Below are positions 1 to 64,000 of a stretch of 64,000 nucleotides of DNA, in pieces (positions within the stretch are counted from its first letter, which is position 1; each line of letters starts with the position of its first letter). The position numbers were made by a program, and so were the translations under genes. The notes below the pieces were generated by a model that had not been told where the DNA came from, did no database searches, and saw only the letters and a program-made list of their open reading frames with translations. The DNA is from Jiangella asiatica (lineage in GTDB: Bacteria > Actinomycetota > Actinomycetes > Jiangellales > Jiangellaceae). Location: assembly GCF_004349065.1 (NCBI RefSeq), contig NZ_SMKZ01000003.1, positions 62,001 through 126,000 of the forward strand, in the 5' to 3' direction.

Positions 1-402
1 TCGACGGGGCGCTGATTCGGACCACGGTCCTTGAGTTGGCGCCGTGGACGATGCCCGATGTTGAAGCGGCCCTGAGCATCTTCGGTGACGCAGAGGTCAC
101 TCGATGGCTGACGCCGGCCATGAACCGCATTCGCGACAGAGCGGCCATGCGGCAGATAAGCCGGCCACGCGATCGCCCACTACGCCTTCAACGCCGGCAC
201 GGACGAGATCTTCGCTGTCTCGCGTCCGGAGAATCGACGCGCCGCGGCTGCCGCGCGGCGCATGGGGATGGACCGGGTCGGGCAAACCGACAAGTACTAC
301 CAGACACGACTCTATGTGTTCCGTTTGCGTCGATATGACCTGGACCTTCCGGTCGCGGCACCGCCGGACGTAGGCCAAGCCGATGAACGCACTGACAGTT
401 GA
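1..402 (+). pseudogene. GNAT acetyltransferase remnant (RimJ/RimL type)
   Basis: Two pieces of a GNAT N-acetyltransferase lie in different frames. The 5' piece (about 1-155) has the family-like opening DVEAALSIFGDAEVTRWL. The 3' piece (160-402) has the family-like end, with EIFAVSRPENRRAAAAARR and GQTDKYYQTRLYVF, and stops at a TGA at 400-402. Stops at 121-123 and 157-159 close the downstream frame, and the roughly 90 codons that would carry the acetyl-CoA-binding core are missing. An internal deletion with a frame change explains this. The extreme 5' end may lie outside the window. It is very unlikely to make an active enzyme. Confidence 0.72.
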
Positions 403-447
403 CTACTACATACCGGCGCCGTTCACAGCAATCTTGGAGGACACACA

Positions 448-1314
448 ATGCGTGGAACCCTGCCCGATCGATGCGGCATCTTCGCGATCGGAGGTCACCC
501 GGTCACTCGGCTCGGGCTCGGGACCGCTCGGATTAACGCGTCCGGTGTGTGGAATCACCCGAAAAATGCCGCCGAAGCAGCGCGGGTACTCCGAGAAGCG
601 GTCGATCTTGGCGTGAATCTCATTGACGTTGCCGAGTCATCCGGCCCGTTCGACTATGAGGAACTCATTGCGCAAGCGCTGAGCCCGTATCCCGAAGACT
701 TGGTTCTGATGGTCAAAGGTGGGCTGGTTCGATCACCGGAGGGGCAGTGGGAGCCGTTGCCACGGCCTTCGTTCCTTCGCCAGCAGATCGAGACGCGGCT
801 GTGGTCTCTGAAGCTCAATCGCATACCGCTGTTTCAATTGCATGGCTTCAGCCCTCGTGTCCCGATCGCTGATCAGATCGGACTTCTCGCTGACCTGCAG
901 CGAGAAGGAAAGATCGGACAAATCGGGTTGGCGGACGTGTCGGTCGCCGAACTGGAGGAGGCGCAAAAATTCGCGGAGATCGCGACGGTCCAAGCTGAAT
1001 ACAATCTCATCAACCGGGCCGCTGAGCCGTTGCTGAAGTACGCGGAAGCGGCGAACGTCGGGTTCATACCGTGGCTTCCACTGGCCACCGGAGTGCTGGC
1101 CAGCCAGGACGGACCCCTGGCGGAGATAGCGCGGCGGCACCGTGCCACACCTGCACAGCTTGCTCTTGCCTGGCTCTTGAAACGCTCGCTCTCGATGCTC
1201 CCGACCCCCGGAACGCTGAGCATCCAGCATCTGCACGACAACGTGTCCGCGGTAGACATTCCCTTGACGGCAGCCGAAATGGACAACCTGAATCGGTTGA
1301 CAACGAAACTTTGA
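448..1314 (+). CDS. Aldo/keto reductase family protein with atypical catalytic site
   Basis: The 288-aa product is a single-domain AKR-type TIM barrel, predicted to reduce carbonyls with NAD(P)H in the cytoplasm. The ATG at 448 follows a clear GGAGG about 8 nt upstream. Three members of the AKR tetrad can be placed: Asp60 (NLIDVAE), Lys90 (VLMVKGG) and His132 (FQLHGF). The usual Tyr five residues after the Asp (DTADSYG) aligns with Ser65 in DVAESSG. The C-terminal cofactor region is typical (ATPAQLALAWLL, PGTLSIQHL). The fold is confident, but full reductase activity is doubtful because the acid-base Tyr is replaced. It stands alone between a pseudogene and a TetR gene. Confidence 0.88.
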   Translation: MRGTLPDRCGIFAIGGHPVTRLGLGTARINASGVWNHPKNAAEAARVLREAVDLGVNLIDVAESSGPFDYEELIAQALSPYPEDLVLMVKGGLVRSPEGQWEPLPRPSFLRQQIETRLWSLKLNRIPLFQLHGFSPRVPIADQIGLLADLQREGKIGQIGLADVSVAELEEAQKFAEIATVQAEYNLINRAAEPLLKYAEAANVGFIPWLPLATGVLASQDGPLAEIARRHRATPAQLALAWLLKRSLSMLPTPGTLSIQHLHDNVSAVDIPLTAAEMDNLNRLTTKL

Positions 1315-1586
1315 TCGACTTCCAGAAAGCGGTTCGCCGATTGTTCGGACAACGCTGTGGTCTATTCATGAAGGGACGATCAACGTAACCAGCTCATCAG
1401 TCGCTCACCATGATCAGGGGTTCCAGTCTGAGCGTAGCCACGGGCGGCCTCTCGAACGGGCTACGCGGATGCCGTCGAGCCACCCCCGCTCAGGTCACGC
1501 CAGATCGTGTGAGGTACGAGACTCGGCTCACAGCACTCTCTCCTGGCCTGCGCGATGAGCCCGCTCAACAGGAGGATGTCAGTAGC

Positions 1587-2240
1587 ATGGCCCGCTTGGA
1601 GGAGAGTTCAAGCCAGGCCGCGGCCTCGCGGCTGACGGCGCGTGGCGCGAAGACGAGGTCTCGGATCATCGCCGCGGCAGCCGACCTGATGCACGTACAA
1701 GGTGTCGGCGGCACGACCCTCGATGACGTCATCGCAGCCAGCAACGTGAGCAAGTCGCAGCTGTACCGGCACTTCGAAGACAAGCAGGCGCTGGTCAGGG
1801 CCGTTATCGAGCTGGTGGGGGACCGTACGATCGCTGTCGAACGGCGGCGGCTGAGCAAGGTGACGACGCTCGTAGAGCTGACGGGTTGGAGGGATGGACT
1901 GGTCGAGAACAACGCCCTGCGCAAGGGCAGGTATGGGTGCCCGTTGGGTTCGCTGGTCATCGAGGTCGCCGATCACGACGCGATCGCGCGCAAGAAGCTC
2001 CAAGACCTGTTCTCCGTATGGCAGGAACTCTTCGAAGACCTCCTGCGGCGGTTCCAGAAGGCGGGTGTCATCCCGCCGGAAGCTGACATCTCACAACTCG
2101 CCATGGGTCTGATCGCGGCTGTGCAGGGCGGCTACCTGTTGACCCAGGCATTCCGCGACGTCGCGCCCATGGCGGCCTCGATCGACCTGGCGCTTGCCTA
2201 TCTCCGGCACCTCGGCGGCACACCGGTCGCGGCCTCGTAG
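1587..2240 (+). CDS. TetR/AcrR family transcriptional regulator
   Basis: The 217-aa regulator has an N-terminal TetR helix-turn-helix at about residues 24-70 (TRSRIIAAAADL, then SKSQLYRHFEDKQAL) and a C-terminal ligand domain with the CPLGSL motif typical of the LmrA/YxaF-like TetR_C group. The ATG at 1587 is chosen because AGGAGG lies about 10 nt upstream. The frame stays open further 5', but that part has neither a ribosome binding site nor family similarity. Regulators of this subgroup often control a nearby NADP-dependent oxidoreductase, so the gene at 3334 is a candidate target. No operator was identified. Confidence 0.9.
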   Translation: MARLEESSSQAAASRLTARGAKTRSRIIAAAADLMHVQGVGGTTLDDVIAASNVSKSQLYRHFEDKQALVRAVIELVGDRTIAVERRRLSKVTTLVELTGWRDGLVENNALRKGRYGCPLGSLVIEVADHDAIARKKLQDLFSVWQELFEDLLRRFQKAGVIPPEADISQLAMGLIAAVQGGYLLTQAFRDVAPMAASIDLALAYLRHLGGTPVAAS

Positions 2241-2268
2241 AGGCACGCTCGCACGCCCCCGGTCATCC

Positions 2269-2547
2269 CTACGCGGAATACCATCTCGACGCGGCGCGAA
2301 GAAACCGCATGACCTTGTCCGCCGGCACCTCACACGGCCGGAGAACAGGCCCGTCAGATGTGATCCAGACGTTGGCGCCGAGCTGCTCGGTGTCGCCGAG
2401 GCGCTCGGCGTTGAGAGAGATCACCTTGCCTCCTGCACGAGTGACACGCCGCACGCCCCACGCCTGTCCATCGACTTCCGCACGAGACCAGCCCTCTGGG
2501 ATGCTGCTCAGCAGCGTGTCGAGCTCCTGGGCCTGACGCCCGCCCAT
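2269..2547 (-). CDS. Small conserved actinobacterial protein of unknown function
   Basis: A predicted 92-aa cytoplasmic protein with the pattern of a widespread short actinobacterial family: SSIPEGWSRAEVDGQAWG, then WITSDGPVLRPCEVPADK and VMRFLR at the end. The ATG at 2547 is preferred because GAGGAGAG lies about 10 nt upstream. A GTG at 2580 would add 11 residues containing that ribosome binding site sequence. No catalytic motif or membrane segment is visible. It converges on the TetR gene, about 28 bp from its stop. The function is unknown. Confidence 0.65.
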   Translation of the reverse strand: MGGRQAQELDTLLSSIPEGWSRAEVDGQAWGVRRVTRAGGKVISLNAERLGDTEQLGANVWITSDGPVLRPCEVPADKVMRFLRAASRWYSA

Positions 2548-2637
2548 CGCTGGATCCTCTCCTCGGTCCTGGTGGCCCACGCATCTCGTTGAACGTGGTG
2601 GTATTCACGGGCTTCCCGACACCCTTGCGCCGAGTTC

Positions 2638-3060
2638 TCACGCCCCGTACGTGTCGTCTGGGATGATGTGAATCGCGGCTTCCTCCGCGGAAGCGGCACC
2701 GCCGTCGATGCCGACATCCTCGGCCAGAAAGTCCGACGACGGGTCGGCGGGATCCTGGTCAGCCCAGACGAGCCGACCCGCTCTCGCGTCTCCGGTCTGG
2801 TCGTCGATCAGCTCACCGGAGATCTCCGACGCGTCATCCGTCCCGTCGCCGAACTCGTCAGCTCCGACGTCGGGCACCTCATGGGCAAGTCTGAGGCTGA
2901 GGGGCTCATGCATGCTGGCTTCGTAGGCAGTAACCCCCCAGGCCGTACTTCCGATCGGGCGATCCGGCGGCGAGTAGCCCGGCCCATCAATGTCGTCGCC
3001 GAGTTCCTCGTCATCGAGACTCTCCTCCGGCGGCAGCAGTCCCGGGACGTATTCGTCCAT
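2638..3060 (-). CDS. DUF5709 domain-containing protein
   Basis: The 140-aa, very acidic protein matches the actinobacterial DUF5709 family: MDEYVPGLLPPEESLDDEEL at the N-terminus, then YSPPDRPIGSTAWGVTAYE and SLRLAHEVPDVG. Family members are small, probably disordered cytoplasmic proteins without a known activity. The ATG at 3060 follows AGAGGAG by about 6 nt. An open frame continues upstream to about 4377, but it is antisense to the oxidoreductase gene and is not coding. The roughly 270 bp between this gene and the divergent oxidoreductase presumably holds both promoters; I could not resolve them. Confidence 0.82.
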   Translation of the reverse strand: MDEYVPGLLPPEESLDDEELGDDIDGPGYSPPDRPIGSTAWGVTAYEASMHEPLSLRLAHEVPDVGADEFGDGTDDASEISGELIDDQTGDARAGRLVWADQDPADPSSDFLAEDVGIDGGAASAEEAAIHIIPDDTYGA

Positions 3061-3333
3061 AACGTCTCCTCTGATCTTTTGGCCTGGCCAGGTGGCCAGG
3101 CCGGGGGGCGCTCCAGTGGCGTACCTCGGAAAACGGGGGCTGTTGGGGCTTGCTGGGTGTCGCTGGAGGGTGCCACTTCGCTCCAGGCAGAGCGTACCGC
3201 GTCTAGCCGACAACTGGACCATCGGGGCCAGTTGATGGATGATCTGAGTGATAACACGCTGAGCTTCGGCGCCACCAATAGCTTGTAGACCGAACGTGCC
3301 GTGCAGGCGAGGACTGACACAGGGAGGTGCCTG

Positions 3334-4251
3334 ATGAAGGCGATCGTGGTGACCGATGAGGCCGCGGGAACGGCCGGGATGACGCTGAGGGAGCGGCCGG
3401 AACCAGAGGCAGCTGGGAACGACGTCGTCGTTGCGGTTCACGCGTCGGGATTCACCCCCGGCGAGCTGACGTGGCCCTCGAACTTCACCGATCGGCTCGG
3501 CCGTGACCGGACGCCGTCGATCCCTGGGCACGAAGTCGCCGGGGTCGTGAGCGCGCTCGGCTACGGCACGAGGGGGCTGTCGGTAGGACAGCGGGTGTTC
3601 GGGCTCACGGACTGGACTCGTGACGGCACCCTGGCCGAGTACGTGGCGGTCGAGGCGCGTAACCTCGCCCCACTGCCGGGCGACGTCGACTTCACGGTTG
3701 GCGCGAGCCTGCCGATCTCGGGCCTGACGGCGTGGCAGGGCCTGTTCGTGCACGGCCGCTTCGAAGTGGGGCAGAGCATTCTCGTGCACGGCGCGGCCGG
3801 TGGAGTGGGCTCGATGGTGACGCAGCTGGCCCGTGAGGCCGGCGCCTACGTCATCGGCACTGGGCGTGCCGCCGACCGGCACAGCGCACTCGACTTCGGT
3901 GCGCAGGAGTTCGTCGACCTCGAGAACGACTCGCTCGAAGATGTCGGCATGGTCGATGTGGTCTTCGACGTCATCGGCGGCGACATCCAGAAGCGGTCCG
4001 CAGGCCTCATCCGAGCCGGCGGGATGCTCGTGACCATCGCCGGTCCGCCCGAGGCGCAGCCGGCCGACGGCCTGGCGGTCGACTTCGTCGTCGAGGCCGA
4101 TCGCGCGCAACTGGGTGAGATCGTCCAGCGGGCGCGTGACGGGCGGCTGCGGACGAACATCGGCATTGTGGCCACCCTCAACGACGCCGTCGCGGCTCTC
4201 AACCCGACCGAGCGGCTCAAGGGAAAGACGATCATCCGCGTTCGTCCCTAA
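3334..4251 (+). CDS. NADP-dependent oxidoreductase (MDR / quinone oxidoreductase family)
   Basis: The 305-aa enzyme belongs to the zinc-independent quinone-oxidoreductase branch of the medium-chain dehydrogenase/reductase superfamily. The N-terminal GroES-like domain (about 1-115) contains PGHEVAGVVSALG. The Rossmann domain (about 125-250) contains the nucleotide loop HGAAGGVGSMVTQLA and FDVIGGDI. No zinc-ligand cluster is visible. The ATG at 3334 is preceded by AGGGAGG about 7 nt upstream, and the GTG at 3301 has no such site. The likely role is reduction of quinones or enones with NADPH. The physiological substrate is unknown. The TetR at 1587 may control it. Confidence 0.88.
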   Translation: MKAIVVTDEAAGTAGMTLRERPEPEAAGNDVVVAVHASGFTPGELTWPSNFTDRLGRDRTPSIPGHEVAGVVSALGYGTRGLSVGQRVFGLTDWTRDGTLAEYVAVEARNLAPLPGDVDFTVGASLPISGLTAWQGLFVHGRFEVGQSILVHGAAGGVGSMVTQLAREAGAYVIGTGRAADRHSALDFGAQEFVDLENDSLEDVGMVDVVFDVIGGDIQKRSAGLIRAGGMLVTIAGPPEAQPADGLAVDFVVEADRAQLGEIVQRARDGRLRTNIGIVATLNDAVAALNPTERLKGKTIIRVRP

Positions 4252-4903
4252 GCAGCGCCGCGACAGCGAGTGAGCCCCATGGAGCAGCCGCCCCGCGGCC
4301 GTCGTCGAGTCGGAGTACGCGTTGATCATTTGGCCGTCCCAGCGGGTGGGCGCTTCGAACACGAAACCAGAACACATGCGCCGGTCGCAGGGCAGCTGAG
4401 CGCCTACCGCTATCTCAGCGCGAGAGAAGCGCCTCTAGCCCACGACGGCAGAGGCGGCTGCGCCGGCCTGCTCCCGGACCAGCCGGGAGCAGGCCGATCT
4501 CCGAGGGGCGAAATGAGGCGAAGAACACGGGCTGAGCTTCGCGGAACACGCGGGTTCGGCAGGGGCGTTCGGGATTTCGGCTGATCCCTGCTGACGCGCC
4601 GCGAAAGAAGTCGGCCAGCACCACAGCCTGGTCGAGGCGCGGTCGCGCGCACCGAAGAGCTGGGTGACGACAGCGTGGGAACCCATCTGAGCGAAGAGCT
4701 CATCGACTGCCGGGTGTCCTGCGTCAGGTGAGGTGCGACAGATCCACGCCACCTGATGCGCGACACAGCGCAAAGACCTAGATGGTTCCCACGCGGCCCA
4801 GCGAACTGCGCGACCGAGCCCGGCCGTGCGGAGCTGCCGAGATCGGGATGTTCACAGCACAAGTCCTTGCATGTGTGTGCCCACGGATATTGATATGCGC
4901 TGG
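4252..4903. other. Intergenic region without a convincing gene
   Basis: About 650 bp separate the MDR oxidoreductase from the convergent reductase gene. Open frames exist on both strands but none gives a recognisable protein, and their composition looks like random high-G+C sequence. A minus-strand stretch around 4440-4770 reads vaguely like broken protein sequence in shifting frames and could be an old gene remnant, but I cannot name it. The clearest structure is the perfect hairpin at 4465-4495. Confidence 0.5.
4465..4495. terminator. Perfect 13-bp hairpin, possible bidirectional terminator
   Basis: GGCCTGCTCCCGG and its exact reverse complement are separated by a 5-nt loop (ACCAG). It lies between convergent genes, where a shared terminator is expected. 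There is no T-tract, so termination is inferred from position and stem strength alone. Confidence 0.5.
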
Positions 4904-5677
4904 TCAGACAGAGCGCGGTGCTGCGTGCTCCACCTTGTAGCGTGCCCAGACGCTCCCTGCGTGACCCTGCTGGAGTCCGAGCGTTCGCAGAGCGGTGGGC
5001 CGCTCGTCTGATGAGAGGGCCGGTCCATCCACGAAGGAGGGCGTGCCCAGGCCTCCGACGAGGGCAGGAAAGGTGATCACGTGCGCCTCGTCGATGAGGC
5101 CGGCGCGAAGGAGTGCTCCGTTGATGCCGCCACCTCCGTCGGCCACGACCGCCCTGGCGCCCAGCACGCTCCCGAGCTGCTGAAGCGCCACGCCCAGGTC
5201 GACCCGTTCGTCGCCGACTACCAAGTAGCCGATCCCCGTCCCGCGCAAATGCCTTAGGTAGCCCGAGGGGGTGTCACGACAGACAAGCACGAGCAGGGCT
5301 GTCTCATCGTCCCCTGTGAACTGCCAGTCCACGCGACCACGACTGTCCACCACGACGAACCATCGCGACGCCCGCCGCGGCAGGTAGTCGACCAACAGTG
5401 TGTCGTCCGGGCGGTGAGCGTCGACCCGCGGGGAGACGGCCTCGTCAGCTACGAACGTGCCGCTGCCCTCCAGAGTGACCGTGGGCGCGTGGTGCTCCTC
5501 GATCCAACTCCGGCGCTCCTCAATGAGCCCTTCCACGTCCGGAGGCCACACCGCCCGCCACCTCTCCCATACGTCCGGGTCGAGCAGCCGTTCGCGCCGG
5601 CTGGTGGTCACGCGGCCGTCCACACTGACGGTCGTGGTGAGCACGACACGTGGCCGCTGGGAACCAGGTCCAGTCAT
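4904..5677 (-). CDS. RibD C-terminal / dihydrofolate-reductase-like family protein
   Basis: The product, about 257 aa, has the RibD_C reductase fold found in pyrimidine deaminase/reductases and DHFR-like proteins. The N-terminal strand RPRVVLTTTVSVDGRVT and the late segment VVADGGGGINGALLRAGLIDE (a variant of the GG.. cofactor loop) support this. These proteins usually bind NADPH and reduce pterin- or pyrimidine-like substrates. The first visible family strand starts a few residues after Met at 5677, so that start is chosen. An ATG at 5764 would add 29 residues without similarity. No strong ribosome binding site precedes either. The substrate is unknown and no riboflavin genes are nearby. Confidence 0.75.
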   Translation of the reverse strand: MTGPGSQRPRVVLTTTVSVDGRVTTSRRERLLDPDVWERWRAVWPPDVEGLIEERRSWIEEHHAPTVTLEGSGTFVADEAVSPRVDAHRPDDTLLVDYLPRRASRWFVVVDSRGRVDWQFTGDDETALLVLVCRDTPSGYLRHLRGTGIGYLVVGDERVDLGVALQQLGSVLGARAVVADGGGGINGALLRAGLIDEAHVITFPALVGGLGTPSFVDGPALSSDERPTALRTLGLQQGHAGSVWARYKVEHAAPRSV

Positions 5678-5815
5678 GTCCCCGAAGGTAGCCTCAACAC
5701 GCCCTGGTGTGTCAGTGACCAGCGCTTCCTTCCGCCCGCTAGCCGAGCGCTTCAACCAGCACATCCACGCCGATGTGCGTGCGTCGAGCGGATCGACTGG
5801 GCCCCGGGTCGCCGG

Positions 5816-6080
5816 TCAGGCGCGACCACTGTCGCGCATCACCCGACGGAGGACATCATCGACTGCCGGGTTCTTGTCGAGTTTCGCCACATAGCGAGCG
5901 GTGAACTCGGCGGACCGGTCCTCACGATGAGCGAACCAGTGCCGCGACATCGAGCTCGGCGCCACATCTTTGGCCCACAGGTCCAAGGCGGCATGGCCCT
6001 TGGGCAGCCCGCGCGGCCACAGCCGGTCAACCAGGACCCGGAACCCGTCGGCAGGCTCAGGCGTCGTAGACGCGTTTCAC
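5816..6080 (-). pseudogene. DUF488 family protein, frameshifted
   Basis: The gene begins with GTG at 6080, inside the stop of the upstream ligase gene (GTGA overlap), and reads VKRVYDA before a TGA at 6059-6057. The family sequence continues in the +1 frame: EPADGFRVLVDRLWPRG, KGHAALDLWAKDVAPSS, ending at a TGA at 5818-5816. No alternative start exists for the second frame because a stop lies just upstream. A single indel near position 6061 therefore splits an otherwise complete, roughly 88-codon DUF488 protein. This could be a real recent mutation or a sequencing error. DUF488 proteins are small and of uncertain function. Confidence 0.75.
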
Positions 6081-7267
6081 CGTGGAGATGAGTCGGTAGG
6101 CGGATGCCGGACCATTGGCACGCTGGTGTGGGAGCCATCCAGCGGCTGCAGCGTGCGTTGCGCGGCGACGGCGACCACGTCGGTGCTTCGGCCGCGTCGT
6201 GCGAGTGCCCGGCGTTGCCATTGCGCGCCGTTGCCTTTCTCGAGGATTCGCTCGACCGTCCTGGCGACGTAGCGAAGGTCGCCGAGGTCTTCGAGGTCCG
6301 CGCGTACGTGGTCCAGCAACGTTCCGACGAGTTCGGCCGGCGTCGTCGAGCGGGCGGTGTGCACGTCCAATGCTCGGCCCGTCATCCCGTCGTGGGCGGC
6401 GAGCCAGTAGGCGGTGCGGAGGTGGTCGTCCGGGATCCGCGGTGCCTCGCGACCGGCCCGTATCTCTCTTGTAGCGGCGGCCACCAGACCACGCACCAGC
6501 GCGGCGAGGACGATGGTTTCGTCAGCTGTGGCCGGCACATCGCTGACCCGCACTTCCAGCGTCGGCAGGTGGTGCGACGGCCGGATGCTCCAAGACACCA
6601 TCGTCTCGTCGAGAACCGCGCCCGCGTCGAGCAACCTCGAAACGGCGGCGTCGTAGTCGCGCGCCGAGTCGAAGTACGGTGGTGGGCCCGAACATGGCCA
6701 ACGGGCGATCAGCACAGTCCTCCAGCTGCAATGACCGGTGTCCTCCCCACGATGAACGGCGGAGTTGGCTGTCAGGGCGAGCAGCGCCGGGAGCCAGGGG
6801 CGCACATGGTTGCTGAGCTGCACTGCGTTCTCCCGGTCAGCAACGCCGACATGAATGTGACAGCCGCACAGTCCGGACTCACGGACGAGGATGCCGTAGT
6901 GGTCCGCCATCCGCCGATAGCGCGGCTTGTCCGTCACGAGCTGATGCAGCTCGTCGGCGATGGGAACACCGGCGGCCACAAGCTGAACGCCGGCCCGTCT
7001 CGCCGCGGCCGCCGCCATCAACCGCTGGCGAAGAACCTCACCGCGCAGTTCGCGGAGGTCGGTACAGACCGGCGTCCTCGTCTCCACTTGCATTCGGGTG
7101 ACCTCGACGTCGAGTTCGCCACCCAAACGGTGAGCAGCGGCGACCACCGCGCCGTTCTTCGGCACGACAAGACTGGTCCGCGGATCCACGAGGAGGAACT
7201 CCTCCTCCACTCCCACCGACGGGCGGTCAGCGTACCGAGTCGCGTTCGTCAGCTGATTCACGACCAT
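6077..7267 (-). CDS. Carboxylate-amine ligase, glutamate-cysteine ligase family 2 (YbdK-like)
   Basis: The product is about 396 aa and of GCS2 type, an ATP-dependent ligase forming a gamma-glutamyl or similar amide bond in the cytoplasm. Key signatures are GVEEEFLLVD near the N-terminus, MQVETRTPVC, and CGCHIHVGV in mid-protein, which are the conserved Glu and His motifs of the fold. The ATG at 7267 places GVEEEF at about residue 19, as usual in the family. A start at 7348 would add 27 residues. No good ribosome binding site is visible. The stop overlaps the start of the DUF488 reading frame, so the two were probably co-translated. The substrate of YbdK-like proteins is generally unproven. 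Confidence 0.85.
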   Translation of the reverse strand: MVVNQLTNATRYADRPSVGVEEEFLLVDPRTSLVVPKNGAVVAAAHRLGGELDVEVTRMQVETRTPVCTDLRELRGEVLRQRLMAAAAARRAGVQLVAAGVPIADELHQLVTDKPRYRRMADHYGILVRESGLCGCHIHVGVADRENAVQLSNHVRPWLPALLALTANSAVHRGEDTGHCSWRTVLIARWPCSGPPPYFDSARDYDAAVSRLLDAGAVLDETMVSWSIRPSHHLPTLEVRVSDVPATADETIVLAALVRGLVAAATREIRAGREAPRIPDDHLRTAYWLAAHDGMTGRALDVHTARSTTPAELVGTLLDHVRADLEDLGDLRYVARTVERILEKGNGAQWQRRALARRGRSTDVVAVAAQRTLQPLDGSHTSVPMVRHPPTDSSPR

Positions 7268-7641
7268 GATCCGGATGAGGGTCGCCAGCAACGACTGTCG
7301 ATCGGCATCCGGTACCCATCCTTCGCGACCGGCCGGTAGTCGAGCCACCGGCTGGACTCAGTACTACCCCGAACAGACATCCCCATGAGCGAGCGCAGCT
7401 CGCCGCTTCTCGGCGTCCATGGATTCACTGGGATTGGTGAGCGGGCCTGCCCCAGCAGGGCGGTGGCGGGACGGCCGAAGCGGCGGTTGCGAGCCCAGTC
7501 GCGTTCTCCCGGATGCCGTCGACGAGCTCGGCCAAGGCGTCGGCCGCGCCGATCCGAGGCAGACGACTCTGCCCCGACTCCCGTCACATCTCCCCATTGC
7601 CTAGCCCGCCGCCTGTTGCCCACTGGGAAGCGTCACCATGC
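7268..7641. other. Intergenic region, no gene supported
   Basis: This stretch separates the carboxylate-amine ligase from the LacI remnant. On the minus strand around 7440-7570 a short segment reads like protein (AADALAELVDGIRENA) and then stops. It could be a decayed fragment but is too short to name. Nothing else is supported. Confidence 0.4.
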
Positions 7642-8010
7642 CTATCTGCGCCAGTTCCAAGTCTCGGGCACCTTCAGCGCGAGTTCGATTGCCGGGGCCT
7701 GGACGAAGTCGCGTGGGCTCTCCAGCATCGACCGCAGCAGTCGCATCGCCAGCCGCCCGGAGAGTTCATAGGGATAGTGCAGGGTGGTCAGCCCCAGCGC
7801 CGCGGCGACCGGGTCGTCGTCCACGCCGACCACTGTGAGGTCGTCCGGGATGGCGGCGCCGCGGCGGCGGAGCTCGGCGACGGCACCGATCGCCACCAGG
7901 TCACGAGACCCGACGATCGCGGTCTCGACGGGACTTCTGTCCGACTCGAGCAGTGCCGTGACGCCCTCCGCGCCGGCTCGGCTTTCGCTCGCTTCACATG
8001 AGACGCGCCG
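7642..8010 (-). pseudogene. LacI-family regulator, C-terminal fragment
   Basis: The frame is open from just after a TGA at 8013-8011 and encodes only the last third of a LacI/GalR sensor domain: VGSRDLVAIGAVAELRRRG, IPDDLTVVGVDDDPVA, then GRLAMRLLRSMLE and the stop at 7642. The DNA-binding domain and first sugar-binding lobe are absent, and no start codon with a ribosome binding site precedes the conserved part. It therefore looks like a truncated, inactive relic. Its presence next to a sulfatase/transport locus suggests an older sugar-responsive system was lost here. Confidence 0.75.
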
Positions 8011-8092
8011 TCATACGGGCCATCGGTTCATCGAACATGTCCTCGCGTATCCCAAGGAGCGATTTGCTTGACCTAGCACACGCAGACGATGC

Positions 8093-9115
8093 TCAATCTG
8101 GCGCTCCCGGGTCGTCTAGGATGGCTCGGGCTAGGTCCTCGTCGACCACCAGCGTGTGGATGAGTCCGGTGCGGGTGGCGGCGACGGTGGCCTCGGAGCG
8201 GTGCGCGCCGAACGCGGTGATCACGACGCGGTCCACGGAGCGGAGGGCGTCGAGCGTGATGCCCACGATGCGCTGGTCGATGACTGAGTTGATGGGTTCG
8301 CCGTCCCGGTTGAACGCCCGGCCGCCCATCTCGCCGATCGCGCCGAGGTTGGCTGCCTCTTGCCGGATGGCGGGTGAGAGGACGTCGAACACCTGGGACG
8401 CCTCACTCTTCCACGCGCCCACGGAGAGGACTGCGGTGTTGCAGCTCTCCGCCATGTCAAGAGCGCGCGCAACGTCTGGAAGGGATTTGAGGGCGTCTGC
8501 CGTGCCGGCGTCCGGCACCACCATGGGTGCGTAGATGGGCAGGCAGGACCCGCCGGCGACGGTGGCGACCTGACGCACGAGTTCGACCGATCCGGGATCG
8601 CCGTCGTCGCCGACGGGGAGGTGGCCAGCGAGCTGGACCACGGTGCACGGCTTCAGGTGGTCGAGTTGGCTGACCATGGACCGCACGGCGCGGCTCCAAG
8701 TGAGCCCGAGGACGCTGCCTTGCTCGACGACGCCGGCTATCTCCTGGCCGACGGCCGCCCCGATGAGATGTAGCTTGTGATCATGTGAGCTGGACGCGGT
8801 CTCGATGACCAGGACGCGTTCGATGCCGAGGGCTTTTCGCAGCGCATCGGCCAGGTCGGCGTTCATGCGACCTGGCACGCCGACCTCGATGCGCACGATG
8901 TTTCGGCGGCGAGCTTCCTCCAGTAGACGTGCTACCTGGAAGCGGCTGATAGCCAGCTCCCGGCTGATGGCTACCTTGGTCTGGTCAAGGAAGTAGTAGC
9001 GTCGCGCGATCTCCAGCGTGAGGTTCAGCTCGTCGTCACGCAGTGGGGCGCGCGTTCTCTCGTCGCTGGTGGGACGGGAGTCCAGCTCGCCGCCTGATGC
9101 CTGCTCCGTGGTCAT
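8093..9115 (-). CDS. SorC/DeoR-type sugar-binding transcriptional regulator
   Basis: The 340-aa regulator has an N-terminal helix-turn-helix at about residues 35-70 (YYFLDQTKVAISRELAIS, then RFQVARLLEEARRR) and a C-terminal SorC sugar-phosphate-binding domain resembling phosphosugar isomerases (VGLTWSRAV-like loop, AGHLPVGDDGDPGSVELVRQ). SorC regulators usually respond to a phosphorylated catabolic intermediate. The ATG at 9115 is used; a start at 9196 would add 27 residues unlike the family. The gene is divergent from tctB with about 290 bp between them, so it probably controls the transporter and sulfatase operon and itself. Two inverted repeats in that interval are candidate operators. Confidence 0.88.
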   Translation of the reverse strand: MTTEQASGGELDSRPTSDERTRAPLRDDELNLTLEIARRYYFLDQTKVAISRELAISRFQVARLLEEARRRNIVRIEVGVPGRMNADLADALRKALGIERVLVIETASSSHDHKLHLIGAAVGQEIAGVVEQGSVLGLTWSRAVRSMVSQLDHLKPCTVVQLAGHLPVGDDGDPGSVELVRQVATVAGGSCLPIYAPMVVPDAGTADALKSLPDVARALDMAESCNTAVLSVGAWKSEASQVFDVLSPAIRQEAANLGAIGEMGGRAFNRDGEPINSVIDQRIVGITLDALRSVDRVVITAFGAHRSEATVAATRTGLIHTLVVDEDLARAILDDPGAPD

Positions 9116-9158
9116 GCTCGTCTCACTCGTCTGTGCCGGACAGCTGATCATGTACCAG

Positions 9159-9176
9159 CTGTCATGATTCTGACAG
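9159..9176. promoter_or_regulatory. Inverted repeat CTGTCA-N6-TGACAG, candidate SorC operator
   Basis: A perfect 6-bp inverted repeat with a 6-nt spacer lies 44 bp upstream of the SorC start codon, in the divergent regulator-transporter interval. Its position suits autoregulation. Assignment to SorC is inference. Confidence 0.4.
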
Positions 9177-9315
9177 GGACAGCATTTGTGGTGCAAGTTC
9201 TCTCATATGAGCATGTCGATGTTTCGGTGCGGCCCAGCCTGGTTACTTTCGGCTCGTCTCGCTTCCGGCCAAATCGAACGTACACTCCGGTGAGCAGGAC
9301 AGTCGAAGTTCGCAC

Positions 9316-9378
9316 TTGACACGGGGATTGCGACCCGGGTAGACGTAGCATCCATCAGATGAGCGTTAGTCTCGCTCA
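9316..9378 (+). promoter_or_regulatory. Candidate tctB promoter with downstream inverted repeat
   Basis: A consensus -35 box TTGACA (9316-9321) is followed after 18 nt by TAGACG (9340-9345), a weak -10. Further downstream, TGAGCG (9360-9365) and CGCTCA (9373-9378) form an inverted repeat with a 7-nt spacer, placed between the promoter and the tctB start at 9408. This suits a repressor or effector site for the divergent SorC protein. The -35 is convincing; the -10 and the operator role are inferred. Confidence 0.45.
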
Positions 9379-9407
9379 AACGAGCACCCCGTTGGAGGCT
9401 GGTCAAT

Positions 9408-9926
9408 GTGGACCAAAGCTCGACTGCGTCCCAGGGTCTCGCCCGCCGGGCAATCGACCACGCACCGCTTGTCCTCTCCGGCGGGTACCTGCTGCTCTCG
9501 TTGCGCCTTCCGTTCGGAGGCGTCGCGGATCCCGGTGTCGGCTTCTTCCCCGTCATCTCGGGCCTGGTGTTCTTCCTCGCGGCACTCGTCGTGTCGGCCA
9601 AATCGCTGGGCGCGCGCGGCACACCCTCGCACGGCAGCGGTGACGAGAGCGTCGGCGGTGAGGGCGACGACGCCGACGAGGACGCACACATTGGCCCGAA
9701 GGCATGGCGAGTCCCACTGCTCGCAACGCTGGTCGTGCTGTACATCGCCACGTTCGAGCTGATCGGGCACGTCCCGGCCGCGACGGTGAGCGTCTTCGGC
9801 GCGCTGCAGCTCGTCTCCTCGCGGCGCGTCTGGGTCAAGGCGCTCCTGGCAGTGATCGTGGCGGTGGGAACCTACCTGCTGTTCGCCGAGTTGCTCGGCG
9901 TGCCGCTGCCGAAGACGCGGTTGTGA
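9408..9926 (+). CDS. tctB: Tripartite tricarboxylate transporter, TctB small membrane subunit
   Basis: The 172-aa membrane protein fits TctB, the small four-helix subunit of the TTT family. Hydrophobic segments lie at about residues 18-35, 44-65, 103-125 and 138-165. A Gly/Asp/Glu-rich, probably cytoplasmic loop joins helices 2 and 3. The GTG at 9408 follows TTGGAGG about 10 nt upstream. TctA begins 5 nt after this stop, the usual B-A-C order being kept. Together with TctA and the binding lipoprotein TctC it should import a carboxylated or otherwise anionic solute using an ion gradient. Confidence 0.87.
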   Translation: MDQSSTASQGLARRAIDHAPLVLSGGYLLLSLRLPFGGVADPGVGFFPVISGLVFFLAALVVSAKSLGARGTPSHGSGDESVGGEGDDADEDAHIGPKAWRVPLLATLVVLYIATFELIGHVPAATVSVFGALQLVSSRRVWVKALLAVIVAVGTYLLFAELLGVPLPKTRL

Positions 9927-9930
9927 CCTC

Positions 9931-11448
9931 GTGACAGAGCTTCTCGACGGCTTCACGAATCTCGCGAGCCTGGTCTCCATCGGGGCACTGTTCCTGGGCG
10001 TCCTGGTCGGCACGGTCGTCGGTGTCCTGCCCGGCATCGGCCCGATCGGCGCCATGGCGGTCCTGCTGCCCATCTCCTACACGCTGGACCCGGCAGCAGG
10101 GCTGCTCATGCTGGCGGGCATCTACTTCGGCTCGATGTACGGCGGATCCACCACGTCGATCCTGATGCGCGTGCCCGGCGAGGGATCGTCGGTAGTCACG
10201 TCCATCGACGGCTACGAGATGACCAAACGGGGACGGGCCGGTGCAGCCCTGGTGGTCGCGGCCGTCGGATCGTTCATCGCGGGCACCCTCGTAACGACGC
10301 TGCTGCTGCTGGTCGCGCCGTCACTGAGCGACCTCGCGCTGCGGTTCTCCGCTCCGGAGTTTCTCGCCCTGGGCCTGTTCGCCGTGCTGGTCCTCTCCCG
10401 GCTGACCAGCACCTCGCTGGCAAGGTCGATGGTCGCGCTCGGCTTCGGACTGGCACTGAGCACCATCGGCTTCGACTCGCTCACCGGAACGACCCGCCTG
10501 GACTTCGGCAGCCTCGACGTGGCCCAGGGCGTCGACCTGACCGCCGTGGCGGTCGGCCTCTTCGGCATCGCGGAGATCTTCTTCATGATCGAGCGCTCCG
10601 CGGTCCCTGCGCAGGTCGCGAACGTGCGGCTACGGGACCTCTATCCAACCCGGACAGAGTGGCGCCGTTCGGTGCCGGCCATGTTCCGGGGAAGCGCCGT
10701 AGGCTTCGGCCTCGGCCTCACGCCGGGCCCGTCGGCCGTGCTCTCCACGTACGCGTCCTACTGGGTGGAGCGGCGCGTCTCCAGAAGACCGGAGGAGTTC
10801 GGGAAAGGCGCCATCGAGGGCGTCGCCGGGCCCGAGTCGGCGAACAACGGCGCCTCGGGGGCGACGCTCATACCGTTGCTCGTGCTGGGCATTCCCTTCG
10901 CACCGCCCGCGGCGCTCCTGCTGAGCGGGCTGACGGTACACGGCGTCATCCCGGGGCCCGAGTTCATCACGCAGCAGAGCGCGCTCTTCTTTACCCTCGT
11001 CGCCGGAATGTACGCGGCCAACCTCATGCTGCTCATCCTGAACTTCCCGCTCGTCGGCCTGTTCACCCGGCTGCTCAGCATCCCGCGCGACGTGCTCATC
11101 GTCGCGATCGTCATGTTCGCCGTGGTCGGCGTCTACGCGATCCGGCTGACCACGTTCGACATGATCACGTTGGTGGTCATGGGGCTCGTCGGCTGGGCCA
11201 TGGCCAAGCTGGGCATCCCACGGGTCACGGTGATCCTTGCGTTCGTTCTCGGACCGCGGATCGAGTCCTCCTTGGTGCAGTCGCTGCAGCTTGCTCACGG
11301 GGATCCGGCCTACTTCCTGGGGCGGCCCATCGCATTGGTCATCTTCGCGCTCACCGCCGTGGCCTTCGTTGTTCCCGCGGTCGTGCAACGGCGGCGCGCG
11401 AGGGTTGCCGGCGGCCATCAGCTCCGGCCCGCGCGGAAGGGACGGTGA
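9931..11448 (+). CDS. tctA: Tripartite tricarboxylate transporter, TctA large permease subunit
   Basis: The 505-aa polytopic membrane protein carries hallmark TctA motifs: VGTVVGVLPGIGPIGAMAVL near the N-terminus and, in mid-protein, GLTPGPSAVLSTYASYW followed by EGVAGPESANNGASGATLIP. These conserved loops shape the TTT substrate pathway. About ten to twelve membrane segments are visible. Length and motifs match full-length family members. The start is GTG at 9931, only 4 nt after the tctB stop, so translation is probably coupled. TTT systems are secondary transporters, so uptake into this sulfatase operon costs no ATP. Confidence 0.93.
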   Translation: MTELLDGFTNLASLVSIGALFLGVLVGTVVGVLPGIGPIGAMAVLLPISYTLDPAAGLLMLAGIYFGSMYGGSTTSILMRVPGEGSSVVTSIDGYEMTKRGRAGAALVVAAVGSFIAGTLVTTLLLLVAPSLSDLALRFSAPEFLALGLFAVLVLSRLTSTSLARSMVALGFGLALSTIGFDSLTGTTRLDFGSLDVAQGVDLTAVAVGLFGIAEIFFMIERSAVPAQVANVRLRDLYPTRTEWRRSVPAMFRGSAVGFGLGLTPGPSAVLSTYASYWVERRVSRRPEEFGKGAIEGVAGPESANNGASGATLIPLLVLGIPFAPPAALLLSGLTVHGVIPGPEFITQQSALFFTLVAGMYAANLMLLILNFPLVGLFTRLLSIPRDVLIVAIVMFAVVGVYAIRLTTFDMITLVVMGLVGWAMAKLGIPRVTVILAFVLGPRIESSLVQSLQLAHGDPAYFLGRPIALVIFALTAVAFVVPAVVQRRRARVAGGHQLRPARKGR

Positions 11449-11512
11449 TGCGTCCGGGCCGATCAGCGCCAGAAGGCGAGCATTCCGCTGATGACCTGAG
11501 AGGAAGGCGAAC

Positions 11513-12502
11513 ATGACCGAGAACCCGAGGTCGAGATGGTACACGGCCGCCGCCGTGGCGGGCGTGGCGACGATAGCTGCTGCTGCGTGCACCACATCGG
11601 ATGGGCAGGACGAGGAGTCTTATCCGTCGGGAACCATCACCATGGTCATCCCCGGCGCGGCCGGCTCGTCCAACGACGCGATCGCACGACAGATCGCCAA
11701 GCTGGCAGAAGAAGAGCTGGACGTGTCCATCGTGGTGCAGAACTACGGCACGGAGGCCCAGGGGCTGACCACGCTGAAGGAGGCGGAGCCGGACGGTTAC
11801 ACGATCGGGCTCGCGCCGGCCGCCGCGCTGACTCTCTTCCCGCTGACCCAGGACACCGGGTACGGGATCGCGGACACCGACTTCGACGTGATCGCGCAGA
11901 CCGACGTGTCGCCGATCGTGCTGCTGGCCAGGGCGGACTCGGAGCTGAGCGACCTGGGGGCATACGTGGAGGCCGCGCAGGGCGACCCGGTGGTGAAGGT
12001 CGGCGGGCCCTCCGGGCGGGGTATCCCCGCGCTCAACATCGCGCAGCTGGCGAGCGCCGCGGATGCGCCGAACTATGAGTACGTCGGGTTTCCGCCTGGG
12101 GAGCAGGTGGCCGCGCTGCTCAACGGGACGGTGGACGTCACGCTGGCGCAGACGCCGCTTGCCAGCCAGTACGTCTCGTCGGGTGACATGAGGGTGTTGG
12201 GCATGTTCAGCTCCGAGACCGTGGCGGGAATGGACGCTCCGTTGGTGGAGGACGAGGGCTACGACGTGACACTCGCACCCACCCGGGTGGTACTCGCGCC
12301 AAAGGGCACGCCCGAGTCGATCGTCGAGGAACTGTCCGGCATCGTCGAGCAGGCGGTCACGAGCGACACGTTCCAGCAGTTCGCCGCCGATTCGATGTTC
12401 AGGACCGCGTACCTGGACAGCGAGGCCGCTACGCAGGGGATCCAGGACCAGTTCGCCGTGGTCGAGCCCGTCGTCGAGCAGTTGGGATGGGGAGACCAGT
12501 GA
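11513..12502 (+). CDS. tctC: Tripartite tricarboxylate transporter, TctC substrate-binding lipoprotein
   Basis: The 329-aa protein has a signal sequence ending in the lipobox-like IAAAAC (Cys26) and the Bug/TctC fold. PSGTITMVIPGAAGSSNDAI matches the P..I..IVP...GG..D opening that contacts carboxylates, and VGGPSGRGIPALN and LAPKGTPESIVEEL follow as in the family. It should be anchored outside the membrane and deliver ligand to TctAB. The ATG at 11513 has GAGGAAGG about 7 nt upstream. The last codons overlap the next gene (GTGA at 12499-12502), linking the transporter directly to a sulfatase. Confidence 0.9.
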   Translation: MTENPRSRWYTAAAVAGVATIAAAACTTSDGQDEESYPSGTITMVIPGAAGSSNDAIARQIAKLAEEELDVSIVVQNYGTEAQGLTTLKEAEPDGYTIGLAPAAALTLFPLTQDTGYGIADTDFDVIAQTDVSPIVLLARADSELSDLGAYVEAAQGDPVVKVGGPSGRGIPALNIAQLASAADAPNYEYVGFPPGEQVAALLNGTVDVTLAQTPLASQYVSSGDMRVLGMFSSETVAGMDAPLVEDEGYDVTLAPTRVVLAPKGTPESIVEELSGIVEQAVTSDTFQQFAADSMFRTAYLDSEAATQGIQDQFAVVEPVVEQLGWGDQ

Positions 12503-14778
12503 CCGACGAGCACGCAGCCGGACCTACGGAAGATCACACGGACGCAGCGGCGGAGGCGACTCGGGGCTTTCCCGGGCACATCGGCCGGACGGTCGCCGAC
12601 ACCCGCCCGCACTGGGAGGACTACACCAGGCCTGGCCGCGGGGCACCGAACGTTGTCGTGATCGTCCTGGACGACGTCGGATACGGGCAGCTCGGCTGCT
12701 ACGGCGGCCGGAACCTGACGCCCGCGATGGACGGCCTGGCCGACCAGGGACTGCGGTATACGAACTTCCACGTCACGAGCCTCTGCTCCACCACGCGTGC
12801 GTCCCTGCTGACCGGCAGGAACCATCACGCGGTGGGCATGGGGTTCCTGGCGGGATTCGACTCGGGCTACCCCGGCTATCGCGGGCGGGTGGCCCGCTCG
12901 GCTGCCACCGTCGCCCGGATGCTCCGCGAGGCCGGGTACGGTACGTACGCGCTCGGGAAGTGGCACATGACCCCGCCGGCGCACATGTCGCCGGCGGGTC
13001 CGTTCACCTACTGGCCGTTGGGGCAGGGGTTCGACCGCTACTACGGGTTCCTCTGGGGCGAGGACGACCAGTGGTCGCCCCAACTGTGGCAGGACAACCA
13101 GTTCGTCGACCCGCCGCGCCGGGAGGGCTACCATTTCTCCGATGACCTCGCCGGGCGCGCGTGGCAGTTCATCGGCGACCACCAGTCGGCCAACCAGGAC
13201 CGCCCGTTCTTCCTGTACCTCGCTTTCGGTGCAGCGCATGCCCCGCACCAGGCGCCGGCGTCATACATCGCGAACCACGTGGGCCGCTTCGACCACGGAT
13301 GGGACCGCGAGCGTGAGCTCGTCCTAGAACGGCAGATCGCGAGCGGAATCGTTCCTGCGGGGACAGTCCTGCCGCCGCGCAACGAGGATGTCGACGAGTG
13401 GGACGCGCTGACACCCGAGCAACGCCGCCTGTCCGTACGGATGCAGGAGGTCTTCGCCGGGTTCATGGAGCACACCGACGACGCCATCGCCAGTGTCCTG
13501 CGGTGCCTGGACTACCACGGGATCGCCGACGACACGATGGTGCTGCTGCTCTCCGACAACGGCGCCAGCGGTGAGGGCGGGCCCAGCGGGTCGGTCAACG
13601 AGTACCGGTACTTCATGGGGCTGGAGGACAGGCTGGAGGACAACCTGGCCGCCCTCGATGAGCTGGGCGGGCCGTGGGCGCACAACCACTACCCGGCCGG
13701 TTGGGCGGCTGCCGGGAACACCCCGCTGCGCTATTACAAGAGGTTCAACCACGGCGGCGGCGTCCGTGCGCCGCTGGTCATCCGATGGCCGCGCGGCATC
13801 GAGCAGCTCGGTGAGCTAAGGCATCAGTTCCACCACGTCGTGGACATTGCACCGACCGTGCTCGACGTCGCCGGCGTGACCTTAGAGCGAGAGTACGACG
13901 GGATCGCGCAGATGCCGGTCCACGGGACATCGATGCGGTACAGCTTCGACGACGCGACCGCACCGACCCGTCGTCGTTCGCAGTACTTCGAGATGGTCGG
14001 GTCGCGCGCGATCTGGCGCGACGGGTGGAAGGCGGTCACTAGGCACGCGGAGGGCCAGTCCTACGAGGATGAGCCCTGGGAGCTGTACCACTTGGACACC
14101 GACGTCGCAGAGGTCAACGACCGGGCCCGGGAGAGCCCGGAGATCCTGGACGCGATGCAGCAGCTGTGGTGGAGCGAAGCGGCGCAGAACGGTGTATTGC
14201 CCCTGGACGACCGCCTCCAGTCACGGGCCCTGGACCGCGGGCCGCTGGGCAACCGCCAATCCTTCCGGCTCAGCCCTGGGTCAAGGCTCTTTACCGGGGT
14301 GGCCGGTCCCAACTGGGCGAACCGGTCATTCACCGTCCGGGCGTACCTGAGCATGCCGAGCGGCGACGAGGAAGGTGTCCTGCTGGCCTTTGGGCGACGC
14401 GCCGCCGGGTTCGTGCTCTTCATCCAGGACGGGCGCGTCGTGTTCGAGTACAACCGTGCGGGTGAGCGACAGACGTACGACGCCGGCCCGATTCCAGGGC
14501 CCGGGCGGCATGTCGTGGTCCTCGACGTCGAGCACGTGGAGCTCGGATCGGCGCGCGTATCCGTGAGCGTCGACGAGACGGAGACGGAGCGGCTGCCACT
14601 ACGGACGATGATCGGCGGGTTCGGCACCATGAGCACGCAAATCGGGCACAACGCTCCGTCGCCCGTGAGCGACCGGTTCGACGCCCCCTTCGCCTTCGAA
14701 GGAGAGATGCAGCCGCTGATCGTCGAGTTCCACAACCCCGCAACCGTTGAGCCCGACCACGACCTGCGCCAGGACTGA
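12499..14778 (+). CDS. Arylsulfatase-type sulfatase (S1), large AtsA-like form
   Basis: The 759-aa type I sulfatase hydrolyses sulfate esters through a formylglycine made from a cysteine. The metal-binding opening NVVVIVLDDVGYGQLGCYG and the C-terminal extension of about 250 residues resemble the long AtsA-like arylsulfatases. The modification site is Cys96 in CSTTRASLLTGRN, so Thr stands where the C-x-P/A-x-R consensus usually has Pro or Ala. There is no signal peptide, so it should act on imported substrate in the cytoplasm. The GTG at 12499 overlaps the tctC stop and follows GGGGAG. The C-terminal part (about 590-750) looks like a beta-sandwich. Confidence 0.9.
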   Translation: MTDEHAAGPTEDHTDAAAEATRGFPGHIGRTVADTRPHWEDYTRPGRGAPNVVVIVLDDVGYGQLGCYGGRNLTPAMDGLADQGLRYTNFHVTSLCSTTRASLLTGRNHHAVGMGFLAGFDSGYPGYRGRVARSAATVARMLREAGYGTYALGKWHMTPPAHMSPAGPFTYWPLGQGFDRYYGFLWGEDDQWSPQLWQDNQFVDPPRREGYHFSDDLAGRAWQFIGDHQSANQDRPFFLYLAFGAAHAPHQAPASYIANHVGRFDHGWDRERELVLERQIASGIVPAGTVLPPRNEDVDEWDALTPEQRRLSVRMQEVFAGFMEHTDDAIASVLRCLDYHGIADDTMVLLLSDNGASGEGGPSGSVNEYRYFMGLEDRLEDNLAALDELGGPWAHNHYPAGWAAAGNTPLRYYKRFNHGGGVRAPLVIRWPRGIEQLGELRHQFHHVVDIAPTVLDVAGVTLEREYDGIAQMPVHGTSMRYSFDDATAPTRRRSQYFEMVGSRAIWRDGWKAVTRHAEGQSYEDEPWELYHLDTDVAEVNDRARESPEILDAMQQLWWSEAAQNGVLPLDDRLQSRALDRGPLGNRQSFRLSPGSRLFTGVAGPNWANRSFTVRAYLSMPSGDEEGVLLAFGRRAAGFVLFIQDGRVVFEYNRAGERQTYDAGPIPGPGRHVVVLDVEHVELGSARVSVSVDETETERLPLRTMIGGFGTMSTQIGHNAPSPVSDRFDAPFAFEGEMQPLIVEFHNPATVEPDHDLRQD

Positions 14779-14863
14779 CCGTCGCCAGCGCCGTCTGAGA
14801 CCCACGCGCCGTGGATACCGCCTGAGCGCCCGGAACGAGGCCAAAGAGTCGGAAAGAGTGAGC

Positions 14864-16300
14864 ATGCCGCTGTCCGAACGTCCGAACATCGTCCTGATCA
14901 TCACGGACCAGCAGAGGTTCGACACCATCGCTGCCCTGGGACACACGCACGCGTACACGCCGAACCTGGACCGGATGGTCGCCGAGGGGACGACGTTCAC
15001 CCGAGCGTACGTCACGGCCCCGTCGTGCGCGCCCTCTCGGGCAAGCCTGTTCCACGGGCTGTACCCGCACACCACGGGCGTCTTGCGGAACGAGGAGAGG
15101 TGGCACCACTCGTGGGTAGAGCGCCTCGCCGGCGCCGGCTACCGGTGCGTCAACGTCGGAAAGATGCACACGTATCCGTACGACACGTCGGTAGGGTTCC
15201 ACGAGCGGTACGTGGTCGAGAACAAGGACCGTAACCACCCGGCGCTGCCGTTCTTCACCGACGAGTGGGATAAGGCCCTGTGGGTGCGCAACGTCGACAA
15301 GCCCAGCCGAGTCTCCTACGCCAAGCGGGACGACTACCAGTCCCGGCTGGGCGCGTTCGAATGGGAGCTGCCCGAGGAGCTGCATGCGGACAACTTCGTG
15401 GCGGCGCTCGCGAAGCGGTGGCTGCAAGCGTATCCGGGCGACGAGCCGTTCTTCCTGCAGGTCGGGTTTCCCGGCCCGCACCCGCCCTATGACCCGGTCC
15501 CGCGGTACCTCGATTACTACAAGGACGTGGACATCCCTCTGCCCAAGCGCACCAGCGCCGATCTCGAGGCACAGCCGCGGGCGCTGAGAGAGCTACGCGA
15601 GCACAACTTCGTCAACGACCACGACGCGATCTGGCACCTGCCGGACCCGACACCAGAGCAGCTGCGCCGCCAGCGAGCGCACTACCTGGCGAATGTCACG
15701 ATGATCGACGAGCAGATCGGGCAGCTGTTCGACAAGCTCGAGCGGCGCGGGGTCCTCGATGACACGGTGGTGCTGTTCACCTCCGATCACGGCGACTGCC
15801 TGAACGACCACGGGCACAGCCAGAAGTGGACGATGTACGAGTCCAGCGTGCGGGTGCCCGCGATCGTGTGGGGCCCGCGGCGGGTCATGGCCAACCAGCA
15901 GCTCGACGGCCTGGTCTCGATGATGGACTTCGGCCCGAGCATCCTGGAGCTGGCCGGACTGGAACCGCCGGAGTGGATGGAGGCGGAGTCGCTCGTGCCG
16001 GCCCTGCGGGGCGAAGCCTGGTCGGGACGCGAGCACGTGTTCTCCGAGCACGCCCGGGACTTGATCCTCACCGGTACCGAGCTGATGACGATGGTGCGCG
16101 ACGACCGGTGGAAGTACGTCGAGTTCTTCGAGGACGGTGAGGGTCAGCTGTTCGACCTGGACACGGATCCGGACGAGGAGCACGACCGGTGGGACGACCC
16201 GGCCTGCGCAGAGGTCAAGGCCGAGCTGGCCCGGCAGATCTCGCTCTGGCGGGCGAACAGCCACCTGCGGACCGGAGCCTGGCTGACCCAGCACCGCTGA
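14864..16300 (+). CDS. Sulfatase (S1), TDQQR type
   Basis: The 478-aa sulfatase lacks a signal peptide. It opens with RPNIVLIITDQQRFDTIAAL, the metal-binding strand of TDQQ-type sulfatases, and carries the canonical formylglycine motif CAPSR at Cys55-Arg59. Later motifs include TSDHGDCLNDHGH (metal Asp/His) and ELMTMVRDDRWKYVEF. The ATG at 14864 has GGAAAGAG about 6 nt upstream; an upstream GTG at 14858 is too close to that site. It lies 85 bp after the larger sulfatase and is the last gene of the tct operon. Two sulfatases of different subfamilies suggest two sulfate positions on one substrate. Confidence 0.92.
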   Translation: MPLSERPNIVLIITDQQRFDTIAALGHTHAYTPNLDRMVAEGTTFTRAYVTAPSCAPSRASLFHGLYPHTTGVLRNEERWHHSWVERLAGAGYRCVNVGKMHTYPYDTSVGFHERYVVENKDRNHPALPFFTDEWDKALWVRNVDKPSRVSYAKRDDYQSRLGAFEWELPEELHADNFVAALAKRWLQAYPGDEPFFLQVGFPGPHPPYDPVPRYLDYYKDVDIPLPKRTSADLEAQPRALRELREHNFVNDHDAIWHLPDPTPEQLRRQRAHYLANVTMIDEQIGQLFDKLERRGVLDDTVVLFTSDHGDCLNDHGHSQKWTMYESSVRVPAIVWGPRRVMANQQLDGLVSMMDFGPSILELAGLEPPEWMEAESLVPALRGEAWSGREHVFSEHARDLILTGTELMTMVRDDRWKYVEFFEDGEGQLFDLDTDPDEEHDRWDDPACAEVKAELARQISLWRANSHLRTGAWLTQHR

Positions 16301-16373
16301 CCAACTGGTCGGCGGCATCGGTGGTGCCGAGCGGAGCCGGCACGACGGGGCGGACACTCACGGGGGTGTCTGG

Positions 16374-16766
16374 TCAGCGCGGGGCGGTGACGGGGATTGC
16401 GTTGTTCTGCGCTGCCTCGGCCAGGCGTTCGTCGTAGGTCACGATCGATTCCATGTCGTCACCGAGTTCCAGAGCTGCGGCCAGGTGCACGGCGTCGAGC
16501 GTGCGCAGGAGCCTCGGGTCGAGGCGTCCGGCTTCCTCGAACGTGGCTGTCGCGAGCTGAATCAGCGTGATCGAGTCGAGTACGGCGCGGGCCTGGACGA
16601 CTCGATCGGGCGCCGCGCGCCGGACGGCGCGTATGAGTTCGGTACGGGCGAGGTCGCACGACACCGGTGTGCGGTCGGTCTCCTGGAGCCAGGTTCGCAG
16701 CGCCGCCGTCTCCGCCTCGGCGACGACGAGCTTCACCAGTGCGGAAGTGTCGAGGTAGTGCGCCAT
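16374..16766 (-). CDS. vapC: PIN-domain toxin, VapC family
   Basis: The 130-aa PIN-domain ribonuclease has the expected acidic residues: Asp6 (YLDTSALVK), Glu43 (ARTELIRAV), Asp91 (TLDAVHLAAALEL) and Asp112 (TYDERL). VapC toxins cleave specific RNAs with Mg2+ and are held inactive by their antitoxin. The ATG at 16766 is separated from the antitoxin stop by one nucleotide (TGAcATG), indicating translational coupling. The open frame extends upstream over the antitoxin gene in another phase and is not used. It lies at the border between the tct locus and the next region. Confidence 0.92.
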   Translation of the reverse strand: MAHYLDTSALVKLVVAEAETAALRTWLQETDRTPVSCDLARTELIRAVRRAAPDRVVQARAVLDSITLIQLATATFEEAGRLDPRLLRTLDAVHLAAALELGDDMESIVTYDERLAEAAQNNAIPVTAPR

Positions 16767-16767
16767 G

Positions 16768-17037
16768 TCAGAGGCGCTCGGCTCGCATGGCGGCGAGTTC
16801 ATCGGAAAGGCTCGGCCCACTGACGGGTGCGGGGAGGTCGCTGAGACGGCGTCGCGGCGGGCGGGCGCGCCCGGCGACGAGCAGGCGTTGCAGCGGGGAG
16901 GACGGGATGGCTGACAGCTGGGCGACGGGCCGTCCACGATCGGTGATCTGGATCGTCTCGCCGGCAGCGGCGTCGGCGACGACTGCGGAAGCGTTCTGCT
17001 TCAGCGCTCGGATACCTACCTCGGTCATGTTCTTCAT
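16768..17037 (-). CDS. Phd/YefM-type antitoxin
   Basis: The 89-aa antitoxin has the Phd/YefM DNA-binding fold in its first 45 residues (EVGIRALKQNASAVVADA, ETIQITDRGRPVAQL) and a basic, then acidic toxin-binding tail ending in SLSDELAAMRAERL. It neutralises the VapC toxin encoded 1 nt downstream and probably represses the operon promoter just upstream of 17037. The start could also be the fourth codon (ATG at 17028). Phd-VapC pairing is common in actinobacteria. Confidence 0.9.
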   Translation of the reverse strand: MKNMTEVGIRALKQNASAVVADAAAGETIQITDRGRPVAQLSAIPSSPLQRLLVAGRARPPRRRLSDLPAPVSGPSLSDELAAMRAERL

Positions 17038-17572
17038 TGTAGCTCATTGCGATGTGGTCGGTTGGTTCGGCGACGGGGTTCCAGAGATCCCCGTTCGGGA
17101 AGTGGGCCTCGGTCTGCGGGTGGTCGGGCTGGATATGTCAGGCGTTCACCGGCTGACTGTTGGCCGCCGCGGTGGATCACGATGTGGGCGTCAGCGGCGT
17201 GCCGACGAACTGTGCATCACCGTGGCGGTGCCGGTCCTGTGGTCGTCGCCGGCAGATCGGGATGAAGCCCGCACCACCGACGGCCACGACTCCACCCTGG
17301 TGGTGCCCGCGGCGGATGGCGACGCACGTGCCGTCTACCGGGTGCAGCGCCACGGCGCCCGGATCGAGGTCACCTCTGACCGCGACGACGTGCCGTGGCG
17401 GGTCGAGCTGGCCGGGACCGGCAACGTCGTACAGGCTGAACCCCGCACAACCTACCTGTCCCTGAACCTGTGACTGCGGGGGAGCGCAACGCGGGCGATC
17501 TTCCCGAGTCCAACCGCACACTGCCAACCGAGGTGAACACGTGTCGTGGTTCTCTGCTGCCGCTCGGCTGAC
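17038..17572. other. Region with possible C-terminal gene remnant
   Basis: No complete gene is supported between the antitoxin promoter side and the DHFR-like gene. On the plus strand, 17269-17473 reads as a plausible protein end (STLVVPAADGDARAVYRV, VPWRVELAG, YLSLNL, stop). It has no start and no recognisable body, and upstream the frame is antisense to the toxin-antitoxin pair. It may be the tail of a lost enzyme, and I cannot name the family. Confidence 0.3.
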
Positions 17573-18151
17573 TCAAGTATGCAGAGTGGGCCGGTAGACG
17601 AGCTCTTGGATGTGGCCGTCGAGGGTCCGGCTCTCGATCAGCTCGAGGTCGAAGTCCGCCGCACCCCGGAAGATCGGGTCCGCTCCGGTCTGGCCCGTGA
17701 TCACGGGGAAGAGCGTCACCTGGACGCGGTCGACCAGACCGGCGGCCATCAGGGCCCGGTTCATCGACAGGCTGCCGTGCGAGCGCAACGGCACCTCCGA
17801 CTGCTTCTTGAGCCGGGCGACGACGTCGACCGCGTCGCCGCTCGCGACGGTCGCGTCCGGCCAATCCAGGGGCCCTTCCAGCGTGGTCGACACCACAGTT
17901 GCCGGCAGGCTCCTCATTTGGGTGACCCATGGGTCACGGACCTCGGACTCCTCGGTGCTCGAGGCCAGCATTCGCGCGAACGCCCTATACGTGTTGGCTC
18001 CGAAGACCATCCGCTGCTCCTCGCCGTACAGGGCGAGGCGGCGGTCGAGCAGCTCGGGGCCTTGCTTGCCCCAGTAGCCGGTCCAGTTGCCGCTGGCGGC
18101 GCCGAAGCCGTCGAGGCTGGAGAAGACGTCGAAGGTGTACGTAGCGGTCAT
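17573..18151 (-). CDS. Dihydrofolate reductase-like (RibD C-terminal) family protein
   Basis: The 192-aa protein is of the short actinobacterial DHFR/RibD_C type: TATYTFDVFSSLDGFGAA at the N-terminus, YGEEQRMVFGANTYR, and LRSHGSLSMNRALMAAGLVD, the usual nucleotide-binding GS motif. It is predicted to bind NADPH as a small cytoplasmic reductase with unknown substrate. The ATG at 18151 follows GAGGAGAG about 5 nt upstream, and the longer open frame has no support. It is unrelated in sequence detail to the other RibD-like protein at 4904. It stands alone between the toxin-antitoxin pair and the sulfatase operon. Confidence 0.88.
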   Translation of the reverse strand: MTATYTFDVFSSLDGFGAASGNWTGYWGKQGPELLDRRLALYGEEQRMVFGANTYRAFARMLASSTEESEVRDPWVTQMRSLPATVVSTTLEGPLDWPDATVASGDAVDVVARLKKQSEVPLRSHGSLSMNRALMAAGLVDRVQVTLFPVITGQTGADPIFRGAADFDLELIESRTLDGHIQELVYRPTLHT

Positions 18152-18404
18152 GATGCTCTCCTCGAGTCCGGTTGAGCGGGTGTGAGGATGCAGACTGGCA
18201 GCCACCGCGGAACTCATCGCCGTTGCCCACCCGGAGCAGGCCCGACCTGGCGTTCCTGCCCAAGGCGCTGTTGATCGCTGTGCTCGCGAGCATCGTCTGC
18301 GGTGTGGTCGGCGGAGCCTGGATCTCCGTGGCCTTTGCCGCACTCGGTGCAGATCGAATGGGAGCGTGAAGCCCGCGATGGCCGCTGAACTCGAGGTGGT
18401 TCGG
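18152..18404. other. Intergenic region with one hydrophobic short frame
   Basis: On the plus strand, 18240-18369 encodes a hydrophobic run (KALLIAVLASIVCGVVGGAW) like a single membrane helix, ending in a stop. It lacks a clear start or ribosome binding site. It may be a remnant of a membrane protein or chance. The region also carries the 3' end of the long minus-strand operon, with no obvious terminator hairpin. Confidence 0.3.
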
Positions 18405-19676
18405 CTACCCCGCGGTCGCTCGGCCCGCCGCTCGGGCCTCCGCGGCCAGGCGTTGGCCGGCGATCTCAGCCTCGAAGCACGTCGCTAGGCCGGTGAGGTG
18501 CTCGAGGACGTCGGGATGCCCGTGCCGGAGGTCGTAGGTCTCAGCGGGGTCGGACTCGAGGTCGAACAGCTGGGGCAGTTCCCTGCCCTGCGCCCGGTTC
18601 TGGTCGCGGGGGAAGCGGTCCAGGTGCAGCTTCCACCGGCCCGACCGGATGGCGTTGAGCGTCCACCAGTGGAAGAAGAACAGCGGCCGGCGTCGTGGCA
18701 TCGGCCCGCCGGCGAGGACGGCGGACACGTCCACGCCGTCGATCGGCCGGTCCTGAGGCACCGTCCCGCCGGCCAGAGCGGCCAATGTCGGCAGCAGGTC
18801 GAACAGGCACACCGGCGCGTCGGACATCGCGCCCGCGGGGATCCGCCCCGGCCAGCGCGCGACGAACGGGACCCGGATCCCGCCCTCGTAGGTGTGCAGC
18901 TTTGTCCCGCGCAGCCCTCCCGTGCTCCCCTCGAACCACGGCCCGTTGTCACTGGTCACCATGACGAGGGTGTCGTCGGCCAGGCCAAGATCGTCGAGCG
19001 TGTCGAGCAGGCGGCCGATGTGGTGGTCCAGGCTCTCGACGACGTCGCCGTATCTGCCGCCGGCCGACCGGCCGGCGAACTCGTCCTCCACGTGCAGCGG
19101 GACGTGCGGCATGGTGTGCGCGAGATAGACGAAGAACGGCCGGTCGGCGTGCCGCTCGATGAAGTCGATGGCCTGGTCGGTGTAGGCAGCGGTGAGCCTC
19201 GCCTGGTCGACATCGGCGGTGGAGATCTTTTCCCCCTCGAACAGCTCGACCGGATGCATGTCATTGCTGTAGAGAAGCCCGGCGTACTCGTCGAACCCGT
19301 GCCGGGTCGGGTAGTGCTCCGGCCGGCACCCCAGATGCCACTTGCCGAACATCGCCGTGCGGTAGCCGGCGTCGCGGAGCATCTCCGGCAGGGTGTACTC
19401 CCACGCCGACAGGCCGGTGCCGTCACGCGGGTTCAACACCTTCGGCAGCCCGACCCGCTGCGGATACCGCCCGGTCATCAGCGCCGCACGCGACGGGGTG
19501 CACACCGCCGAGGCCGCGTACATGTGGCGCAGGGTGATCCCGTCGGCGGCGACGGAGTCGATCCGCGGCGTGCGCAGGATCGTGTTCCCCATGCACCCGA
19601 GGTCCCCGTAGCCGAGGTCGTCCATCACCACCAGGACGATGTTCGGCTGGGCCCGTGTCGGCGGCTGGTCGCTCAT
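18405..19676 (-). CDS. Sulfatase (S1), arylsulfatase A-like
   Basis: The 423-aa sulfatase has no signal peptide. NIVLVVMDDLGYGDLGCMG carries the DD metal ligands, CTPSR at Cys59-Arg63 is the canonical formylglycine motif, and GKWHLG and TSDNGPWFEGSTGGLRGTK are typical of arylsulfatase-A-like enzymes. Its ATG overlaps the stop of the upstream sulfatase gene (ATGA at 19673-19676), so it is the last gene of the LacI-controlled operon. It probably removes a sulfate from an imported oligosaccharide in the cytoplasm. The frame is open further upstream, but that part is antisense-like overlap with the next sulfatase gene. Confidence 0.92.
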   Translation of the reverse strand: MSDQPPTRAQPNIVLVVMDDLGYGDLGCMGNTILRTPRIDSVAADGITLRHMYAASAVCTPSRAALMTGRYPQRVGLPKVLNPRDGTGLSAWEYTLPEMLRDAGYRTAMFGKWHLGCRPEHYPTRHGFDEYAGLLYSNDMHPVELFEGEKISTADVDQARLTAAYTDQAIDFIERHADRPFFVYLAHTMPHVPLHVEDEFAGRSAGGRYGDVVESLDHHIGRLLDTLDDLGLADDTLVMVTSDNGPWFEGSTGGLRGTKLHTYEGGIRVPFVARWPGRIPAGAMSDAPVCLFDLLPTLAALAGGTVPQDRPIDGVDVSAVLAGGPMPRRRPLFFFHWWTLNAIRSGRWKLHLDRFPRDQNRAQGRELPQLFDLESDPAETYDLRHGHPDVLEHLTGLATCFEAEIAGQRLAAEARAAGRATAG

Positions 19677-20938
19677 CGTGTCCCTGCTTCCTTCCGCTGG
19701 TCCAGCGCCGGATCGTCGGTCTCGATCATCCACGTCTCGAGGCGCGCCGCGAGATCGGCCTTCACCAGCGCGTACGACGCGTCCTCCGCGAGGTCGCGCA
19801 GCTGCCACGGGTCGTCGTCGAGGTCGTAGAGCTCCTCGGCGGGTCGCGGCCGCAGCTGTTCGTCCCCCAGGCCCCGCCGCACCGGGCTGTGCTGGATGTC
19901 GCCCGACAGTTTCGGCGGCGTGCCCGGTTCGAGGTTGCGGATGTACGCGTACCGATCCGTGCGGATCCCGCGGATCGGGTCGTACTCGTCGTGGTGGTTC
20001 TTCTCGGCGAAGACCTCGGTGCGCCGTGGGCCGGGTTCGCCGCGAACGACGGCGGCGAAGCTCTGCCCTTGGACGAACGGCGGGACCTCGCCGCCGGCCA
20101 GCTCGAGCAGGGTGGGCAGCACGTCCACGTGGCTGAGCAGCCCGCCCGGAGCCGCTGCCGCGACGCCCCACGAGCGCGGCGGCCGGGCGATGAACGCCAC
20201 CCGGATGCCCGGGTCGTACAGTGTTCCCTTCGCTCGCGGGAAGGCGATCCCGTGGTCGGTGGTGAACAGGACCAGGGTGGTGTCGGCGAGGCCGGCCCGG
20301 TCGATGGCATCGAGGACGCGGCCGGTGGCGGCATCGGCGACCCGGATCGAGCCGAGGAACGCGGCCAGGTCCTCGCGCGTGTGGTCGTTGTCCGGCACGA
20401 AGGGCGGCACCTCGACCGTGGCCGGGTCCGCCGGCGGGTACTCCGCCGCCGGGTACGGGCGGTGCGTCTCGAAGAAGCCGACCGTGAGGAAGAACGGCTC
20501 CACCGGCGCTGCCTCCAGCCACTCCACCGCCGTCGTCGACACCGGCCCGCAGCGCGCCGCGCCCGCGGGCCACGCATACACCTCGTCGAAGCCGAGCCGG
20601 GACGGGTCGTGGCTCTCGTGCTGCTGACCGATGAGAGCGGTCCGGTAGCCGAGCTCGGACAGCAGCGCCGGTGCGGTCCGCTCGCCCGGGCGGTACTCCC
20701 ATCCCCTGTTCACCAGGCCCATCAGCCCGTTCGTGTGCGGGTAGCGGCCGGTGAACAAGGAGCCCCGCGCCGGGCTGCACAACGGCGTCGTGCAGAACGC
20801 CCGGTCGAAGCGGAGGCCCTCGGCCGCCAACCGGTCGACGGCGGGGCTGGTGACGTCGCCGTGACCGTACGCACCCAGATGGGTGCCGACATCGTGCCAA
20901 TGCATCAGCACCACATTGGGGCGCGCCGCGGTGGTCAT
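19673..20938 (-). CDS. Sulfatase (S1), HDxG-type, sulfamidase-like subgroup
   Basis: The 421-aa sulfatase has no signal peptide. In the metal-binding strand, His-Asp replaces the usual Asp-Asp (LMHWHDVGTHLGAYG). The formylglycine site is CSPAR at Cys54, satisfying C-x-P-x-R although Ala replaces the more common Ser. TTDHGIAFPRAKGTLYDPG is characteristic of the subgroup often annotated as heparan N-sulfatase-like. The closest relative in this window is the sulfatase at 53730. The ATG overlaps the preceding FAH-hydrolase stop (ATGA). True substrates of bacterial members vary, so N-sulfate specificity should not be assumed. Confidence 0.9.
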   Translation of the reverse strand: MTTAARPNVVLMHWHDVGTHLGAYGHGDVTSPAVDRLAAEGLRFDRAFCTTPLCSPARGSLFTGRYPHTNGLMGLVNRGWEYRPGERTAPALLSELGYRTALIGQQHESHDPSRLGFDEVYAWPAGAARCGPVSTTAVEWLEAAPVEPFFLTVGFFETHRPYPAAEYPPADPATVEVPPFVPDNDHTREDLAAFLGSIRVADAATGRVLDAIDRAGLADTTLVLFTTDHGIAFPRAKGTLYDPGIRVAFIARPPRSWGVAAAAPGGLLSHVDVLPTLLELAGGEVPPFVQGQSFAAVVRGEPGPRRTEVFAEKNHHDEYDPIRGIRTDRYAYIRNLEPGTPPKLSGDIQHSPVRRGLGDEQLRPRPAEELYDLDDDPWQLRDLAEDASYALVKADLAARLETWMIETDDPALDQRKEAGTR

Positions 20939-22767
20939 GCGCGGCCCGCCGACCCGTGCGGCACGAGATCCGCGCTTACCTCGCCGAGGCCATCGATCTT
21001 GCCGCGGACGACGACGCCGGCCTCGTACTCGTCCCGGGTGAGAACGAGCCGGGCCGCGGTCGACCCCAGCGTGATGACGTCGCCGGGGAACAGCGTGATC
21101 ATGGCCGAAATGGTCCTGATCAGGTCGTCCGGCCCGGCGACGTACTCCGACGTCGAACCGCTCACCACCCGGTCACCGACCTGCAGGGACATGCCCCGGT
21201 CACGCCAGTCGTGTTCGGGCAGCGGTGTGAGCGGGTCACCCACGACGTTGAACCCGTCCGCCCACCGGCCGTACATGACAGGGGCGCCGCGTTCGCCGGT
21301 CCGTGCCGGCTCAACGACCGCGTCGGCGAACGAACGGTCGCACACCGCGACCACCGGCGTGTACCCGAGCACGATCTCCCGCCCGTCCTCCACCTCGGCC
21401 GCGAGCGCACGAGCCACGACGGCGAGCTCGATGCTCACGACGAGGTCGGTCGCACGCGGCGGGATCTCGACCACGCACCCGCTGCTCGCGATGGAGCTCG
21501 CGGGACCGTTGAGGAATCGCGGCACCTCGAGCCGGGCAAGCCCGTCGAGCTCCTCAGCGGCCGTGTGGTTGCCGAACGACGTGTAGAAGTGCCGAGGCGA
21601 CCCGGCCGTCCAAGCCTCGGGCGACTCGATGGCCGACGCGCCGGATGTCGCGAGCTCCCGCACCGCATAGGACGGGTGCGACTCCATCGGCACCGCCGGC
21701 CGGCCCGGACCCTCGGCGACGACCACCGGGTTCACCAGGGTGCCGACGTCCTCGATCTCGACTTCCAGGCGCGTCCGCGGCTCGGCGGTGTCGTCCGGGA
21801 ACACCGGCAGCCCATCTACCCCCATGGTCGCGAAGTGAATGACATCACCCGGGTGCAGCGAGGCGAACGACGAATACCAGGAGATGACGCGCTCGATCCC
21901 CAGCAAGGTCGCCCCGCTGTGGGCCCGGTCCCGCGTTCGCCCCGACTGCCGGGTGTACATCAGCAGGTTGTACGGATCGCCGATCTCGTCTTTCGTCACG
22001 AGGAACGGACCCATGGGAGCGAGCGTGTCGGCCTTCTTCCCGCCCCAGGAGGCGGTCGCCTGGTAGAGCCAGTCGCTGTAGCGCTCCGGCAGCGAGTAAC
22101 CGCGGCCGGCGTTGCCGGGGACGAGTCCGTAGTAGTAGGTGCCGGATACGTCGTTGACCACGGTGTAGCCGGCTACGTGGTCCATGGCCCGGTTCAGCGG
22201 GATGTACCGGCCGGCCTTGCCGATCACCACGGCCAGCTCGACGTTGAAGGCCATGAGGGGCAGGTGGTGGCCGTGCCTGAAGGTGACCGGCGCCCCGGGT
22301 CCGATCGCCGCCCCCTGCGGCCGTTGATGTCCGAGCGGGAACAGATTGAGGATGCGGGTGTTCGGGTTGTTCCGCACGAACGACGGGGCGTTGGCGACCA
22401 GTCCCCAGTAGAGCCGGGGCCGGGGAACGGGAGCCAGGAGTTCGACATCCTCCACGGCGGACCCGGCGCTCGGCAGGAGCGTCGCGTCCGACTGCGCCAC
22501 GAACCGCTCCACGTACGCTGCCAGCCGCGACAGCGCGGCCATGCCCTCGCCCTCCAGGGCGAGGAACTCCACGAGCGTGGCCGGCCAGTCGTCGCCGAGG
22601 AACCGGGGACGACTGGCGACCACGCCCGACGACGGGATCGACGCGTACCGGACGAGGTGGGCCTCGGCCCGCGCAGGTTCGACCACCCACACCTGCTCGG
22701 TGGCCGGCTCGTCGACGACGAACCCCCACCGTTCGGCGCCGTCGACGAGGTAACTGGCGAGCCGCAC
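20935..22767 (-). CDS. Fumarylacetoacetate hydrolase (FAH) family protein with two tandem FAH domains
   Basis: The 610-aa protein is about twice the usual FAH length. The first FAH-like domain (about 110-355) contains YWGLVANAPSFVRNNPNTRI, FNVELAVVIGKAGRYIP and GYTVVNDVSGT. The second (about 385-605) contains DLVVSIELAVVARALAAEV and ISAMITLFPGDVITLGS, the usual end of the fold. FAH enzymes hydrolyse or decarboxylate 2,4-diketo acids, including 2,4-diketo-3-deoxy sugar acids of fucose and rhamnose breakdown, which suits this operon. The GTG at 22767 follows GAAGGGAC by about 9 nt and gives the family-like VRLASYLVDG start. The second domain's active-site Glu cluster is less clear. Confidence 0.85.
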   Translation of the reverse strand: MRLASYLVDGAERWGFVVDEPATEQVWVVEPARAEAHLVRYASIPSSGVVASRPRFLGDDWPATLVEFLALEGEGMAALSRLAAYVERFVAQSDATLLPSAGSAVEDVELLAPVPRPRLYWGLVANAPSFVRNNPNTRILNLFPLGHQRPQGAAIGPGAPVTFRHGHHLPLMAFNVELAVVIGKAGRYIPLNRAMDHVAGYTVVNDVSGTYYYGLVPGNAGRGYSLPERYSDWLYQATASWGGKKADTLAPMGPFLVTKDEIGDPYNLLMYTRQSGRTRDRAHSGATLLGIERVISWYSSFASLHPGDVIHFATMGVDGLPVFPDDTAEPRTRLEVEIEDVGTLVNPVVVAEGPGRPAVPMESHPSYAVRELATSGASAIESPEAWTAGSPRHFYTSFGNHTAAEELDGLARLEVPRFLNGPASSIASSGCVVEIPPRATDLVVSIELAVVARALAAEVEDGREIVLGYTPVVAVCDRSFADAVVEPARTGERGAPVMYGRWADGFNVVGDPLTPLPEHDWRDRGMSLQVGDRVVSGSTSEYVAGPDDLIRTISAMITLFPGDVITLGSTAARLVLTRDEYEAGVVVRGKIDGLGEVSADLVPHGSAGRA

Positions 22768-22786
22768 GAGTTGGTCCCTTCGACTT

Positions 22787-24643
22787 TCAGGAGTTCCGGA
22801 CCGGGCTGCCCAGCGGCAGGTGGCGCCAGCTCGTACCGTCGGCGATGGCGAGCAGGCCGGCTCTAGTCGACGTGTCCTGTACCAAGGCCACCGCACCCGG
22901 CGTGGGTTCCGGCAGCTCGGCGGCCGGCACGGCCGTGAGCTGAAGATTGTGCGCGAACACGGTACGGATCTTCCGATCCGCCGACCCGATGTCGCGAACG
23001 TTGTCGGCGGTCGGGATCAGCCCGTTGATGTCCACCCGCATGGCGGGCACGCCGTTGGAGTCGTTCGTCGAGCAGAGGAGCTCGACGGCGGCCGCGCCGG
23101 ACTCGTTGGCCGGCACGACCCGCACGCCCCCCTTCACCCCCGGTCCTGCGCCGGTCGCCTGCTCCGAGGCGGCGACGAAGCTGCCGAACGCGTCGGCGTC
23201 GGGATCGAGCGCACCGGTAGACCGGACCACAAGCGCACCGTTCTTCGCCGCGGTGAGCTCGTGCTGGTTGGCGCCGACGCTGCGCCGCTCGATGTAGTTC
23301 TCGTCGCCGATCCCCTCGGCGTACACGACGCCCGCGGTGTTGTCGAAGAGGTTGCCGACGATCGTGGAACCGGACAGCGTCCCGATCACCCGCACTGGCG
23401 GTGCGCCCGCGACGGAGTTCGCGCCGAACACGTTCCCGATCACCGACATGTCCGTGGCGTCGCCGTTGACGCGCACGGCCGCCCAGCGCTCCTCAGCCAG
23501 GAGGTTCCAGTTGTCGAAGGAATTCGCCGAGACCGTGACCTCCGCCGCCGCCGTGGCGAAGTAGACCGGCGACCCGTCGACCCAGTTGAAACTGTTCCCG
23601 GTGATCGTGACGTTGCGCGCGGTCGCCTCGGGGCGGAACTCGATGGCGTGTCTCGGCCGAGCGCCCCCGCTTGGGTCACCGCCGCCCAGGACGTTTCCGG
23701 TGAAGGTGAGGTTCGAGCCACCTGACTTCACGGAGATCACCGAGGCGTCGGTGGCGTTGGTGGCCCCGTTCTCGACGACATTGCCGGTGAACGTCGAGTT
23801 GATGATTCCTCCGGTGAACAACCGTCGGCCGATGTCGAGGACGTTGTTCGCGATGATCGCACCGCGGAAGTTGTGCGCATCGGCTCCGGTCGTCGTGATC
23901 GCGAAGCTCATGCTGTGGAAGTGGTTGCCCTCGATGAGCCACTTGCGCATGCCGTACGGCAGTACGTGGACGTTGTCGCCCTTGATTCCGTCGACCGGCC
24001 AGGAGATGTCCAGCCCGATGTTGCCGACGGCGACGAGGTTGTTCGTGAAGACCATGCCCCGGCCCACGTGCTTCGCCGCGATGTTGAAGTCGACGAACGT
24101 GCACTCGGTGATCGTCGCGTCCATGTCGTCGCTGTTGGAGATTCCCTGGCCGAGGCTGTCGTCCCGCTTGGTCTGGATCGCCACCGCGTTCTGCTGGCTG
24201 CTGTCGACCACGAAGGCGAGGCCCCGGAACGCGGCCAGCGGTGCCCCGCATGCGATGCCGGTGCCGTCGAAGTCGACGCGGATGATCGAGGTTCGCGAGC
24301 CCATGGTGCCGGCGCCGGCCAGGACGATGCGGTTGAAGTCCGGGCTGTTCTCCACGTGCTCGATGTCGGGGATCACGAGGGTCCGGGTGATCCGGTAGGT
24401 GCCGGGCGGGAAGTAGACGATCTTGTTGGCCTTGGTCAGCTGGGCGTCGATGGCCTGCTGGATGGCGTCGGTGTCGTCGGCGACGCCGTCACCGACGGCG
24501 CCGAAGTCCTGGGGGGTCGTCGCGTTCGCCACGTCGGCGGGTGCTGCCTGCGCCGACGCGCTGACGGCGCCGAGCGTCGCGGTGGCGACTCCCGCGATGC
24601 CCGCGGTACGGAGGAGATGACGCCTGTTCACGGGAGTGACCAT
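22787..24643 (-). CDS. Tat-exported pectate-lyase-superfamily (right-handed beta-helix) protein
   Basis: The 618-aa protein has a twin-arginine signal (NRRHLLRTAG, cleavage near SAQAAPA at about residue 35). TPQDFGAVGDGVADDTDAIQ is the pectate-lyase-3 opening, followed by FPPGTYRI. Repeated short strands such as ITGNSF, FTGNVV and VIGNVFG mark the coils of a right-handed beta-helix. It could be a lyase or hydrolase that first cuts a polysaccharide outside the cell, or a non-catalytic glycan binder. Catalytic residues cannot be assigned by eye. The ATG at 24643 has GAAGGGAC upstream and overlaps the aldolase gene end by 16 nt. The last 100 residues look like a separate domain. Confidence 0.86.
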   Translation of the reverse strand: MVTPVNRRHLLRTAGIAGVATATLGAVSASAQAAPADVANATTPQDFGAVGDGVADDTDAIQQAIDAQLTKANKIVYFPPGTYRITRTLVIPDIEHVENSPDFNRIVLAGAGTMGSRTSIIRVDFDGTGIACGAPLAAFRGLAFVVDSSQQNAVAIQTKRDDSLGQGISNSDDMDATITECTFVDFNIAAKHVGRGMVFTNNLVAVGNIGLDISWPVDGIKGDNVHVLPYGMRKWLIEGNHFHSMSFAITTTGADAHNFRGAIIANNVLDIGRRLFTGGIINSTFTGNVVENGATNATDASVISVKSGGSNLTFTGNVLGGGDPSGGARPRHAIEFRPEATARNVTITGNSFNWVDGSPVYFATAAAEVTVSANSFDNWNLLAEERWAAVRVNGDATDMSVIGNVFGANSVAGAPPVRVIGTLSGSTIVGNLFDNTAGVVYAEGIGDENYIERRSVGANQHELTAAKNGALVVRSTGALDPDADAFGSFVAASEQATGAGPGVKGGVRVVPANESGAAAVELLCSTNDSNGVPAMRVDINGLIPTADNVRDIGSADRKIRTVFAHNLQLTAVPAAELPEPTPGAVALVQDTSTRAGLLAIADGTSWRHLPLGSPVRNS

Positions 24644-25572
24644 GCTGCTTGTCCCTTCGTTGGGTGGAGTAGCTGGGTCTCGTGCGGTGACATGAATCTC
24701 CGGAGATCCGCACTCTCCGCTCGAGTGCATCGCCGCAGGGGTGGCGCGACGTACGGTGGGCAGAGCGACCGCTGGGCGAGGATCTCCTTGACAGCCGGCG
24801 TGCCAGGCCGGATGGCGTGCAGCTTCGTGAGCGCGGTGATCTGGTCTTGGAGGCGCTGGACCTCGTCGCGGTCGCCGGCCTCGTGCGCCGCGATCAGGCG
24901 CAGCGACAGGCCCGGTGCCAGGTTGGCGACGCCGGGCGTGATGCCGTCCGCGCCCATGTCCAGCGCGGCGGCGAGCTGCGTCTCCGCACCCTGGCTGACG
25001 GCGAAGCCCGAGCAGCTCTGGGCGCGATCCACGAGATGACCCAGGAACTCCAGGTCACCGGAACTGTCCTTGATCCCGACGACGTGGTCCAGCTCGAGCA
25101 GCCCGTCCAGCACGGTGGCTGTGATCGGGATGCTGTATCGCGGCGCGTTGTAGGCGATCACCGGCAGCCCGGTGACGGCCAGGGCGGCGTAGTGGTCGAC
25201 GATCTCGTCGTCGCGATGGTGGAAGTAGATCGGCGGACTCATCACCAGCGCGTCCGCTCCGGCCGAGGCCGCGATCGCCGCCCGGTCCAGAGCGTCCAGC
25301 GTGCCCGGCGCGGTGACGTTCACCGTCACCACACCGCCGTGCGTGAGCGACCGCCAGTCCTCGATCACGCCTTCGAGAAACGGGCCGAGCACGGACGTCG
25401 GGAGGAGCGGGCCCTCGCCGTTGCTGCCCAACAGCATCAGATTCTCCACGCCGGCCCCGGCCAGCGCGCCGAGCAGGTCTCGCGCCTGCTCCGCGGCCGG
25501 CCGGCCGGTCGCGTCCATCGGCGTGACGAGCGGCACGGTGACCCCGCCGAGCAGGGCTGTCCCGTCGGCCAT
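24628..25572 (-). CDS. Dihydrodipicolinate synthase (DapA) family aldolase
   Basis: The 314-aa class I aldolase has the DapA/NAL fold. The 2-keto-acid-binding motif GSNGEG lies at about residues 49-54, the proton-relay Tyr141 is in VIAYNAP, and the Schiff-base Lys168 is in VVGIKDSSGD. In a sugar operon such proteins usually cleave 2-keto-3-deoxy sugar acids to pyruvate and an aldehyde rather than make lysine. Pairing with an FAH hydrolase and an oxidoreductase supports that reading. The ATG at 25572 shares one base with the FAD oxidoreductase stop (TGATG). The C-terminal 25 residues extend beyond the usual fold. Confidence 0.88.
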   Translation of the reverse strand: MADGTALLGGVTVPLVTPMDATGRPAAEQARDLLGALAGAGVENLMLLGSNGEGPLLPTSVLGPFLEGVIEDWRSLTHGGVVTVNVTAPGTLDALDRAAIAASAGADALVMSPPIYFHHRDDEIVDHYAALAVTGLPVIAYNAPRYSIPITATVLDGLLELDHVVGIKDSSGDLEFLGHLVDRAQSCSGFAVSQGAETQLAAALDMGADGITPGVANLAPGLSLRLIAAHEAGDRDEVQRLQDQITALTKLHAIRPGTPAVKEILAQRSLCPPYVAPPLRRCTRAESADLRRFMSPHETQLLHPTKGQAAWSLP

Positions 25573-27185
25573 CAGTAGCCCTTCACCTCGGGCCAGGCGA
25601 GCTCGAACCCGTCGGCGACGAGCTCGCTCTGGAAGGTCTCGAGCCGGGCGGCGTCGCTGCGCACCTGCTCCGGGGCGAGGGAGTTGGCCAGGCAGTGCGC
25701 GGCCAGGGCGCCCGCGGCCTCGCCGATGTTCCACTCGACCGGATGGAGCCGATAGCAGCCGTTGGTGATGTGCGTCGTGCCGATGTTCTTCCCGGCGGCG
25801 AGCAGGTTGCGCATCCGGATCGGCAGCAGCGCACCGAGGGGGATCTGGAACGGGCTGCTGGGAACGTCGAGGTAGTTGTCGCCACCGGTGGAGGGATGGA
25901 GGTCGATCCGGTACATGCCCACCCCGACCGAGTCCGGGTAGTGAACCGCGCCGGCCTCCCCACGCACGGTGAGCGATAGGTCCTGCTCCACGACGGTCGT
26001 CTGGGCGCGGATCCGGCGGGACTCCCGGATGTACGGGGCCATGGCCAGGCCGTCGGCAGTGCCCATGACCTCCGGCCTCAGCCGGAGCCCGGGCCAGCCC
26101 GTACCTCCGTCGGGACGTGGCGCCTCGGTCTGCAGCCAGTACAGCATGCTGAACGAGAGCTGCCGCGCCCCGTCCAGGTGCTTGTCCCGCTCAGAGTCGG
26201 AGACCCCGACCAAGGGCCCGGGCAGGTAGTCGATCATCGGCCAGTTGACGACGGTGATGTCGCTCGCCGCGAAGCCCGGCTCGTATTGCTCGCGCGAGAA
26301 GATGCGGCGGAACAGCCAGAGGTCCCGGTCGCCCGGGTCGGCGCTCTGATCGGCGACGATCGGGCCGGCGTGGGCGTGCGGCACGAACGTGCGGGTGAGC
26401 GGCTCCAGGGTGCGGGGATCCGGCGCGGTGAGACTCAGCAGGCGATCCGGCCAGATCTCCGGCTCGTAGTCGCGCCAGAAGCCGTACTGGTCGGGACGGT
26501 CGATCGTGTGGTCCTCGCCGTCGAGGTGCTCGACCGCGAACACCCACGAGAACGCCTGCTGGTTGAGCGGCTGGGCCTCCGCGGGCGCGCTGGGCTCGCC
26601 CGTGTCAGCCGAGGACTCGAACCCGATGACGTGTTCGACGTCGGCCAGCGGCAGGAGGTCGCCGAGCTCGGTCCCGTCGAGGACGAAGGGTGCCTCGATG
26701 GTCACTTCGTCCCCCGAACGGGAGGCGACGGTGACGGCGGTGATCCGGTCGCCGTCGACGTTCGCGGAGACGGCGCGGTACCCGGTCAGGACGCGCAACG
26801 TGCCGGCCGAACGGTACGGCGCGAGCATTCCCTCCATGACGGCGAGCGCCGCCCGCGGCTCGTGGCACAGCCGGCTCACCCGGCCCAGGCCCGGGTTCAG
26901 CTCGGCCTGGCGGCGCGCGGCCGCGGTGAGCGGGTACCAGGTTCGGTAGTAGTCGCGCACCCCCGCACGGAACGCGCGATACGAGCGCGTGCAGCCGAAC
27001 TGCTCGATCCACGGGTGCTCGTCCGGCGGGACAGCCTGGCTGGTGAGCTGCCCGCCGAGCCAGTCGTACTCCTCCGTCACGATCACCGACCGGCCGCGTC
27101 GCAACGCCGCCAGAGCCGCCGCGACCCCGCCCACACCTCCGCCGACGATCAGGATGTCGGTGCGGAGGCCCGCGTCTGTACTCAA
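25572..27185 (-). CDS. FAD-dependent oxidoreductase (PF12831-type), paralogue A
   Basis: The 537-aa flavoprotein has the dinucleotide-binding GGGVGGVAAALAALRRG at about residues 15-31, followed by LGGQLTSQAV, a family motif. The conserved C-terminal FAD segment is NLLAAGKNIGTTHITNGCYR then EWNIGEAAGALA. This family oxidises unknown sugar-related substrates in carbohydrate operons. It is closely similar along its length to the protein at 41615, including TEAPRPDGGTGWPGLR. The start is TTG at 27185, overlapping the ATPase stop (TTGA). No signal peptide is present, so it acts in the cytoplasm. Confidence 0.9.
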   Translation of the reverse strand: MSTDAGLRTDILIVGGGVGGVAAALAALRRGRSVIVTEEYDWLGGQLTSQAVPPDEHPWIEQFGCTRSYRAFRAGVRDYYRTWYPLTAAARRQAELNPGLGRVSRLCHEPRAALAVMEGMLAPYRSAGTLRVLTGYRAVSANVDGDRITAVTVASRSGDEVTIEAPFVLDGTELGDLLPLADVEHVIGFESSADTGEPSAPAEAQPLNQQAFSWVFAVEHLDGEDHTIDRPDQYGFWRDYEPEIWPDRLLSLTAPDPRTLEPLTRTFVPHAHAGPIVADQSADPGDRDLWLFRRIFSREQYEPGFAASDITVVNWPMIDYLPGPLVGVSDSERDKHLDGARQLSFSMLYWLQTEAPRPDGGTGWPGLRLRPEVMGTADGLAMAPYIRESRRIRAQTTVVEQDLSLTVRGEAGAVHYPDSVGVGMYRIDLHPSTGGDNYLDVPSSPFQIPLGALLPIRMRNLLAAGKNIGTTHITNGCYRLHPVEWNIGEAAGALAAHCLANSLAPEQVRSDAARLETFQSELVADGFELAWPEVKGY

Positions 27186-28015
27186 CTGATCTGCTCCCGT
27201 GTGTTCTCGAACCCAACGTTCGCGCCTTCCAGGTCATGGGCGGCGCTCAACAGCCCTTGCGTGTACGGATGCGCGGGTGCCGTGAACAGCTGCTCGGCTG
27301 TCGTGCATTCGACGAGCTCGCCCCTGTTCATCACCGCCACCCGGTCCGCGATCTGCCGCACCACCGCGAGGTCGTGGGTGATGAACAGGATCGACAGGTC
27401 GTGCGTGCGCTGGAGATCGACGAGCAGGCGCAGGATCTGCGACTGGACCGACACGTCCAGAGCCGACACCGCCTCGTCACACACCAGCAGGCGCGGCCGC
27501 AGCGCCAGCGCTCGAGCGATGCTCACCCTCTGGCGCTGGCCACCGGACAACGCCGACGGGCGACGGCCGCCGACGCCCGCGTCGAGGCCGACGTCGGCGA
27601 GCACCTTCGCCAGCGCCTGCCGGCGATCGCCCTTCGGCGCGACCGCGGGATGGACTTTCCACGCCTCGCGGATGATCGCGCCCACGGTCATCCGCGGGTT
27701 CAGCGACGAGCCGGGATCCTGGAACACCATCTGGATGGCGCGCTGCAACTCCGCCGGCCGCTTGTCGATCGGGCCGAGTGCCCGTCCCTCGTACGTGATC
27801 CTGCCCTCCTGCGGGCGGACGAGCCCGAGGACGCAGCGCGCGACGGTCGACTTCCCCGACCCGGACTCGCCGACCAGGGCAAGCGTCTCCCGGGCCTGGA
27901 CGTCCAGGTCGACGCCGGCGACGGCCCGGACGATCGTCCGAGCTCCGCGCAGCGACCGGCGCGGTCCGGGGAACGCCACCCTCAGGTCACGGATCTCCAG
28001 AACGTGCGAACTCAC
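27182..28015 (-). CDS. ABC transporter ATP-binding protein, Dpp/OppF type
   Basis: The 277-aa ATPase has Walker A GESGSGKST (about 49-57), ABC signature LSGGQRQR (about 153-160), Walker B LLVCDEAVSALD and the H-loop ITHDLAVV. The VFQDPGSSLNPRMTVG and PYTQGLL segments are typical of peptide/nickel/oligosaccharide importers. It pairs with the DppD-type ATPase encoded just upstream. The GTG at 28015 follows GAAGGTGA by about 4 nt. The usual oligopeptide ABC C-terminal domain is very short. In this context the importer more likely carries an oligosaccharide than a peptide. Confidence 0.93.
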   Translation of the reverse strand: MSSHVLEIRDLRVAFPGPRRSLRGARTIVRAVAGVDLDVQARETLALVGESGSGKSTVARCVLGLVRPQEGRITYEGRALGPIDKRPAELQRAIQMVFQDPGSSLNPRMTVGAIIREAWKVHPAVAPKGDRRQALAKVLADVGLDAGVGGRRPSALSGGQRQRVSIARALALRPRLLVCDEAVSALDVSVQSQILRLLVDLQRTHDLSILFITHDLAVVRQIADRVAVMNRGELVECTTAEQLFTAPAHPYTQGLLSAAHDLEGANVGFENTREQIS

Positions 28016-28037
28016 GACTCACCTTCTCGGCGCGATG

Positions 28038-29069
28038 TCATGACGCCAGCTCCGTGGCGTAGTGGCAGGCGCTGAACCGGCCCCGCTCGACCTCGCGCAG
28101 CACCGGCACCTCAATGCGGCAGCGGTCCCGAGCCATCGGGCAACGCGGATGGAACGCGCACCCAGTGGGCCGGTCGAACGGGTTGGCCGGGGCGCCCTGC
28201 AGCGGCTCGGCGATCGCCGACTTCGTGCTGACCGCAGGCACGTTGTTCGCCAGCGCGCGGGTGTACGGGTGCCGCGGGTGCTCCAGCACCTCCCGCGCCG
28301 GGCCGCGCTCGGCGACCCGACCGGCGTACATGACCACCACATCGTCGGCGACGTGCGCCATCACCCGCAGGTCATGGCTCACCAACAGCATCGCCATGTG
28401 CTCCTGCTCGCGCAGATCCGCCAGCAGCCGGAGGATGCGCGCCTGGGTCGTGACGTCGAGGGCGGTCGTCGGCTCGTCCGCGATGATCAGCTGCGGCTCT
28501 CCGGCCAGTGCCATCGCAATCATGACTCTCTGCCGCATGCCGCCGGACATCTCGTGCGGGTACACGTCGATCCGATCATCCGGGTCCGGGATCCCGACCC
28601 GGTCCAGAAGCTCCAGTACCCGGGCTCGGACCTGCCGACGCGACATGCCGCCGCGCCGCAAGATCTCGCCGATCTGCCTGCCGATCGTCTGGATCGGGTT
28701 GAGGGCGGCAAGCGGATCCTGGAAGATCACGCCGATCTCCCGGCCCCGCACCTGCCGGAGCCGGTGGGCGGCCGCGGTGAGGAGGTCCTCCGACCGCCAG
28801 GTGACGCGACCCGCGGTCTCCGCCTCCGGCGGTAGCAACCCGACGATCGACATCGCGCTCATCGTCTTGCCGCTCCCGGACTCCCCGATGAGACCGGTCG
28901 TGCGGCCGGCGTCCACGACGAAGGACACCTTGTCGATCACGACACCTGGAGTGGCACCCGACGGCAGCACGACCTCGAGGTCCTCCACCCGGAGCAGAGG
29001 CGCTCCGGGTGCGGGGGCGGCGTCGCCTGCCGCGGGTGCCGCGGCGGTGGACGAGTACTGATCAGTCAC
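28038..29069 (-). CDS. ABC transporter ATP-binding protein, Dpp/OppD type
   Basis: The 343-aa ATPase has an Ala/Pro-rich N-terminal extension of about 24 residues, Walker A GESGSGKT (about 62-69), signature MSGGMRQR, Walker B LIIADEPTTALD and the H-loop SHDL. The C-terminal oligopeptide/dipeptide ABC domain has CAFHPRCPMARDRC, the Cys motif that can bind an iron-sulfur cluster in some relatives. The GTG at 29069 overlaps the 3' end of the binding-protein gene by 8 nt. With the F-type ATPase it powers the two permeases of this operon. Confidence 0.93.
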   Translation of the reverse strand: MTDQYSSTAAAPAAGDAAPAPGAPLLRVEDLEVVLPSGATPGVVIDKVSFVVDAGRTTGLIGESGSGKTMSAMSIVGLLPPEAETAGRVTWRSEDLLTAAAHRLRQVRGREIGVIFQDPLAALNPIQTIGRQIGEILRRGGMSRRQVRARVLELLDRVGIPDPDDRIDVYPHEMSGGMRQRVMIAMALAGEPQLIIADEPTTALDVTTQARILRLLADLREQEHMAMLLVSHDLRVMAHVADDVVVMYAGRVAERGPAREVLEHPRHPYTRALANNVPAVSTKSAIAEPLQGAPANPFDRPTGCAFHPRCPMARDRCRIEVPVLREVERGRFSACHYATELAS

Positions 29070-30591
29070 CCGAGACCGTGACCTCGTCGAAGTACGGCAC
29101 GCCGTCCGAGACCGGCTCGAAGCCCTCCACGCTGGTCCGCCACGCGTACGGCTGCTCGACGAACATCGGGTACATGCCGACCGCGTCGTCCCAGATGATC
29201 TCGATCGCCTGTGCGTACAGGTCCTCGCGCTGCGCCGTGTCGCTCGTAGATCCGGCCTGGGCGAGGATCTGGTCGAGCTCCTCGTTGCAATAGCCGATGC
29301 GGTTCGCCTCGCACGTGTAGAGACGGCCCAGGTTGGTCGCCGCGTCGAAGCCCTGCGTCCCGAGCTGCTGGAGGTTCATGTCCCAGTTCAGCGCCAGCAG
29401 GTCCTCGAGGAAGACCGCCTGCTCCTTCTCCATCGGCTCGACGGTCACGCCGATCTCGGCGAGGTCGGAGACCACCGCGTCGACGAAGTTCCGGAAGTTC
29501 GCCTGCGAGAACTGCCACCGGATCACGGTGTTCTCGTAGTCGAACCCGGCAGCGTCCAGCGCCGCCTTGGCGGCCTCCGGGTCGTACGGCACCGGCTCCT
29601 GCGGTGCGTAGCCGAGCACGGCGGGGCTGATCGGGGAGTCCGCCGGGGTTCCGGTCTCCGGGTACAACGAGCCGATGATCGACTCGAAGTCGACCGCCTG
29701 CCACAGGGCCCGCCGCACGGCCGGGTCCTGCAGGGCCGGCGTTGAGCTGTTCATCCACATGGTGAAGACGGCCGGGCTCGCGACGTTCTCGACCGTGAGG
29801 TTGGAGTCCGACTTCAGTTGCGCGATCTGGTCGTCGGGCATGGCCCAGGTGATGTCGATCTCGCCGGTCTGTAGCGCCGTCATCCGCGCCGCCACCTCGG
29901 GGATCGACTGGAACTCCAGGGAGTCCAGGGCCGGCTCGCCGTCCCAGTAGCCGGGGTTCGGCGCGAGCTGGAGCGTCGCCCCGGGTTCGAACGACTCCAC
30001 GACGAACGGGCCGGACCCGATCGGCTCCTGGAAGAAGCCTTCGTTCGCGGCGGCCTGCGGAGTGACGAAAAACGACGAGATCTTCCCGAGGAACGCCGCG
30101 TCCGGTGTTCCGGAGGTGAACACCACGGTCGAGTCGTCGGGAGCGGCCGCGGCGTACCCGCCGAAGTTGCCGGCCAGCGGACCGTCCCCGGCCAGGACGC
30201 GCTCGAACGAGGCCACGACGTCGGCCGACGTGACCGGTGTGCCGTCGGAGAACTCGACCCCCTCACGCAGGGTGAACGTCCACTCGCTGGTGTCGGCGTT
30301 GGGCTCCCACGACTCCGCGAGCTCCCCCTCGAACTCGCCGGGTCCGCTGCTGACGACGAGCTGGCTGAAGATCGCCCGGGCCGCAAGCTGGGTGCCGGCG
30401 TCGAGGCTCGCCGCCCCGTGGGGGTCGAGGTTCTCGATCGGGATCGGCCCGGCGACGGTCAGGTCGCCGCCGGCCGACTCCGAGCCACCGGTCTGCGACG
30501 CCGGGTCATCGGATGAGCAGGCAGCGGCAACGATGAGCAGCGCGACGGTGCCTGCGCCCGCCGCCAGCGATCGCCGTGTGCGGATAGTCAT
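29062..30591 (-). CDS. ABC transporter substrate-binding lipoprotein, family 5
   Basis: The 509-aa protein has a lipoprotein signal with lipobox VAAAC (Cys25) and an SBP_bac_5 body: ESWEPNADTSEWTFTLREGV, EFSDGTPVTSADVVASFER and YDPEAAKAALDAAGFD. It is anchored on the outer face of the membrane and presents ligand to the B and C permeases. Family 5 proteins bind peptides but also oligosaccharides such as xyloglucan or cellobiose-type sugars, which suits this catabolic operon. It lies in the middle of the transporter set (B-C-A-D-F), with 43 bp to the upstream permease gene. Confidence 0.93.
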   Translation of the reverse strand: MTIRTRRSLAAGAGTVALLIVAAACSSDDPASQTGGSESAGGDLTVAGPIPIENLDPHGAASLDAGTQLAARAIFSQLVVSSGPGEFEGELAESWEPNADTSEWTFTLREGVEFSDGTPVTSADVVASFERVLAGDGPLAGNFGGYAAAAPDDSTVVFTSGTPDAAFLGKISSFFVTPQAAANEGFFQEPIGSGPFVVESFEPGATLQLAPNPGYWDGEPALDSLEFQSIPEVAARMTALQTGEIDITWAMPDDQIAQLKSDSNLTVENVASPAVFTMWMNSSTPALQDPAVRRALWQAVDFESIIGSLYPETGTPADSPISPAVLGYAPQEPVPYDPEAAKAALDAAGFDYENTVIRWQFSQANFRNFVDAVVSDLAEIGVTVEPMEKEQAVFLEDLLALNWDMNLQQLGTQGFDAATNLGRLYTCEANRIGYCNEELDQILAQAGSTSDTAQREDLYAQAIEIIWDDAVGMYPMFVEQPYAWRTSVEGFEPVSDGVPYFDEVTVSGD

Positions 30592-30634
30592 GTGCGGGAG
30601 TCCTTTCGTCGTTGGAGGTGAGCGGGTCAGCGCC

Positions 30635-31519
30635 CTAGTCCCGCTTGCGCGTGAACCGCCGCGTGAGCCTGTCGCCGACCAGGCCGATGCAGATGACCAG
30701 GATGGTGAGCGCGGTACCGGGGAAGACCGTGATCCACCAGGCTGTGCCCAGGTGCTCCCGGCCGCCCGCGATGGCCTGCCCCCACGACACGATGTCCGGG
30801 GGAAGACCGAGACCGAGGAAGCTGAGCGCCGCCTCGGACAGCACGGCGGATGCGAGTTCGATGGTGGCCAGGGCGACGACCGACCCGGCCAGGAACGGCA
30901 CGATGTGCCGCGTGAGGGTGGCGGACTTGGAGACGCCCATGATCCGGGCGGCGTCCACCCAGTCGCGTTCCCGGGTGGACATCGTGATGCTGCGCGACAG
31001 CCGGGCGAAGCCGACCCAGCCGCCGACCGACAACGCGATGATCACGACATGCATGCCGCGCTCGAGCAGGCCGGCGATGACGATGGCGAGCAGGATGCCG
31101 GGGAACGCCATCAGGATGTCGATGGTCCGCGAGACGACGGCGTCGGAAAGGCCACCGGAGTACCCCGCGATCGCGCCGAGCGCGACACCGATCAGGCCGC
31201 ACAGCGTGACGACGGCGATGCCGATGATGAACGACGTCCGCGCGCCGTACACGACCTGCGCCAGAACGTCTCGCCCCACGGCGTCGGTGCCCAGCCACGC
31301 GGTACCGGACTCCGTCGCCGATCCCGGGGGTAGCAGGCGCTCGGTGACCTCGGTGGCCACCGGGTCGTAGTCGATCAGGACCGGGCCGATCGCCGCCGCG
31401 AGCACGTAGATGCCGATGATCACGTACGGAATCGCCGCGAGCGGCCGGCGACGCCGGCGCCGGGCGGGCGGTACGGCCGGACCGGGGGCCTCGGCGAGCA
31501 GGATGTCCGACTGGGTCAT
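30635..31519 (-). CDS. ABC transporter permease, Dpp/OppC type
   Basis: The 294-aa permease has an Arg-rich cytoplasmic N-terminus, a first membrane helix at about residues 25-45, the OppC-type linker WLGTDAVGRDVLAQVVYGAR, and five further helices. The EAA-like loop reads DAARIMGVSKSATLTRHIVP and contacts the ATPases. SFLGLGLPPDIVSWGQ is a family marker. The ATG at 31519 overlaps the DppB-type stop (ATGA), so the two permeases are translationally coupled. The open frame upstream of this ATG has no similarity. Confidence 0.93.
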   Translation of the reverse strand: MTQSDILLAEAPGPAVPPARRRRRRPLAAIPYVIIGIYVLAAAIGPVLIDYDPVATEVTERLLPPGSATESGTAWLGTDAVGRDVLAQVVYGARTSFIIGIAVVTLCGLIGVALGAIAGYSGGLSDAVVSRTIDILMAFPGILLAIVIAGLLERGMHVVIIALSVGGWVGFARLSRSITMSTRERDWVDAARIMGVSKSATLTRHIVPFLAGSVVALATIELASAVLSEAALSFLGLGLPPDIVSWGQAIAGGREHLGTAWWITVFPGTALTILVICIGLVGDRLTRRFTRKRD

Positions 31520-32445
31520 CGGCGCGCCTCCAGACGGATCCGCGGGTCGAGCTTGGCGTTGACCATGTCGGCTGCCAGGTTGAGGACGATCACGCACAAC
31601 GCGATCAGGACGGTGGCCGCCTGGACGACCGCGTAGTCACGGTTCCCGACCGCGCTGACCAGCAGCGACCCGAGCCCGGGCCACGCGAACACCGTCTCGA
31701 TGATCACGGCGCCACCAAGCAGCGTGCCGACCTGGAGACCAACGACGGTGACCACCGGGATGAGCGAGTTCTTCACGACGTGGCCGGTGAGCACCTGCGC
31801 CTCCGTGAGGCCCTTGGACCGGGCGGTCTGGACGAAGGCCTCGGACATCGTCTCGGCCACGCCGCTGCGGGTCATGCGGGCCACCAGTGCGGTGAAGGGA
31901 ATCGACAGCGTGACCGCAGGCAGGACGAGGTTCGCGAGGCTGCCGCCGCCGGCACTGGGCAGCACCTGAAGCTGCAGTGCGAAGATCAGGATGAACATGA
32001 TGCCGACCCAGAACGGAGGCAGTGCCTGCAGGCCCAGGGCGACCGTGGAGACCGCCCGGTCGAGGGCGCTCCCCGGCTTCTTGCCGGCGACGACGCCCAG
32101 GATCAGGCCGGCGACGATCGCGATGACGGTGGCGGCCAGGGTGAGCTGAACGGTAGCCGGGAAGCGCTCGATGACCTGATCCATGGCCGGGCGGCCGAAT
32201 CGATAGGACTCGCCGAAGTCGAACCTCACGACATCGCCGAGGTACGAGAAGTACTGGAGCAGGAGGGGCCGGTCGAGGCCGAGCGTGTGCCGTAGCGCCT
32301 CGATGTCCGCCGCGGTCGCGTCCGGACCCAGTGCCACCGTGGCCTGGTCGCCGGGTGCGAGCCGAACGACGATGAAGACGGCGGTGACGACACCCCAGAT
32401 GGTGAGCAGGCCGATCGCCAGCCGCTTGACAATGAAATAGGTCAC
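31516..32445 (-). CDS. ABC transporter permease, Dpp/OppB type
   Basis: The 309-aa six-helix permease has the DppB opening MTYFIVKRLAIGLLTIWGVV, then VRLAPGDQATVALG and ALRHTLGLDRPLLLQYFSYL. Its coupling loop is QTARSKGLTEAQVLTGHVVK, and VIIETVFAWPGLGSLL is a family marker. It forms the membrane channel with the C-type permease. The GTG at 32445 follows GAAGGGAC, a ribosome binding sequence repeated before three genes of this operon. It starts 34 nt after the LacI gene, so regulator and transporter are probably one transcript. Confidence 0.94.
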   Translation of the reverse strand: MTYFIVKRLAIGLLTIWGVVTAVFIVVRLAPGDQATVALGPDATAADIEALRHTLGLDRPLLLQYFSYLGDVVRFDFGESYRFGRPAMDQVIERFPATVQLTLAATVIAIVAGLILGVVAGKKPGSALDRAVSTVALGLQALPPFWVGIMFILIFALQLQVLPSAGGGSLANLVLPAVTLSIPFTALVARMTRSGVAETMSEAFVQTARSKGLTEAQVLTGHVVKNSLIPVVTVVGLQVGTLLGGAVIIETVFAWPGLGSLLVSAVGNRDYAVVQAATVLIALCVIVLNLAADMVNAKLDPRIRLEARR

Positions 32446-32479
32446 CGGGGCGGTCCCTTCGGCGCTGCGGGTTCCGGTG

Positions 32480-33550
32480 TCATGAGGTGAGTCCTGCCGG
32501 CGGTTCGGCGATCGAGACGCCGAGGATCGGCGTGCAGGCGAGGTTCAGCTGACGGGGTTCGCCGTCGTCGTTGTCCAGTAGGTCCAAGAGCAGCCGGACG
32601 GCCTCCCGGCCCATCTGCTCGCGGGGCAGTGAGAAGCGCGTCCAGTCGCGGGCGCGCTCGCCGAGGGGCGGGTCGCCGAGCAGAACCACCGAGCAGTCCT
32701 CGGGAATGCGAACAGCGGCCTCGGCGGCGGCTCGCTCGACTGCGACGATCGTGGAGTCGTCCTCGCTCGGTTCCACGAGCAGGGCCGTTACGCCGGTGGA
32801 CAGCCAGCCGCGCAGCAGGTCACCCGTGATGACGCCGGAGTCGTCGACCGTGTGGACCATGCTGCTTTCTTCGGGGATCCCCACATCACCCAGACCCTGC
32901 CTGAAGCCGGCCTCGCGGTCCCGGGTCGGTTCCTGATCGCCGCTCAGCTTCAGGTACGCGAGATGCCGATGACCACGATCGGCGAGCGTTCGGACCATGT
33001 CCCGAGTGGCGCCCACGTAGTCGGCGGCGACGTACGACAGCTCCGCATCAGGGACCTCGCGGCGTCCGATGAACACGAACGGGAAGTCCTCATGGACGAG
33101 TGCGGCCAGGTCGTCACGGTGCAGGTGGCGGCCGAGAAGCACGCAACCGTCGGCCACCTTGAGCCGATTGACCCCGCCAGCGTAGATGCGCCGTGTGCCC
33201 CCGTCGGTGGCCGAGCTGAACAGCAGCAGGTCATAGCCATACCGAGCCGTCGCCTCCTCGACGCCCAGCAGGAACGGGAAGTAGAAGTCCCGCTGGTCCA
33301 CCGGGAACACCGGCTCGAACGTGTACAGGCCGAGCATCCGGGTGCGTCCGCCCTTGAGTCTGCGGGCTGCGGCGTTGACCGTGTAGCCGAGTTCGGCGGC
33401 GGCCTGGAGCACCGCCCGGCGCGTCTTCTCGGCGACCTGGTCACTCGCCGCGCCACCGCTGATGACCAGCGAAACCGTCCCCTGGGAGACGCCGACACGC
33501 CGGGCTATGTCCACCTGGGTGGGGCGCCTCCGTTGCGCTGCCATGGCCAT
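32480..33550 (-). CDS. LacI/GalR-family transcriptional regulator, operon head
   Basis: The 356-aa regulator has an N-terminal LacI helix-turn-helix (RRPTQVDIARRVGVSQGTVS, about 8-28), the hinge TVNAAARRLKGGRTRMLGLY, and a periplasmic-binding-like effector domain (about 65-345). It resembles the LacI protein at 43225, sharing LGLYTFEPVFPVDQRDFYFP versus GVYTFESMFPMDHHDFYHP. The first ATG (33550) or the third codon (33544) may be used. As first gene of the 15-kb operon it probably represses the whole unit until an imported sugar or product binds. A perfect palindrome ends 5 bp upstream of its start. Confidence 0.93.
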   Translation of the reverse strand: MAMAAQRRRPTQVDIARRVGVSQGTVSLVISGGAASDQVAEKTRRAVLQAAAELGYTVNAAARRLKGGRTRMLGLYTFEPVFPVDQRDFYFPFLLGVEEATARYGYDLLLFSSATDGGTRRIYAGGVNRLKVADGCVLLGRHLHRDDLAALVHEDFPFVFIGRREVPDAELSYVAADYVGATRDMVRTLADRGHRHLAYLKLSGDQEPTRDREAGFRQGLGDVGIPEESSMVHTVDDSGVITGDLLRGWLSTGVTALLVEPSEDDSTIVAVERAAAEAAVRIPEDCSVVLLGDPPLGERARDWTRFSLPREQMGREAVRLLLDLLDNDDGEPRQLNLACTPILGVSIAEPPAGLTS

Positions 33551-33554
33551 CCCT

Positions 33555-33564
33555 AATACGTATT
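33555..33564. promoter_or_regulatory. Palindrome AATACGTATT, candidate LacI operator
   Basis: A perfect 10-bp palindrome with a central CG lies 4 bp before the ATG of the LacI gene at 33550. LacI-family operators typically have this symmetry. It resembles the GATAATACGCATCA sites near 49 kb, next to the operon of the paralogous LacI. Autoregulation is inferred. Confidence 0.5.
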
Positions 33565-33766
33565 GGTTCCTGGTGGGCGCTCACGTTACGGACAGATGAC
33601 GCGCGTCGTCAAGGGCCCGGCGCCGAGTCGTCCCCGAGCTGTTACCGCAGGGAGGGTCGCCGTCGCGGACGAGGCGACGCGACCGCCACGGGCTCGCCTT
33701 GGGGGGCGTTCTCGTCGCGCCGTGGTGGCGTACTGGAGTTCCTCCGGTCAGGGCTCTTCGATGACG

Positions 33767-34040
33767 TCAGACGGATGAAACCAGCCATTCCCGCGTCGCC
33801 AGGTCGAAATATGCGCCATTTCCGTCGCCGGGCCACCGAAGAGTGCCGTCCTGCGGATCGAAGAAGCCGCGCCGCTGGCCGAAATACAAGATGATCTAGG
33901 CATACCCTTCGCGCGACATCACTTTCCTGGCAAGATCGATCAGCGTCTCGTGGTGCACAGGGTATCTGCCGTGCCATGCATGATCAACATGGCCGGAGTT
34001 CCCACACCGACGTGATGCACAGGCGTGAAGCACCGGGAGT
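33767..34040 (-). pseudogene. Alpha/beta-hydrolase (BD-FAE-like esterase) remnant
   Basis: The 3' part of an acetyl-esterase-like alpha/beta hydrolase survives on the minus strand. GVGTPAMLIMHGTADTL is the strand carrying the catalytic Asp region. After a frame change come HHETLIDLARKVMSREGYA, a TAG at about 33898-33896, and ILYFGQRRGFFDPQDG, where the catalytic His of the usual GHGFF is Arg. A TGA at 33767 ends it. Frameshift, in-frame stop and lost His make it inactive. Such esterases often remove acetyl groups from glycans, so it may once have belonged to the sulfatase operon. Confidence 0.6.
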
Positions 34041-34152
34041 GATCGTCGTTGTCAACGTGTCGCCTGCGGCGACCTCCCAGTCCTCGCGCCAACGACATGG
34101 CATGCCGCACCACCAGATCACGACTGCAGAGGCGACGCGCCCGCCAGCGTCG

Positions 34153-34695
34153 TCAGTCGGTCCGTCCCTCCTCACGTACCGTCTGCGCGGCATCTTGGGC
34201 GGTCGAGCGCATCGCCTCGACGGACTCGCGCGCGGGCTCGCGCAGGTCGTCGGCGACCTCGCGGGCCATCGACGACGCCTCCTGCGCCATGCCCGAAGCC
34301 TGTTCCTTCATCGCCGTGGCGGCCCGGCGCTCGGCTCGACTCGCCGGAATGACGGTCGAGGCCAACCAGCCGGCACCGAACGCGATGAGCCCCGCGGCCA
34401 GCGGGTTGCCCGCCGTCCGTTCCCGCATCATCGCCGGCGCCTCACCGGCCTTCTCCGTCGTCGTCGAGGCTGTGCCAGCCACCGATGCGGCAGCATCGCC
34501 GCCGGTTGACGCCACGTCGGAAGCGGCGCCCATGACGCGGTCCTTGAAGCTGGCCATGGCACTGCCCATGCGCTCGCCCTGCCGGCGGGCCACGGTGCCC
34601 GGCCGGATCCGCTCACGTACCGCGTCGACGTCATCACTCAGCTCGTTCCGGGTCTGCTCGATGTCAGCCCGGATCCGTTCGGGATCGTTTGTCAT
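34153..34695 (-). CDS. DUF3618 domain-containing protein
   Basis: The 180-aa protein opens with the DUF3618 signature DPERIRADIEQTRNELSDDV, has a short hydrophobic segment near residues 98-115 (NPLAAGLIAFGAGWLASTVI), and an Ala/Glu/Arg-rich helical tail. The family is common in actinobacteria next to holin-like proteins and is thought to be membrane-associated. The function is unknown. The ATG overlaps the stop of the holin-like gene (ATGA at 34692-34695), making this the last gene of a three-gene operon. Confidence 0.88.
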   Translation of the reverse strand: MTNDPERIRADIEQTRNELSDDVDAVRERIRPGTVARRQGERMGSAMASFKDRVMGAASDVASTGGDAAASVAGTASTTTEKAGEAPAMMRERTAGNPLAAGLIAFGAGWLASTVIPASRAERRAATAMKEQASGMAQEASSMAREVADDLREPARESVEAMRSTAQDAAQTVREEGRTD

Positions 34696-35111
34696 CGCTG
34701 GTTCTCCTGTCCCTTGAGAGCGTCCGGGATCTCCCTGACCGTCTCAGCCGTCCGAGGCACGCCCCGGACCCGGCGCAGCTCGGTCCGCCCCATCGCGGCA
34801 AGGACGGCGGCGATGATCGCCCAAAGCGCTGCCACGATCACCGCCGACCAGCCGTGCCCGGTCGCGTCGGCGATCGCCCACCACAGTGCGATCGACAGGA
34901 ACAGCAGCGCGAGCCAGCCGGCCACGCCCGCGCCGCCGAACATCCCTGCGCCGCGTCCGGCCCGGCCGGCCGACTGCTGGACCTCCGCCTTGGCCAGCTC
35001 GACCTCCTGCCGGACCAGACTGGACAGATCACGGCTCACCTCGCCCAGGAGCTCGCCCAGCGACGCGTCGGACGGCGCGGCAGACGACGGCTCGTGCGGC
35101 CGGCCACTCAT
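34692..35111 (-). CDS. Phage-holin-like membrane protein (actinobacterial holin superfamily III type)
   Basis: The 139-aa protein has an amphipathic N-terminal half (LGELLGEVSRDLSSLVRQEV, ELAKAEVQQSAGRAGRG) and two membrane helices (about 60-80 and 88-108). The Glu-Val-Glu-Leu-Ala-Lys pattern is typical of the chromosomal holin-X family (PF07332). These genes are not prophage lysis genes in this context; they sit in conserved operons with DUF3618 proteins. ATGA overlaps link it to both neighbours. A role in membrane or cell-envelope stability is only a guess. Confidence 0.88.
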   Translation of the reverse strand: MSGRPHEPSSAAPSDASLGELLGEVSRDLSSLVRQEVELAKAEVQQSAGRAGRGAGMFGGAGVAGWLALLFLSIALWWAIADATGHGWSAVIVAALWAIIAAVLAAMGRTELRRVRGVPRTAETVREIPDALKGQENQR

Positions 35112-35632
35112 GATGACCCGTCCTGCTCTGTCGCGGGCTGAGTCATACCTCGGGTCAGCCGGCCGGCCAGCACGCCCGCTCCGGCCGCGAGGGCCAGGAA
35201 CATCCCCGGCCGCTGCCGGGCGAACCTGCGCACCTCCTCGATCACTTCGGTGGGCTCACGGGTCGCCAGCCAGCCGGCCAGGTCGTCGGCCCGGCCGGCG
35301 GCTTCCTGCGTCAGGTCGCCCGCCATGCCGGGCTGCGACGAGCTACTGGCCATCGACCGCAACTCCTCCGACAACGCACGCAACCCGTCGACGGCGCGGT
35401 CCTTCTGGTGCCGCGTCTGTGAGGTCAGCTGGTCGCGGGTCCGGCCGGTGAGGTCGCGCACCTGTCGCCGGGCCTCGCCGGCGACTTTCGATGCCTCATC
35501 CTTGGCTGTGTCGGCGGTGGACGTCTGCTCGGACGTGCCCGGCGAGTGGCGGCCCGGGTCCTCCGGGCTCGCCGGAGCGCGCGACTCGGCGGTCCCGCTG
35601 CCAGCGCTAGGCAGGTTTTCGTGGTAGGTCAT
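35108..35632 (-). CDS. Hypothetical membrane-associated protein of the DUF3618/holin operon
   Basis: The 174-aa protein has a disordered Ser/Pro/Glu-rich N-terminus, a helical apolipoprotein-like middle (KDEASKVAGEARRQVRDL, then DRAVDGLRALSEELRSMASS) and one hydrophobic stretch near the end (MFLALAAGAGVLAGRL). This arrangement is common for first genes of DUF3618/holin operons. The ATG at 35632 follows GGAGGGGG by about 7 nt. The reading frame stays open into the next gene's antisense but has no coding support there. The function is unknown. Confidence 0.82.
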   Translation of the reverse strand: MTYHENLPSAGSGTAESRAPASPEDPGRHSPGTSEQTSTADTAKDEASKVAGEARRQVRDLTGRTRDQLTSQTRHQKDRAVDGLRALSEELRSMASSSSQPGMAGDLTQEAAGRADDLAGWLATREPTEVIEEVRRFARQRPGMFLALAAGAGVLAGRLTRGMTQPATEQDGSS

Positions 35633-35793
35633 GGGACGTCCCCCTCCGTCGGTGCTGCATGCTCGCCGACTCCAACGTCGAGTCGACGCGGTCCGTCGAA
35701 CGCCGCATACCCGGATGAATTCGTCCATAACGACACGCTGGCCGAGTTTCTGATCCAGCGGGCCGGAGGGCGTCGGCCCTCGCCTGGGTCGGC

Positions 35794-36924
35794 TCAGCGC
35801 ACGGTGAGTGCGCGGGCGAGCCCGACCAGGACTCGGCGGGTCAACCGTCCTTGTCCCAGCCCGAGATCGACCAGGTCGTCGAAGACATGCTGGTCTCGGT
35901 CCGCCGCCGTGACGCCGGCCATCAACACCGCAGGCACGGCGGACAGGCGGGCTGCCGTGGCCGTGTGCCGAAGGTGCCGCCCGAGAAGTGCGCGAACAGC
36001 CATCCGGTGCCGCGCGCCGGCCGTCTCCGGCCGTCGTGCCGTGACAGCTGCCGCGGCCGCACGCCCGGCCAGCGCCCCCGTCGCCACCGCATAGTGGAGG
36101 CCCTCGCCGGTCATCGGGTTGATCAGACCGGCGGCGTCGCCTGCCAGCAGCAGCTGGCCGTCGGGCTGCGGCCAGCGCCACGACGACAGCGGCAGGTGAT
36201 GGCCGCGCCAGTCCGTCCCGCCGTCCGCGCCGGGCAGCAGCTCGCCCAGCTGTCGCAATAGCACCGCCCGCGACACTCCGTCGGTGTGAAACGCGCCGTA
36301 ACCGACGTTGGCCAGGCCGTCGCCACGGTCGAAGCACCAGGCGTAGGCCTGGCGGTGTTCTGGGTCGAAGGCGATGACCTGCCGACCCGACCACTTCGGC
36401 GGCGTCACGACATACCCCCGCAGCGCGAGGGCCCGGCGCCGAACCGCGGGAACTCCCGCGACACGCCGGACGACGGAGTAGGCGCCGTCCGCGCCGACCA
36501 CCACGCGTCCCGCGAGATCGTCGTCGACGATCACAACGTCGCCTCTCGGCCGGACCGCGCGCACCCGGCGCTGCTCGAACCGTGCCCCGGCGTCGACGGC
36601 AGCCGTGAGCAGCCGATGATCGAGGACCGTTCGTGGGACGACCCTGACCGAGCGCCGCATCGGGCGCGACACCCGGCGCTCGCCGTGCGAGAGCTCGAGC
36701 CGTCGCACTGGTGCCCAGTCGTCCAGGAGCCCCGGTGCGCCCAGGACGGCCAGCATGTCCGTCACGTCTGGCGAGACACCGTCGCCGCACGCCTTGTCGC
36801 GCGGAAAGGCGGCCCGGTCGAGTATCAGTACCCGCAGCCGCGGATCGGCCGACAGCGCGCCGAGCGCCGTCGCCGCTCCGGCCGGGCCGGCACCGACGAC
36901 GATGAGGTCCCACGCGTCACCCAT
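35794..36924 (-). CDS. Geranylgeranyl-reductase family FAD-dependent protein
   Basis: The 376-aa flavoprotein has the N-terminal FAD motif DLIVVGAGPAGAATALGAL, the family motif DKACGDGVSP and the late FAD-binding segment LLLAGDAAGLINPMTGEGL. Members hydrogenate isoprenoid double bonds or act as related monooxygenase-fold enzymes. It lies 28 bp downstream of a UbiA prenyltransferase gene and close to a type III PKS cluster. This suggests it saturates the prenyl group of the phenolic lipid, as in dihydrogeranyl-methoxyhydroquinones from Actinoplanes. Its sequence is related to the FAD monooxygenase at 39412 (shared KACG(D/E)G). Confidence 0.88.
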   Translation of the reverse strand: MGDAWDLIVVGAGPAGAATALGALSADPRLRVLILDRAAFPRDKACGDGVSPDVTDMLAVLGAPGLLDDWAPVRRLELSHGERRVSRPMRRSVRVVPRTVLDHRLLTAAVDAGARFEQRRVRAVRPRGDVVIVDDDLAGRVVVGADGAYSVVRRVAGVPAVRRRALALRGYVVTPPKWSGRQVIAFDPEHRQAYAWCFDRGDGLANVGYGAFHTDGVSRAVLLRQLGELLPGADGGTDWRGHHLPLSSWRWPQPDGQLLLAGDAAGLINPMTGEGLHYAVATGALAGRAAAAAVTARRPETAGARHRMAVRALLGRHLRHTATAARLSAVPAVLMAGVTAADRDQHVFDDLVDLGLGQGRLTRRVLVGLARALTVR

Positions 36925-36952
36925 GGGGGTGCACTACCCGGGCGGACAGGGT

Positions 36953-37759
36953 TTAGCTGCGTAGCACCAGCAGCACGACGTCGACGAGTGCGATGGCCAT
37001 CGCCGCGCGAAACGGCGTCGTCCCTCGGCCACGCAGCGCCGCTACGGCGAGCACCCCGACCACGACCAGACCGCCCCAAGCCCAGGCCGGCGGCCAGCCC
37101 GGACCAAGCACCACCAGCACCGACGCGACCGTCAGCACGAGCACCGCTGTCACGCGGGCGCGCAGTGGACCGAGCCGGTGGGGGAGGCCGCGCACGCCCG
37201 TCGCGGCGTCATCGTCGAGGTCCGGCAGGACGTTGACCAGGTGCGCGCCCACGCCGAGCAACGCGCCGGCGGCGACCATCCAGCCGGGCGGCCACTCGGG
37301 TGGGTCGAGCGCGAGGCTCACCACGGCAGGCAGCAGCCCGAACGCGACCGCGTATGGCAGCCACGAGAGCGGTGTCCGCTTCAACACCAGGTTGTAGGCC
37401 ACGCCGCAACCGACCAGGCCGAGGTGTAGCAACCCGGCGGCCGGGCCCAAGGCCACCGACAACGGCACACAGGCGCCGGCGGCGACGGCCAGTGCGACGC
37501 GGACGGTACGGGCGGAGACCCGGCGTGTCACCAGCGGTTTGTCCGTGCGGCCAACGGCGCGATCGCGGTCGGCGTCGACCAGGTCGTTGGACCAGCCGAT
37601 GGTGAGCTGACCAGTGAACACAGCGGCCATCACGAGGACCAGAGTCGCGGGGTGGTGGCCGAGTCGCAGCGCCAGCAGCCCACTCAGGGCGGTCACCGCG
37701 ACCGTCGGTTCCGGATGGCAGGCACGCACCAGGCCCGCCGTCGCCGCTCCTGCTGCCAC
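36953..37759 (-). CDS. UbiA-family prenyltransferase
   Basis: The 268-aa polytopic membrane enzyme has about eight helices. The first Asp-rich motif is NDLVDADRD (Asn58-Asp66, the NDxxDxxxD pattern) and the second is DLDDDAATG at about residues 179-187; both bind Mg-diphosphate of the prenyl donor. It should attach a prenyl chain to an aromatic acceptor. The divergent type III PKS gene, 42 bp away, points to an alkylresorcinol or alkylquinol acceptor, as with AgqD in the Actinoplanes agq cluster. The GTG start at 37759 has only a weak ribosome binding site. Confidence 0.88.
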
Positions 37760-37801
37760 CTTTCGAAGTTTAGAGGCGCTGGAATTGCGTACTACCTGTC
37801 A
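37760..37801. promoter_or_regulatory. Compact divergent promoter between UbiA and type III PKS genes
   Basis: Only 42 bp separate the two starts. On the plus strand a TACTAC hexamer (37789-37794) resembles a -10 box and lies 7 bp before the PKS ATG, which has no ribosome binding site. The PKS mRNA may therefore be leaderless, as is common in actinobacteria. The -35 is unclear. Confidence 0.35.
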
Positions 37802-38881
37802 ATGACGCGCATTCTCTCCGTCGATGGCGCCCTGCCCGACCACAAGTACGCCCAGGCGGACCTGACGGCGGAGTTCGCCGCCATGATCGCCCCGGCCGGC
37901 AGGTACGACCACAGGCTGCTGGAGCGCCTTCACGCCAACGCCGGCGTGAGCACGCGGCACCTGGCGCTGCCGAAGGAGCGCTATGCGACCCTCGGTGACT
38001 TCGGCGCCGCCAATGACGCGTTCATCGAGACCGCCGTCGAGCTGGGTGGACGGGCGATCAGCGGTGCCCTGCAAGCTGCCGGCCTGGAGCCGGGCGACGT
38101 CGACCAGATCGTATCGACCACCATCACCGGTATCGCCGTCCCGTCGTTGGATGCCCGCATCGCCGGGAGGATCGGGCTGCGCCCGGACGTCAAGCGAGTG
38201 CCGATCGTCGGCCTCGGCTGTGTGGCCGGTGCCGCCGGGATCGCCCGGGTGCACGACTATCTGGTCGGCCACCCGGGCGACGTCGCGGTTCTGTTGTCGG
38301 TGGAGCTGTGCTCGCTGACGGTACAGCGGGCCGACGCGTCGATCCCCAACCTCGTCGCCAGCGGCCTGTTCGGTGACGGTGCGGCCGCCGTCGTCGCCGT
38401 CGGTTCGCAACATCCCGCCGGACTCGACCAGCCGGCAGGGCGCATCCGGCCGGCCGTGCTGGCCAGCCGGAGCCGGCTCTACGAGAACACCGAGCGGACG
38501 ATGGGGTGGGACGTCGGGGCGACCGGCCTGCGCATCGTGCTGAGCGCCGACGTGCCCGAACTGGTGCGCAGCCAGGTCGGCGGCGACGTCGACCGGTTCC
38601 TGTCCTGCCACGGACTGCGCCGCGAGGACATCGGGTGGTGGGTGTGCCATCCGGGCGGCCCGAAGGTGCTGGAGGCCATGCAGGACGCGCTCGGCATCGG
38701 CCGCGACGCGCTGGCATTGACCTGGGAGTCGCTGAACCGCATTGGCAACCTGTCGTCGGCGTCGGTGCTTCATGTGCTCGCCGACACCCTCGAGCTGCGC
38801 CCGCCGCGGCCGGGGTCGTATGGAATCGTGCTGGCCATGGGTCCGGGTTTCTGCCTCGAGCTCGTCCTGCTGCGGGCGTGA
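37802..38881 (+). CDS. Type III polyketide synthase
   Basis: The 359-aa chalcone/stilbene-synthase-fold enzyme has the catalytic triad Cys140 ([11 protein letters not shown]), His283 (WVCHPGGPK) and Asn316 ([10 protein letters not shown]). The C-terminal [13 protein letters not shown] matches the GPGF loop of the family. It condenses a fatty acyl starter with malonyl or methylmalonyl-CoA units to give alkylresorcinols or pyrones. With the following methyltransferase and FAD monooxygenase it forms the core of a phenolic lipid pathway like srsABC or agqABC. The ATG at 37802 lacks a ribosome binding site and may be leaderless; the upstream open frame is antisense to UbiA. Confidence 0.94.
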
Positions 38882-38884
38882 GCC

Positions 38885-39415
38885 ATGTCCGAGGTGCTGT
38901 TCACCGTGTTGGTCGGGCTGGTCGGCCTGGAACGGCTGGCCGAGCTGATCGTGTCGAAGCGGAACGCGGCGTGGAGCTTCGCCCGGGGCGGCGTCGAGTA
39001 CGGCCGAGGGCACTACCCCGTCATGGTCGTCCTGCACACGGCGCTGCTGGTGGGCGCCGTCGCGGAGGTGTGGATCCGCCGGCCACCCTTCGAGCCCGGC
39101 CTCGGCTGGACGATGCTCGCGCTCGTCGTACTGGCGCAGGCGCTGCGCTGGTGGTGCATCGCGACGCTCGGGCGGCAGTGGAACACGCGGGTCATCGTCG
39201 TGCCCGGCCTTGTTCTCGTACACGACGGGCCGTACCGGGTGCTGCGTCATCCCAACTACGTCGCCGTCGTGGTCGAGGGGTTCGCGCTACCGCTCGTGCA
39301 CTCGGCCTGGGTCACCGCACTTGTGTTCACCGCGCTCAACACCTTCGTGCTCGCCGTCCGGCTCTCGGTGGAGAACGCCGCGTTGACGGCGCTTGACCGC
39401 GAGTCGGCGTCATGA
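38885..39415 (+). CDS. Isoprenylcysteine carboxyl methyltransferase-like phenol O-methyltransferase
   Basis: The 176-aa integral membrane methyltransferase has four or five helices. The ICMT-family SAM-binding signature is VLVHDGPYRVLRHPNYVAVV at about residues 110-129, followed by EGFALPLVH and the terminal ENAAL. In type III PKS operons these proteins methylate the phenolic hydroxyl of alkylresorcinols (SrsB, AgqB type). It starts 3 nt after the PKS stop and overlaps the next gene by ATGA, so the three genes are one translationally coupled unit. Confidence 0.9.
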   Translation: MSEVLFTVLVGLVGLERLAELIVSKRNAAWSFARGGVEYGRGHYPVMVVLHTALLVGAVAEVWIRRPPFEPGLGWTMLALVVLAQALRWWCIATLGRQWNTRVIVVPGLVLVHDGPYRVLRHPNYVAVVVEGFALPLVHSAWVTALVFTALNTFVLAVRLSVENAALTALDRESAS

Positions 39416-40434
39416 TCGACGTCGTCGTGGCCGGTGGCGGCCCGGCCGGGCTGACGGCGGCGTTGTACGCGGCCCGCGAGGGCCTCGACGTCGTGCTGTA
39501 CGAGCCGCGGACCGGGCCGATCGACAAGGCGTGCGGCGAGGGACTCATGCCTGGTGCGGTCGCCGCGCTCGCCGGCCTCGGCGTCCACCCGGACGGACAG
39601 CCGCTGCGCGGGATCCGGTACGTCGCGGGCCGCCGATCCGCCGTCGCGGACTTCCGCGCCGGCCCGGGCCGGGGTGTCCGGCGCACGACGTTGCACACCG
39701 CATTGCGCCAAGCGGTCGAGGACGCCGACATCCCGATCGTGCCGGCCGCGGTGGGCGCTGTGGGCCAACACCCCGACGGCGTCGAAGTGAACGGCAACCG
39801 CGCTCGCTACCTCGTCGCCGCCGACGGGTTGCACTCGCCGATCCGCCGCCAGCTGGGTCTGGAGGCCCGCGTCACGTCGCCGCGCAGGTTCGGACTGCGC
39901 CGGCACGTCCGCTTGGCGCCATGGACCGACTACGTGGAGGTGCACTGGGCGCCGGCGGCCGAGGCCTACGTGACGCCGGTCGGCCCCGACCAGGTCGGGA
40001 TCGCGGTGCTGACCAGGAACCGGGCACCGTTCGACGACCACATCGAGGCGTTCCCGGCGCTGCGCGAGCGCATCGCCGGGCGGCAGCTGACGACCGTGCG
40101 CGGTGCCGGCCCGCTCCGGCAGCGGTCCAGGCGGCGGGTCGCCGGCCGTACGTTCCTGGTCGGCGACGCCGCGGGCTACGTCGACGCGCTCACCGGCGAG
40201 GGAGTTGCCCTCGGCATGGCGCAGGCCCGCGCCGCCGTGGCGGCGATCGTGGCCGACACGCCATCCGGGTACGAGACGGCATGGCGGCGGCTGACCTGGC
40301 GCTACGAGCTGATGACCCGCGCGCTGATCGGCGCGACGTCGATCACCGCCGGACGGCGGGCGCTCGTTCCGCTCGCGGCGGCTCTGCCGCGCCTGTTCGG
40401 TGCCGCCGTCAACGTCCTGGCCCGGCCCGCGTGA
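39412..40434 (+). CDS. FAD-dependent monooxygenase of the phenolic lipid cluster
   Basis: The 340-aa flavoprotein has the dinucleotide-binding motif VVVAGGGPAGLTAALYAARE (about 4-23), the family motif KACGEGLMPGAVAAL and the FAD-pyrophosphate motif FLVGDAAGYVDALTGEG. It should hydroxylate the alkylresorcinol ring to a hydroquinone, the role of SrsC/AgqC. The ATG overlaps the methyltransferase stop (ATGA). With the divergent UbiA and reductase genes it completes a set able to make prenylated, methylated alkylhydroquinones. Confidence 0.9.
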   Translation: MIDVVVAGGGPAGLTAALYAAREGLDVVLYEPRTGPIDKACGEGLMPGAVAALAGLGVHPDGQPLRGIRYVAGRRSAVADFRAGPGRGVRRTTLHTALRQAVEDADIPIVPAAVGAVGQHPDGVEVNGNRARYLVAADGLHSPIRRQLGLEARVTSPRRFGLRRHVRLAPWTDYVEVHWAPAAEAYVTPVGPDQVGIAVLTRNRAPFDDHIEAFPALRERIAGRQLTTVRGAGPLRQRSRRRVAGRTFLVGDAAGYVDALTGEGVALGMAQARAAVAAIVADTPSGYETAWRRLTWRYELMTRALIGATSITAGRRALVPLAAALPRLFGAAVNVLARPA

Positions 40435-40455
40435 GCGTGGCCGTCTCGGGCGGCG

Positions 40456-40770
40456 ATGGGCGACCGTGAAGGACATCGCCCGGGCGGCCGGGGTGACCCC
40501 GGGCCTGCTCTACCTTTCTTCAGCGCCAGCAGCACCAACTCGCACGTCCGTGCGGTGATGGGCGATTTCGTGGTTGAGGGACAGCGCCTGCTGACCAGCT
40601 ATCTCTCGACGCCCGGGTCGCTGCGGGCGAGCTGCGCCCGGTCGACACCGACTGTGCGCCCGGACCCTGCTTGCCGCGCTTGCGGCCAGCCAGCACCTGG
40701 GCGCCACACCGACCCGGACCAGCTCGTCGACCTGCTCGTCAACGGCGCGACGACGAGCGTCTCTCGTAGA
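40456..40770 (+). pseudogene. TetR-family regulator remnant
   Basis: Pieces of a TetR regulator lie in successive frames. ATVKDIARAAGVTPGLLY (from 40460) is a clear TetR helix-turn-helix. After a frame change, RAVMGDFVVEGQRLLTSYLS resembles the following ligand-domain helices. ALAASQHLGATP and DPDQLVDLLVNGA, again in other frames, resemble the C-terminus. At least two frameshifts prevent a functional protein. It may have regulated the phenolic lipid cluster just upstream. Confidence 0.65.
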
Positions 40771-40822
40771 ACCGCAATCGAGCCGTCGCCTGGCCAACCG
40801 CAGCAATCTCACACCGTGGCCT

Positions 40823-40914
40823 CGAAATGATCACGTTCAGCAGGATCACCCGCGCCTCACCATGATTGCGAGCATGGTGGGACACGAGATCTCGTGCTGA
40901 ACGTGATCATTTCG
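40823..40914. repeat. 92-bp nested palindrome with perfect 20-bp terminal inverted repeats
   Basis: CGAAATGATCACGTTCAGCA (40823-40842) is repeated exactly in inverted orientation at 40895-40914. Inside lie a second hairpin (CACCATG 40858-40864 with CATGGTG 40873-40879) and a perfect 14-bp palindrome CACGAGATCTCGTG (40883-40896). The element sits between convergent genes. It could be a MITE-like or REP-like element, the footprint of a mobile element, or a strong bidirectional terminator. No coding sequence or target duplication is obvious. Confidence 0.75.
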
Positions 40915-40927
40915 GGGTGCCGCGCAC

Positions 40928-41599
40928 CTACAGTGCGACGACGGCGCTCGTGAAGGTTCCGATCCTCGCGCCGAACGCTGCCGGGTCGGAACCGGTGACG
41001 ACGGCGCCGAGGAGGACGGCCCGTGCCCCGGCGCCGCTCAGGGTCTCGAGGTCGGCCGGGGTCAGGGCGTGCTGGCTGGGTACCACGATGGGCACGTCGA
41101 CGGCCCGGGCCACCGCGTTCAGCCGCGCGACGGTGGCGAGTGAGAGCGGCGTGCCGTAGCGGTCCGGCTCGAGGGTGGACAGCTCGAGTGCCGCGATTCC
41201 GTGGTCGACCAGGGCGCGTGCCTGATCTGGACCGTCGCCGGGGCCGAGGGCGGCCATGGGCGTCACCGGTCTGGACGCCTCGACGTACCCGGGCGGTACG
41301 TCCGCTGCGTACGCGTCGAAGTAGTCGAAGCCGAGGATCTTCGCCGCTTCCATCTCGGTGAGCGACACCGTGCCGGCCGTTCCGACGACGAGCCCGGTCG
41401 GCAGGCCGACGGTGAGGATGTCCGTGAGCCGGCTGTGCTCCGCGGCCAGTGAGCCGAAGGTCGTGCCGGACGCGCGGTGTCGGACGTTGGTGTGGACCTT
41501 CAGCCCGTCGGCGCCGGCGGCGCGGGCCTGTTCGGCGAGACCGGCGTCGTTCCGCGGCAGGCTCACCAGGACGGCGAGGCGCGATGCGGGCACGTACAT
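40928..41599 (-). CDS. TIM-barrel protein, phosphosugar epimerase/synthase-like, function unassigned
   Basis: The 223-aa protein has beta/alpha repeats of a TIM barrel: GADGLKVHTNVRHRA, LPTGLVVGTAGTVSL, FDYFDAYAADVPP and the late phosphate-binding-like end VPSQHALTPADLETL, GARAVLLGAVVTG. The ending resembles NanE and indole-glycerol-phosphate synthase-like barrels, but no diagnostic active site lets me choose. The ATG at 41599 follows AGGAGA by about 10 nt and the gene starts 15 nt after the FAD oxidoreductase. In the same position the other LacI operon encodes a DapA-type aldolase, so an aldolase or epimerase role is a reasonable inference. Confidence 0.7.
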   Translation of the reverse strand: MYVPASRLAVLVSLPRNDAGLAEQARAAGADGLKVHTNVRHRASGTTFGSLAAEHSRLTDILTVGLPTGLVVGTAGTVSLTEMEAAKILGFDYFDAYAADVPPGYVEASRPVTPMAALGPGDGPDQARALVDHGIAALELSTLEPDRYGTPLSLATVARLNAVARAVDVPIVVPSQHALTPADLETLSGAGARAVLLGAVVTGSDPAAFGARIGTFTSAVVAL

Positions 41600-41614
41600 G
41601 GCGACGTGTTCTCC

Positions 41615-43225
41615 TCAGTAGTAGGTCACGGTCGGCCAGGCGAGTTCGCCTCCCTGGCGGACGAGTTCGTCCTGGACGTCGCGAAGCAGACCGGGGGTCG
41701 CGGTCACCTCGTGTGGTTCGCTACGGCGGGTCGTGCAGAACGCCGCCACCAGGCCGGCCGCCTCACCGATGCCCCATTCGACCGGGTGCAGCCGGTAACA
41801 GCCGTTGGTGATGTGCGTGGTCCCGATGTTCTTGCCCGCGGCGAGGAGGTTGCGTACGCGTCGAGGTACGAGTGCACGCAGCGGGATCTGGAACGGCCAC
41901 GCCGGCACGTCGATGTAGTTGTCGCCCCGGCAGGAGGGGTGCAGGTCGATGCGGTAGGACCCGATGCCCACGCTGTCCTCGTAGGTCACCGGCCCGTCGG
42001 GGCGAACGGCGACCGCGAGGTCCTGTTCAGGGATGCGGTATTGCGCGCGGATCCGGCGTGACTCGCGGATGTACGGCCGCATGGCCAGTCCGTCGGCGGT
42101 CCCGGACACATCGGGACGCGGCCGGAGTCCTGGCCACCCGGTGCCGCCGTCGGGCCGCGGTGCTTCGGTCTGCAGCCAATAAAGGAAGCTGCGGCTCTGC
42201 GCCCGTGCCGCGGCAACGTGCGCCTCGTTCTCCTCCGGGCTGCCACCGAGAACGGGCCCGCCGAGATAGTCGATCATGGGCCAGTTCACGACGGTCACGT
42301 CGCTGCCGAAGACCCCGCGCCGGAAGTGGTTGCGGGCGAGGATCCGGCGGAACGTCCACAGCTCGTCCGACCCCGGATCCTTGCTCTGATCAGCGACGAT
42401 GCTCCCCGGCTCGTCGTCGGGGTTGGGCTGGAACGCGTACCGGCGCGGTTCCAGCGTATGCGGGTGAGGGGCGACCCAGCCGAACTGCGGGCCGTGCCAC
42501 CATCGCGGCTCCACGGCGCGCCAGGCGGCGTAGTCGTCCGGCTTGTCGATCGTGTGGTCTTCGCCGTCATGATGGGAGACGGCGAAGCACACCGAGACCG
42601 CCTGCATGTTCAGCGCGTCGGCCACGTCGGCCGCATGTGGCTCGCCGGTCTCGTCGCGCGACTCCGCGCCGGTCACGAACTCGGTACCGCTGAGCGCAAG
42701 AAGCTCACCGGTCTCGGTGGCGTCGAGCACGAACCGAGCGGTGACGACGACGTCACGCCCGCTGTCGAGGTCTCGGAACGCGACGGCCTGGACGCGATCG
42801 CCGTCGACGTCCGCGGACTGGGGCACGTGCTGGCGGAGGACGACGAGGGCGCCCGCGGCCTGCCACGGCGCGAGCATCGCATCGATGACGGCCAGCGCGA
42901 CGCGTGGTTCGTGACACAGGGGGCCTACTCTGCCCGCTCCGGGGTTCAGGTGTGGAACCTCGCGGGACACCGACCGCAACGGATACCACTGGCGGTAATA
43001 GGAGCGCACGGCGTCGCGGAAGCGCCGATACCGTGCGGTCGCACCGAAGGACTCGATCCACGGGTGCTCGTCCGGTGGTACGAGCTGCGTGGTCAGCTGG
43101 CCGCCGAGCCACGTGGTCTCCTCCGTGAGGATGACGCGCGCTCCACCGGCCACGGCAGCCAGCGCTGCGGCGACCCCGCCCAGCCCACCTCCGACAATGA
43201 GGATGTCGGCGTGGTGCTCCGTCAC
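41615..43225 (-). CDS. FAD-dependent oxidoreductase (PF12831-type), paralogue B
   Basis: The 536-aa flavoprotein is colinear with the one at 25572. It has GGGLGGVAAALAAVAGGARV at about 11-30, LGGQLTTQLVPPDEHPWIES, YWLQTEAPRPDGGTGWPGLR, and the terminal FAD segment NLLAAGKNIGTTHITNGCYR, EWGIGEAAGLVA. The GTG at 43225 shares one base with the LacI stop (TAGTG). The open frame extends upstream but would overlap LacI entirely. Two close paralogues in two LacI-controlled transport operons of the same window imply related chemistry on related substrates. Confidence 0.9.
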   Translation of the reverse strand: MTEHHADILIVGGGLGGVAAALAAVAGGARVILTEETTWLGGQLTTQLVPPDEHPWIESFGATARYRRFRDAVRSYYRQWYPLRSVSREVPHLNPGAGRVGPLCHEPRVALAVIDAMLAPWQAAGALVVLRQHVPQSADVDGDRVQAVAFRDLDSGRDVVVTARFVLDATETGELLALSGTEFVTGAESRDETGEPHAADVADALNMQAVSVCFAVSHHDGEDHTIDKPDDYAAWRAVEPRWWHGPQFGWVAPHPHTLEPRRYAFQPNPDDEPGSIVADQSKDPGSDELWTFRRILARNHFRRGVFGSDVTVVNWPMIDYLGGPVLGGSPEENEAHVAAARAQSRSFLYWLQTEAPRPDGGTGWPGLRPRPDVSGTADGLAMRPYIRESRRIRAQYRIPEQDLAVAVRPDGPVTYEDSVGIGSYRIDLHPSCRGDNYIDVPAWPFQIPLRALVPRRVRNLLAAGKNIGTTHITNGCYRLHPVEWGIGEAAGLVAAFCTTRRSEPHEVTATPGLLRDVQDELVRQGGELAWPTVTYY

Positions 43226-44280
43226 TACTGGCTCCTGTCCTTCGGGCCGCTGGTCTCTCCAGCGACGAATGTGCATGGCAACGTCACCGTCTCGGCGTCG
43301 GCTTCGTCCGACTCGATCTGTCGGATCAGGAGGTCGACGGCGAGGGCCCCCATCTCCCGGCGCGGTATACGGAAGCACGTGAGCTCCGGCCCCGGTACGC
43401 CGTCCGGCGGGTCGTTGAGTGCGGCCACCGAGCACCGGCGAGGGACATCCAGGCCGAGCTCGGTGAGGATGGCGTGGATGCGCAGGGCGACTACCGACTC
43501 GTGCGCCAGGAACGCGGTGGCTCCAGCCGTGAGTAGTCCCTCGACGTCGCTCCGGGCCGGTCCGGCGTCGCGGTCGACCGGAACGACGAGTCCATCCGTG
43601 CGGAGTCCGTGCCTCGTCCGCGCCGCCGTGAACCCGGCGTCTCGGTCGTCCGACGGCTCGCTCGGCGTCCGCGCCGGGAGATACGCGATGGTCGTGTGAC
43701 CGAGGGCGACAAGGTGGTCGACGACCTCCTCGGTGGCCTTGGCGTAGTCGGCACCGACGAAGGCCACGCCGTCGCCGGGGATGTCGCGCCGGCCGACCAG
43801 GACGAACCGGAATCCCTCGTCACGCAGCCGGACGATGTCGTCACGGTCGGTCTCCTTGCCCAGCAGGACGCATCCGTCGGCCAGCCTGAGCCGGTTGACG
43901 CCGTCGCGGTAGACGGACCTGCCCCCGTCGGCGCCCGTCGCACTGGTGAACAGCACCATGTCGTAGCCGAGTGCCTCCGCCCGTGCCTCGATGCCGACCA
44001 GGAACGGGTGGTAGAAGTCGTGATGATCCATCGGGAACATCGACTCGAACGTGTACACGCCGATCAGCCGGTTGGTTCCGCCGGCGAGGCTCCTGGCGAC
44101 GGGGTCGGCGACGTAGCCGAGCGACCGGGCCACCTCCAGCACTCGTTGCCTGGTCTCCGGCGGAATGCGGACCGTCTCCGACTCGCGGTCGTTGATGACC
44201 AGCGAGACCGTGGTCTGCGACACCCCCGCGAGCTTGGCGATGTCGGCCTGGCGGGGTCGCCGCCGCCCCGTGCTGGTCAC
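43225..44280 (-). CDS. LacI/GalR-family transcriptional regulator
   Basis: The 351-aa regulator has the helix-turn-helix RRPRQADIAKLAGVSQTTVS (about 7-26), the hinge PVARSLAGGTNRLIGVYTF and a sugar-sensing domain. It shares many blocks with the LacI at 32480 (VNRLRLADGCVLLGKE versus VNRLKVADGCVLLGRH). The GTG at 44280 overlaps the DUF4127 stop (GTGA). The gene is internal to the sugar ABC operon it probably controls. Candidate operators of the LacI symmetry lie in the operon promoter near 48.95 kb and before the divergent secreted protein. Confidence 0.92.
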   Translation of the reverse strand: MTSTGRRRPRQADIAKLAGVSQTTVSLVINDRESETVRIPPETRQRVLEVARSLGYVADPVARSLAGGTNRLIGVYTFESMFPMDHHDFYHPFLVGIEARAEALGYDMVLFTSATGADGGRSVYRDGVNRLRLADGCVLLGKETDRDDIVRLRDEGFRFVLVGRRDIPGDGVAFVGADYAKATEEVVDHLVALGHTTIAYLPARTPSEPSDDRDAGFTAARTRHGLRTDGLVVPVDRDAGPARSDVEGLLTAGATAFLAHESVVALRIHAILTELGLDVPRRCSVAALNDPPDGVPGPELTCFRIPRREMGALAVDLLIRQIESDEADAETVTLPCTFVAGETSGPKDRSQ

Positions 44281-45770
44281 CGGCCGTCGTCCTCTCTGGT
44301 GCGTGCTTCGAGTTCGAAGTCGATCTCGAACGCTCGGTTCCACGGGAAGCGCACGCTCCCCGGCCTGATCCGGACTGTCGCGCCGACCGGGCCGAGCTCG
44401 GCGAGTCTCGCGTCGAGGACATCGGTGACCTCCTCGGTGGGCGGCAGCGTTCCCGATTCGATGATCGCGCGTCGTGCCAGGTTCTGGTATCCCCAGTCCT
44501 CGAGCAGGCGATGGATGACCGACCTGGAGTGACCGGCCCGCTGTTCGCTGGTACCGGCGAGCAGGTGGACGCAGCCTTGCGCCACCGCCGTGCCGATCGT
44601 GTTTCCCGCCGTGTTCCAGCCTCCGTACCCAGCCAGCTGCCGCAGGACTCCGGCCTCGCGCAAGGCCTTCACCAGAGCCGGGTCGGAGCCGTTGGCATCA
44701 GCGACGTCGGCGACGGTGACCCGATGGCCGGCGTCGAGGAGCTGGCGTACCCGCGCTGCGAGGCGCGTCGCCGCCGTGTCGTCGGATCGGTCGGGTACCA
44801 CTGGCCAGCGGCACCAGTCCCGCGGTGGCTCGCCGGGCGGGTGCACCGCGAGCACGAGGTCGGCCGCTCCCAGGTCCTCGACGAGCTCGCCGCCAACACA
44901 CTCGATCTGGGCGGCGACCGTCTGGCCGACGGGCACGTCCTCGTACGTTGCGACGCGGCCCAGGGCGTCCGGATCGACGCATTCCACGGCGACGGCGACG
45001 CGGCGGCCGGCGCGCGCAAGTACGGCGCGGGTGACCAGGACGGCGGCGGCTTCGTCCGCACCGGACAGACACCGCAGACGGTCGGCCAGGTCGAGCCGCC
45101 GGATCCAGGCCTCCAGCCATTCGCGCTCACTGGTCGACACGCTCTCCACCGTGCTGTCCTCGACGAGGATCGAGAGAGTGTCGATGACCCCGGCGGCGGC
45201 GAGCTCGATGCAGGCGAGCTGGACCGAGTGCAGCCGCATCCGCCGGGTGAAGAAGTCGACGGCCGACGTCGCCGGGACGGCGGCGCGCGCCGCCTCGGCG
45301 TCCGACGGGAGACCGTGTTCGGCCTGGTGCAGCTCACGCGACAGAGCGAAGAAGCGCCGGCCGTGCGTGGCCCAGTAGGGCGGCTCGGCGCCGGCGTCAT
45401 CGAACGCCTTCGTCCGCATCAGCGTGACGAACGCATGAATGGGCCGGTCGGGAGCCGTCGCCCGGAGGCGCCGCAGGACGTCGAGCCGGGCGAGCACCGT
45501 GGCGAGCGGCTCGACCGTCCGCCGGGACGCGACGAACCCGCCGAAGGCCAGCTGGTTCACGCTCACGACGACGGCGTCGCTGGTGGCGGCTGCGGCCTCC
45601 AGCCAGGCGGACAGCCCGTCGACGTCGCCTGGTTCTCCGCCCGGCGGCACCAGGTGGCCCGGCGGCAGTAGGAGCCTCGCACCCGCCACCTCAGCCAGCG
45701 TGGCGACCTGAGATGTGTTCACGGGGCGGTCGTCGAGCGGCAGAAGCGTCACGGTCGTGGCGCCGGTCAT
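44277..45770 (-). CDS. DUF4127 family protein
   Basis: The 497-aa protein has the DUF4127 opening TVTLLPLDDRPVNTSQVATL and later GYGGWNTAGNTIGTAVAQG with a following QRAGHS, both conserved in the family. Members are predicted cytoplasmic proteins found in carbohydrate operons. No activity has been established to my knowledge. ATGA overlap with the upstream permease and GTGA overlap with LacI place it inside the import operon. Conserved Asp, Asn and His residues suggest an enzyme, possibly acting on the imported sugar before the FAD oxidoreductase. Confidence 0.85.
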   Translation of the reverse strand: MTGATTVTLLPLDDRPVNTSQVATLAEVAGARLLLPPGHLVPPGGEPGDVDGLSAWLEAAAATSDAVVVSVNQLAFGGFVASRRTVEPLATVLARLDVLRRLRATAPDRPIHAFVTLMRTKAFDDAGAEPPYWATHGRRFFALSRELHQAEHGLPSDAEAARAAVPATSAVDFFTRRMRLHSVQLACIELAAAGVIDTLSILVEDSTVESVSTSEREWLEAWIRRLDLADRLRCLSGADEAAAVLVTRAVLARAGRRVAVAVECVDPDALGRVATYEDVPVGQTVAAQIECVGGELVEDLGAADLVLAVHPPGEPPRDWCRWPVVPDRSDDTAATRLAARVRQLLDAGHRVTVADVADANGSDPALVKALREAGVLRQLAGYGGWNTAGNTIGTAVAQGCVHLLAGTSEQRAGHSRSVIHRLLEDWGYQNLARRAIIESGTLPPTEEVTDVLDARLAELGPVGATVRIRPGSVRFPWNRAFEIDFELEARTREDDGR

Positions 45771-46651
45771 CCCTTCACCCCTCCTGAGCCCAGGCCCTGT
45801 ACGAAGTGCCGCTGGCCGGCTATGAAGATCACGACAACTGGCACGATGGCCACGATCGTGCTGGCCATCAGCGGGCCGTACTGAGTGGCGCCGCTGCCGG
45901 CGAACGAGCTGAGCGCCAGCGGCAGTGTCTGCATGTCCGGGGACGACACGACCACCAGCGGCCAGAGGAAGTCCTCCCAGGCGCCGGTGAAGGAGAGGAC
46001 GGCGATCGTGGCCACGATCGGCCGCGCCAGCGGCAGGTAGATGCGCCAGAAGATGCGCAGCTCGCCGGCACCGTCGACACGAGCGGCGTCGGCGAGCTCC
46101 GGGGACAGGTCGAGGAAGTACTGGCGCGCGAGATAGATGTTCAACGGCTGGACCAGCAGCGGCAGGAGAAGCCCGGCATGCGTGTCCAGCAGCCCGGTGC
46201 CACCGTGTCCGAGCAGGTCGTTCCCGCCGGCGAGTGGGAAACCGCGCGTGATGAGGAAGAGCGGGATCAGCTGGACGACGGCCGGGACCATCGCGCTGGC
46301 GAGCACGACCACGAACAAGACCCTGGCGCCGCGGAAGTCGATGCGGGCGAGCGCATAGCCGGCGGCCGTGGCCGCGAGGCAGTTCGCCAGGACTGTCGAC
46401 GTCGCTACCACCAGGCTGTTGGCCATCGCCACCGGGATGTTGGTCGAGTCCCAGACGAAGCGGAAGTTTTCCAGCGTCGGCGCGTCGGGCAGGAGGGCTG
46501 GGGGATAGCCGAAGACCTCCGTCGGCGGCTTGAACGCCAGCGAGAGCATCCAGACGAAGGGTGCCGCGACGAGCAGGGCCGCGATGCCGGCGACGATCGT
46601 CCGCCGCCAGCCGGTCCGCCCCACCCGCGGTGCGGGCGCGGTCACGGTCAT
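45767..46651 (-). CDS. Carbohydrate ABC transporter permease, MalG type
   Basis: The 294-aa permease has six membrane helices and the coupling loop ELADAARVDGAGELRIFWR, the EAA motif contacting the ATPase. WMLSLAFKPPTEVF and the C-terminal VQGLGSGGVKG match the MalG group. Its ATG overlaps the stop of the MalF-type gene (ATGA at 46648-46651). No ATPase gene is present in the operon, so it likely uses a shared MsiK-type ATPase encoded elsewhere, as in many actinomycetes. Confidence 0.93.
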   Translation of the reverse strand: MTVTAPAPRVGRTGWRRTIVAGIAALLVAAPFVWMLSLAFKPPTEVFGYPPALLPDAPTLENFRFVWDSTNIPVAMANSLVVATSTVLANCLAATAAGYALARIDFRGARVLFVVVLASAMVPAVVQLIPLFLITRGFPLAGGNDLLGHGGTGLLDTHAGLLLPLLVQPLNIYLARQYFLDLSPELADAARVDGAGELRIFWRIYLPLARPIVATIAVLSFTGAWEDFLWPLVVVSSPDMQTLPLALSSFAGSGATQYGPLMASTIVAIVPVVVIFIAGQRHFVQGLGSGGVKG

Positions 46652-47586
46652 CGCCGCCCTCCCTTCGACAGCACCTTGATGTTGAGGTATGCCAGGGCGA
46701 AGATGAGGCTGAACAACAGGAACGCCATGGCGCTGGCGTTGCCCAGGCGGTAGTGCTCGAACGCCTCGTTGTAGATCAGCATGTTGACCACGGTTGTCGA
46801 CGACAACGGCCCGCCTGCGGTGAGTATGTAGACCTCGGCGAACGACTGCGCCAGATAGATGAGGTCGACGACCACCACGTAGGTGGTGATCGGGACGAGC
46901 AGAGGCAGCGTGACGTGGCGCAGGGTCCGCCACCGTCCGCAGCCGTCGACGGCCGCCGCCTCCAGGAGCGTCTTCGGGATTCCTTGCAACCCGGCCAGGA
47001 AGATGATCATGCCTCCGCCCAGCGCCTTCCACGCGCGCATCAGGATGAGGGAGAGCAGCGCCGTGTCCTCGTCGGTGAGGAAGGCGACTCTGGGCAGTCC
47101 GGCCAGGTCGAGCACGTAGTTGAACAGTCCGTCGTGGGAGTACAGCCACAACCAGATCATGCTGACCGCCACCAGGGGGACCACCCGCGGGAGGTAGAAC
47201 AGGGAGCGGAACAGCGCAACGCCCGGGAAGCGACCGTTCACCAGCAGGGCGAGCCCGAGTGCGCCGGGCACGGCCAGCATCAGGGTGCCCAAGGCGTACT
47301 GTGCGGTCACCCCGACGGCCTGCCAGAAGGCGCCGGAGGTCACCACCTCGACGTAGCCGTCGAGCCCGTGGAACCGCGGGCCGCCGCGTTCGACCGGGTT
47401 GTACGAGGTCAGGCTCAGGTAGAAGCCGTAGAGGATCGGGACGACGGTGACCACGACCAAGGCCACGACGGCGGGGAGTACGAGGATCCAGCCGGCGCGG
47501 CGCTGCGTCGCCAGCAGCCGGCCGCGACGGGGCGGCGGGGCGGCGTCCGGGGCCGCCGCCCGCGTGGAACCGGTCATCGTAGCCAT
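46648..47586 (-). CDS. Carbohydrate ABC transporter permease, MalF type
   Basis: The 312-aa permease has six helices. The N-terminal helix begins near residue 30 (GWILVLPAVVALVVV), SLTSYNPVERGGPRFHGLDG follows, and the coupling loop is KTLLEAAAVDGCGRWRTLRH. The ATG at 47586 is used; ATG at 47577 is an alternative three codons on. It starts 17 nt after the substrate-binding lipoprotein gene and forms the channel with the MalG-type subunit. Confidence 0.92.
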   Translation of the reverse strand: MATMTGSTRAAAPDAAPPPRRGRLLATQRRAGWILVLPAVVALVVVTVVPILYGFYLSLTSYNPVERGGPRFHGLDGYVEVVTSGAFWQAVGVTAQYALGTLMLAVPGALGLALLVNGRFPGVALFRSLFYLPRVVPLVAVSMIWLWLYSHDGLFNYVLDLAGLPRVAFLTDEDTALLSLILMRAWKALGGGMIIFLAGLQGIPKTLLEAAAVDGCGRWRTLRHVTLPLLVPITTYVVVVDLIYLAQSFAEVYILTAGGPLSSTTVVNMLIYNEAFEHYRLGNASAMAFLLFSLIFALAYLNIKVLSKGGRR

Positions 47587-47602
47587 GGACAGCTCGTGCC
47601 CC

Positions 47603-48895
47603 TCAGTCCGCGGCCAACAGTGCGTCGGCCTCGGCCGCGGTGTCGTCGAGCGCCTGCTCCGCGGGCGTTGCCCCGCGCAACGCGCTCTCGACACCAGCGG
47701 CGAGCACGTCGCGCACCTGCGTCCAAGCTTCGAGGTTCGGGTTGCCATGGAAGCTTTCCACGGCCTCCATGAACGGCCCGATGTAAGGGGTATCGGCGAG
47801 CTCGGGATCGGTGGCGAGCGACGAGCGCGCCGGGATGCCGCCGACTGCCTGGACATACGCCTTCGCGTTCTCCGGGCGCAGCAGGAACTCGATGAAGTCC
47901 CACGCCTGATCCTGGAGCTCGGAGTCGGCGCTGATGAACAGTCCGTTGCCGGCGCCCCCGAACGCTGCCGCGGCGGCAGCGCGCAGCGGCGGCGCCACCC
48001 GTATCTGCTCGGCCACCTCAGGAGCCTGCTCGTGGATGCTCTTGAGCGTCGCCTCGTCGATGAGTGCCATGGCCGCCCGCCCGGTCGCGAGCGGGTGCTG
48101 TGCGCCGGCGCCGCTGGTCGCCTCGCCGAGGCCCATAGCGACCGCGCCGTCACCGTTGTACAGGTCGGCGAGGAACTCGAGGGCCTCGACGCCTTCCGGA
48201 GAGTTCCACGTCGCCGTCGTGCCGTCGCCGTCGACCAGAGACCCGCCTGCCTGGAAGAGGAACGATGTGAAGGCTTGCGACATGCTGGTCGGGTTGTCGG
48301 CGGGCATGATCACGCCGGACCGGGTGATCGTGTCTCCGTCGCGCTCGGTCAGCGTCTCCGCGGTGCTGCGCAGGTCGGCCCACGTCTGCGGCGGGTCGTC
48401 GGGGTCCAGGCCGGCGTCGGCGAAGGCGTCGGCGCGGTAGGCGAGCAGGAAGCCGAAGCCACGCAGAGGCATGATCACTTGTTCGCCATCGACCTTGCCG
48501 TCGTCCAGGAAGGTGAGATCCGCGACCTCCTCGGGTGGCAGGTCAGCGAGGTAGTCGTCGAGGACGACGACCCGGTCGTTGGCGGCGTAGCCCGCGGCGG
48601 CCGCGTTGCCGTGGCCGAAGACGTCGGGCGCGGTGCCGCCGGCGAACGCGGTGGACAGGCGCGCGGAGACGTCCGCCCAGTCGACGAACTCGACCTCGAC
48701 CTCGACGTCGTGCTCGGCCTCGAAGGCTGGGACGAGCTCGTCGTTCACCCAGGCGATCTCCTGGCTGAGGTTGCCCGGGAACCAGACGTTCAGCACGTCG
48801 GAGTCGCCCGTCGCTTCGCCCGAGCCACACGCGGCGAGGACGAGGCCGGCCGCGGCGAGGCTCAGCGCCACAGGCGCTGATCTTCTCAGCTTCAT
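47603..48895 (-). CDS. Sugar ABC transporter substrate-binding lipoprotein, family 1
   Basis: The 430-aa protein has a lipoprotein signal ending in LAAC (Cys23) and the SBP_bac_1 pattern: VLNVWFPGNLSQEIAWVNDE, FGHGNAAAAGYAANDRVV and MALIDEATL. It binds an oligosaccharide outside the membrane and delivers it to the MalFG-type permeases that follow. It is the first gene of the minus-strand operon, and its promoter region is shared with the divergent secreted protein and contains LacI-type operators. Confidence 0.93.
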   Translation of the reverse strand: MKLRRSAPVALSLAAAGLVLAACGSGEATGDSDVLNVWFPGNLSQEIAWVNDELVPAFEAEHDVEVEVEFVDWADVSARLSTAFAGGTAPDVFGHGNAAAAGYAANDRVVVLDDYLADLPPEEVADLTFLDDGKVDGEQVIMPLRGFGFLLAYRADAFADAGLDPDDPPQTWADLRSTAETLTERDGDTITRSGVIMPADNPTSMSQAFTSFLFQAGGSLVDGDGTTATWNSPEGVEALEFLADLYNGDGAVAMGLGEATSGAGAQHPLATGRAAMALIDEATLKSIHEQAPEVAEQIRVAPPLRAAAAAAFGGAGNGLFISADSELQDQAWDFIEFLLRPENAKAYVQAVGGIPARSSLATDPELADTPYIGPFMEAVESFHGNPNLEAWTQVRDVLAAGVESALRGATPAEQALDDTAAEADALLAAD

Positions 48896-48942
48896 GGTGT
48901 CTCCGTCTCGCTGGACTGTGGCGAGCCGTCACGTCGGCTGCC

Positions 48943-48956
48943 GATAATGCGCAGTA
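48943..48956 (+). promoter_or_regulatory. Operator-like site B, GATAATGCGCAGTA
   Basis: This is one of three related sites in the divergent promoter region. It lies 48 bp upstream of the binding-protein ATG, near the expected transcription start of the minus operon. It shares GATAATGCGCA with the inverted copy at 48966-48979. Confidence 0.5.
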
Positions 48957-48965
48957 CTTTGGTGG

Positions 48966-48985
48966 TGATGCGCATTATCTGTCAA
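48966..48985 (-). promoter_or_regulatory. Operator-like site A adjoining a TTGACA -35 box
   Basis: On the minus strand the -35 box TTGACA (48985-48980) is followed directly by GATAATGCGCATCA (48979-48966). A repressor bound here would cover the promoter of the sugar ABC operon. The best -10 with an 18-nt spacer is the weak CAAAGT (48961-48956). Confidence 0.55.
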
Positions 48986-48994
48986 GCCCACCTC

Positions 48995-49058
48995 TTGACA
49001 GCCATGCGATCGGGTCGGGAAACTGACGGCTGTCCGGATGTGATAATACGCATCATCA
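48995..49058 (+). promoter_or_regulatory. Promoter and operator-like site C before the secreted protein gene
   Basis: A consensus -35 TTGACA (48995-49000) lies 18 nt before GAAACT (49019-49024), a possible -10. The near-palindrome TGATAATACGCATCATCA (49041-49058) follows and runs into the ribosome binding site AGGAGG. It matches sites A and B (GATAATRCGCA), so one LacI-type regulator may control both divergent units. Confidence 0.5.
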
Positions 49059-49069
49059 GGAGGATGCCC

Positions 49070-50524
49070 ATGGAGCACTTCCCACGGCGAGCCAGCACGG
49101 CGGCATCGGCCGGGCGACGGCGGAGCGCTGTCAGGCGCTGGTGTGCCATCGCTGCCGCCATCGGTCTTTCGATGCCCGCTATCGCCGCGGCGGCGGACGA
49201 TCCCGACGCGGCGGCCACTCGGAACGGGGGGAAGCCAACCGGTATCAGCAACATGGTCGGGGCGCCGATCCCTCCGCAGGCCCTCCCGGAGAACAACCCC
49301 AGACTCGTGGCACAGTTCTCGATCGAGATCGAGAACGTGGCCGGCGGTGCGATCGAGCACGTGTCGCTGGAGGGTGAGCGCACTGTCCTCGGCCACGTCG
49401 AGAGGCCGGCCACGGCGACAGTGCCGGCGAACGACGGCTTCTGGGCGTCCAAGTACTCCCGGGCGGTCGACGGGACCGCCGGACACCTGCTCGCGACCTC
49501 CGTGTACGTGCTGCGCTCCAAGGTGTGGCCCGACGAGCGCTACGATCCGCTGCATTACGAGGACTTCGACCCCGCCACGGATCCCCGCGACTGGACGACC
49601 AGCCTGCTGAACGTCCGGCCGGACCGCTACCTGGAGGCCGACCACGGCCGGTGGCTGGCCGACACGATCTACACCGACATCCCTGGTGGCTCCGGCATCT
49701 TCGGCGGCGACAGCTCGCTACCCACGGGGGCACCGCTGAGCTACTTCGACGAGAACGCGGGCACCTGGCGCCCGATCGCGGAACACTTCAGCGCTGATCC
49801 AGCCGCCGCGCCGCCGCGGCGGCTGCGATTCACCGCCTACCGGCCGGTCGTGTGGGACGAGTCGCCCAGCTACATCGAGTTCGAGAACTGGGCCGCCGGT
49901 GACACCGTGGCCGGCGTCACCCACCGCCGCAATGGACGCATCACCGTGGGCTACGAGCACGGCGTCGCGCGGCATGTCGCCGACGTCGTCCAGCGAGTCG
50001 AGGGCATCGGACGGTTCGCCGGCACCGAGTTCGCTCATGTCGGTCAGCTCGACACCAACCATCCCGGCGCCTTCACCTTCTCCACCTCGCCCTACACCGG
50101 GTTCAGCTGGGATCAGAACGTGCGAGGCGGCTTCCAGATCGTTCCGGCCAACCACGTGAAGTTCCTCAGCAACGATCTGGGGCAGAACTCCTTCATCGAC
50201 CGTCCGCAGTGGCTCATCGTCGGGCCGGTCGGCGCGGACCCCGATGACCTGCATGACCCGCGGTACATCGTCGACGGTGAACTCTCCTTCACACCGGGCT
50301 GGGAGGCGATCGCACCGGTGTTCGGCATGTACGCCCGCACGACGTTCCATCCGGACGACCTCGAGGCGTCCACCTACCTCGAGGTCTCCTACGACCACGG
50401 CCGGACGTGGCAGCCCACGCCACAGTTCGTGGCCGTGCACGACCCCTCGACCTGCGCTGCTCCTACGTGCGCCCAGAACTGGACGAACCTCCGCGTCCAC
50501 CTGGCCTATCCCGACGGCCCGTGA
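49070..50524 (+). CDS. Secreted protein of unrecognised family, divergent from sugar importer
   Basis: The 484-aa protein has an Arg-rich N-terminus and a hydrophobic core (CAIAAAIGLSMPAIAAAADD), giving a signal peptide cleaved near residue 43. The mature part is rich in Trp, Tyr, Asp and beta-strand patterns (STSPYTGFSWDQNVRGGFQI, YLEVSYDHGRTWQPTP) and ends in a Cys pair (CAAPTCAQNW). I do not recognise the family. The position suggests a secreted lyase, hydrolase or glycan-binding protein feeding the importer. The ATG at 49070 is chosen for its AGGAGG 6 nt upstream; the ATG at 49064 directly abuts that site. Confidence 0.8.
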   Translation: MEHFPRRASTAASAGRRRSAVRRWCAIAAAIGLSMPAIAAAADDPDAAATRNGGKPTGISNMVGAPIPPQALPENNPRLVAQFSIEIENVAGGAIEHVSLEGERTVLGHVERPATATVPANDGFWASKYSRAVDGTAGHLLATSVYVLRSKVWPDERYDPLHYEDFDPATDPRDWTTSLLNVRPDRYLEADHGRWLADTIYTDIPGGSGIFGGDSSLPTGAPLSYFDENAGTWRPIAEHFSADPAAAPPRRLRFTAYRPVVWDESPSYIEFENWAAGDTVAGVTHRRNGRITVGYEHGVARHVADVVQRVEGIGRFAGTEFAHVGQLDTNHPGAFTFSTSPYTGFSWDQNVRGGFQIVPANHVKFLSNDLGQNSFIDRPQWLIVGPVGADPDDLHDPRYIVDGELSFTPGWEAIAPVFGMYARTTFHPDDLEASTYLEVSYDHGRTWQPTPQFVAVHDPSTCAAPTCAQNWTNLRVHLAYPDGP

Positions 50525-50533
50525 TCGTGCCCG

Positions 50534-50567
50534 CCGGCCTGCCGCGCCCGATGGCGCGGCGGGCCGG
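50534..50567 (+). terminator. 15-bp hairpin after the secreted protein gene
   Basis: CCGGCCTGCCGCGCC pairs with GGCGCGGCGGGCCGG around a 4-nt loop, with one T-G pair. It begins 10 bp after the stop at 50524. There is no T-tract, as is common for actinobacterial terminators. Confidence 0.55.
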
Positions 50568-50801
50568 TACGCCGGGCCTCGTGCCGTACGGATGACATCC
50601 GTACAAGATCGGGGCCGCTGCCGGCGAGCACCTCGTGCTCTTCATCGCTCGGACGAACTCCTTCGGCCGCATCGGTCGCACCTCGAGTGCCGTGGGAAAG
50701 CTGCATCCGGCTCTGAGGCCCGAGGGGCGCGCGCCTTCCGGTACCTGGCGCCATCGTGCCGGTCGAACCTCATGGCAATGCCTAGCAAGGGGTGGCTGGT
50801 G

Positions 50802-51704
50802 CTAGCTGATCGCCTCGGCGAACGACGTGGCGAAGCGCTCGAGTAGTCCCTGGTCGGCGGCGGCGTTGTGGGGGTTGAGTTCGGCGAGGGTGATCGCGGC
50901 CAGGCCGGGTCCGGAGGCGAGGATCTTCAACGCCGCTAGCATCTCGTCGAGCTTCAGGCCGGTGTTGCGGGATGGATGTTCCGAGAGTGGCGCGTCGGTG
51001 AAGTCGACGACGTCGACGTCGAGGTGGATGGCGTAGCGTTCGGAGCGGTCGGTGAGGAACCGCAGGGCTCGACGCGCCGTGCCCGTGGGATCGCCGCGGA
51101 CATCCTCCACGGCCGTTCGCGCGAGTCCCAGTCGTTCGATCTCAGCCCGTTCGAACCGCGTGGCGTGTCGCATGCTGTGTGCGAACAGCAGGATCTGGCT
51201 GGGTACGAGCAGCGGGGCGTGCCCTGCGGCGGCTGCCAAGGCGGGCTCGGTTCCGTGGATCGCCAGCATGTGCGCGAGTGCCATCCAGTCCAGTGCTCCG
51301 TCGGTCCCGGTGGCGGGTGTGTTGAGGTCGGAATGCAGGTCGAAGTAGGCGACGGCGATGTCACCGAGCACGTGCTGGATCCCGGCGATCGTGCCGATCC
51401 CCACCGTGCAGTCGCCGCCCAGGACGAGAACTGTCCGGCCCGGCTCGTGGAGGGCATCCGCGACTCGTGTAGCCGTCGTCCGCACCACCCGCACGACGGC
51501 CTCGAGGTTCTGGGCCTGGGGCCTGGACCGGTCGGGACGCCATGGGACCACCGGGGAGTCCCCGAGATCGCTGACGTCATAGCCGACGTCGGACAGTGAG
51601 TCGATCAGTCCCGCGGCGCGGATCGCGGCCGGTGTCTGGTGCTGGCCGACGCCACACGCGCCGGCCCCCGAGGGAACGCCGAGGACTGCCAGCGATGCGG
51701 TCAC
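50802..51704 (-). CDS. Arginase/agmatinase family protein
   Basis: The 300-aa ureohydrolase-fold protein has metal-binding motifs FDLHSDLN (Asp122, His124, Asp126) and HLDVDVVDF (Asp229, Asp231). The first motif, normally GGDHS, is GGDCTVG, with Cys99 replacing the metal-ligand His. Some actinobacterial relatives seem to have GGDC, so activity may persist with altered metal use. The enzyme would hydrolyse a guanidino or formimidoyl compound. The GTG at 51704 follows GAGAGGAG by about 5 nt and overlaps the stop of a 39-codon upstream frame. Confidence 0.87.
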   Translation of the reverse strand: MTASLAVLGVPSGAGACGVGQHQTPAAIRAAGLIDSLSDVGYDVSDLGDSPVVPWRPDRSRPQAQNLEAVVRVVRTTATRVADALHEPGRTVLVLGGDCTVGIGTIAGIQHVLGDIAVAYFDLHSDLNTPATGTDGALDWMALAHMLAIHGTEPALAAAAGHAPLLVPSQILLFAHSMRHATRFERAEIERLGLARTAVEDVRGDPTGTARRALRFLTDRSERYAIHLDVDVVDFTDAPLSEHPSRNTGLKLDEMLAALKILASGPGLAAITLAELNPHNAAADQGLLERFATSFAEAIS

Positions 51705-51820
51705 AGGCGCTCCTCTCGCACGGACTCGGAGCGCACGTAGTGGGTCGGCCGGCCGAAGAGCACCGGCCAGGACTGGGGAGCCCACTCGGCGGCCTCGTCG
51801 ACAGGTGATCTGGGGTCCAC
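51701..51820 (-). CDS. Possible 39-aa leader ORF coupled to the arginase gene
   Basis: A short frame starting with GTG at 51820 encodes about 39 aa (DPRSPVDEAAEWAPQSWPVL, then YVRSESVREERL) and ends with a TGA that overlaps the arginase GTG (GTGA). The coupling and its Trp-containing, non-random sequence favour a real small protein. The open frame extends to 51961 but with less protein-like sequence. No ribosome binding site precedes the GTG, so it may be leaderless. The function is unknown. Confidence 0.45.
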   Translation of the reverse strand: MDPRSPVDEAAEWAPQSWPVLFGRPTHYVRSESVREERL

Positions 51821-51837
51821 GCTTCGAGCGTAAACCC

Positions 51838-51849
51838 GTACCCAGGTAC
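51838..51849. promoter_or_regulatory. Palindrome GTACCCAGGTAC upstream of the arginase unit
   Basis: A 12-bp near-palindrome (GTACC-CA-GGTAC) lies between a minus-strand TTGAAT and a TACGCT-like -10 that ends about 6 bp before the GTG at 51820. This placement in the spacer suits a repressor operator. No cognate regulator is identified. Confidence 0.4.
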
Positions 51850-51966
51850 AGGATTCAAGCGCGAGGCGGGCCCGGGCCGTGTGGCTTCGCTGCCATTCGT
51901 GATCGCTGGTGCGCTCGGCGAACGGTGTCCCAGTCCGGCGCGCAGGCGCGCCCCGCGCCACGCCAC

Positions 51967-51986
51967 CTACGATAACGGTTTCGTAG
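51967..51986. promoter_or_regulatory. Operator-like palindrome 1 of the glycan operon
   Basis: CTACGATAACGGTTTCGTAG is a 20-bp near-palindrome with a central CG and perfect outer arms CTACGA/TCGTAG. Its core CGATAACGGTTTCG matches the sites at 52046 and 62587. It lies about 107 bp upstream of the GTG at 52093, before a TTGACA box at 52010-52015. Confidence 0.6.
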
Positions 51987-52009
51987 ACAAAATCAGCGGT
52001 GCCAGGCTA

Positions 52010-52059
52010 TTGACACCGTCATTCCGATCCATCAACGTAGGATCACGAATACGATTTCG
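52010..52059 (+). promoter_or_regulatory. Promoter elements and operator-like palindrome 2 of the glycan operon
   Basis: TTGACA (52010-52015) is a consensus -35. The best -10-like hexamer, TAGGAT (52038-52043), is 22 nt further, longer than ideal. CGAATACGATTTCG (52046-52059) follows directly and shares 13 of 14 bases with the site at 62587. A repressor bound here would overlap the transcription start. Confidence 0.55.
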
Positions 52060-52092
52060 AAGCCGGCAGAGGGTCGGTTCGAGGAGGCGCGA

Positions 52093-53727
52093 GTGGCCAC
52101 GCACGAGCTGAGCTTCGACCCACGGCATCCGTGGTATCCGGTTCCCAATGTGCCCGGTGCTGAATGGAGTGTCGAGGTCTTCACCGTCGACGACGTCAGG
52201 CTGCTCGATCCCCGAAGGACCACCTTCGAGGGAGGAAGCCTGCTGGCTGACGGTCTGACGTGGCCGGGTGCTCAGCGCAACGTGGCCGGGCGGGTCCGCG
52301 CGGACCTGATGATCGCACCCGGCGGGGACGCCGTGACCTGGCGGATCCGGGCCGAGGCCGACGTGCCGGTCAAGGCGATCAAGCTGCTGTTCCGTGGACT
52401 TCCCGGCGGTGCCGAGGACGGATGGTGGTCGCCGACCACACCCCGCGACGTCGCGCTCACGCCGCGCCCGGACGAGCCGGTGCTGCTGCGCTATCCGTGG
52501 CCCAACTGGCAGACGCCGTGGATCTGCCAGGGCGAAGGCCCCGCCGTGACGCTGAGCACGCGGGACACCGAGGTGCGCGCCAAGCGCTTCTACACCTTCC
52601 TCCCGCCGTGGTCGCCGTCCGCGGTCACCGAGGTCGTCTGCGACCAGCTGGCGACCCGTCGCACGCCGGACTTCGAGGCCCCGCCGATCGTGCTCCGCAC
52701 GTGCGCGGACGTCGCCGCCGTCCACGCCGACCTGGCCGAACACCTCGAGCACGTGGAGCGCTCCTTCGGCCTGGCCGACTGGGAAGACCGCGCGGACGTA
52801 CCGGACTGGGCCCGCGACATACGGCTCGTCGTCACGTTGCACGGCCAGCACTGGACCGGCTACGTCTTCAACACCTTCGACGACATGGGGCGCATCCTCG
52901 AGGAGGTCACGCGGCACGTGCCCGGCGAACACGTGCTCGCTTACCTGCCCGGCTGGGAAGGCCGGTACTACTGGCAGTACCCCATCTACCGTCCGGGGGA
53001 GGACCTCGGCGGCGCGGACGGCTTCCGGCGGCTGACGCAGACCGCGCGGCGGCTCGGCGTGCATCTGATGCCGATGTTCGGGGCCAACGGCGCCAACGTC
53101 GGCCGGTACCCGCGGTGGGAGGACGCCGCCTTCCGCAGCGCCGGCGACCGGTACGTCGTGCACGTCAACCACCCGGACTGGGACGGTGACCGGACGCGAG
53201 AGGACGACCAGGTCTTCCTCAACCCCGGCGAGCCGGAGTACCGGGCCTTCCTGCGCGAGCAGATCGGCGAGCTGGTCACGTCGTACGACGTGGCCGGGGT
53301 GTTCCTCGACACCAGCGCCTGCTGGTTCGACGACCCGCGCCACGAGCTGTACGCCGGCTACCGGGCGCTGGTGGGGGAGCTGCGCGAGGCACATCCCGGC
53401 CTGCTCGTCTGCGGTGAGGGCTGGTACGACGCGTTGCTCGGGCTGCTGCCGGTCAACCAGACCTGGCTCGACGTCGCCCGGCCGCCGCGGACTCCCGACC
53501 TGCCCTACCGGTACTCGCGCGTGCTCGGCCATCTCAACAGCGGCTGCCCGGGACAGGGCAGCACCGGGGTCCACGAGGGCGGTTTCCGGGAGCCGGCCAA
53601 GCCGCTGCGCGTGCCCGGGTTCGTCCCGTCGCTGGGCTTCGTGTCCGACACGCTCGAGCGCTACGCCGACGACGTCGCGGCGTTCTGCCGGGAAGTCGGC
53701 GGGCGTGAGGACGGGAGGCAGCGGTAG
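52093..53727 (+). CDS. Unclassified TIM-barrel glycoside-hydrolase-like protein
   Basis: The 544-aa protein has no signal peptide. An N-terminal beta-sandwich-like part (about 1-210) is followed by a barrel (about 230-530) with strands YLPGWEGRYYWQYPIY, LGVHLMPMFGANGANVG and GVFLDTSACWFDD. Asp406 (FLDTSA) and Glu442 (VCGEGWYD) sit at strand ends, as do nucleophile and acid/base residues in retaining clan-A-like glycosidases. I cannot place it in a named GH family. The GTG at 52093 follows GAGGAGG. As first gene of an operon with sulfatases and sugar permeases it probably cleaves an imported sulfated oligosaccharide. Confidence 0.75.
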   Translation: MATHELSFDPRHPWYPVPNVPGAEWSVEVFTVDDVRLLDPRRTTFEGGSLLADGLTWPGAQRNVAGRVRADLMIAPGGDAVTWRIRAEADVPVKAIKLLFRGLPGGAEDGWWSPTTPRDVALTPRPDEPVLLRYPWPNWQTPWICQGEGPAVTLSTRDTEVRAKRFYTFLPPWSPSAVTEVVCDQLATRRTPDFEAPPIVLRTCADVAAVHADLAEHLEHVERSFGLADWEDRADVPDWARDIRLVVTLHGQHWTGYVFNTFDDMGRILEEVTRHVPGEHVLAYLPGWEGRYYWQYPIYRPGEDLGGADGFRRLTQTARRLGVHLMPMFGANGANVGRYPRWEDAAFRSAGDRYVVHVNHPDWDGDRTREDDQVFLNPGEPEYRAFLREQIGELVTSYDVAGVFLDTSACWFDDPRHELYAGYRALVGELREAHPGLLVCGEGWYDALLGLLPVNQTWLDVARPPRTPDLPYRYSRVLGHLNSGCPGQGSTGVHEGGFREPAKPLRVPGFVPSLGFVSDTLERYADDVAAFCREVGGREDGRQR

Positions 53728-53729
53728 CC

Positions 53730-55103
53730 GTGCCACCTCGTCAGCGTCCGAACATCATCTTCATCACGTGTCACGACCTGGGGCGGTTCCTCGGCTGTTA
53801 CGGGGTCGAGACGGTGCGGTCGCCGGCTCTCGACGCGTTGGCGGAGGAGAGCGTGGTGTTCGAACGGGCCCACTGCACCGCGCCGCAGTGCAGCCCGTCG
53901 CGGGCGTCCCTGTTCACCGGGCGCTATCCGCACTCGACCGGCGTGATGGGGCTGACCCAGCCACCGTTCGAGTGGGACCTGCGCCCGCAGGAGCGGCATG
54001 TGGCGAGCCTGCTGGGTGGCGCCGGCTACCGCACGGCGTTGGTCGGCATCCATCACGAGTCCAAGACCGGCAGCGACGACGCCGTCGCCGAGCGACTGGG
54101 CTTCGACGTGGTCCATCAGCGGGGACAGCGCGGCGAGGACGTGACGGCGCTGGCGACGGCGCAGCTGGGAGAGCTGGCGGGCGGGGACCGGCCCTTCTAC
54201 CTCCAGGTCGGGTATCTCGAGCCGCACCGGCTGCGGCCGCGGGAGCGCACCGAAGACGGCTACCAGGGGTTTCTGGGCGACTACATCGAGCCCGACGCCC
54301 AGCGAGGGGTGACGGTCCCCGGGTACCTCGTCGACGACGCCCGGGCTCGGGAGGAGCTCGCGGAGCTGCAAGGGGCGGTGCGATACCTGGACACCCAGAT
54401 CGGCCATCTGATGGCGGCCGTCGACCGCCTCGGGGTGCGCGACGACACCGTCGTCGTGTTCGTTACCGATCACGGCCTCGCCCTACCGAGGGCCAAGTGC
54501 AGTCTGTACGACCCGGGCCTGGAGATCGCCCTGATGGTTCGCTACCCTGCGGCGGGCTGGGGCGGCCGTCGCCGGTCGGAGCTCGTGTCCGGCGTGGACC
54601 TCGTGCCGACGCTGCTCGAGGCCGCCGGCGCGGAGCCGGCGAACCAGATCCAGGGGACCAGCCTGTCGCCTCTCCTGGACGCGTCGCCGGCCCGGCCGTG
54701 GTCACGCGACGCCGTGTTCGCCGAGTTCACGTATCACGAGTACTACGACCCGCGCCGGTGCGTGCGTACCGACCGGCACAAGCTGATCGCCAACTTCAGC
54801 GTGGCGCCGGCCTTCATGGACTGTTCGTCCTCGTGGGACCGGCGGACCCGACCCCGGGTGCCGATGAACGTCCCGACGGGCTTCCATCCGCCCGTCGAGC
54901 TGTACGACCTCGAGCTCGATCCGCTGGAGGTGTCCAACCTGGCCGGCGAACCCGACCACCTCAGCGTCGAGACCGACCTGCTCGGCCGGCTGCACACCTG
55001 GATGCGGGACACCGGCGACCCGCTGCTTGCCGGCGCGGTGACCCCGCCCCTGCACGCGTCGGCCATGCGGTCGCTGACGGGGACGGGGGTGATCCGCCGA
55101 TGA
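53730..55103 (+). CDS. Sulfatase (S1), HDxG-type, sulfamidase-like subgroup
   Basis: The 457-aa intracellular sulfatase has the metal strand NIIFITCHDLGRFLGCYG (His-Asp variant), formylglycine motif CSPSR at Cys54-Arg58, and VTDHGLALPRAKCSLYDPG. It is the nearest relative here of the sulfatase at 19673; both share LFTGRYPH and the PRAK-LYDPG block. The GTG at 53730 lies 2 nt after the glycosidase-like gene with GGGAGG upstream. The ATGA at 55100-55103 overlaps the next permease gene. N-sulfatase activity is suggested by the subgroup name only and is not proven. Confidence 0.91.
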   Translation: MPPRQRPNIIFITCHDLGRFLGCYGVETVRSPALDALAEESVVFERAHCTAPQCSPSRASLFTGRYPHSTGVMGLTQPPFEWDLRPQERHVASLLGGAGYRTALVGIHHESKTGSDDAVAERLGFDVVHQRGQRGEDVTALATAQLGELAGGDRPFYLQVGYLEPHRLRPRERTEDGYQGFLGDYIEPDAQRGVTVPGYLVDDARAREELAELQGAVRYLDTQIGHLMAAVDRLGVRDDTVVVFVTDHGLALPRAKCSLYDPGLEIALMVRYPAAGWGGRRRSELVSGVDLVPTLLEAAGAEPANQIQGTSLSPLLDASPARPWSRDAVFAEFTYHEYYDPRRCVRTDRHKLIANFSVAPAFMDCSSSWDRRTRPRVPMNVPTGFHPPVELYDLELDPLEVSNLAGEPDHLSVETDLLGRLHTWMRDTGDPLLAGAVTPPLHASAMRSLTGTGVIRR

Positions 55104-56062
55104 GTTCGGCGATCACCGGTCATCAGGACCTCCTGTCCGCACCGGATGCACGCCGGAGCCGCTCGCGGCGGCTCGGACGACAGCAGTTGTGGATCTGGCT
55201 CCTGCTGACGCCCACCGTCGTGCTCTACGGGCTGTACACGGTGTATCCGGTGATCGCGAGCTACTGGTACTCGTTCGTGGAGTGGAACGGGTTCGAGTCG
55301 CAGAAGCGGTTCGTGGGACTCCAGAACTTCCGGGACGTCTTCGCCGATGACCTGTTCTGGAACTCGTTCAAGGTCACGCTCCTGTTCATGGTCGTGGTCG
55401 TGCCGCTCAAGGTCATCCTCAGCCTGTTGCTCGCGATCGTGCTCAACTCGCCGAAGCTGCCGTTCTCGACGCTGCTGCGCACCGCGTACTTCCTGCCGGT
55501 GGTCACCACGACGGCCATCGTGGGCGTGGTGATGCAGTTCGTCTTCGACCCCGCCAGCGGCCCGGCCAACCAGCTCCTGCGCACGTTCGGCGTCTCCGAG
55601 GGCGTGAACTTCCTGGGTGACTCCTCGACGGCGCTCTGGACGGCCGCCGGGGTGTACGTGTGGAAGTGGTTCGGCATCACGATGATCTACTGGCTGGCCG
55701 CCCTGCAGACCATCCCGGACGAGGTGTACGAGGCGGCGCGGATGGACGGCGCGGGCGCGCTGCGGCTGCTTCGTCACATCACGCTGCCCCTGCTGAGGCC
55801 GTTCCTCATCATCATCACGCTGCTGTCGCTCGAGTCGTCGCTGCGGGTCTTCGACCTCGTGCTGACCTTGACCGGCGGCGGTCCCTTCTACTCGACCGAG
55901 GTGGTCGAGATCTACATCTACCGGTGGGCGTTCAGCGCGACCATCCCCCAGCTCGGCTACGCCTCGGCGGCCGCGGTGATCTTCGGGTTGTTCGTCTTCT
56001 TCGTCGGACTGTTCCAGCTCCTGGGCATCAGGTCGGTACAGAGGGCGAGGGCGGCATCATGA
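55100..56062 (+). CDS. Carbohydrate ABC transporter permease, MalF/UgpA type
   Basis: The 320-aa permease has six membrane helices. The first is WIWLLLTPTVVLYGLYTVYP, followed by FVEWNGFESQKRFVGLQNF typical of MalF/LacF types, and the coupling loop DEVYEAARMDGAGALRLLRH. The ATG overlaps the upstream sulfatase stop and the next permease start overlaps its stop, so all are co-translated. Neither a binding protein nor an ATPase gene is present in this operon within the window. Confidence 0.93.
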   Translation: MSSAITGHQDLLSAPDARRSRSRRLGRQQLWIWLLLTPTVVLYGLYTVYPVIASYWYSFVEWNGFESQKRFVGLQNFRDVFADDLFWNSFKVTLLFMVVVVPLKVILSLLLAIVLNSPKLPFSTLLRTAYFLPVVTTTAIVGVVMQFVFDPASGPANQLLRTFGVSEGVNFLGDSSTALWTAAGVYVWKWFGITMIYWLAALQTIPDEVYEAARMDGAGALRLLRHITLPLLRPFLIIITLLSLESSLRVFDLVLTLTGGGPFYSTEVVEIYIYRWAFSATIPQLGYASAAAVIFGLFVFFVGLFQLLGIRSVQRARAAS

Positions 56063-56967
56063 CCTCCGTCATCACGACCCGCACCCGCGAGACAGCGCCT
56101 ACCGAGCGCACGCGGCGCAACCGCTGGAGCACGGGCCGGCTGCTGCGGCGCCTGCCGTGGTGGCTGATCGCGCTGGTGCTTCTCGGCGGTGCGTTGCTGT
56201 GGGTGTATCCGTTCCTGTGGATGCTCTCGGCATCGCTGAAGGACAACATCGAGGTCTTCAGCTCCAGCCTGTCGCTGCTGCCGGAGTCAGCGGTGTTCGA
56301 GAACTACGGCCGGGCCTGGAGCGACGCCAACTTCAGCGGGTACATGTGGAACACGATCATCGTGACGGTCGTGACGGTCGTCCTCGTGGTCATCCGCTGT
56401 GCGATGGCGGGCTACGTCATCGGCAGGTACGGCTTCTTCGGCAAGAAGACCGTCGTCGTCGTCCTCGTCGCGACGTTGTTCGTACCGACCGGCTACACGA
56501 TCATCCCGGTCGTCGACATCACCCAGCAGCTCGGCTTGTTGAACTCACTGACGGGCATGATCATCGCGCTGTCCGGTGGCGGGCACGTGGCCGCGATCCT
56601 GCTCTACGCCGGGTACTTCCGTCAGGTGCCTCGCGAGCTCGAGGAGTCCGCAACGGTCGACGGCGCGGGGTTCTTCACGATCTTCCTGCGCATCATGCTG
56701 CCGCTGGCGAAACCGATCACGGCCACCGTCACGCTGCTGACGTTCCTGTCGACGTGGAACGCGTTCTTTCTTCCGCTCGTGTTCACCTTCTCACGACCCG
56801 ACCTGCGCACGCTCAGCGTCGGCATGCAGGCGTTTGTCGGCGAGAACACCACGGACTGGGCCGGGATGGCGGCGGCGGCCACCATATCGCTGGTTCCCGT
56901 CATCGTCTTGTTCGTGGTTCTGCAACGCAGATTCGTCGAGGGCTTCGCGGGAGCGATCAAACAATGA
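56059..56967 (+). CDS. Carbohydrate ABC transporter permease, MalG/UgpE type
   Basis: The 302-aa permease has an Arg-rich N-terminus, a first helix at about residues 36-56 and PFLWMLSASLKDNIEVF, a MalG-group signature. The coupling loop is RELEESATVDGAGFFTIFLR and the C-terminal end is RRFVEGFAGAIKQ. It pairs with the MalF-type gene before it and overlaps the following sulfatase by ATGA (56964-56967). The substrate is inferred to be a sulfated oligosaccharide from its neighbours. Confidence 0.93.
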   Translation: MTSVITTRTRETAPTERTRRNRWSTGRLLRRLPWWLIALVLLGGALLWVYPFLWMLSASLKDNIEVFSSSLSLLPESAVFENYGRAWSDANFSGYMWNTIIVTVVTVVLVVIRCAMAGYVIGRYGFFGKKTVVVVLVATLFVPTGYTIIPVVDITQQLGLLNSLTGMIIALSGGGHVAAILLYAGYFRQVPRELEESATVDGAGFFTIFLRIMLPLAKPITATVTLLTFLSTWNAFFLPLVFTFSRPDLRTLSVGMQAFVGENTTDWAGMAAAATISLVPVIVLFVVLQRRFVEGFAGAIKQ

Positions 56968-58424
56968 CCGACCGAAACGCCGCGCGACGCCGGCCCAACA
57001 TCCTGCTGATCTGCACCGACCAGCAGCGCTACAGTGCGCTGGGCGCGTACGGGAACGACGAGATCGACACGCCGACCCTGGACCGGCTAGCCGCCGAGGG
57101 TGTGCTGTTCGAGAACTGCTATGTGCAGAACCCGGTGTGCGGGCCGTCCCGTGCCAGCCTGATGACCGGCCGCTACGTGCAGTCCCACGGCCAGTGGGCG
57201 AACGGCGTCGCGCTGCCCGAGCACGAGCAGCTGTTCAGCCGGGTGCTGGCTGGCGCCGGATACGACTGCGGGCTGGTCGGGAAGCTGCATCTCGCCGCGT
57301 GTTTCGGCGGACGGACCGAACCGCGCCACGACGACGGGTTCCGGGTGTGGCGCTGGGCGCACGACCCCGGACATCGCTCGCCTGAGAACCAGTACCACCG
57401 CTGGCTGCAGGAGGAGCATCCCGACCTGTGGCGGGCCGTGAACGACCCGAACACGCCGACGACCTTCGCCAACATCGAGACCCGGGGCCACTTCAGCCGC
57501 TGGATCTCCACCGAGACGATCGACTTCCTCCGCAACGGTCGTGAACGCGCCAGGCCGTTCTTCGTCGTGGCGAACTTCTTCGATCCCCATCACGCCTTCG
57601 ACGCGCCCGAGGAGTACGTCAAGCGGTACGACCCGGAGACGCTGAGCCGGCCGGTGACGCGGGCCGGTGAGCTGGCCGGCAAGCCGTCCATCTTCACGGA
57701 GGCCTCCGCCCGCTCCTACGCCGGGCACGAGCGGGGCTACGTCGAGTACTCGCCAAGCGAGCTGCAGGAGACCAAGGCCGCCTACTACGCGATGGTCTCG
57801 CTGATCGACGACGAGGTGGGCCGCATCCTGGACGCACTCGAGGCGGAGGGCCTGGCCGACGACACCCTGGTGATCTTCACCAGCGACCACGGCGAGATGC
57901 TCGGCGACCACCAGCTGATGCTCAAGGGACCGATGATGTACGAGCCGGCGGTGCGCGTGCCCCTCATCCTGCGCTGGCCGGGCGCGCTGCCGGCCGGGCA
58001 TCGTCGCGCCGAGTTCGTGCAGTGGATCGACCTCGCGCCGACGATCCTGGAGGCGGCCGGGCTGGACCCGATGCGGCGTGGGCAGGGCGAGACACTGCTG
58101 CCGCTGGCCCGGGGCGACCACGCGAGCTGGACGCGCGACTGGGCGATCTGCGAGTACCGGGACAGCGGGCACTCCTACGACCCGCCGGTCCACACGACCA
58201 TGTTGCGCCACGACCGGTGGAAGCTCGTCGTCCACCACGGTCCGCCGTCCACGGCGCGCGATCGCGCGGGGGAGCTGTACGACTTGGCCGCGGATCCGCA
58301 CGAGCTCGACAACAGATGGGACGATCCCGCGTTTGTGCAGTCGCGCATCGAGCTGCAGGAGTTGTTGCTGGACGTGCTCGTCGCCACCCAGGACCGCACC
58401 CAGCCGCGCGAAGCGCACTGGTGA
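56964..58424 (+). CDS. Sulfatase (S1), TDQQR type
   Basis: The 486-aa sulfatase has no signal peptide. It has NILLICTDQQRYSALGAYG, formylglycine motif CGPSR at Cys59-Arg63, and TSDHGEMLGDHQLMLKGPM, the second metal-binding block typical of the choline-sulfatase/TDQQ branch. It resembles the sulfatase at 14864 in type but is not a close copy. The ATG overlaps the permease stop. It is the second sulfatase of this operon, again of a different subfamily from the first, implying stepwise removal of two sulfates. Confidence 0.93.
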   Translation: MTDRNAARRRPNILLICTDQQRYSALGAYGNDEIDTPTLDRLAAEGVLFENCYVQNPVCGPSRASLMTGRYVQSHGQWANGVALPEHEQLFSRVLAGAGYDCGLVGKLHLAACFGGRTEPRHDDGFRVWRWAHDPGHRSPENQYHRWLQEEHPDLWRAVNDPNTPTTFANIETRGHFSRWISTETIDFLRNGRERARPFFVVANFFDPHHAFDAPEEYVKRYDPETLSRPVTRAGELAGKPSIFTEASARSYAGHERGYVEYSPSELQETKAAYYAMVSLIDDEVGRILDALEAEGLADDTLVIFTSDHGEMLGDHQLMLKGPMMYEPAVRVPLILRWPGALPAGHRRAEFVQWIDLAPTILEAAGLDPMRRGQGETLLPLARGDHASWTRDWAICEYRDSGHSYDPPVHTTMLRHDRWKLVVHHGPPSTARDRAGELYDLAADPHELDNRWDDPAFVQSRIELQELLLDVLVATQDRTQPREAHW

Positions 58425-58484
58425 TGCGTCGTCCTGAGGCGTCACCGCGGTACTACGACGTGCCCCACTCGGGAGAGGCCCGCC

Positions 58485-61400
58485 ATGCCTGTTGACAGTG
58501 CCACGATCGACCGCCGTCGGTTCATCCTCGGGTCGGGCGGCGTGATCGCCGCTCCGGTCCTCTTGGGCGGGGATCCGGCCGCCGCGTCGGCCGCACCGGC
58601 GGGTGACGCCATGCCGACGGACCTGGCCGCCCAGTCGTGCGATCTCACGCTGCGCTGGCGCCATCTCGAGGCTCGCGTCGTCCGCGACGGGCTCGTGGCG
58701 GCCTGGCCGATGGACGAGGGCACCGGATACGTGTTCGACGACGTCAGCGGTCGCGGCCACGACTTCCACATCACCGGGTCGCGGTGGAACACCACCGACA
58801 GTGGACTGGTCGACGCGTTCCGCCGACCCGGCCGCCGCGGCGGCGGCGTCTTCCTGGACGGCACCCGGTGGCTGCAGGCACAACAGGCCAGCGACCTGGA
58901 CCTGAACGGCGCGCCGGCCGGGATGACCCTCACCGCGTGGGTCCGTCCCACCGAAGGGCCCGGCGAGCGGGCGACGCTGCTGTCGTACGGCGACGCCTAC
59001 GCGCTGACCCTGGCCAGCGACGGAGCGTTGCGCTTCACCGTCCGGCGCCACGACGGCGAGTACCGGTCCGTCGAGTCCGATCCTCTGGCGGTCCCGCCGG
59101 GCCGGTGGACGCACGTCGCGGCGGTGACCTGGCCCGGGGCGAGCCGGCTCACACTGACGGTCGACGGCCGGACCGTCCGCCGGTTCGCAGTGCCGGCGTC
59201 GATCCGCACGCCTGCCACGGACGACCTCGTCGCGGGGGTCGCCCTGCACGGCCAGCTCGACGAGCTCACGCTGCACGACCGCGCCCTCGACCCGGACGAG
59301 GTACGCGGCCTGTACCTGGTGGGTCTGCCCAGGGTCTACACGCAGAGCCGGGAGACCATCGACGCCGACTCGCGGGAGTGGACGTCGTTCAGGGGCAGCG
59401 ATCCCATCCCGCACCCGGTCGAGGCGGACACGGTGCTGGCCGTGCGCTTCGACGGCGACACCGGGCCGGTGCACGGACGCGGCCGGGTGGCCGACGAGTC
59501 GGCCGGCCTCGAGCCCGGTCACTTCGGCGGTGCGCTGCGGGCGACCGGCGGCACGGGCGTCGCGTACGAGTCGCCGCTGGGTGCGCCGTCCGGCACCTGC
59601 GAGGTGTGGTACCAGACCGTCGTGGACGACGCGGACCCGGACCGGTCCGAGCGCAAGGAACTGGTGCGCGCGGAGGGCGACCGCTGCGGCCTGGCCCTCT
59701 ACACCGAGGCGGGCAGGTGGCACGCGACCCTCCGAATCGCCGGAGCGGCAGCTCGCACCGTCTCCGGACCCGCGCAAACGTTCGTGCCCGGCCAGCTCGA
59801 GCACGTCGCCGTCGCGTGGGGACCGCACGGCGGCCAGGATGCACTGTCGCTGCACGTCAACGGTGTCGAGGTGAGCCGCGAGCCCATCGATCTGGCCGGT
59901 CGCGTCTTCGACCGGCACGTCGTCGTCGGCGGCAGCCGGACCGCGCCCGCGTACTGCCTGGTCGACGACCTCCGGCTCAGCGACCGGGTGCGGACCTGGG
60001 GGGAGATCTGCCCACGTGGCCACGCGGCCACCGACGCGGCCGGGCTCGACCTGCGCGACGGCTTCGACCGAGCACCCGGCACGGCGCCGAGGTGGTGGCG
60101 CCCGGCCTCCGGGGGCGCCGCCTGGTCACACGAACGCAAGACGTGGGAGGACCCGAGCCGCACCGGAGACGCACCGGAGCGGGCCACCGCCCTGCTCCAG
60201 CGGGAGGTCGCCGGGCTGCATCCGATCCACCACCCCGACGCATACGGGCACGCGTCGTCCATCGAAGCGGGCGTGTCGTTCGCCGCCGTCGCCGACGGCT
60301 GGGCCGGTGTCTTCGTCCAGGCCTCCGCGCCGGAGGAGCCGTTCTCCGGGCACACGTTCGCGGTAAACCCCGGCCGCGGACAGCTGCGCATAGCGCGCTA
60401 CGCGGCGGGCGCACCCGTGGAGGCGAAGACGCTTCCGTACGACTTCCCGACCCGGGCCGCGACGACGTACGAGCTCACGCTCACCGCGACCGGCGACGGC
60501 CTGCTGCGCGGCTTCGTCGACGGGCACAACCTGATCACGATGCGTGTGGGCGACGGCGCACCGGCGTCCGGCCACGCGGGCCTGTTCACGCATGACGCCG
60601 CGGCCTTCTTCGACGACGTCCACGTCACCGCGCTGACCCCGGCTCGGCCCGCGTCCCGCCTGGTCCAGCTGCGCCTGTTCACCACCGGCGGCGAGGTCGA
60701 GGCGCGGGGGGTGCGCCTCGAACCGTTCCGGTGGCACAAGCGGCGAGGGCTGCCACCGTGGCAGTACACCAGACAGGGTGAGGAGTTCCCGGGCGACCCC
60801 GAGCTGCCGGGGAACCTCGCCGGCGCCGACACACCGACGCCGGAGCGCCCGATCCCGCCGGCGTTCTGGCGCTCGGAGGACAGCGCCAACAGTGAGCTGG
60901 TGACGATCGACGGCCGGGTGGTGTTTTTCATGCGCGGGAACCCGCGGGTCGGCGGCCGTTCGATCGGTGCCCGCATCGGCGTCCTGGAGACGACCGTCGA
61001 CACGTTCGACGGGATCCACTTCCAGGACCCCAGCGCGGGCATCACCGACCTCGACGATTGCAAACTCCTGCAGGGACCCGTCGACGAGTCTCCGGAGGAG
61101 ATGCGCCACCAGGAGCGCTTCCAGCTCAACGACGAGGGGTGTGCCTACGTCGGGGACGGGCGGCTGCTCCTGTTCGCCAAGGAGTTCCGCAACAAGGTCG
61201 GCGACTTCCCGTCGTACCGCCGCCTGATCTACGGCTACTACGACGTCCGTGCCGACGACTGGGTGGACGGGGAGTCCCGCTACGTCGACTGGTCGGCCAT
61301 GGATCCGGGCGACCCCGAGGCGGTGTTCCAGGGGATCGAGGGCACGCCGGAGCTCGTCTCGCTGCGCGACCCGGACACCGACGACTATCGCGTGCTGCTG

Positions 61401-61889
61401 TACCACCAGGCCACGACCGGCGACGACCGGCGAGTCATGGGGATCACCGGACTGCGGCTGGCCGGCGACGGTGTGCCCGTCCTCGACCCGGAGCACCCCA
61501 CCGTCCACTCGATCGGCCGGCCGTCGAACAAGGTCGTCTACAGCTTCCGCGTCCTGTTCGACAACGGCATCTACTACCTGCACTACGCCGAGGGCCCGCA
61601 GACCCCGGACTGGCCCGACTACTTCGTGCTCGGCGCGGCTCTCGACCCCTACGGCGGGCCATGGATCGTGAACGAGGACACCAACGCCGACGACGCGACG
61701 TACTTCCGGCACGGCGAGCGGTACGAGCCCGACAACGCCGCGATCTGGCAGGGGACCATGCTCAAGCTGCGGGGCCGCTACTACATGTACTACGAGAACT
61801 ATCACGCCATCGGGACGAACCTGGACCAGCAGTACTCGAACTACAACCATCCACAGGCGGGCTCGCGCGTCGGCTACGCCACCGCGTGA
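58485..61889 (+). CDS. Giant Tat-exported LamG-domain protein with C-terminal beta-propeller (GH43-like)
   Basis: The 1134-aa protein has a twin-arginine signal (DRRRFILGSGG, cleavage near residue 38). Two concanavalin-A/LamG-like domains follow at about 70-275 (LVAAWPMDEGTG, WVRPTEGPGERATLLSYGD) and 315-500 (DTVLAVRFDGDTGP, DDLRLSDRVRTWGE), then a third sandwich at about 510-735. The C-terminus (about 800-1134) has propeller-like strands (SANSELVTIDGRVVFFMRGN, MLKLRGRYYMYYENYHAIG) like GH43/clan-J enzymes, but catalytic acids cannot be assigned. The ATG at 58485 follows GGGAGAGG. It probably binds or cleaves the polysaccharide outside the cell. A paralogue starts at 62668. Confidence 0.82.
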   Translation: MPVDSATIDRRRFILGSGGVIAAPVLLGGDPAAASAAPAGDAMPTDLAAQSCDLTLRWRHLEARVVRDGLVAAWPMDEGTGYVFDDVSGRGHDFHITGSRWNTTDSGLVDAFRRPGRRGGGVFLDGTRWLQAQQASDLDLNGAPAGMTLTAWVRPTEGPGERATLLSYGDAYALTLASDGALRFTVRRHDGEYRSVESDPLAVPPGRWTHVAAVTWPGASRLTLTVDGRTVRRFAVPASIRTPATDDLVAGVALHGQLDELTLHDRALDPDEVRGLYLVGLPRVYTQSRETIDADSREWTSFRGSDPIPHPVEADTVLAVRFDGDTGPVHGRGRVADESAGLEPGHFGGALRATGGTGVAYESPLGAPSGTCEVWYQTVVDDADPDRSERKELVRAEGDRCGLALYTEAGRWHATLRIAGAAARTVSGPAQTFVPGQLEHVAVAWGPHGGQDALSLHVNGVEVSREPIDLAGRVFDRHVVVGGSRTAPAYCLVDDLRLSDRVRTWGEICPRGHAATDAAGLDLRDGFDRAPGTAPRWWRPASGGAAWSHERKTWEDPSRTGDAPERATALLQREVAGLHPIHHPDAYGHASSIEAGVSFAAVADGWAGVFVQASAPEEPFSGHTFAVNPGRGQLRIARYAAGAPVEAKTLPYDFPTRAATTYELTLTATGDGLLRGFVDGHNLITMRVGDGAPASGHAGLFTHDAAAFFDDVHVTALTPARPASRLVQLRLFTTGGEVEARGVRLEPFRWHKRRGLPPWQYTRQGEEFPGDPELPGNLAGADTPTPERPIPPAFWRSEDSANSELVTIDGRVVFFMRGNPRVGGRSIGARIGVLETTVDTFDGIHFQDPSAGITDLDDCKLLQGPVDESPEEMRHQERFQLNDEGCAYVGDGRLLLFAKEFRNKVGDFPSYRRLIYGYYDVRADDWVDGESRYVDWSAMDPGDPEAVFQGIEGTPELVSLRDPDTDDYRVLLYHQATTGDDRRVMGITGLRLAGDGVPVLDPEHPTVHSIGRPSNKVVYSFRVLFDNGIYYLHYAEGPQTPDWPDYFVLGAALDPYGGPWIVNEDTNADDATYFRHGERYEPDNAAIWQGTMLKLRGRYYMYYENYHAIGTNLDQQYSNYNHPQAGSRVGYATA

Positions 61890-61899
61890 AGCTCGCGAG

Positions 61900-62393
61900 C
61901 GGCGACTCAGCCGCCCTGCTGGGGAGGCGAACCCGTGATGACGCGTTCGACGAGGTGAGGTCGGCGACCGCCGCCTCTGCCTCGGCCGACTCCGCGTCCG
62001 TCCCGACGATCGGCGCCAGCAGGAGCCGGGCATGCGCCTCGGCGACCGGAGCGAAGTCGACTCCTTCCACGACCTCACGCACCGCGGTGTCGAGTTGGAG
62101 CATGTCCATGCCGTCGACTCCTGGTGCGATCGATCCGACCGAGCCGTCGACGGCGACGACGTACAACCCGTCCACGCCCAGCCGGTTGTGCAGCAACGCG
62201 GCGAGCCCTTCAGGTTCGCGGTACGGATCGCCGGGCCGCAGCGGCGGATCGTCGCCCGGCAGGTGGTGGGCCAGCACACGAACGCGGGATACGGCAGCTC
62301 GGCGATGTCGGCCCGGAGCAGCTCGGTGATCTGGTCGACACGGCCGCCGAGGTTCGAGACGGACGCGTCAGCCCTCACGGGTCTGATCCTCAC
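61900..62393 (-). pseudogene. Frameshifted gene of unrecognised family
   Basis: On the minus strand from about 62393 the sequence reads as protein (SNLGGRVDQITELLRADIAE, LPYPAFV). After a frame change near 62280 it continues plausibly (LAHHLPGDDPPLRPGDPY, EGLAALLHNRLGVDGLYVVA, LDTAVREVVEGVDFAPVAEA) to about 61900. The shift splits an apparently single-domain protein of about 150 aa. The downstream frame stays open into the end of the convergent giant gene without similarity. I do not recognise the family. It could be a sequencing error or a decayed gene. Confidence 0.45.
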
Positions 62394-62486
62394 ACCGACC
62401 GCTCGGGTATCCGTTGGTAGTCATCCACGCGCGAGCCACAACTCGAAAAGGCGCATCTGTGGCGTGATGTCGGCCCGCTGACCTCC

Positions 62487-62500
62487 TATATCGATTTCGT
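62487..62500. promoter_or_regulatory. Partial operator-like site CTATATCGATTTCG
   Basis: The right half CGATTTCG is identical to that of the sites at 52052 and 62593, while the left half is poorly conserved. It lies about 100 bp upstream of the strong site at 62587 and could be an auxiliary operator. Confidence 0.35.
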
Positions 62501-62551
62501 GAGCGCGACGGGGCGTCACGTGCTGCTTGCCAAGGCCCGCACGGTCAACTC

Positions 62552-62600
62552 TTGACATTAGCGTCACACCGGACACTATGGAGTTACGAATTCGATTTCG
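62552..62600 (+). promoter_or_regulatory. Sigma70-like promoter with overlapping operator palindrome
   Basis: TTGACA (62552-62557), a 16-nt spacer and CACTAT (62574-62579) form a good promoter for the gene at 62668. CGAATTCGATTTCG (62587-62600) begins 7 bp after the -10, covering the likely transcription start. It shares 13 of 14 bases with the site at 52046, before the first glycan operon. Confidence 0.65.
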
Positions 62601-62667
62601 CGACCAACGGAGGGTGGTTCAAACGGCGGGTGACCGCCCGACCCCAGCGAACGAGGTGGAGGTTCAA

Positions 62668-64000
62668 TTGACTACGAGCGGAATCCCACGACGTCGTTTT
62701 CTCGAGCTGTCCGGTGGTGTGGCCCTTGCCCCGGCCCTCCTCAATGGTCTGGGCGCGCCGGCATCGGCCAGCGCTGAGACCATGTCGGGCCCACCCGGCG
62801 TCGGTCAGGACGTGCCGCCGGCGTGGACCTGCGACTTGACCAGGAGATGGCTGCACGTCGAGCCGCGAGTGGCCATGCCGGGCCTGGTGGCGGCGTGGCC
62901 ATGTGACGAAGGGTCTGGATACGCGTTTCGCGACGTGACGGGCAACGGGCACACGCTGTACGTCATCGGCAGCAGGTGGAACACCTCCGACAGCGGACTG
63001 ATCTCCTCGTTCCGGCGGCAGGGTCGGCGCGGCGGCGGCGTCCACCTGGACGGAACTCGATGGCTGCAGGCCCAGCACACGCCCGCACTCGATGCTGGCG
63101 GCGCGCTCACGGTCTCGGTATGGGTCCGGCCGGCGGAGCTGCCGGAGGCGGAGGTGTCGTTGCTCGCCCTTCCGGGCCAGTGGTCCGTCGGCCTGACAGC
63201 TGCCGGCGCGATCCGGTGGACGGTGGTCGGCACGGACGGCAACCCGCGCACCGCTCAGTCGCCGGACCAGGCAGTCGTGGCCGGGAGATGGGCCCACGTC
63301 GCCGCCACGGCCAACGCGCACAGTGGCCGGCTGATCGTCTTTGTCCACGGGTCGCGCGTCCGGGTCGTCGACGTCCCCGCGTTCACGCCGGCCGGCACCG
63401 GCGACGACCTGATGGTCGGGGAGGGTCTGGTCGGTGACGTCGACGAGCCCGCCCTGTTCGACCGTGCTCTCGGCGCCGTGGCGGTCGAACAGCTCTACCT
63501 CGTCGGCGTCCCTCAGCTGTACACGCAGACCCGCGAGACTATCGACGCCAAACGCAGCGAGTGGACCCGGTTCAAGGGCAGCGAGCCGATTCCGCATCCG
63601 GTCGACACGGACACGGTCTTCTCCGCGCGCTTCGACGGATCGGCGGTATCTGACCAGGGTGCCGAGCCGGTCCGCGGTACCGCGTCGTTCCGGCCGGGGC
63701 GGTTCGGCGCGGCCCTGGCCGGATCGGACGACGGCATCGGCTACGCCTCACCCCTGGCCGGCTCGGACGGCACCTTCGAGGCCTGGTACGTCCCGACTGG
63801 CGGAAACCGAGGCGGCGAACTGTTCCGAGCGGCCGGCGCGCACGGCTGGCTCAGCCTGTCGCTCGTCGCGGACCGTTGGCGCGCGGACCTGGGCACCGGT
63901 GAGGTTACGACCCACACGGTGACAGGTCCGGCTCAGCGGCTGGTGACCTCGACGCTCGAGCACGTAGCCGTGGCCTGGGGAGACAGCGGCGGTGACCGAC
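62668..64000 (+). CDS. Tat-exported LamG-domain protein, paralogue of the giant protein, truncated by window end
   Basis: At least 444 codons are open to the window edge. The start is TTG at 62668 with GGTGGAGG about 5 nt upstream. The Tat signal is IPRRRFLELSGG. The sequence is colinear with the protein at 58485: LVAAWPCDEGSGYAF versus LVAAWPMDEGTGYVF, GSRWNTSDSGL, GVHLDGTRWLQAQ, and TQTRETIDAKRSEWTRF then GSEPIPHPVDTDTV. Two LamG-like domains are visible in the window. It has its own promoter and operator, so it heads a further unit downstream. Whether it keeps the C-terminal propeller cannot be seen. Confidence 0.85.
   Translation, partial: MTTSGIPRRRFLELSGGVALAPALLNGLGAPASASAETMSGPPGVGQDVPPAWTCDLTRRWLHVEPRVAMPGLVAAWPCDEGSGYAFRDVTGNGHTLYVIGSRWNTSDSGLISSFRRQGRRGGGVHLDGTRWLQAQHTPALDAGGALTVSVWVRPAELPEAEVSLLALPGQWSVGLTAAGAIRWTVVGTDGNPRTAQSPDQAVVAGRWAHVAATANAHSGRLIVFVHGSRVRVVDVPAFTPAGTGDDLMVGEGLVGDVDEPALFDRALGAVAVEQLYLVGVPQLYTQTRETIDAKRSEWTRFKGSEPIPHPVDTDTVFSARFDGSAVSDQGAEPVRGTASFRPGRFGAALAGSDDGIGYASPLAGSDGTFEAWYVPTGGNRGGELFRAAGAHGWLSLSLVADRWRADLGTGEVTTHTVTGPAQRLVTSTLEHVAVAWGDSGGDR

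Follow-up and report, generated by a model that had tools for sequence, protein, structure and literature searches.

We predict that the palindromic sites before two gene units of the window (the whole 64,000-nucleotide stretch of Jiangella asiatica DNA analyzed here) are operators of one local LacI-family repressor that is encoded 11.3 kb beyond the second operator, and we give this reading a probability of roughly 0.87. The best reading of the sequence is a self-regulated repressor of three transcription units, for which binding, repression and the inducer are all inferred. The three target units and lacI occupy one 23-kb stretch. Positions beyond the window end are given as L021:x, which corresponds to window position 62000+x.

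The earlier note had reported three 14-mer cores and one half-site. The cores CGATAACGGTTTCG (51970-51983), CGAATACGATTTCG (52046-52059) and CGAATTCGATTTCG (62587-62600) lie where it had placed them, and the half-site corresponds to a weaker core, CTATATCGATTTCG, at 62486-62499. The predicted 20-bp operators were scored with a matrix built from five sites; dyad pairs are counted out of 10.

51967-51986, no strand, predicted distal operator of unit 1: CTACGATAACGGTTTCGTAG, 8/10 dyad pairs, matrix 27.0 (22.6 when left out)
52043-52062, no strand, predicted proximal operator of unit 1: TCACGAATACGATTTCGAAG, 5/10 dyad pairs, matrix 28.6 (26.8 when left out)
62483-62502, no strand, predicted distal operator of unit 2 (the half-site): CTCCTATATCGATTTCGTGA, 5/10 dyad pairs, matrix 22.2, outside the training set
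62584-62603, no strand, predicted proximal operator of unit 2: TTACGAATTCGATTTCGCGA, 7/10 dyad pairs, matrix 28.3 (23.9 when left out)
L021:11776-11795 and L021:11870-11889, two predicted operators between the sugar-binding-protein (SBP) gene and lacI: 9/10 and 8/10 dyad pairs

The best operator of all six, CTACGAAATCGAATTCGTAG, sits in the 413-bp gap between the SBP gene and lacI. The site at L021:11870-11889 (matrix 24.9) precedes the regulator gene itself; its last base lies 57 bp ahead of the lacI start codon region and one base ahead of TATACT. The consensus of this family of sites of about 20 bp is approximately CTACGAAWTCGAWTTCGTAG, with a central CG in 6/6 sites. All six are intergenic by our own gene calls and have the form of LacI-type operators, an even palindrome of 16-22 bp with a central CG, at 5, 5, 7, 8, 8 and 9 of 10 dyad pairs. 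The proposed palindromic symmetry thus holds for four sites (7 to 9 pairs) and is loose at 52043 and 62483, the two poor palindromes (5 pairs each). Centers of paired sites are 76, 101 and 94 bp apart; a helical phasing between them was considered and dropped, as these distances have no obvious common phase.

Without mismatches, CGAAWWCGATTTCG occurs at three places in the 7.03-Mb genome, all within 22 kb: at window positions 52046 and 62587 and 9.8 kb beyond the window end, between the SBP gene and the divergent lacI. Allowing up to two mismatches, the window contained nine strand-matches at five places compared to 0.61 expected, and none of 100 shuffles gave nine or more. That the motif appears only just upstream of the starts at 52093 and 62668 is correct for four of these places and needs one exception, because the fifth, at 44315, lies within a DUF4127 coding gene. 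In the whole genome, the 14-mer with up to two mismatches gave 145 strand-matches (69 + 76), and a backwards control gave 3 + 1. Among the matches listed, 28 outside places were examined in two sets (15 and 14, one common to both), and coding-like frames covered 13/15 and 7/14 of them, respectively. By eye, one of the two remaining places of the first set (L016) resembles a tRNA T-loop. The only other exact or one-mismatch places of the 14-mer, C52:72348 and C61:11254, are both in coding frames, the latter within the body of a LacI gene and not upstream of one. With 145 genome matches, and those examined being mostly coding-like, the two-mismatch 14-mer discriminates poorly, and the 20-bp site serves better for this purpose. 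Many copies inside unrelated genes, which had been named as an argument against a regulon, were found for the loose 14-mer and not for the 20-bp pattern, whose own-genome matches at up to three mismatches were restricted to this cluster. At the same threshold, two genomes from another genus (G020 and G015) together gave four further matches to the 20-mer.

The matrix scored the six sites at 22.2 to 32.7 and the other own-genome places at no more than 18.7; the places scored comprised the window, a LacI locus (L042), 14 other genome places and some LacI upstream regions. The best nonoperator scores were 18.7 in the window, 17.7 at L042 and at most 17.2 at the 14 other places. One place scoring 17.2, C36:51057, has no coding-like frame over it. 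In a leave-one-out analysis, the training sites reached 19.1 to 29.8, each above the best unrelated window place of its own matrix (14.7 to 19.8). None of five exact or consensus core strings occurred in the literature searched.

The expectation that the sites accompany TTGACA-type promoters was borne out at all three units, with the following boxes in the window.

52010-52015, + strand, TTGACA (-35-like) of unit 1, followed after 30 bp by the proximal operator's 14-mer core
62552-62557, + strand, TTGACA (-35-like) of unit 2, followed after 29 bp by the proximal operator's 14-mer core

The gap between TTGACA and operator is 30, 29 and 31 bp in the promoters of unit 1, unit 2 and the SBP gene, respectively, at a TTGACA frequency of 6.4e-5 per position here. 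By eye, no clear or convincing -10 box was seen at the three units. Because TTGACA lies 29 to 31 bp before it, the proximal operator would cover the expected transcription start.

The earlier note had placed the regulator downstream or elsewhere, and a fitting gene is indeed found downstream, with two operators in its upstream gap, as anticipated by the note's suggestion to look for the motif ahead of LacI genes.

L021:11947-12990, + strand, lacI, LacI-family regulator, divergent from the SBP gene at L021:10088-11533

Its product carries an N-terminal helix-turn-helix (HTH; PF00356, E 8.9e-17, residues 13-56), a DNA-reading helix TPATVSKALN and a C-terminal sensor domain (PF13377, Peripla_BP_3, E 5.3e-41, residues 177-339). 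The genome has 55 LacI HTH matches. The 50-64-kb part of the window contains none of them, again as proposed, but other parts of the window contain two (43.2-44.3 kb and 32.5-33.6 kb).

The putative targets are as follows.

52093-53727, + strand, unit 1 gene 1, 544-aa glycoside-hydrolase-like protein with a weak GHL10 match below the cutoff
53730-55103, + strand, unit 1 gene 2, sulfatase (PF00884, CSPSR)
55100-56062, + strand, unit 1 gene 3, ABC permease (PF00528)
56059-56967, + strand, unit 1 gene 4, ABC permease (PF00528)
56964-58424, + strand, unit 1 gene 5, sulfatase (PF00884, CGPSR)
58485-61889, + strand, unit 1 gene 6, 1134-aa LamG protein with a Tat-like N terminus by eye
62668-64000, + strand, continuing to L021:4057 (66057 in extended numbering), unit 2 gene 1, LamG protein
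Outside the window, ending at L021:10093, rest of unit 2: SBP, sulfatase, UPF0261, cupin and Gfo/Idh/MocA genes
L021:10088-11533, - strand, separate SBP gene

The two LamG proteins are 54% identical, and both have large C-terminal regions without a match to any family searched. At an E value of 1e-40 or below, LamG relatives were found in the own genome only (1/396), and a genome-contig search with the LamG protein gave no confirmed relative. Plasmid matches to the separate binding protein reached about 31% identity at most among those listed. The cluster combines three sulfatases with CxPxR, two permeases and two binding proteins, and the genome contains a match to the formylglycine-generating enzyme elsewhere. 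Formylglycine-type sulfatases thus stand together with a sugar ABC transporter, and the description as a sulfated-glycan cluster appears reasonable. Our best reading, taken from the family names, is that the units serve the uptake and desulfation of a glycan.

In the proposed mechanism, a LacI dimer or tetramer would occupy the operators and block transcription when the inducer is absent. This would silence the glycoside-hydrolase-like protein, two sulfatases, two permeases and LamG protein of unit 1 and the LamG protein, binding protein, sulfatase, UPF0261 protein, cupin and oxidoreductase of unit 2. The separate binding-protein gene would also be repressed, and LacI would limit its own synthesis. 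The inducer would be a sugar released from the sulfated glycan, and the paired sites may raise occupancy or permit looping. Alternatively, activation might be the main function of LacI, or the distal sites might be there only for looping or for a different protein, and proximal repression would then not be the main effect; the distal sites at 51967 and 62483 are indeed upstream of TTGACA, and one of them is weak. However, the proximal site follows TTGACA by 29 to 31 bp in 3/3 promoters, where a bound protein would be expected to block RNA polymerase, and we regard this alternative as very improbable.

The sites might also be LacI operators whose main regulator is another paralogue, such as that encoded at 43225-44280, 8 kb upstream of unit 1. 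With 55 LacI HTH matches in the genome, two of them in the window, binding of a paralogue to these sites is conceivable in principle, and the moderate match of 18.7 lies shortly before the probable start of the 44-kb LacI. This match, however, lies in the coding end of the DUF4127 gene, and the 44-kb LacI has no promoter gap of its own, because its likely GTG start overlaps the DUF4127 stop (GTGA). Its helix reads SQTTVSLVIN versus TPATVSKALN in the downstream LacI. For two other LacI genes further along the contig, the 400 bp upstream contained no site (best scores, 5.9 and 2.5), the region upstream of the C56 LacI gene reached 13.5, and the remaining exact or one-mismatch 14-mer places are in coding frames. 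A paralogue as the main regulator is hence improbable in our estimate. Chance is strongly disfavored: CGAA/TTCG-rich sequence could be common through codon use and the sites functionless, as the 145 strand-matches and the coding-like frames at the outside places (13/15 and 7/14) would suggest, but the 20-bp sites are set apart in score from all other places scored in the own genome, none of the six falls inside a called gene, the TTGACA spacing is common to the three target promoters, and the best site is beside a LacI gene. The downstream LacI remains the preferred regulator.

Conservation of the regulator-operator pair appears to rest on one distant relative, Cnuibacter, because neither a close LacI (44% identity at best) nor a 20-bp site with three or fewer mismatches occurs in the 11 congeners searched. 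At an E value of 1e-74 or below, the LacI was found in the own genome only (1/396 genomes of the phylum), and a genome-contig search with the protein gave no confirmed relative. The nearest LacI found (49 to 50% identity) is encoded on Cnuibacter physcomitrellae plasmid NZ_CP020717.1. The two best matrix sites of 27.9 kb there (22.8 and 19.5) both lie in the 111-bp lacI/permease gap, and the operon includes a protein related to the 52093 protein (37%). When the Cnuibacter LacI served as the query at 1e-80, only the Jiangella genome under study was recovered (1/393 genomes of the class). In the LacI tree, a group of 16 rows excludes both the query and the Cnuibacter protein, which stand at an unresolved fork; the Cnuibacter LacI is thus nearest by distance, with its sisterhood to the query not proven. 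The 400 bp upstream of 19 more distant LacI homologues gave one score of 19.1 (L025) and 18 of 14.9 or less. The site type is not exclusive to this LacI, because the second Cnuibacter site (19.5) hardly exceeds that of L025, a 44% homologue. The 52093-protein family is represented in 4/72,556 plasmid records at an E value of 1e-5, and phage records gave no relative at the same threshold. Regions with 52093 relatives in Deinococcus, Hymenobacter and Gemmatirosa had no good site (best, 12.8, 15.5 and 9.3).

As regulation biology, a bacterial control circuit of this kind is ordinary. The predicted regulon joins 14 genes, several of them with no known function, and comes with a likely regulator; a motif seen by eye in raw sequence led to that fitting regulator outside the window. 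Because the inducer is expected to derive from breakdown of the substrate, the identity of the glycan is testable. It is possible, albeit doubtful, that the LacI senses a sulfated-glycan product not known to be sensed by any characterized LacI and that the twin LamG proteins and the 52093 protein are new classes of enzymes acting on that glycan; if so, the regulon would define, in this lineage of actinobacteria, a degradation pathway that has not been described.

Among known regulators, the nearest solved structures by sequence are those of Bacillus-type CcpA (1rzr and 1zvv), with a LacI/GalR-type likeness spanning residues 9-338 (E about 2e-59). According to the accessible text of the LacI survey PMC4052901, CcpA is a global catabolite regulator, unlike the LacI here, and none of 18 listed named LacI equivalog families of NCBIfam reached its cutoff (CytR, 221 of 436; ccpA, 217 of 442). 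A LacI-linked carbohydrate cluster in another genus of the same family (G018) has a relative (47 to 48%) of the 52093 protein with ABC genes and a LacI close by, a AATCGATT-core site before an SBP gene and similar sites upstream of its LacI. It differs in that this LacI is only about 33% identical, the arms are partly GTAATCGATT versus CGAAATCGATT here, and the matrix scores are 17.3 to 17.4. The Cnuibacter locus shares the two matching sites in the lacI/permease gap, the ABC transporter and the 52093-protein relative; in contrast to the cluster here, sulfatase or LamG genes were neither annotated in its 28 kb nor found by tblastn with the window proteins (1e-8), and a CBM protein is present instead. 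The targets here include three sulfatases and two LamG proteins, whereas the main text of PMC4052901 has no word beginning with "sulfat," and from the accessible text of the records, a literature search on LacI and sulfatase yielded none evidently on such a regulon. In the same survey text, more than 75% of sites lie 30 to 140 bp upstream and paired-site distances peak at 13, 22 and 32 bp, compared to about 250 bp between the operator and the start codon of the SBP gene and spacings of 76 to 101 bp here. That text also describes operators as even palindromes of 16-22 bp with a central CG, self-regulation for 72% of LacI regulators and two sites in about 20% of operons. The present cluster resembles the local LacI sugar regulons described there in its even palindrome of about 20 bp with a central CG, a site before lacI, two sites per promoter and a local gene set with an ABC transporter and glycan-active proteins.

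The operator cores that the earlier note had read as a shared LacI-type element were found at positions 51970, 52046 and 62587 of the window (G000:C68:62001-126000 in a genome of 7.03 Mb), with a weaker site at 62486. With up to two mismatches, CGAAWWCGATTTCG gave nine strand-matches at five places in the window (expected, 0.61), a count reached by 0 of 100 shuffles. Exact copies of CGAAWWCGATTTCG occurred at three places in the whole genome, all within the cluster (window 52046, window 62587 and C68:135779). The third lies 9.8 kb beyond the window's end (11.2 kb from the second proximal site in the window), where a solute-binding-protein gene and a LacI gene are separated by a gap of 413 bp. 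The prediction that the same site would precede a LacI gene outside the window was thus borne out. This gap contains CTACGAAATCGAATTCGTAG (9/10 dyad pairs) and GCTCGAAATCGATATCGAGG (8/10 dyad pairs), the latter stopping 57 bp short of the lacI start and followed, one base further on the lacI side, by a TATACT hexamer. The predicted regulon comprises 14 genes, lacI included (L021 denotes the locus running past the window's end; L021:x equals window 62000+x):

Window 52093-61889: unit 1, encoding in order a glycoside-hydrolase-like protein, a sulfatase, two ABC permeases, a sulfatase and a LamG protein
Window 62668 to L021:10093: unit 2, encoding a LamG protein, a binding protein, a sulfatase, UPF0261, a cupin and a Gfo/Idh/MocA oxidoreductase
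L021:10088-11533, minus strand: separate solute-binding-protein gene
L021:11947-12990, plus strand: lacI, encoding 347 amino acids

We infer from the close gene spacing that each unit is a single transcript. The first gene of unit 1 is glycoside-hydrolase-like, with a GHL10 match under the cut-off. All three sulfatases contain CxPxR, and the genome holds a formylglycine-generating-enzyme match (2.2e-83). The two LamG proteins are 54% identical. For these 1130-amino-acid twins (window 58485-61889 and L021:668-4057), Pfam and NCBIfam showed only LamG at 1e-3, and relatives at E <= 1e-40 were absent from 395 other phylum genomes; they could possibly represent a new glycan-active family.

The distance from TTGACA to the 14-mer core of the proximal operator was 30 bp for unit 1, 29 bp for unit 2 and 31 bp for the binding-protein gene. 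This spacing was noted post hoc; however, TTGACA occurs 15 times in the region's 236,000 strand-positions, and a chance origin of the shared spacing is therefore very unlikely. If TTGACA serves as the -35 box, the operator would cover the expected transcription start, the classic place for repression. No clear -10 boxes were seen at the target promoters. Every target promoter has a second site, at centre distances of 76, 101 and 94 bp (unit 1, unit 2 and binding-protein gene); that of the binding-protein gene is the site adjoining lacI.

The 14-mer did not prove specific at two mismatches, since CGAAWWCGATTTCG gave 145 strand-matches in the genome compared to 4 for a backwards control. Coding-like frames covered 13 of the 15 outside places in the first set checked, and one of the remaining two reads like a tRNA T-loop. 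A symmetric 20-bp matrix, trained on five sites and scored on the window, an own-genome LacI locus (L042) and chosen genome places, discriminated better. It scored the six cluster sites at 22.2 to 32.7, the lowest value being that of the sixth site (62483), which was outside the training set. The window's top unrelated place, within a DUF4127 gene, reached 18.7 and L042 reached 17.7. A further group of fourteen two-mismatch places, one of them shared with the first set and 7 in coding-like frames, did not exceed 17.2. In leave-one-out runs, omitted sites scored 19.1 to 29.8 and the best unrelated window place 14.7 to 19.8, every omitted site outscoring the control of its own matrix. With up to three mismatches, the 20-mer CTACGAAWWCGATTTCGTAG found three of the six cluster sites and no other place in the genome, none in 11 congeners, and four places in two genomes of another genus.

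The downstream protein matched Pfam LacI (8.9e-17) and Peripla_BP_3 (5.3e-41); all 18 NCBIfam models listed for it scored under their cut-offs. The genome contains 55 LacI HTH matches, and another LacI might regulate the sites, such as the nearest upstream one (window 43225-44280). The likely start of that gene, however, overlaps the stop of the DUF4127 gene, and its recognition helix is unlike that of the downstream LacI. Two other LacI genes farther down this contig lack the site upstream, and no exact or one-mismatch 14-mer was found upstream of other LacI genes in the genome. Despite these rivals, the downstream LacI remains the likely regulator, judged from sequence; we infer the binding, direction of control and inducer of the predicted circuit.

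LacI 43225-44280 has ABC transporter genes upstream and belongs to a separate sugar cluster. Another LacI gene (32480-33550, minus strand) is directly preceded by AATACGTATT (window 33555-33564), a perfect 10-bp palindrome with a central CG; it is single-copy in the window at up to one mismatch and is probably that gene's own operator. TCGAGAAATCGATTTCCAAT (L062:6054-6073 in G000:C36; matrix, 17.2), with no coding-like frame found over it and the nearest LacI match about 4 kb away, is perhaps a site of another regulator. ATGCGAAACCCTTTTCGATA (G000:C56:44393) appears to belong to a related class of operators whose centre differs; it precedes C56:43306-44292, a LacI paralogue of 41% identity, by 100 bp.

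The best LacI match in 59 relatives (60 genomes including its own) was 44% identical, and at 1e-74 the own LacI alone passed in 396 phylum genomes. The top match in 72,556 plasmid records (49%) came from Cnuibacter physcomitrellae, where the LacI gene is divergent from ABC permease genes and the 111-bp gap between them holds the two top matrix matches in 27.9 kb (22.8 and 19.5). Among 19 more distant LacI homologues scanned over 400 bp upstream, one (44% identical; GTTCGAAACCGGTTTCGACG) reached 19.1 and the 18 others at most 14.9. This type of site is thus strongest where the LacI is most similar, and one relative of 44% identity has a related site. One protein encoded in the Cnuibacter operon is a relative of the 52093 protein (37%); a search of 28 kb there for relatives of the sulfatases and LamG proteins in the window found none. 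The 52093-53727 family, 540- to 550-amino-acid glycoside-hydrolase-like proteins, is rare (4 of 72,556 plasmid records; 2 of 345 class genomes, own included); relatives adjoin sugar ABC genes in Cnuibacter, Deinococcus and G018, a same-family genome of another genus, and SusC/SusD-like genes in Hymenobacter. In G018, the 52093 relative (47-48%) has ABC genes and a less similar LacI (33%) nearby, and AATCGATT-like sites (matrix, 17.3-17.4) occur upstream of a binding-protein gene and of that LacI. This cluster looks like the same plan with a different LacI.

In a LacI regulon survey (PMC4052901), most motifs are even palindromes with a central CG; self-regulation applies to 72% of LacI genes, locality to about 90% of regulons and tandem sites to about 20% of operons. 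The present cluster agrees with the survey in palindrome form, predicted self-regulation, locality and tandem sites; less usual are the 76 to 101 bp that separate paired sites and the large distance between the binding-protein gene and its site. What is unusual about this predicted LacI regulon is its set of sulfatase and LamG targets.

Follow-up and report, generated by a model that had tools for sequence, protein, structure and literature searches.

Tandem, putatively exported LamG proteins with a divergent propeller-like domain in a sulfatase locus of Jiangella asiatica

Introduction

The stretch of Jiangella asiatica DNA analysed here (64,000 nucleotides of a 7.03 Mb assembly, hereafter the window) ends with two large paralogous genes placed among sulfatase and sugar transporter genes. 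What do these proteins do there, and are they enzymes? A sequence-only reading had seen in them an extracellular enzyme for a sulfated polymer, possibly with a new multi-domain architecture. Our analysis indicates that the pair most likely encodes exported sugar-binding, possibly sugar-cutting proteins of a locus for the uptake of a sulfated carbohydrate.

The gene pair and its neighbourhood

The genes of the locus that lie in the window are the following.

52093..53727, plus strand: GHL10-like putative hydrolase, no evident signal peptide (PF02638, E 1.1e-5, just under the Pfam cut-off)
53730..55103, plus strand: sulfatase 1, CSPSR formylglycine motif, no evident signal peptide (PF00884, E 2.7e-40)
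55100..56062, plus strand: ABC sugar permease 1 (PF00528, E 5.1e-15)
56059..56967, plus strand: ABC sugar permease 2 (PF00528, E 6.2e-15)
56964..58424, plus strand: sulfatase 2, CGPSR formylglycine motif, no evident signal peptide (PF00884, E 1.5e-52)
58485..61889, plus strand: gene 1, predicted exported LamG-LamG-ConA-propeller protein, 1134 aa (open frame; Shine-Dalgarno GGGAGAGG before the ATG; whole-length paralogue and homologue)
62552..62579, plus strand: promoter-like TTGACA (62552) and CACTAT (62574), 5' of gene 2 (consensus match only)
62668..64000 in the window, ending at window-equivalent 66057, plus strand: gene 2, paralogue of gene 1, 1129 aa (from the genome sequence)

The five upstream genes form a same-strand series arranged nearly end to end, and sulfatase 2 ends 60 bases before gene 1. 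Gene 2 runs 2057 bases past the window end and is complete in the genome; 14 bases downstream of it lies a gene for a solute-binding protein, then sulfatase 3, and further on a UPF0261 protein, a Gfo/Idh oxidoreductase, a second binding protein (on the opposite strand) and a LacI regulator. All three nearby sulfatases have the C-x-P-x-R formylglycine motif. Together, the sulfatases, the ABC sugar importer, the GHL10-like hydrolase and the LacI regulator suggest a locus for the uptake of a sulfated carbohydrate. By inspection, sulfatase 3 and the downstream solute-binding protein carry twin-arginine-type signals. Sulfatases 1 and 2 and the GHL10-like hydrolase look cytoplasmic, judging from their N-termini, so that the gene pair supplies prominent exported candidates for the first step. 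The GHL10-like protein does not fix the substrate, since in a relative of the same family its counterpart (47-48% identical) stands beside an ABC system without sulfatase or LamG genes.

Genes 1 and 2 are colinear from end to end, propeller region included, at about 54-55% identity. The two colinear paralogues seen earlier are thus full-length tandem genes and, once the sequence is followed past 64 kb, the second is found to keep the propeller; the epithet "giant" was overstated for 1134 residues. As start of gene 2 we retained TTG 62668 rather than TTG 62527, the former having a GGAGG Shine-Dalgarno sequence ahead of it. Between the two genes, the minus strand contains a coding-like stretch (61762-62393) with an apparent frame shift (NLGGRVDQITELLRADIAELPYPAFV to RVLAHHLPGDDPPLRPGD), which may be a decayed gene; the minus-strand frame in the 61889-62668 gap gave no Pfam match.

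Putative export signal and N-terminal modules

The domain order of the gene 1 protein is as follows (all on the plus strand); "three members" refers to gene 1, gene 2 and a single further homologue described below.

58485..58592: twin-arginine signal DRRRFILGSGGVIAAPVLL (sequence inspection; RR invariant in three of three members)
58683..59330: LamG module 1, residues 67-282 (PF13385, best stretch residues 135-273; weak match to PDB 4qvs, residues 78-279)
59331..59438: conserved linker RETID...EW, PIPHPV, residues 283-318 (47% identical over three members)
59439..60008: LamG module 2, residues 319-508 (second PF13385 stretch; HHalign against LamG module 1, 94%)
60009..60704: putative third concanavalin-like region, residues 509-740 (sub-threshold PF06439)
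60870..61886: propeller-like domain, residues 796-1134 (five hairpin repeats; Foldseek GH43 on a low-confidence model)

We infer Tat export from a twin-arginine motif followed by a hydrophobic stretch, recognised by inspection; the Pfam TAT_signal HMM did not match the gene 1 protein. The earlier proposal of Tat export agrees with the twin arginine being invariant in the three members. The argument built on it, that the protein would fold or load a cofactor before secretion, is weak: the neighbouring solute-binding protein and sulfatase 3 have signals of the same type, so that a Tat signal alone does not imply cofactor loading.

Each protein contains at least two stretches matching Laminin_G_3 (PF13385), with whole-protein E values of 1.1e-30 (gene 1, 107.3 bits over two stretches) and 6.6e-29 (gene 2, 101.4 bits), both scores being above the Pfam cut-off of 27.6. 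The two modules are related to each other (HHalign probability 94%), and the linker pattern TID...W..F.GS.PIPHPV is found in gene 1, gene 2 and the third homologue, which bears out the two LamG-like modules and conserved block noticed in the initial reading.

That reading took the propeller as residues 800-1134 and overlooked the region preceding it; the start is rather near 796, and a third, tentatively concanavalin-like region occupies about residues 509-740, between LamG module 2 and the propeller. The 3-keto-disaccharide hydrolase/DUF1080 profile (PF06439) aligned weakly with it in two of the three members (E 0.05-0.12, best 0.052), the gene 1 score of 12.9 bits lying under the cut-off of 26.8 bits for membership, and HHalign gave no significant match between this region and the LamG modules.

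Fold of the C-terminal domain

Residues 747-1134 had no Pfam match even at E 10, and a PDB sequence search with the propeller domain returned none. At E up to 10, the GH43 profile (PF04616) matched none of the three members and no Asp-box family matched the propeller. GH130 (PF04041) and GH32 (PF00251) likewise gave no Pfam match, and the GH32 motif NDPNG is absent from the sequence. On these comparisons the predicted propeller is divergent and fits no catalogued family.

Five blade-type hairpins are centred near residues 810, 892, 968, 1028 and 1097, with a spacing of 59-82 residues; this pattern, written post hoc after inspection, was reached in none of 5000 shuffles. AlphaFold models of the gene 1 and gene 2 propellers had a mean pLDDT of about 41 each, and because both predictions are of low confidence the Foldseek matches (TM-scores of about 0.15-0.4 over the two models) are taken as hints only. 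For model 1 (gene 1), the best match was a GH43 enzyme (E 3.0e-4), and at E ≤ 0.001 there were 13 chains, 12 of them GH43-type enzymes representing about five different proteins; sialidases came close behind, with TM-scores somewhat above those of GH43. For model 2 (gene 2), matches were mixed, with GH43 arabinanases among the top ones and none below 0.001. HHalign comparison of the propeller, in a set that left out L033, whose row had a wrong reading frame, gave p 0.004 for GH43 (reversed sequence 0.39) and p 0.0008 for the GH43/130-like group (reversed sequence 0.065), the absolute probabilities being low (8% and 25%).

The hairpin repeats, Foldseek and the profile comparison, taken together, point to a five-bladed GH43-type propeller as the best-supported, if weakly supported, fold. 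The propeller proposed from sequence alone is kept to that extent, without a family match. The five-bladed propellers of GH130 and GH32/GH68 presumably share this general fold class; from these families the pair's domain is set apart by its HHalign probabilities (0.4% and 1.6%, respectively) in addition to the missing Pfam matches. A blade-1 motif, N-x6-DG-x6-R, which we take to resemble GH130, had suggested a GH130 identity; the same profile comparison does not support it. The clan-J assignment proposed earlier has to be corrected for a GH43-type fold, GH43 belonging to clan F (PMC7939473).

Acidic residues

For catalysis, a GH43 xylosidase relies on Asp as base, Asp as pKa modulator and Glu as acid (PMC5919610). 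In gene 1 these positions read Asn802, Glu956 and Tyr1019, with an uncertain register derived from weak HHalign and hand alignment: Tyr1019, in the fourth blade, comes from the weak HHalign register, and N802 and E956 from blade spacing. The Asp/Asp/Glu set that was to be sought in a predicted structure is apparently absent from this tentative alignment, and other acidic residues are conserved. D799, E900, E956 and E1036 are identical in each of the three members, which is weak evidence with only three sequences at about 55% identity. Conserved acidic residues of gene 1 amount to 4/4 in putative B-C loops, 3/7 at A-strand starts and 18/47 elsewhere, in classes set by eye, on small numbers and with the fifth blade missing from the third member. 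The lack of any conserved acidic centre, which would have spoken for a non-enzymatic role, is thus not what these sequences exhibit, and an acidic centre could still be formed by the four invariant residues.

The absence of the canonical set is compatible with catalysis, because exo-beta-1,3-galactanases of GH43 subfamily 24 (Pc1,3Gal43A and BT3683), which are five-bladed, are active without the usual Asp base (PMC7939473). Both enzymes appear in the Foldseek list for model 1. They retain the Glu acid of blade IV, whereas its counterpart in the pair is Tyr1019 (tentative alignment), and no similarity to the propeller was detected at the sequence level.

Homologues and known designs

A scan of genome contigs with gene 1 alone found no homologue; the two-copy propeller alignment found a single one, on a Propionibacteriales MAG contig (L009). 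Overall identity is 50%, against 56% for the propeller alone; the order of domains is that of the pair, and the contig end breaks the protein off within the propeller. Its twin arginine is followed by a lipobox-like AVTVGC, a sequence that suggests a Tat lipoprotein anchored at the surface. No sulfatase was seen on this short contig, which covers one side of the homologue only.

No relative was found with gene 1 in 21 other genomes of its order. The propeller alignment, run against 396 other genomes of the homologue's order and against overlapping samples from the phylum (397 genomes) and the class (395 genomes), brought up no genuine one. The full-length alignment gave only LamG1-type matches in the homologue's family and, over the samples of the window's order, class and phylum and of the homologue's order and family, everything beyond the three members was a LamG1-type or chance match. 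Viral contigs, phages and plasmids contained no relative; the plasmid collection gave a single weak match, confined to LamG. Two weak matches (L013 and L017) were inspected and dismissed as unrelated. The family is thus very rare, with three known members; more distant relatives may exist, because a contig scan depends on short peptide patterns that match almost exactly.

In GH43-type enzymes, Laminin_G_3 modules have been reported to function as carbohydrate-binding modules (PMC9655821). MC72GH43-2, in which a LamG-type module is joined to an arabinan-active GH43-type enzyme (PMC9655821), is among the closest known designs, and a related report concerns a Ruminiclostridium josui arabinofuranosidase with an accessory Laminin_G_3 module. 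The pair differs from this type by having two LamG modules and a third, putatively concanavalin-like region N-terminal to the propeller, and by a propeller that Pfam does not recognise as GH43. Since the combination is already known, we regard the pair as a variant of a known design with an unclassified propeller. Our literature search found no paper on LamG with GH43 and sulfatases in Actinobacteria, nor on LamG domains with five-bladed propellers.

Possible roles of the pair

The explanation that we tentatively favour, at somewhat below even chances, is that genes 1 and 2 code for multimodular, Tat-exported proteins that act on carbohydrates within a locus for sulfated-carbohydrate uptake, in which the propeller cuts the polymer and the oligosaccharides are imported sulfated. 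The LamG modules, and probably also the third region, would hold the polymer or keep the protein close to it, and the divergent propeller, with five blades and of the general GH43/GH32/GH130 type, would release oligosaccharides. These would enter still sulfated through the ABC system formed by the upstream permeases and the binding protein just 3' of gene 2, and the presumably cytoplasmic sulfatases 1 and 2 and GHL10-like enzyme would then desulfate and cleave them. The two LamG modules, the hairpin repeats, Foldseek, HHalign, the invariant acidic residues, the neighbourhood and the published LamG-GH43 enzymes (PMC9655821) argue for this explanation. Against it stand the lack of Pfam and PDB matches, the low pLDDT and TM-scores, the low absolute HHalign probabilities, the small number of sequences behind the invariant residues, the tentatively aligned triad positions that are not Asp/Asp/Glu, and the relative whose GHL10-like protein is accompanied by neither sulfatase nor LamG genes. 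The earlier proposal of an extracellular enzyme for a sulfated polymer finds its support in the context, with three motif-bearing sulfatases nearby, and its weak point in that triad.

The pair could instead consist of non-catalytic capture proteins, whose LamG modules and degenerate propeller attach to the polymer at the surface of the cell and leave the cutting to another enzyme. Asn and Tyr at the canonical base and acid positions (tentative alignment), three concanavalin-like modules per protein and the putative lipoprotein anchor of the homologue agree with such a role; the invariance of several acidic residues on predicted entry-face loops does not, and no other exported depolymerase was found beside the pair, the GHL10-like enzyme having no evident signal peptide. 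We consider this a possible but somewhat unlikely outcome. Distinctly less probable is an incidental sulfatase neighbourhood, with the pair acting on an unsulfated plant polysaccharide such as arabinan or galactan: arabinanases and galactanases are among the nearest folds, the GHL10-like protein has a single close relative, next to an ABC system and no sulfatase, and none was seen on the one-sided contig of the homologue, but sulfatase 2 ends 60 bases 5' of gene 1, and 3' of gene 2 the binding protein gene is followed by that of sulfatase 3. That the propeller is a lyase for polysaccharides or some other enzyme of propeller fold, for instance a sialidase-like one, and not a GH43-type hydrolase, appears more improbable still. 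Sialidases are among the Foldseek matches, with the somewhat higher TM-scores, but the repeats number five, not six to eight, no Asp-box family matches, and GH43 is first by E value in model 1 and frequent in model 2.

For the favoured polymer-cutting role, a stronger claim would be that the five-bladed propeller starts a glycoside hydrolase family of its own, in which a rearranged acidic centre (e.g. D799, E956 and E1036) replaces the GH43 triad, the substrate is a sulfated polysaccharide and the architecture is the rare LamG-LamG-ConA-propeller one; we judge this rather unlikely. An active propeller would be a candidate for a new family of enzymes acting on sulfated glycans, and would add to the GH43-type propellers that do without the canonical base; an inactive one would illustrate how a propeller can become a binding module. 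Either way the pair makes a clear testable case, with no conceptual surprise.

Other genes of the window and genome

Other genes upstream in the window include one for a sulfatase-family protein (18405-20900) and one for a pectate-lyase-like beta-helix protein (22787-24730); with an FAA-hydrolase protein also encoded within 18405-24730, they suggest more polysaccharide-related genes there. On the minus strand, 44277-48895 encodes a DUF4127 protein in full length (E 5.6e-120), next to which are genes for ABC permeases and a solute-binding protein. Positions 48947-50524 encode a 525 aa protein with a weak BNR/Asp-box match only. Elsewhere in the genome, a 358 aa open frame (L036, L113; G000:C52:28231-28731) scores better with GH32 than with GH43 and may, from its sequence, encode another five-bladed-type enzyme; a similar match is present in a congener.
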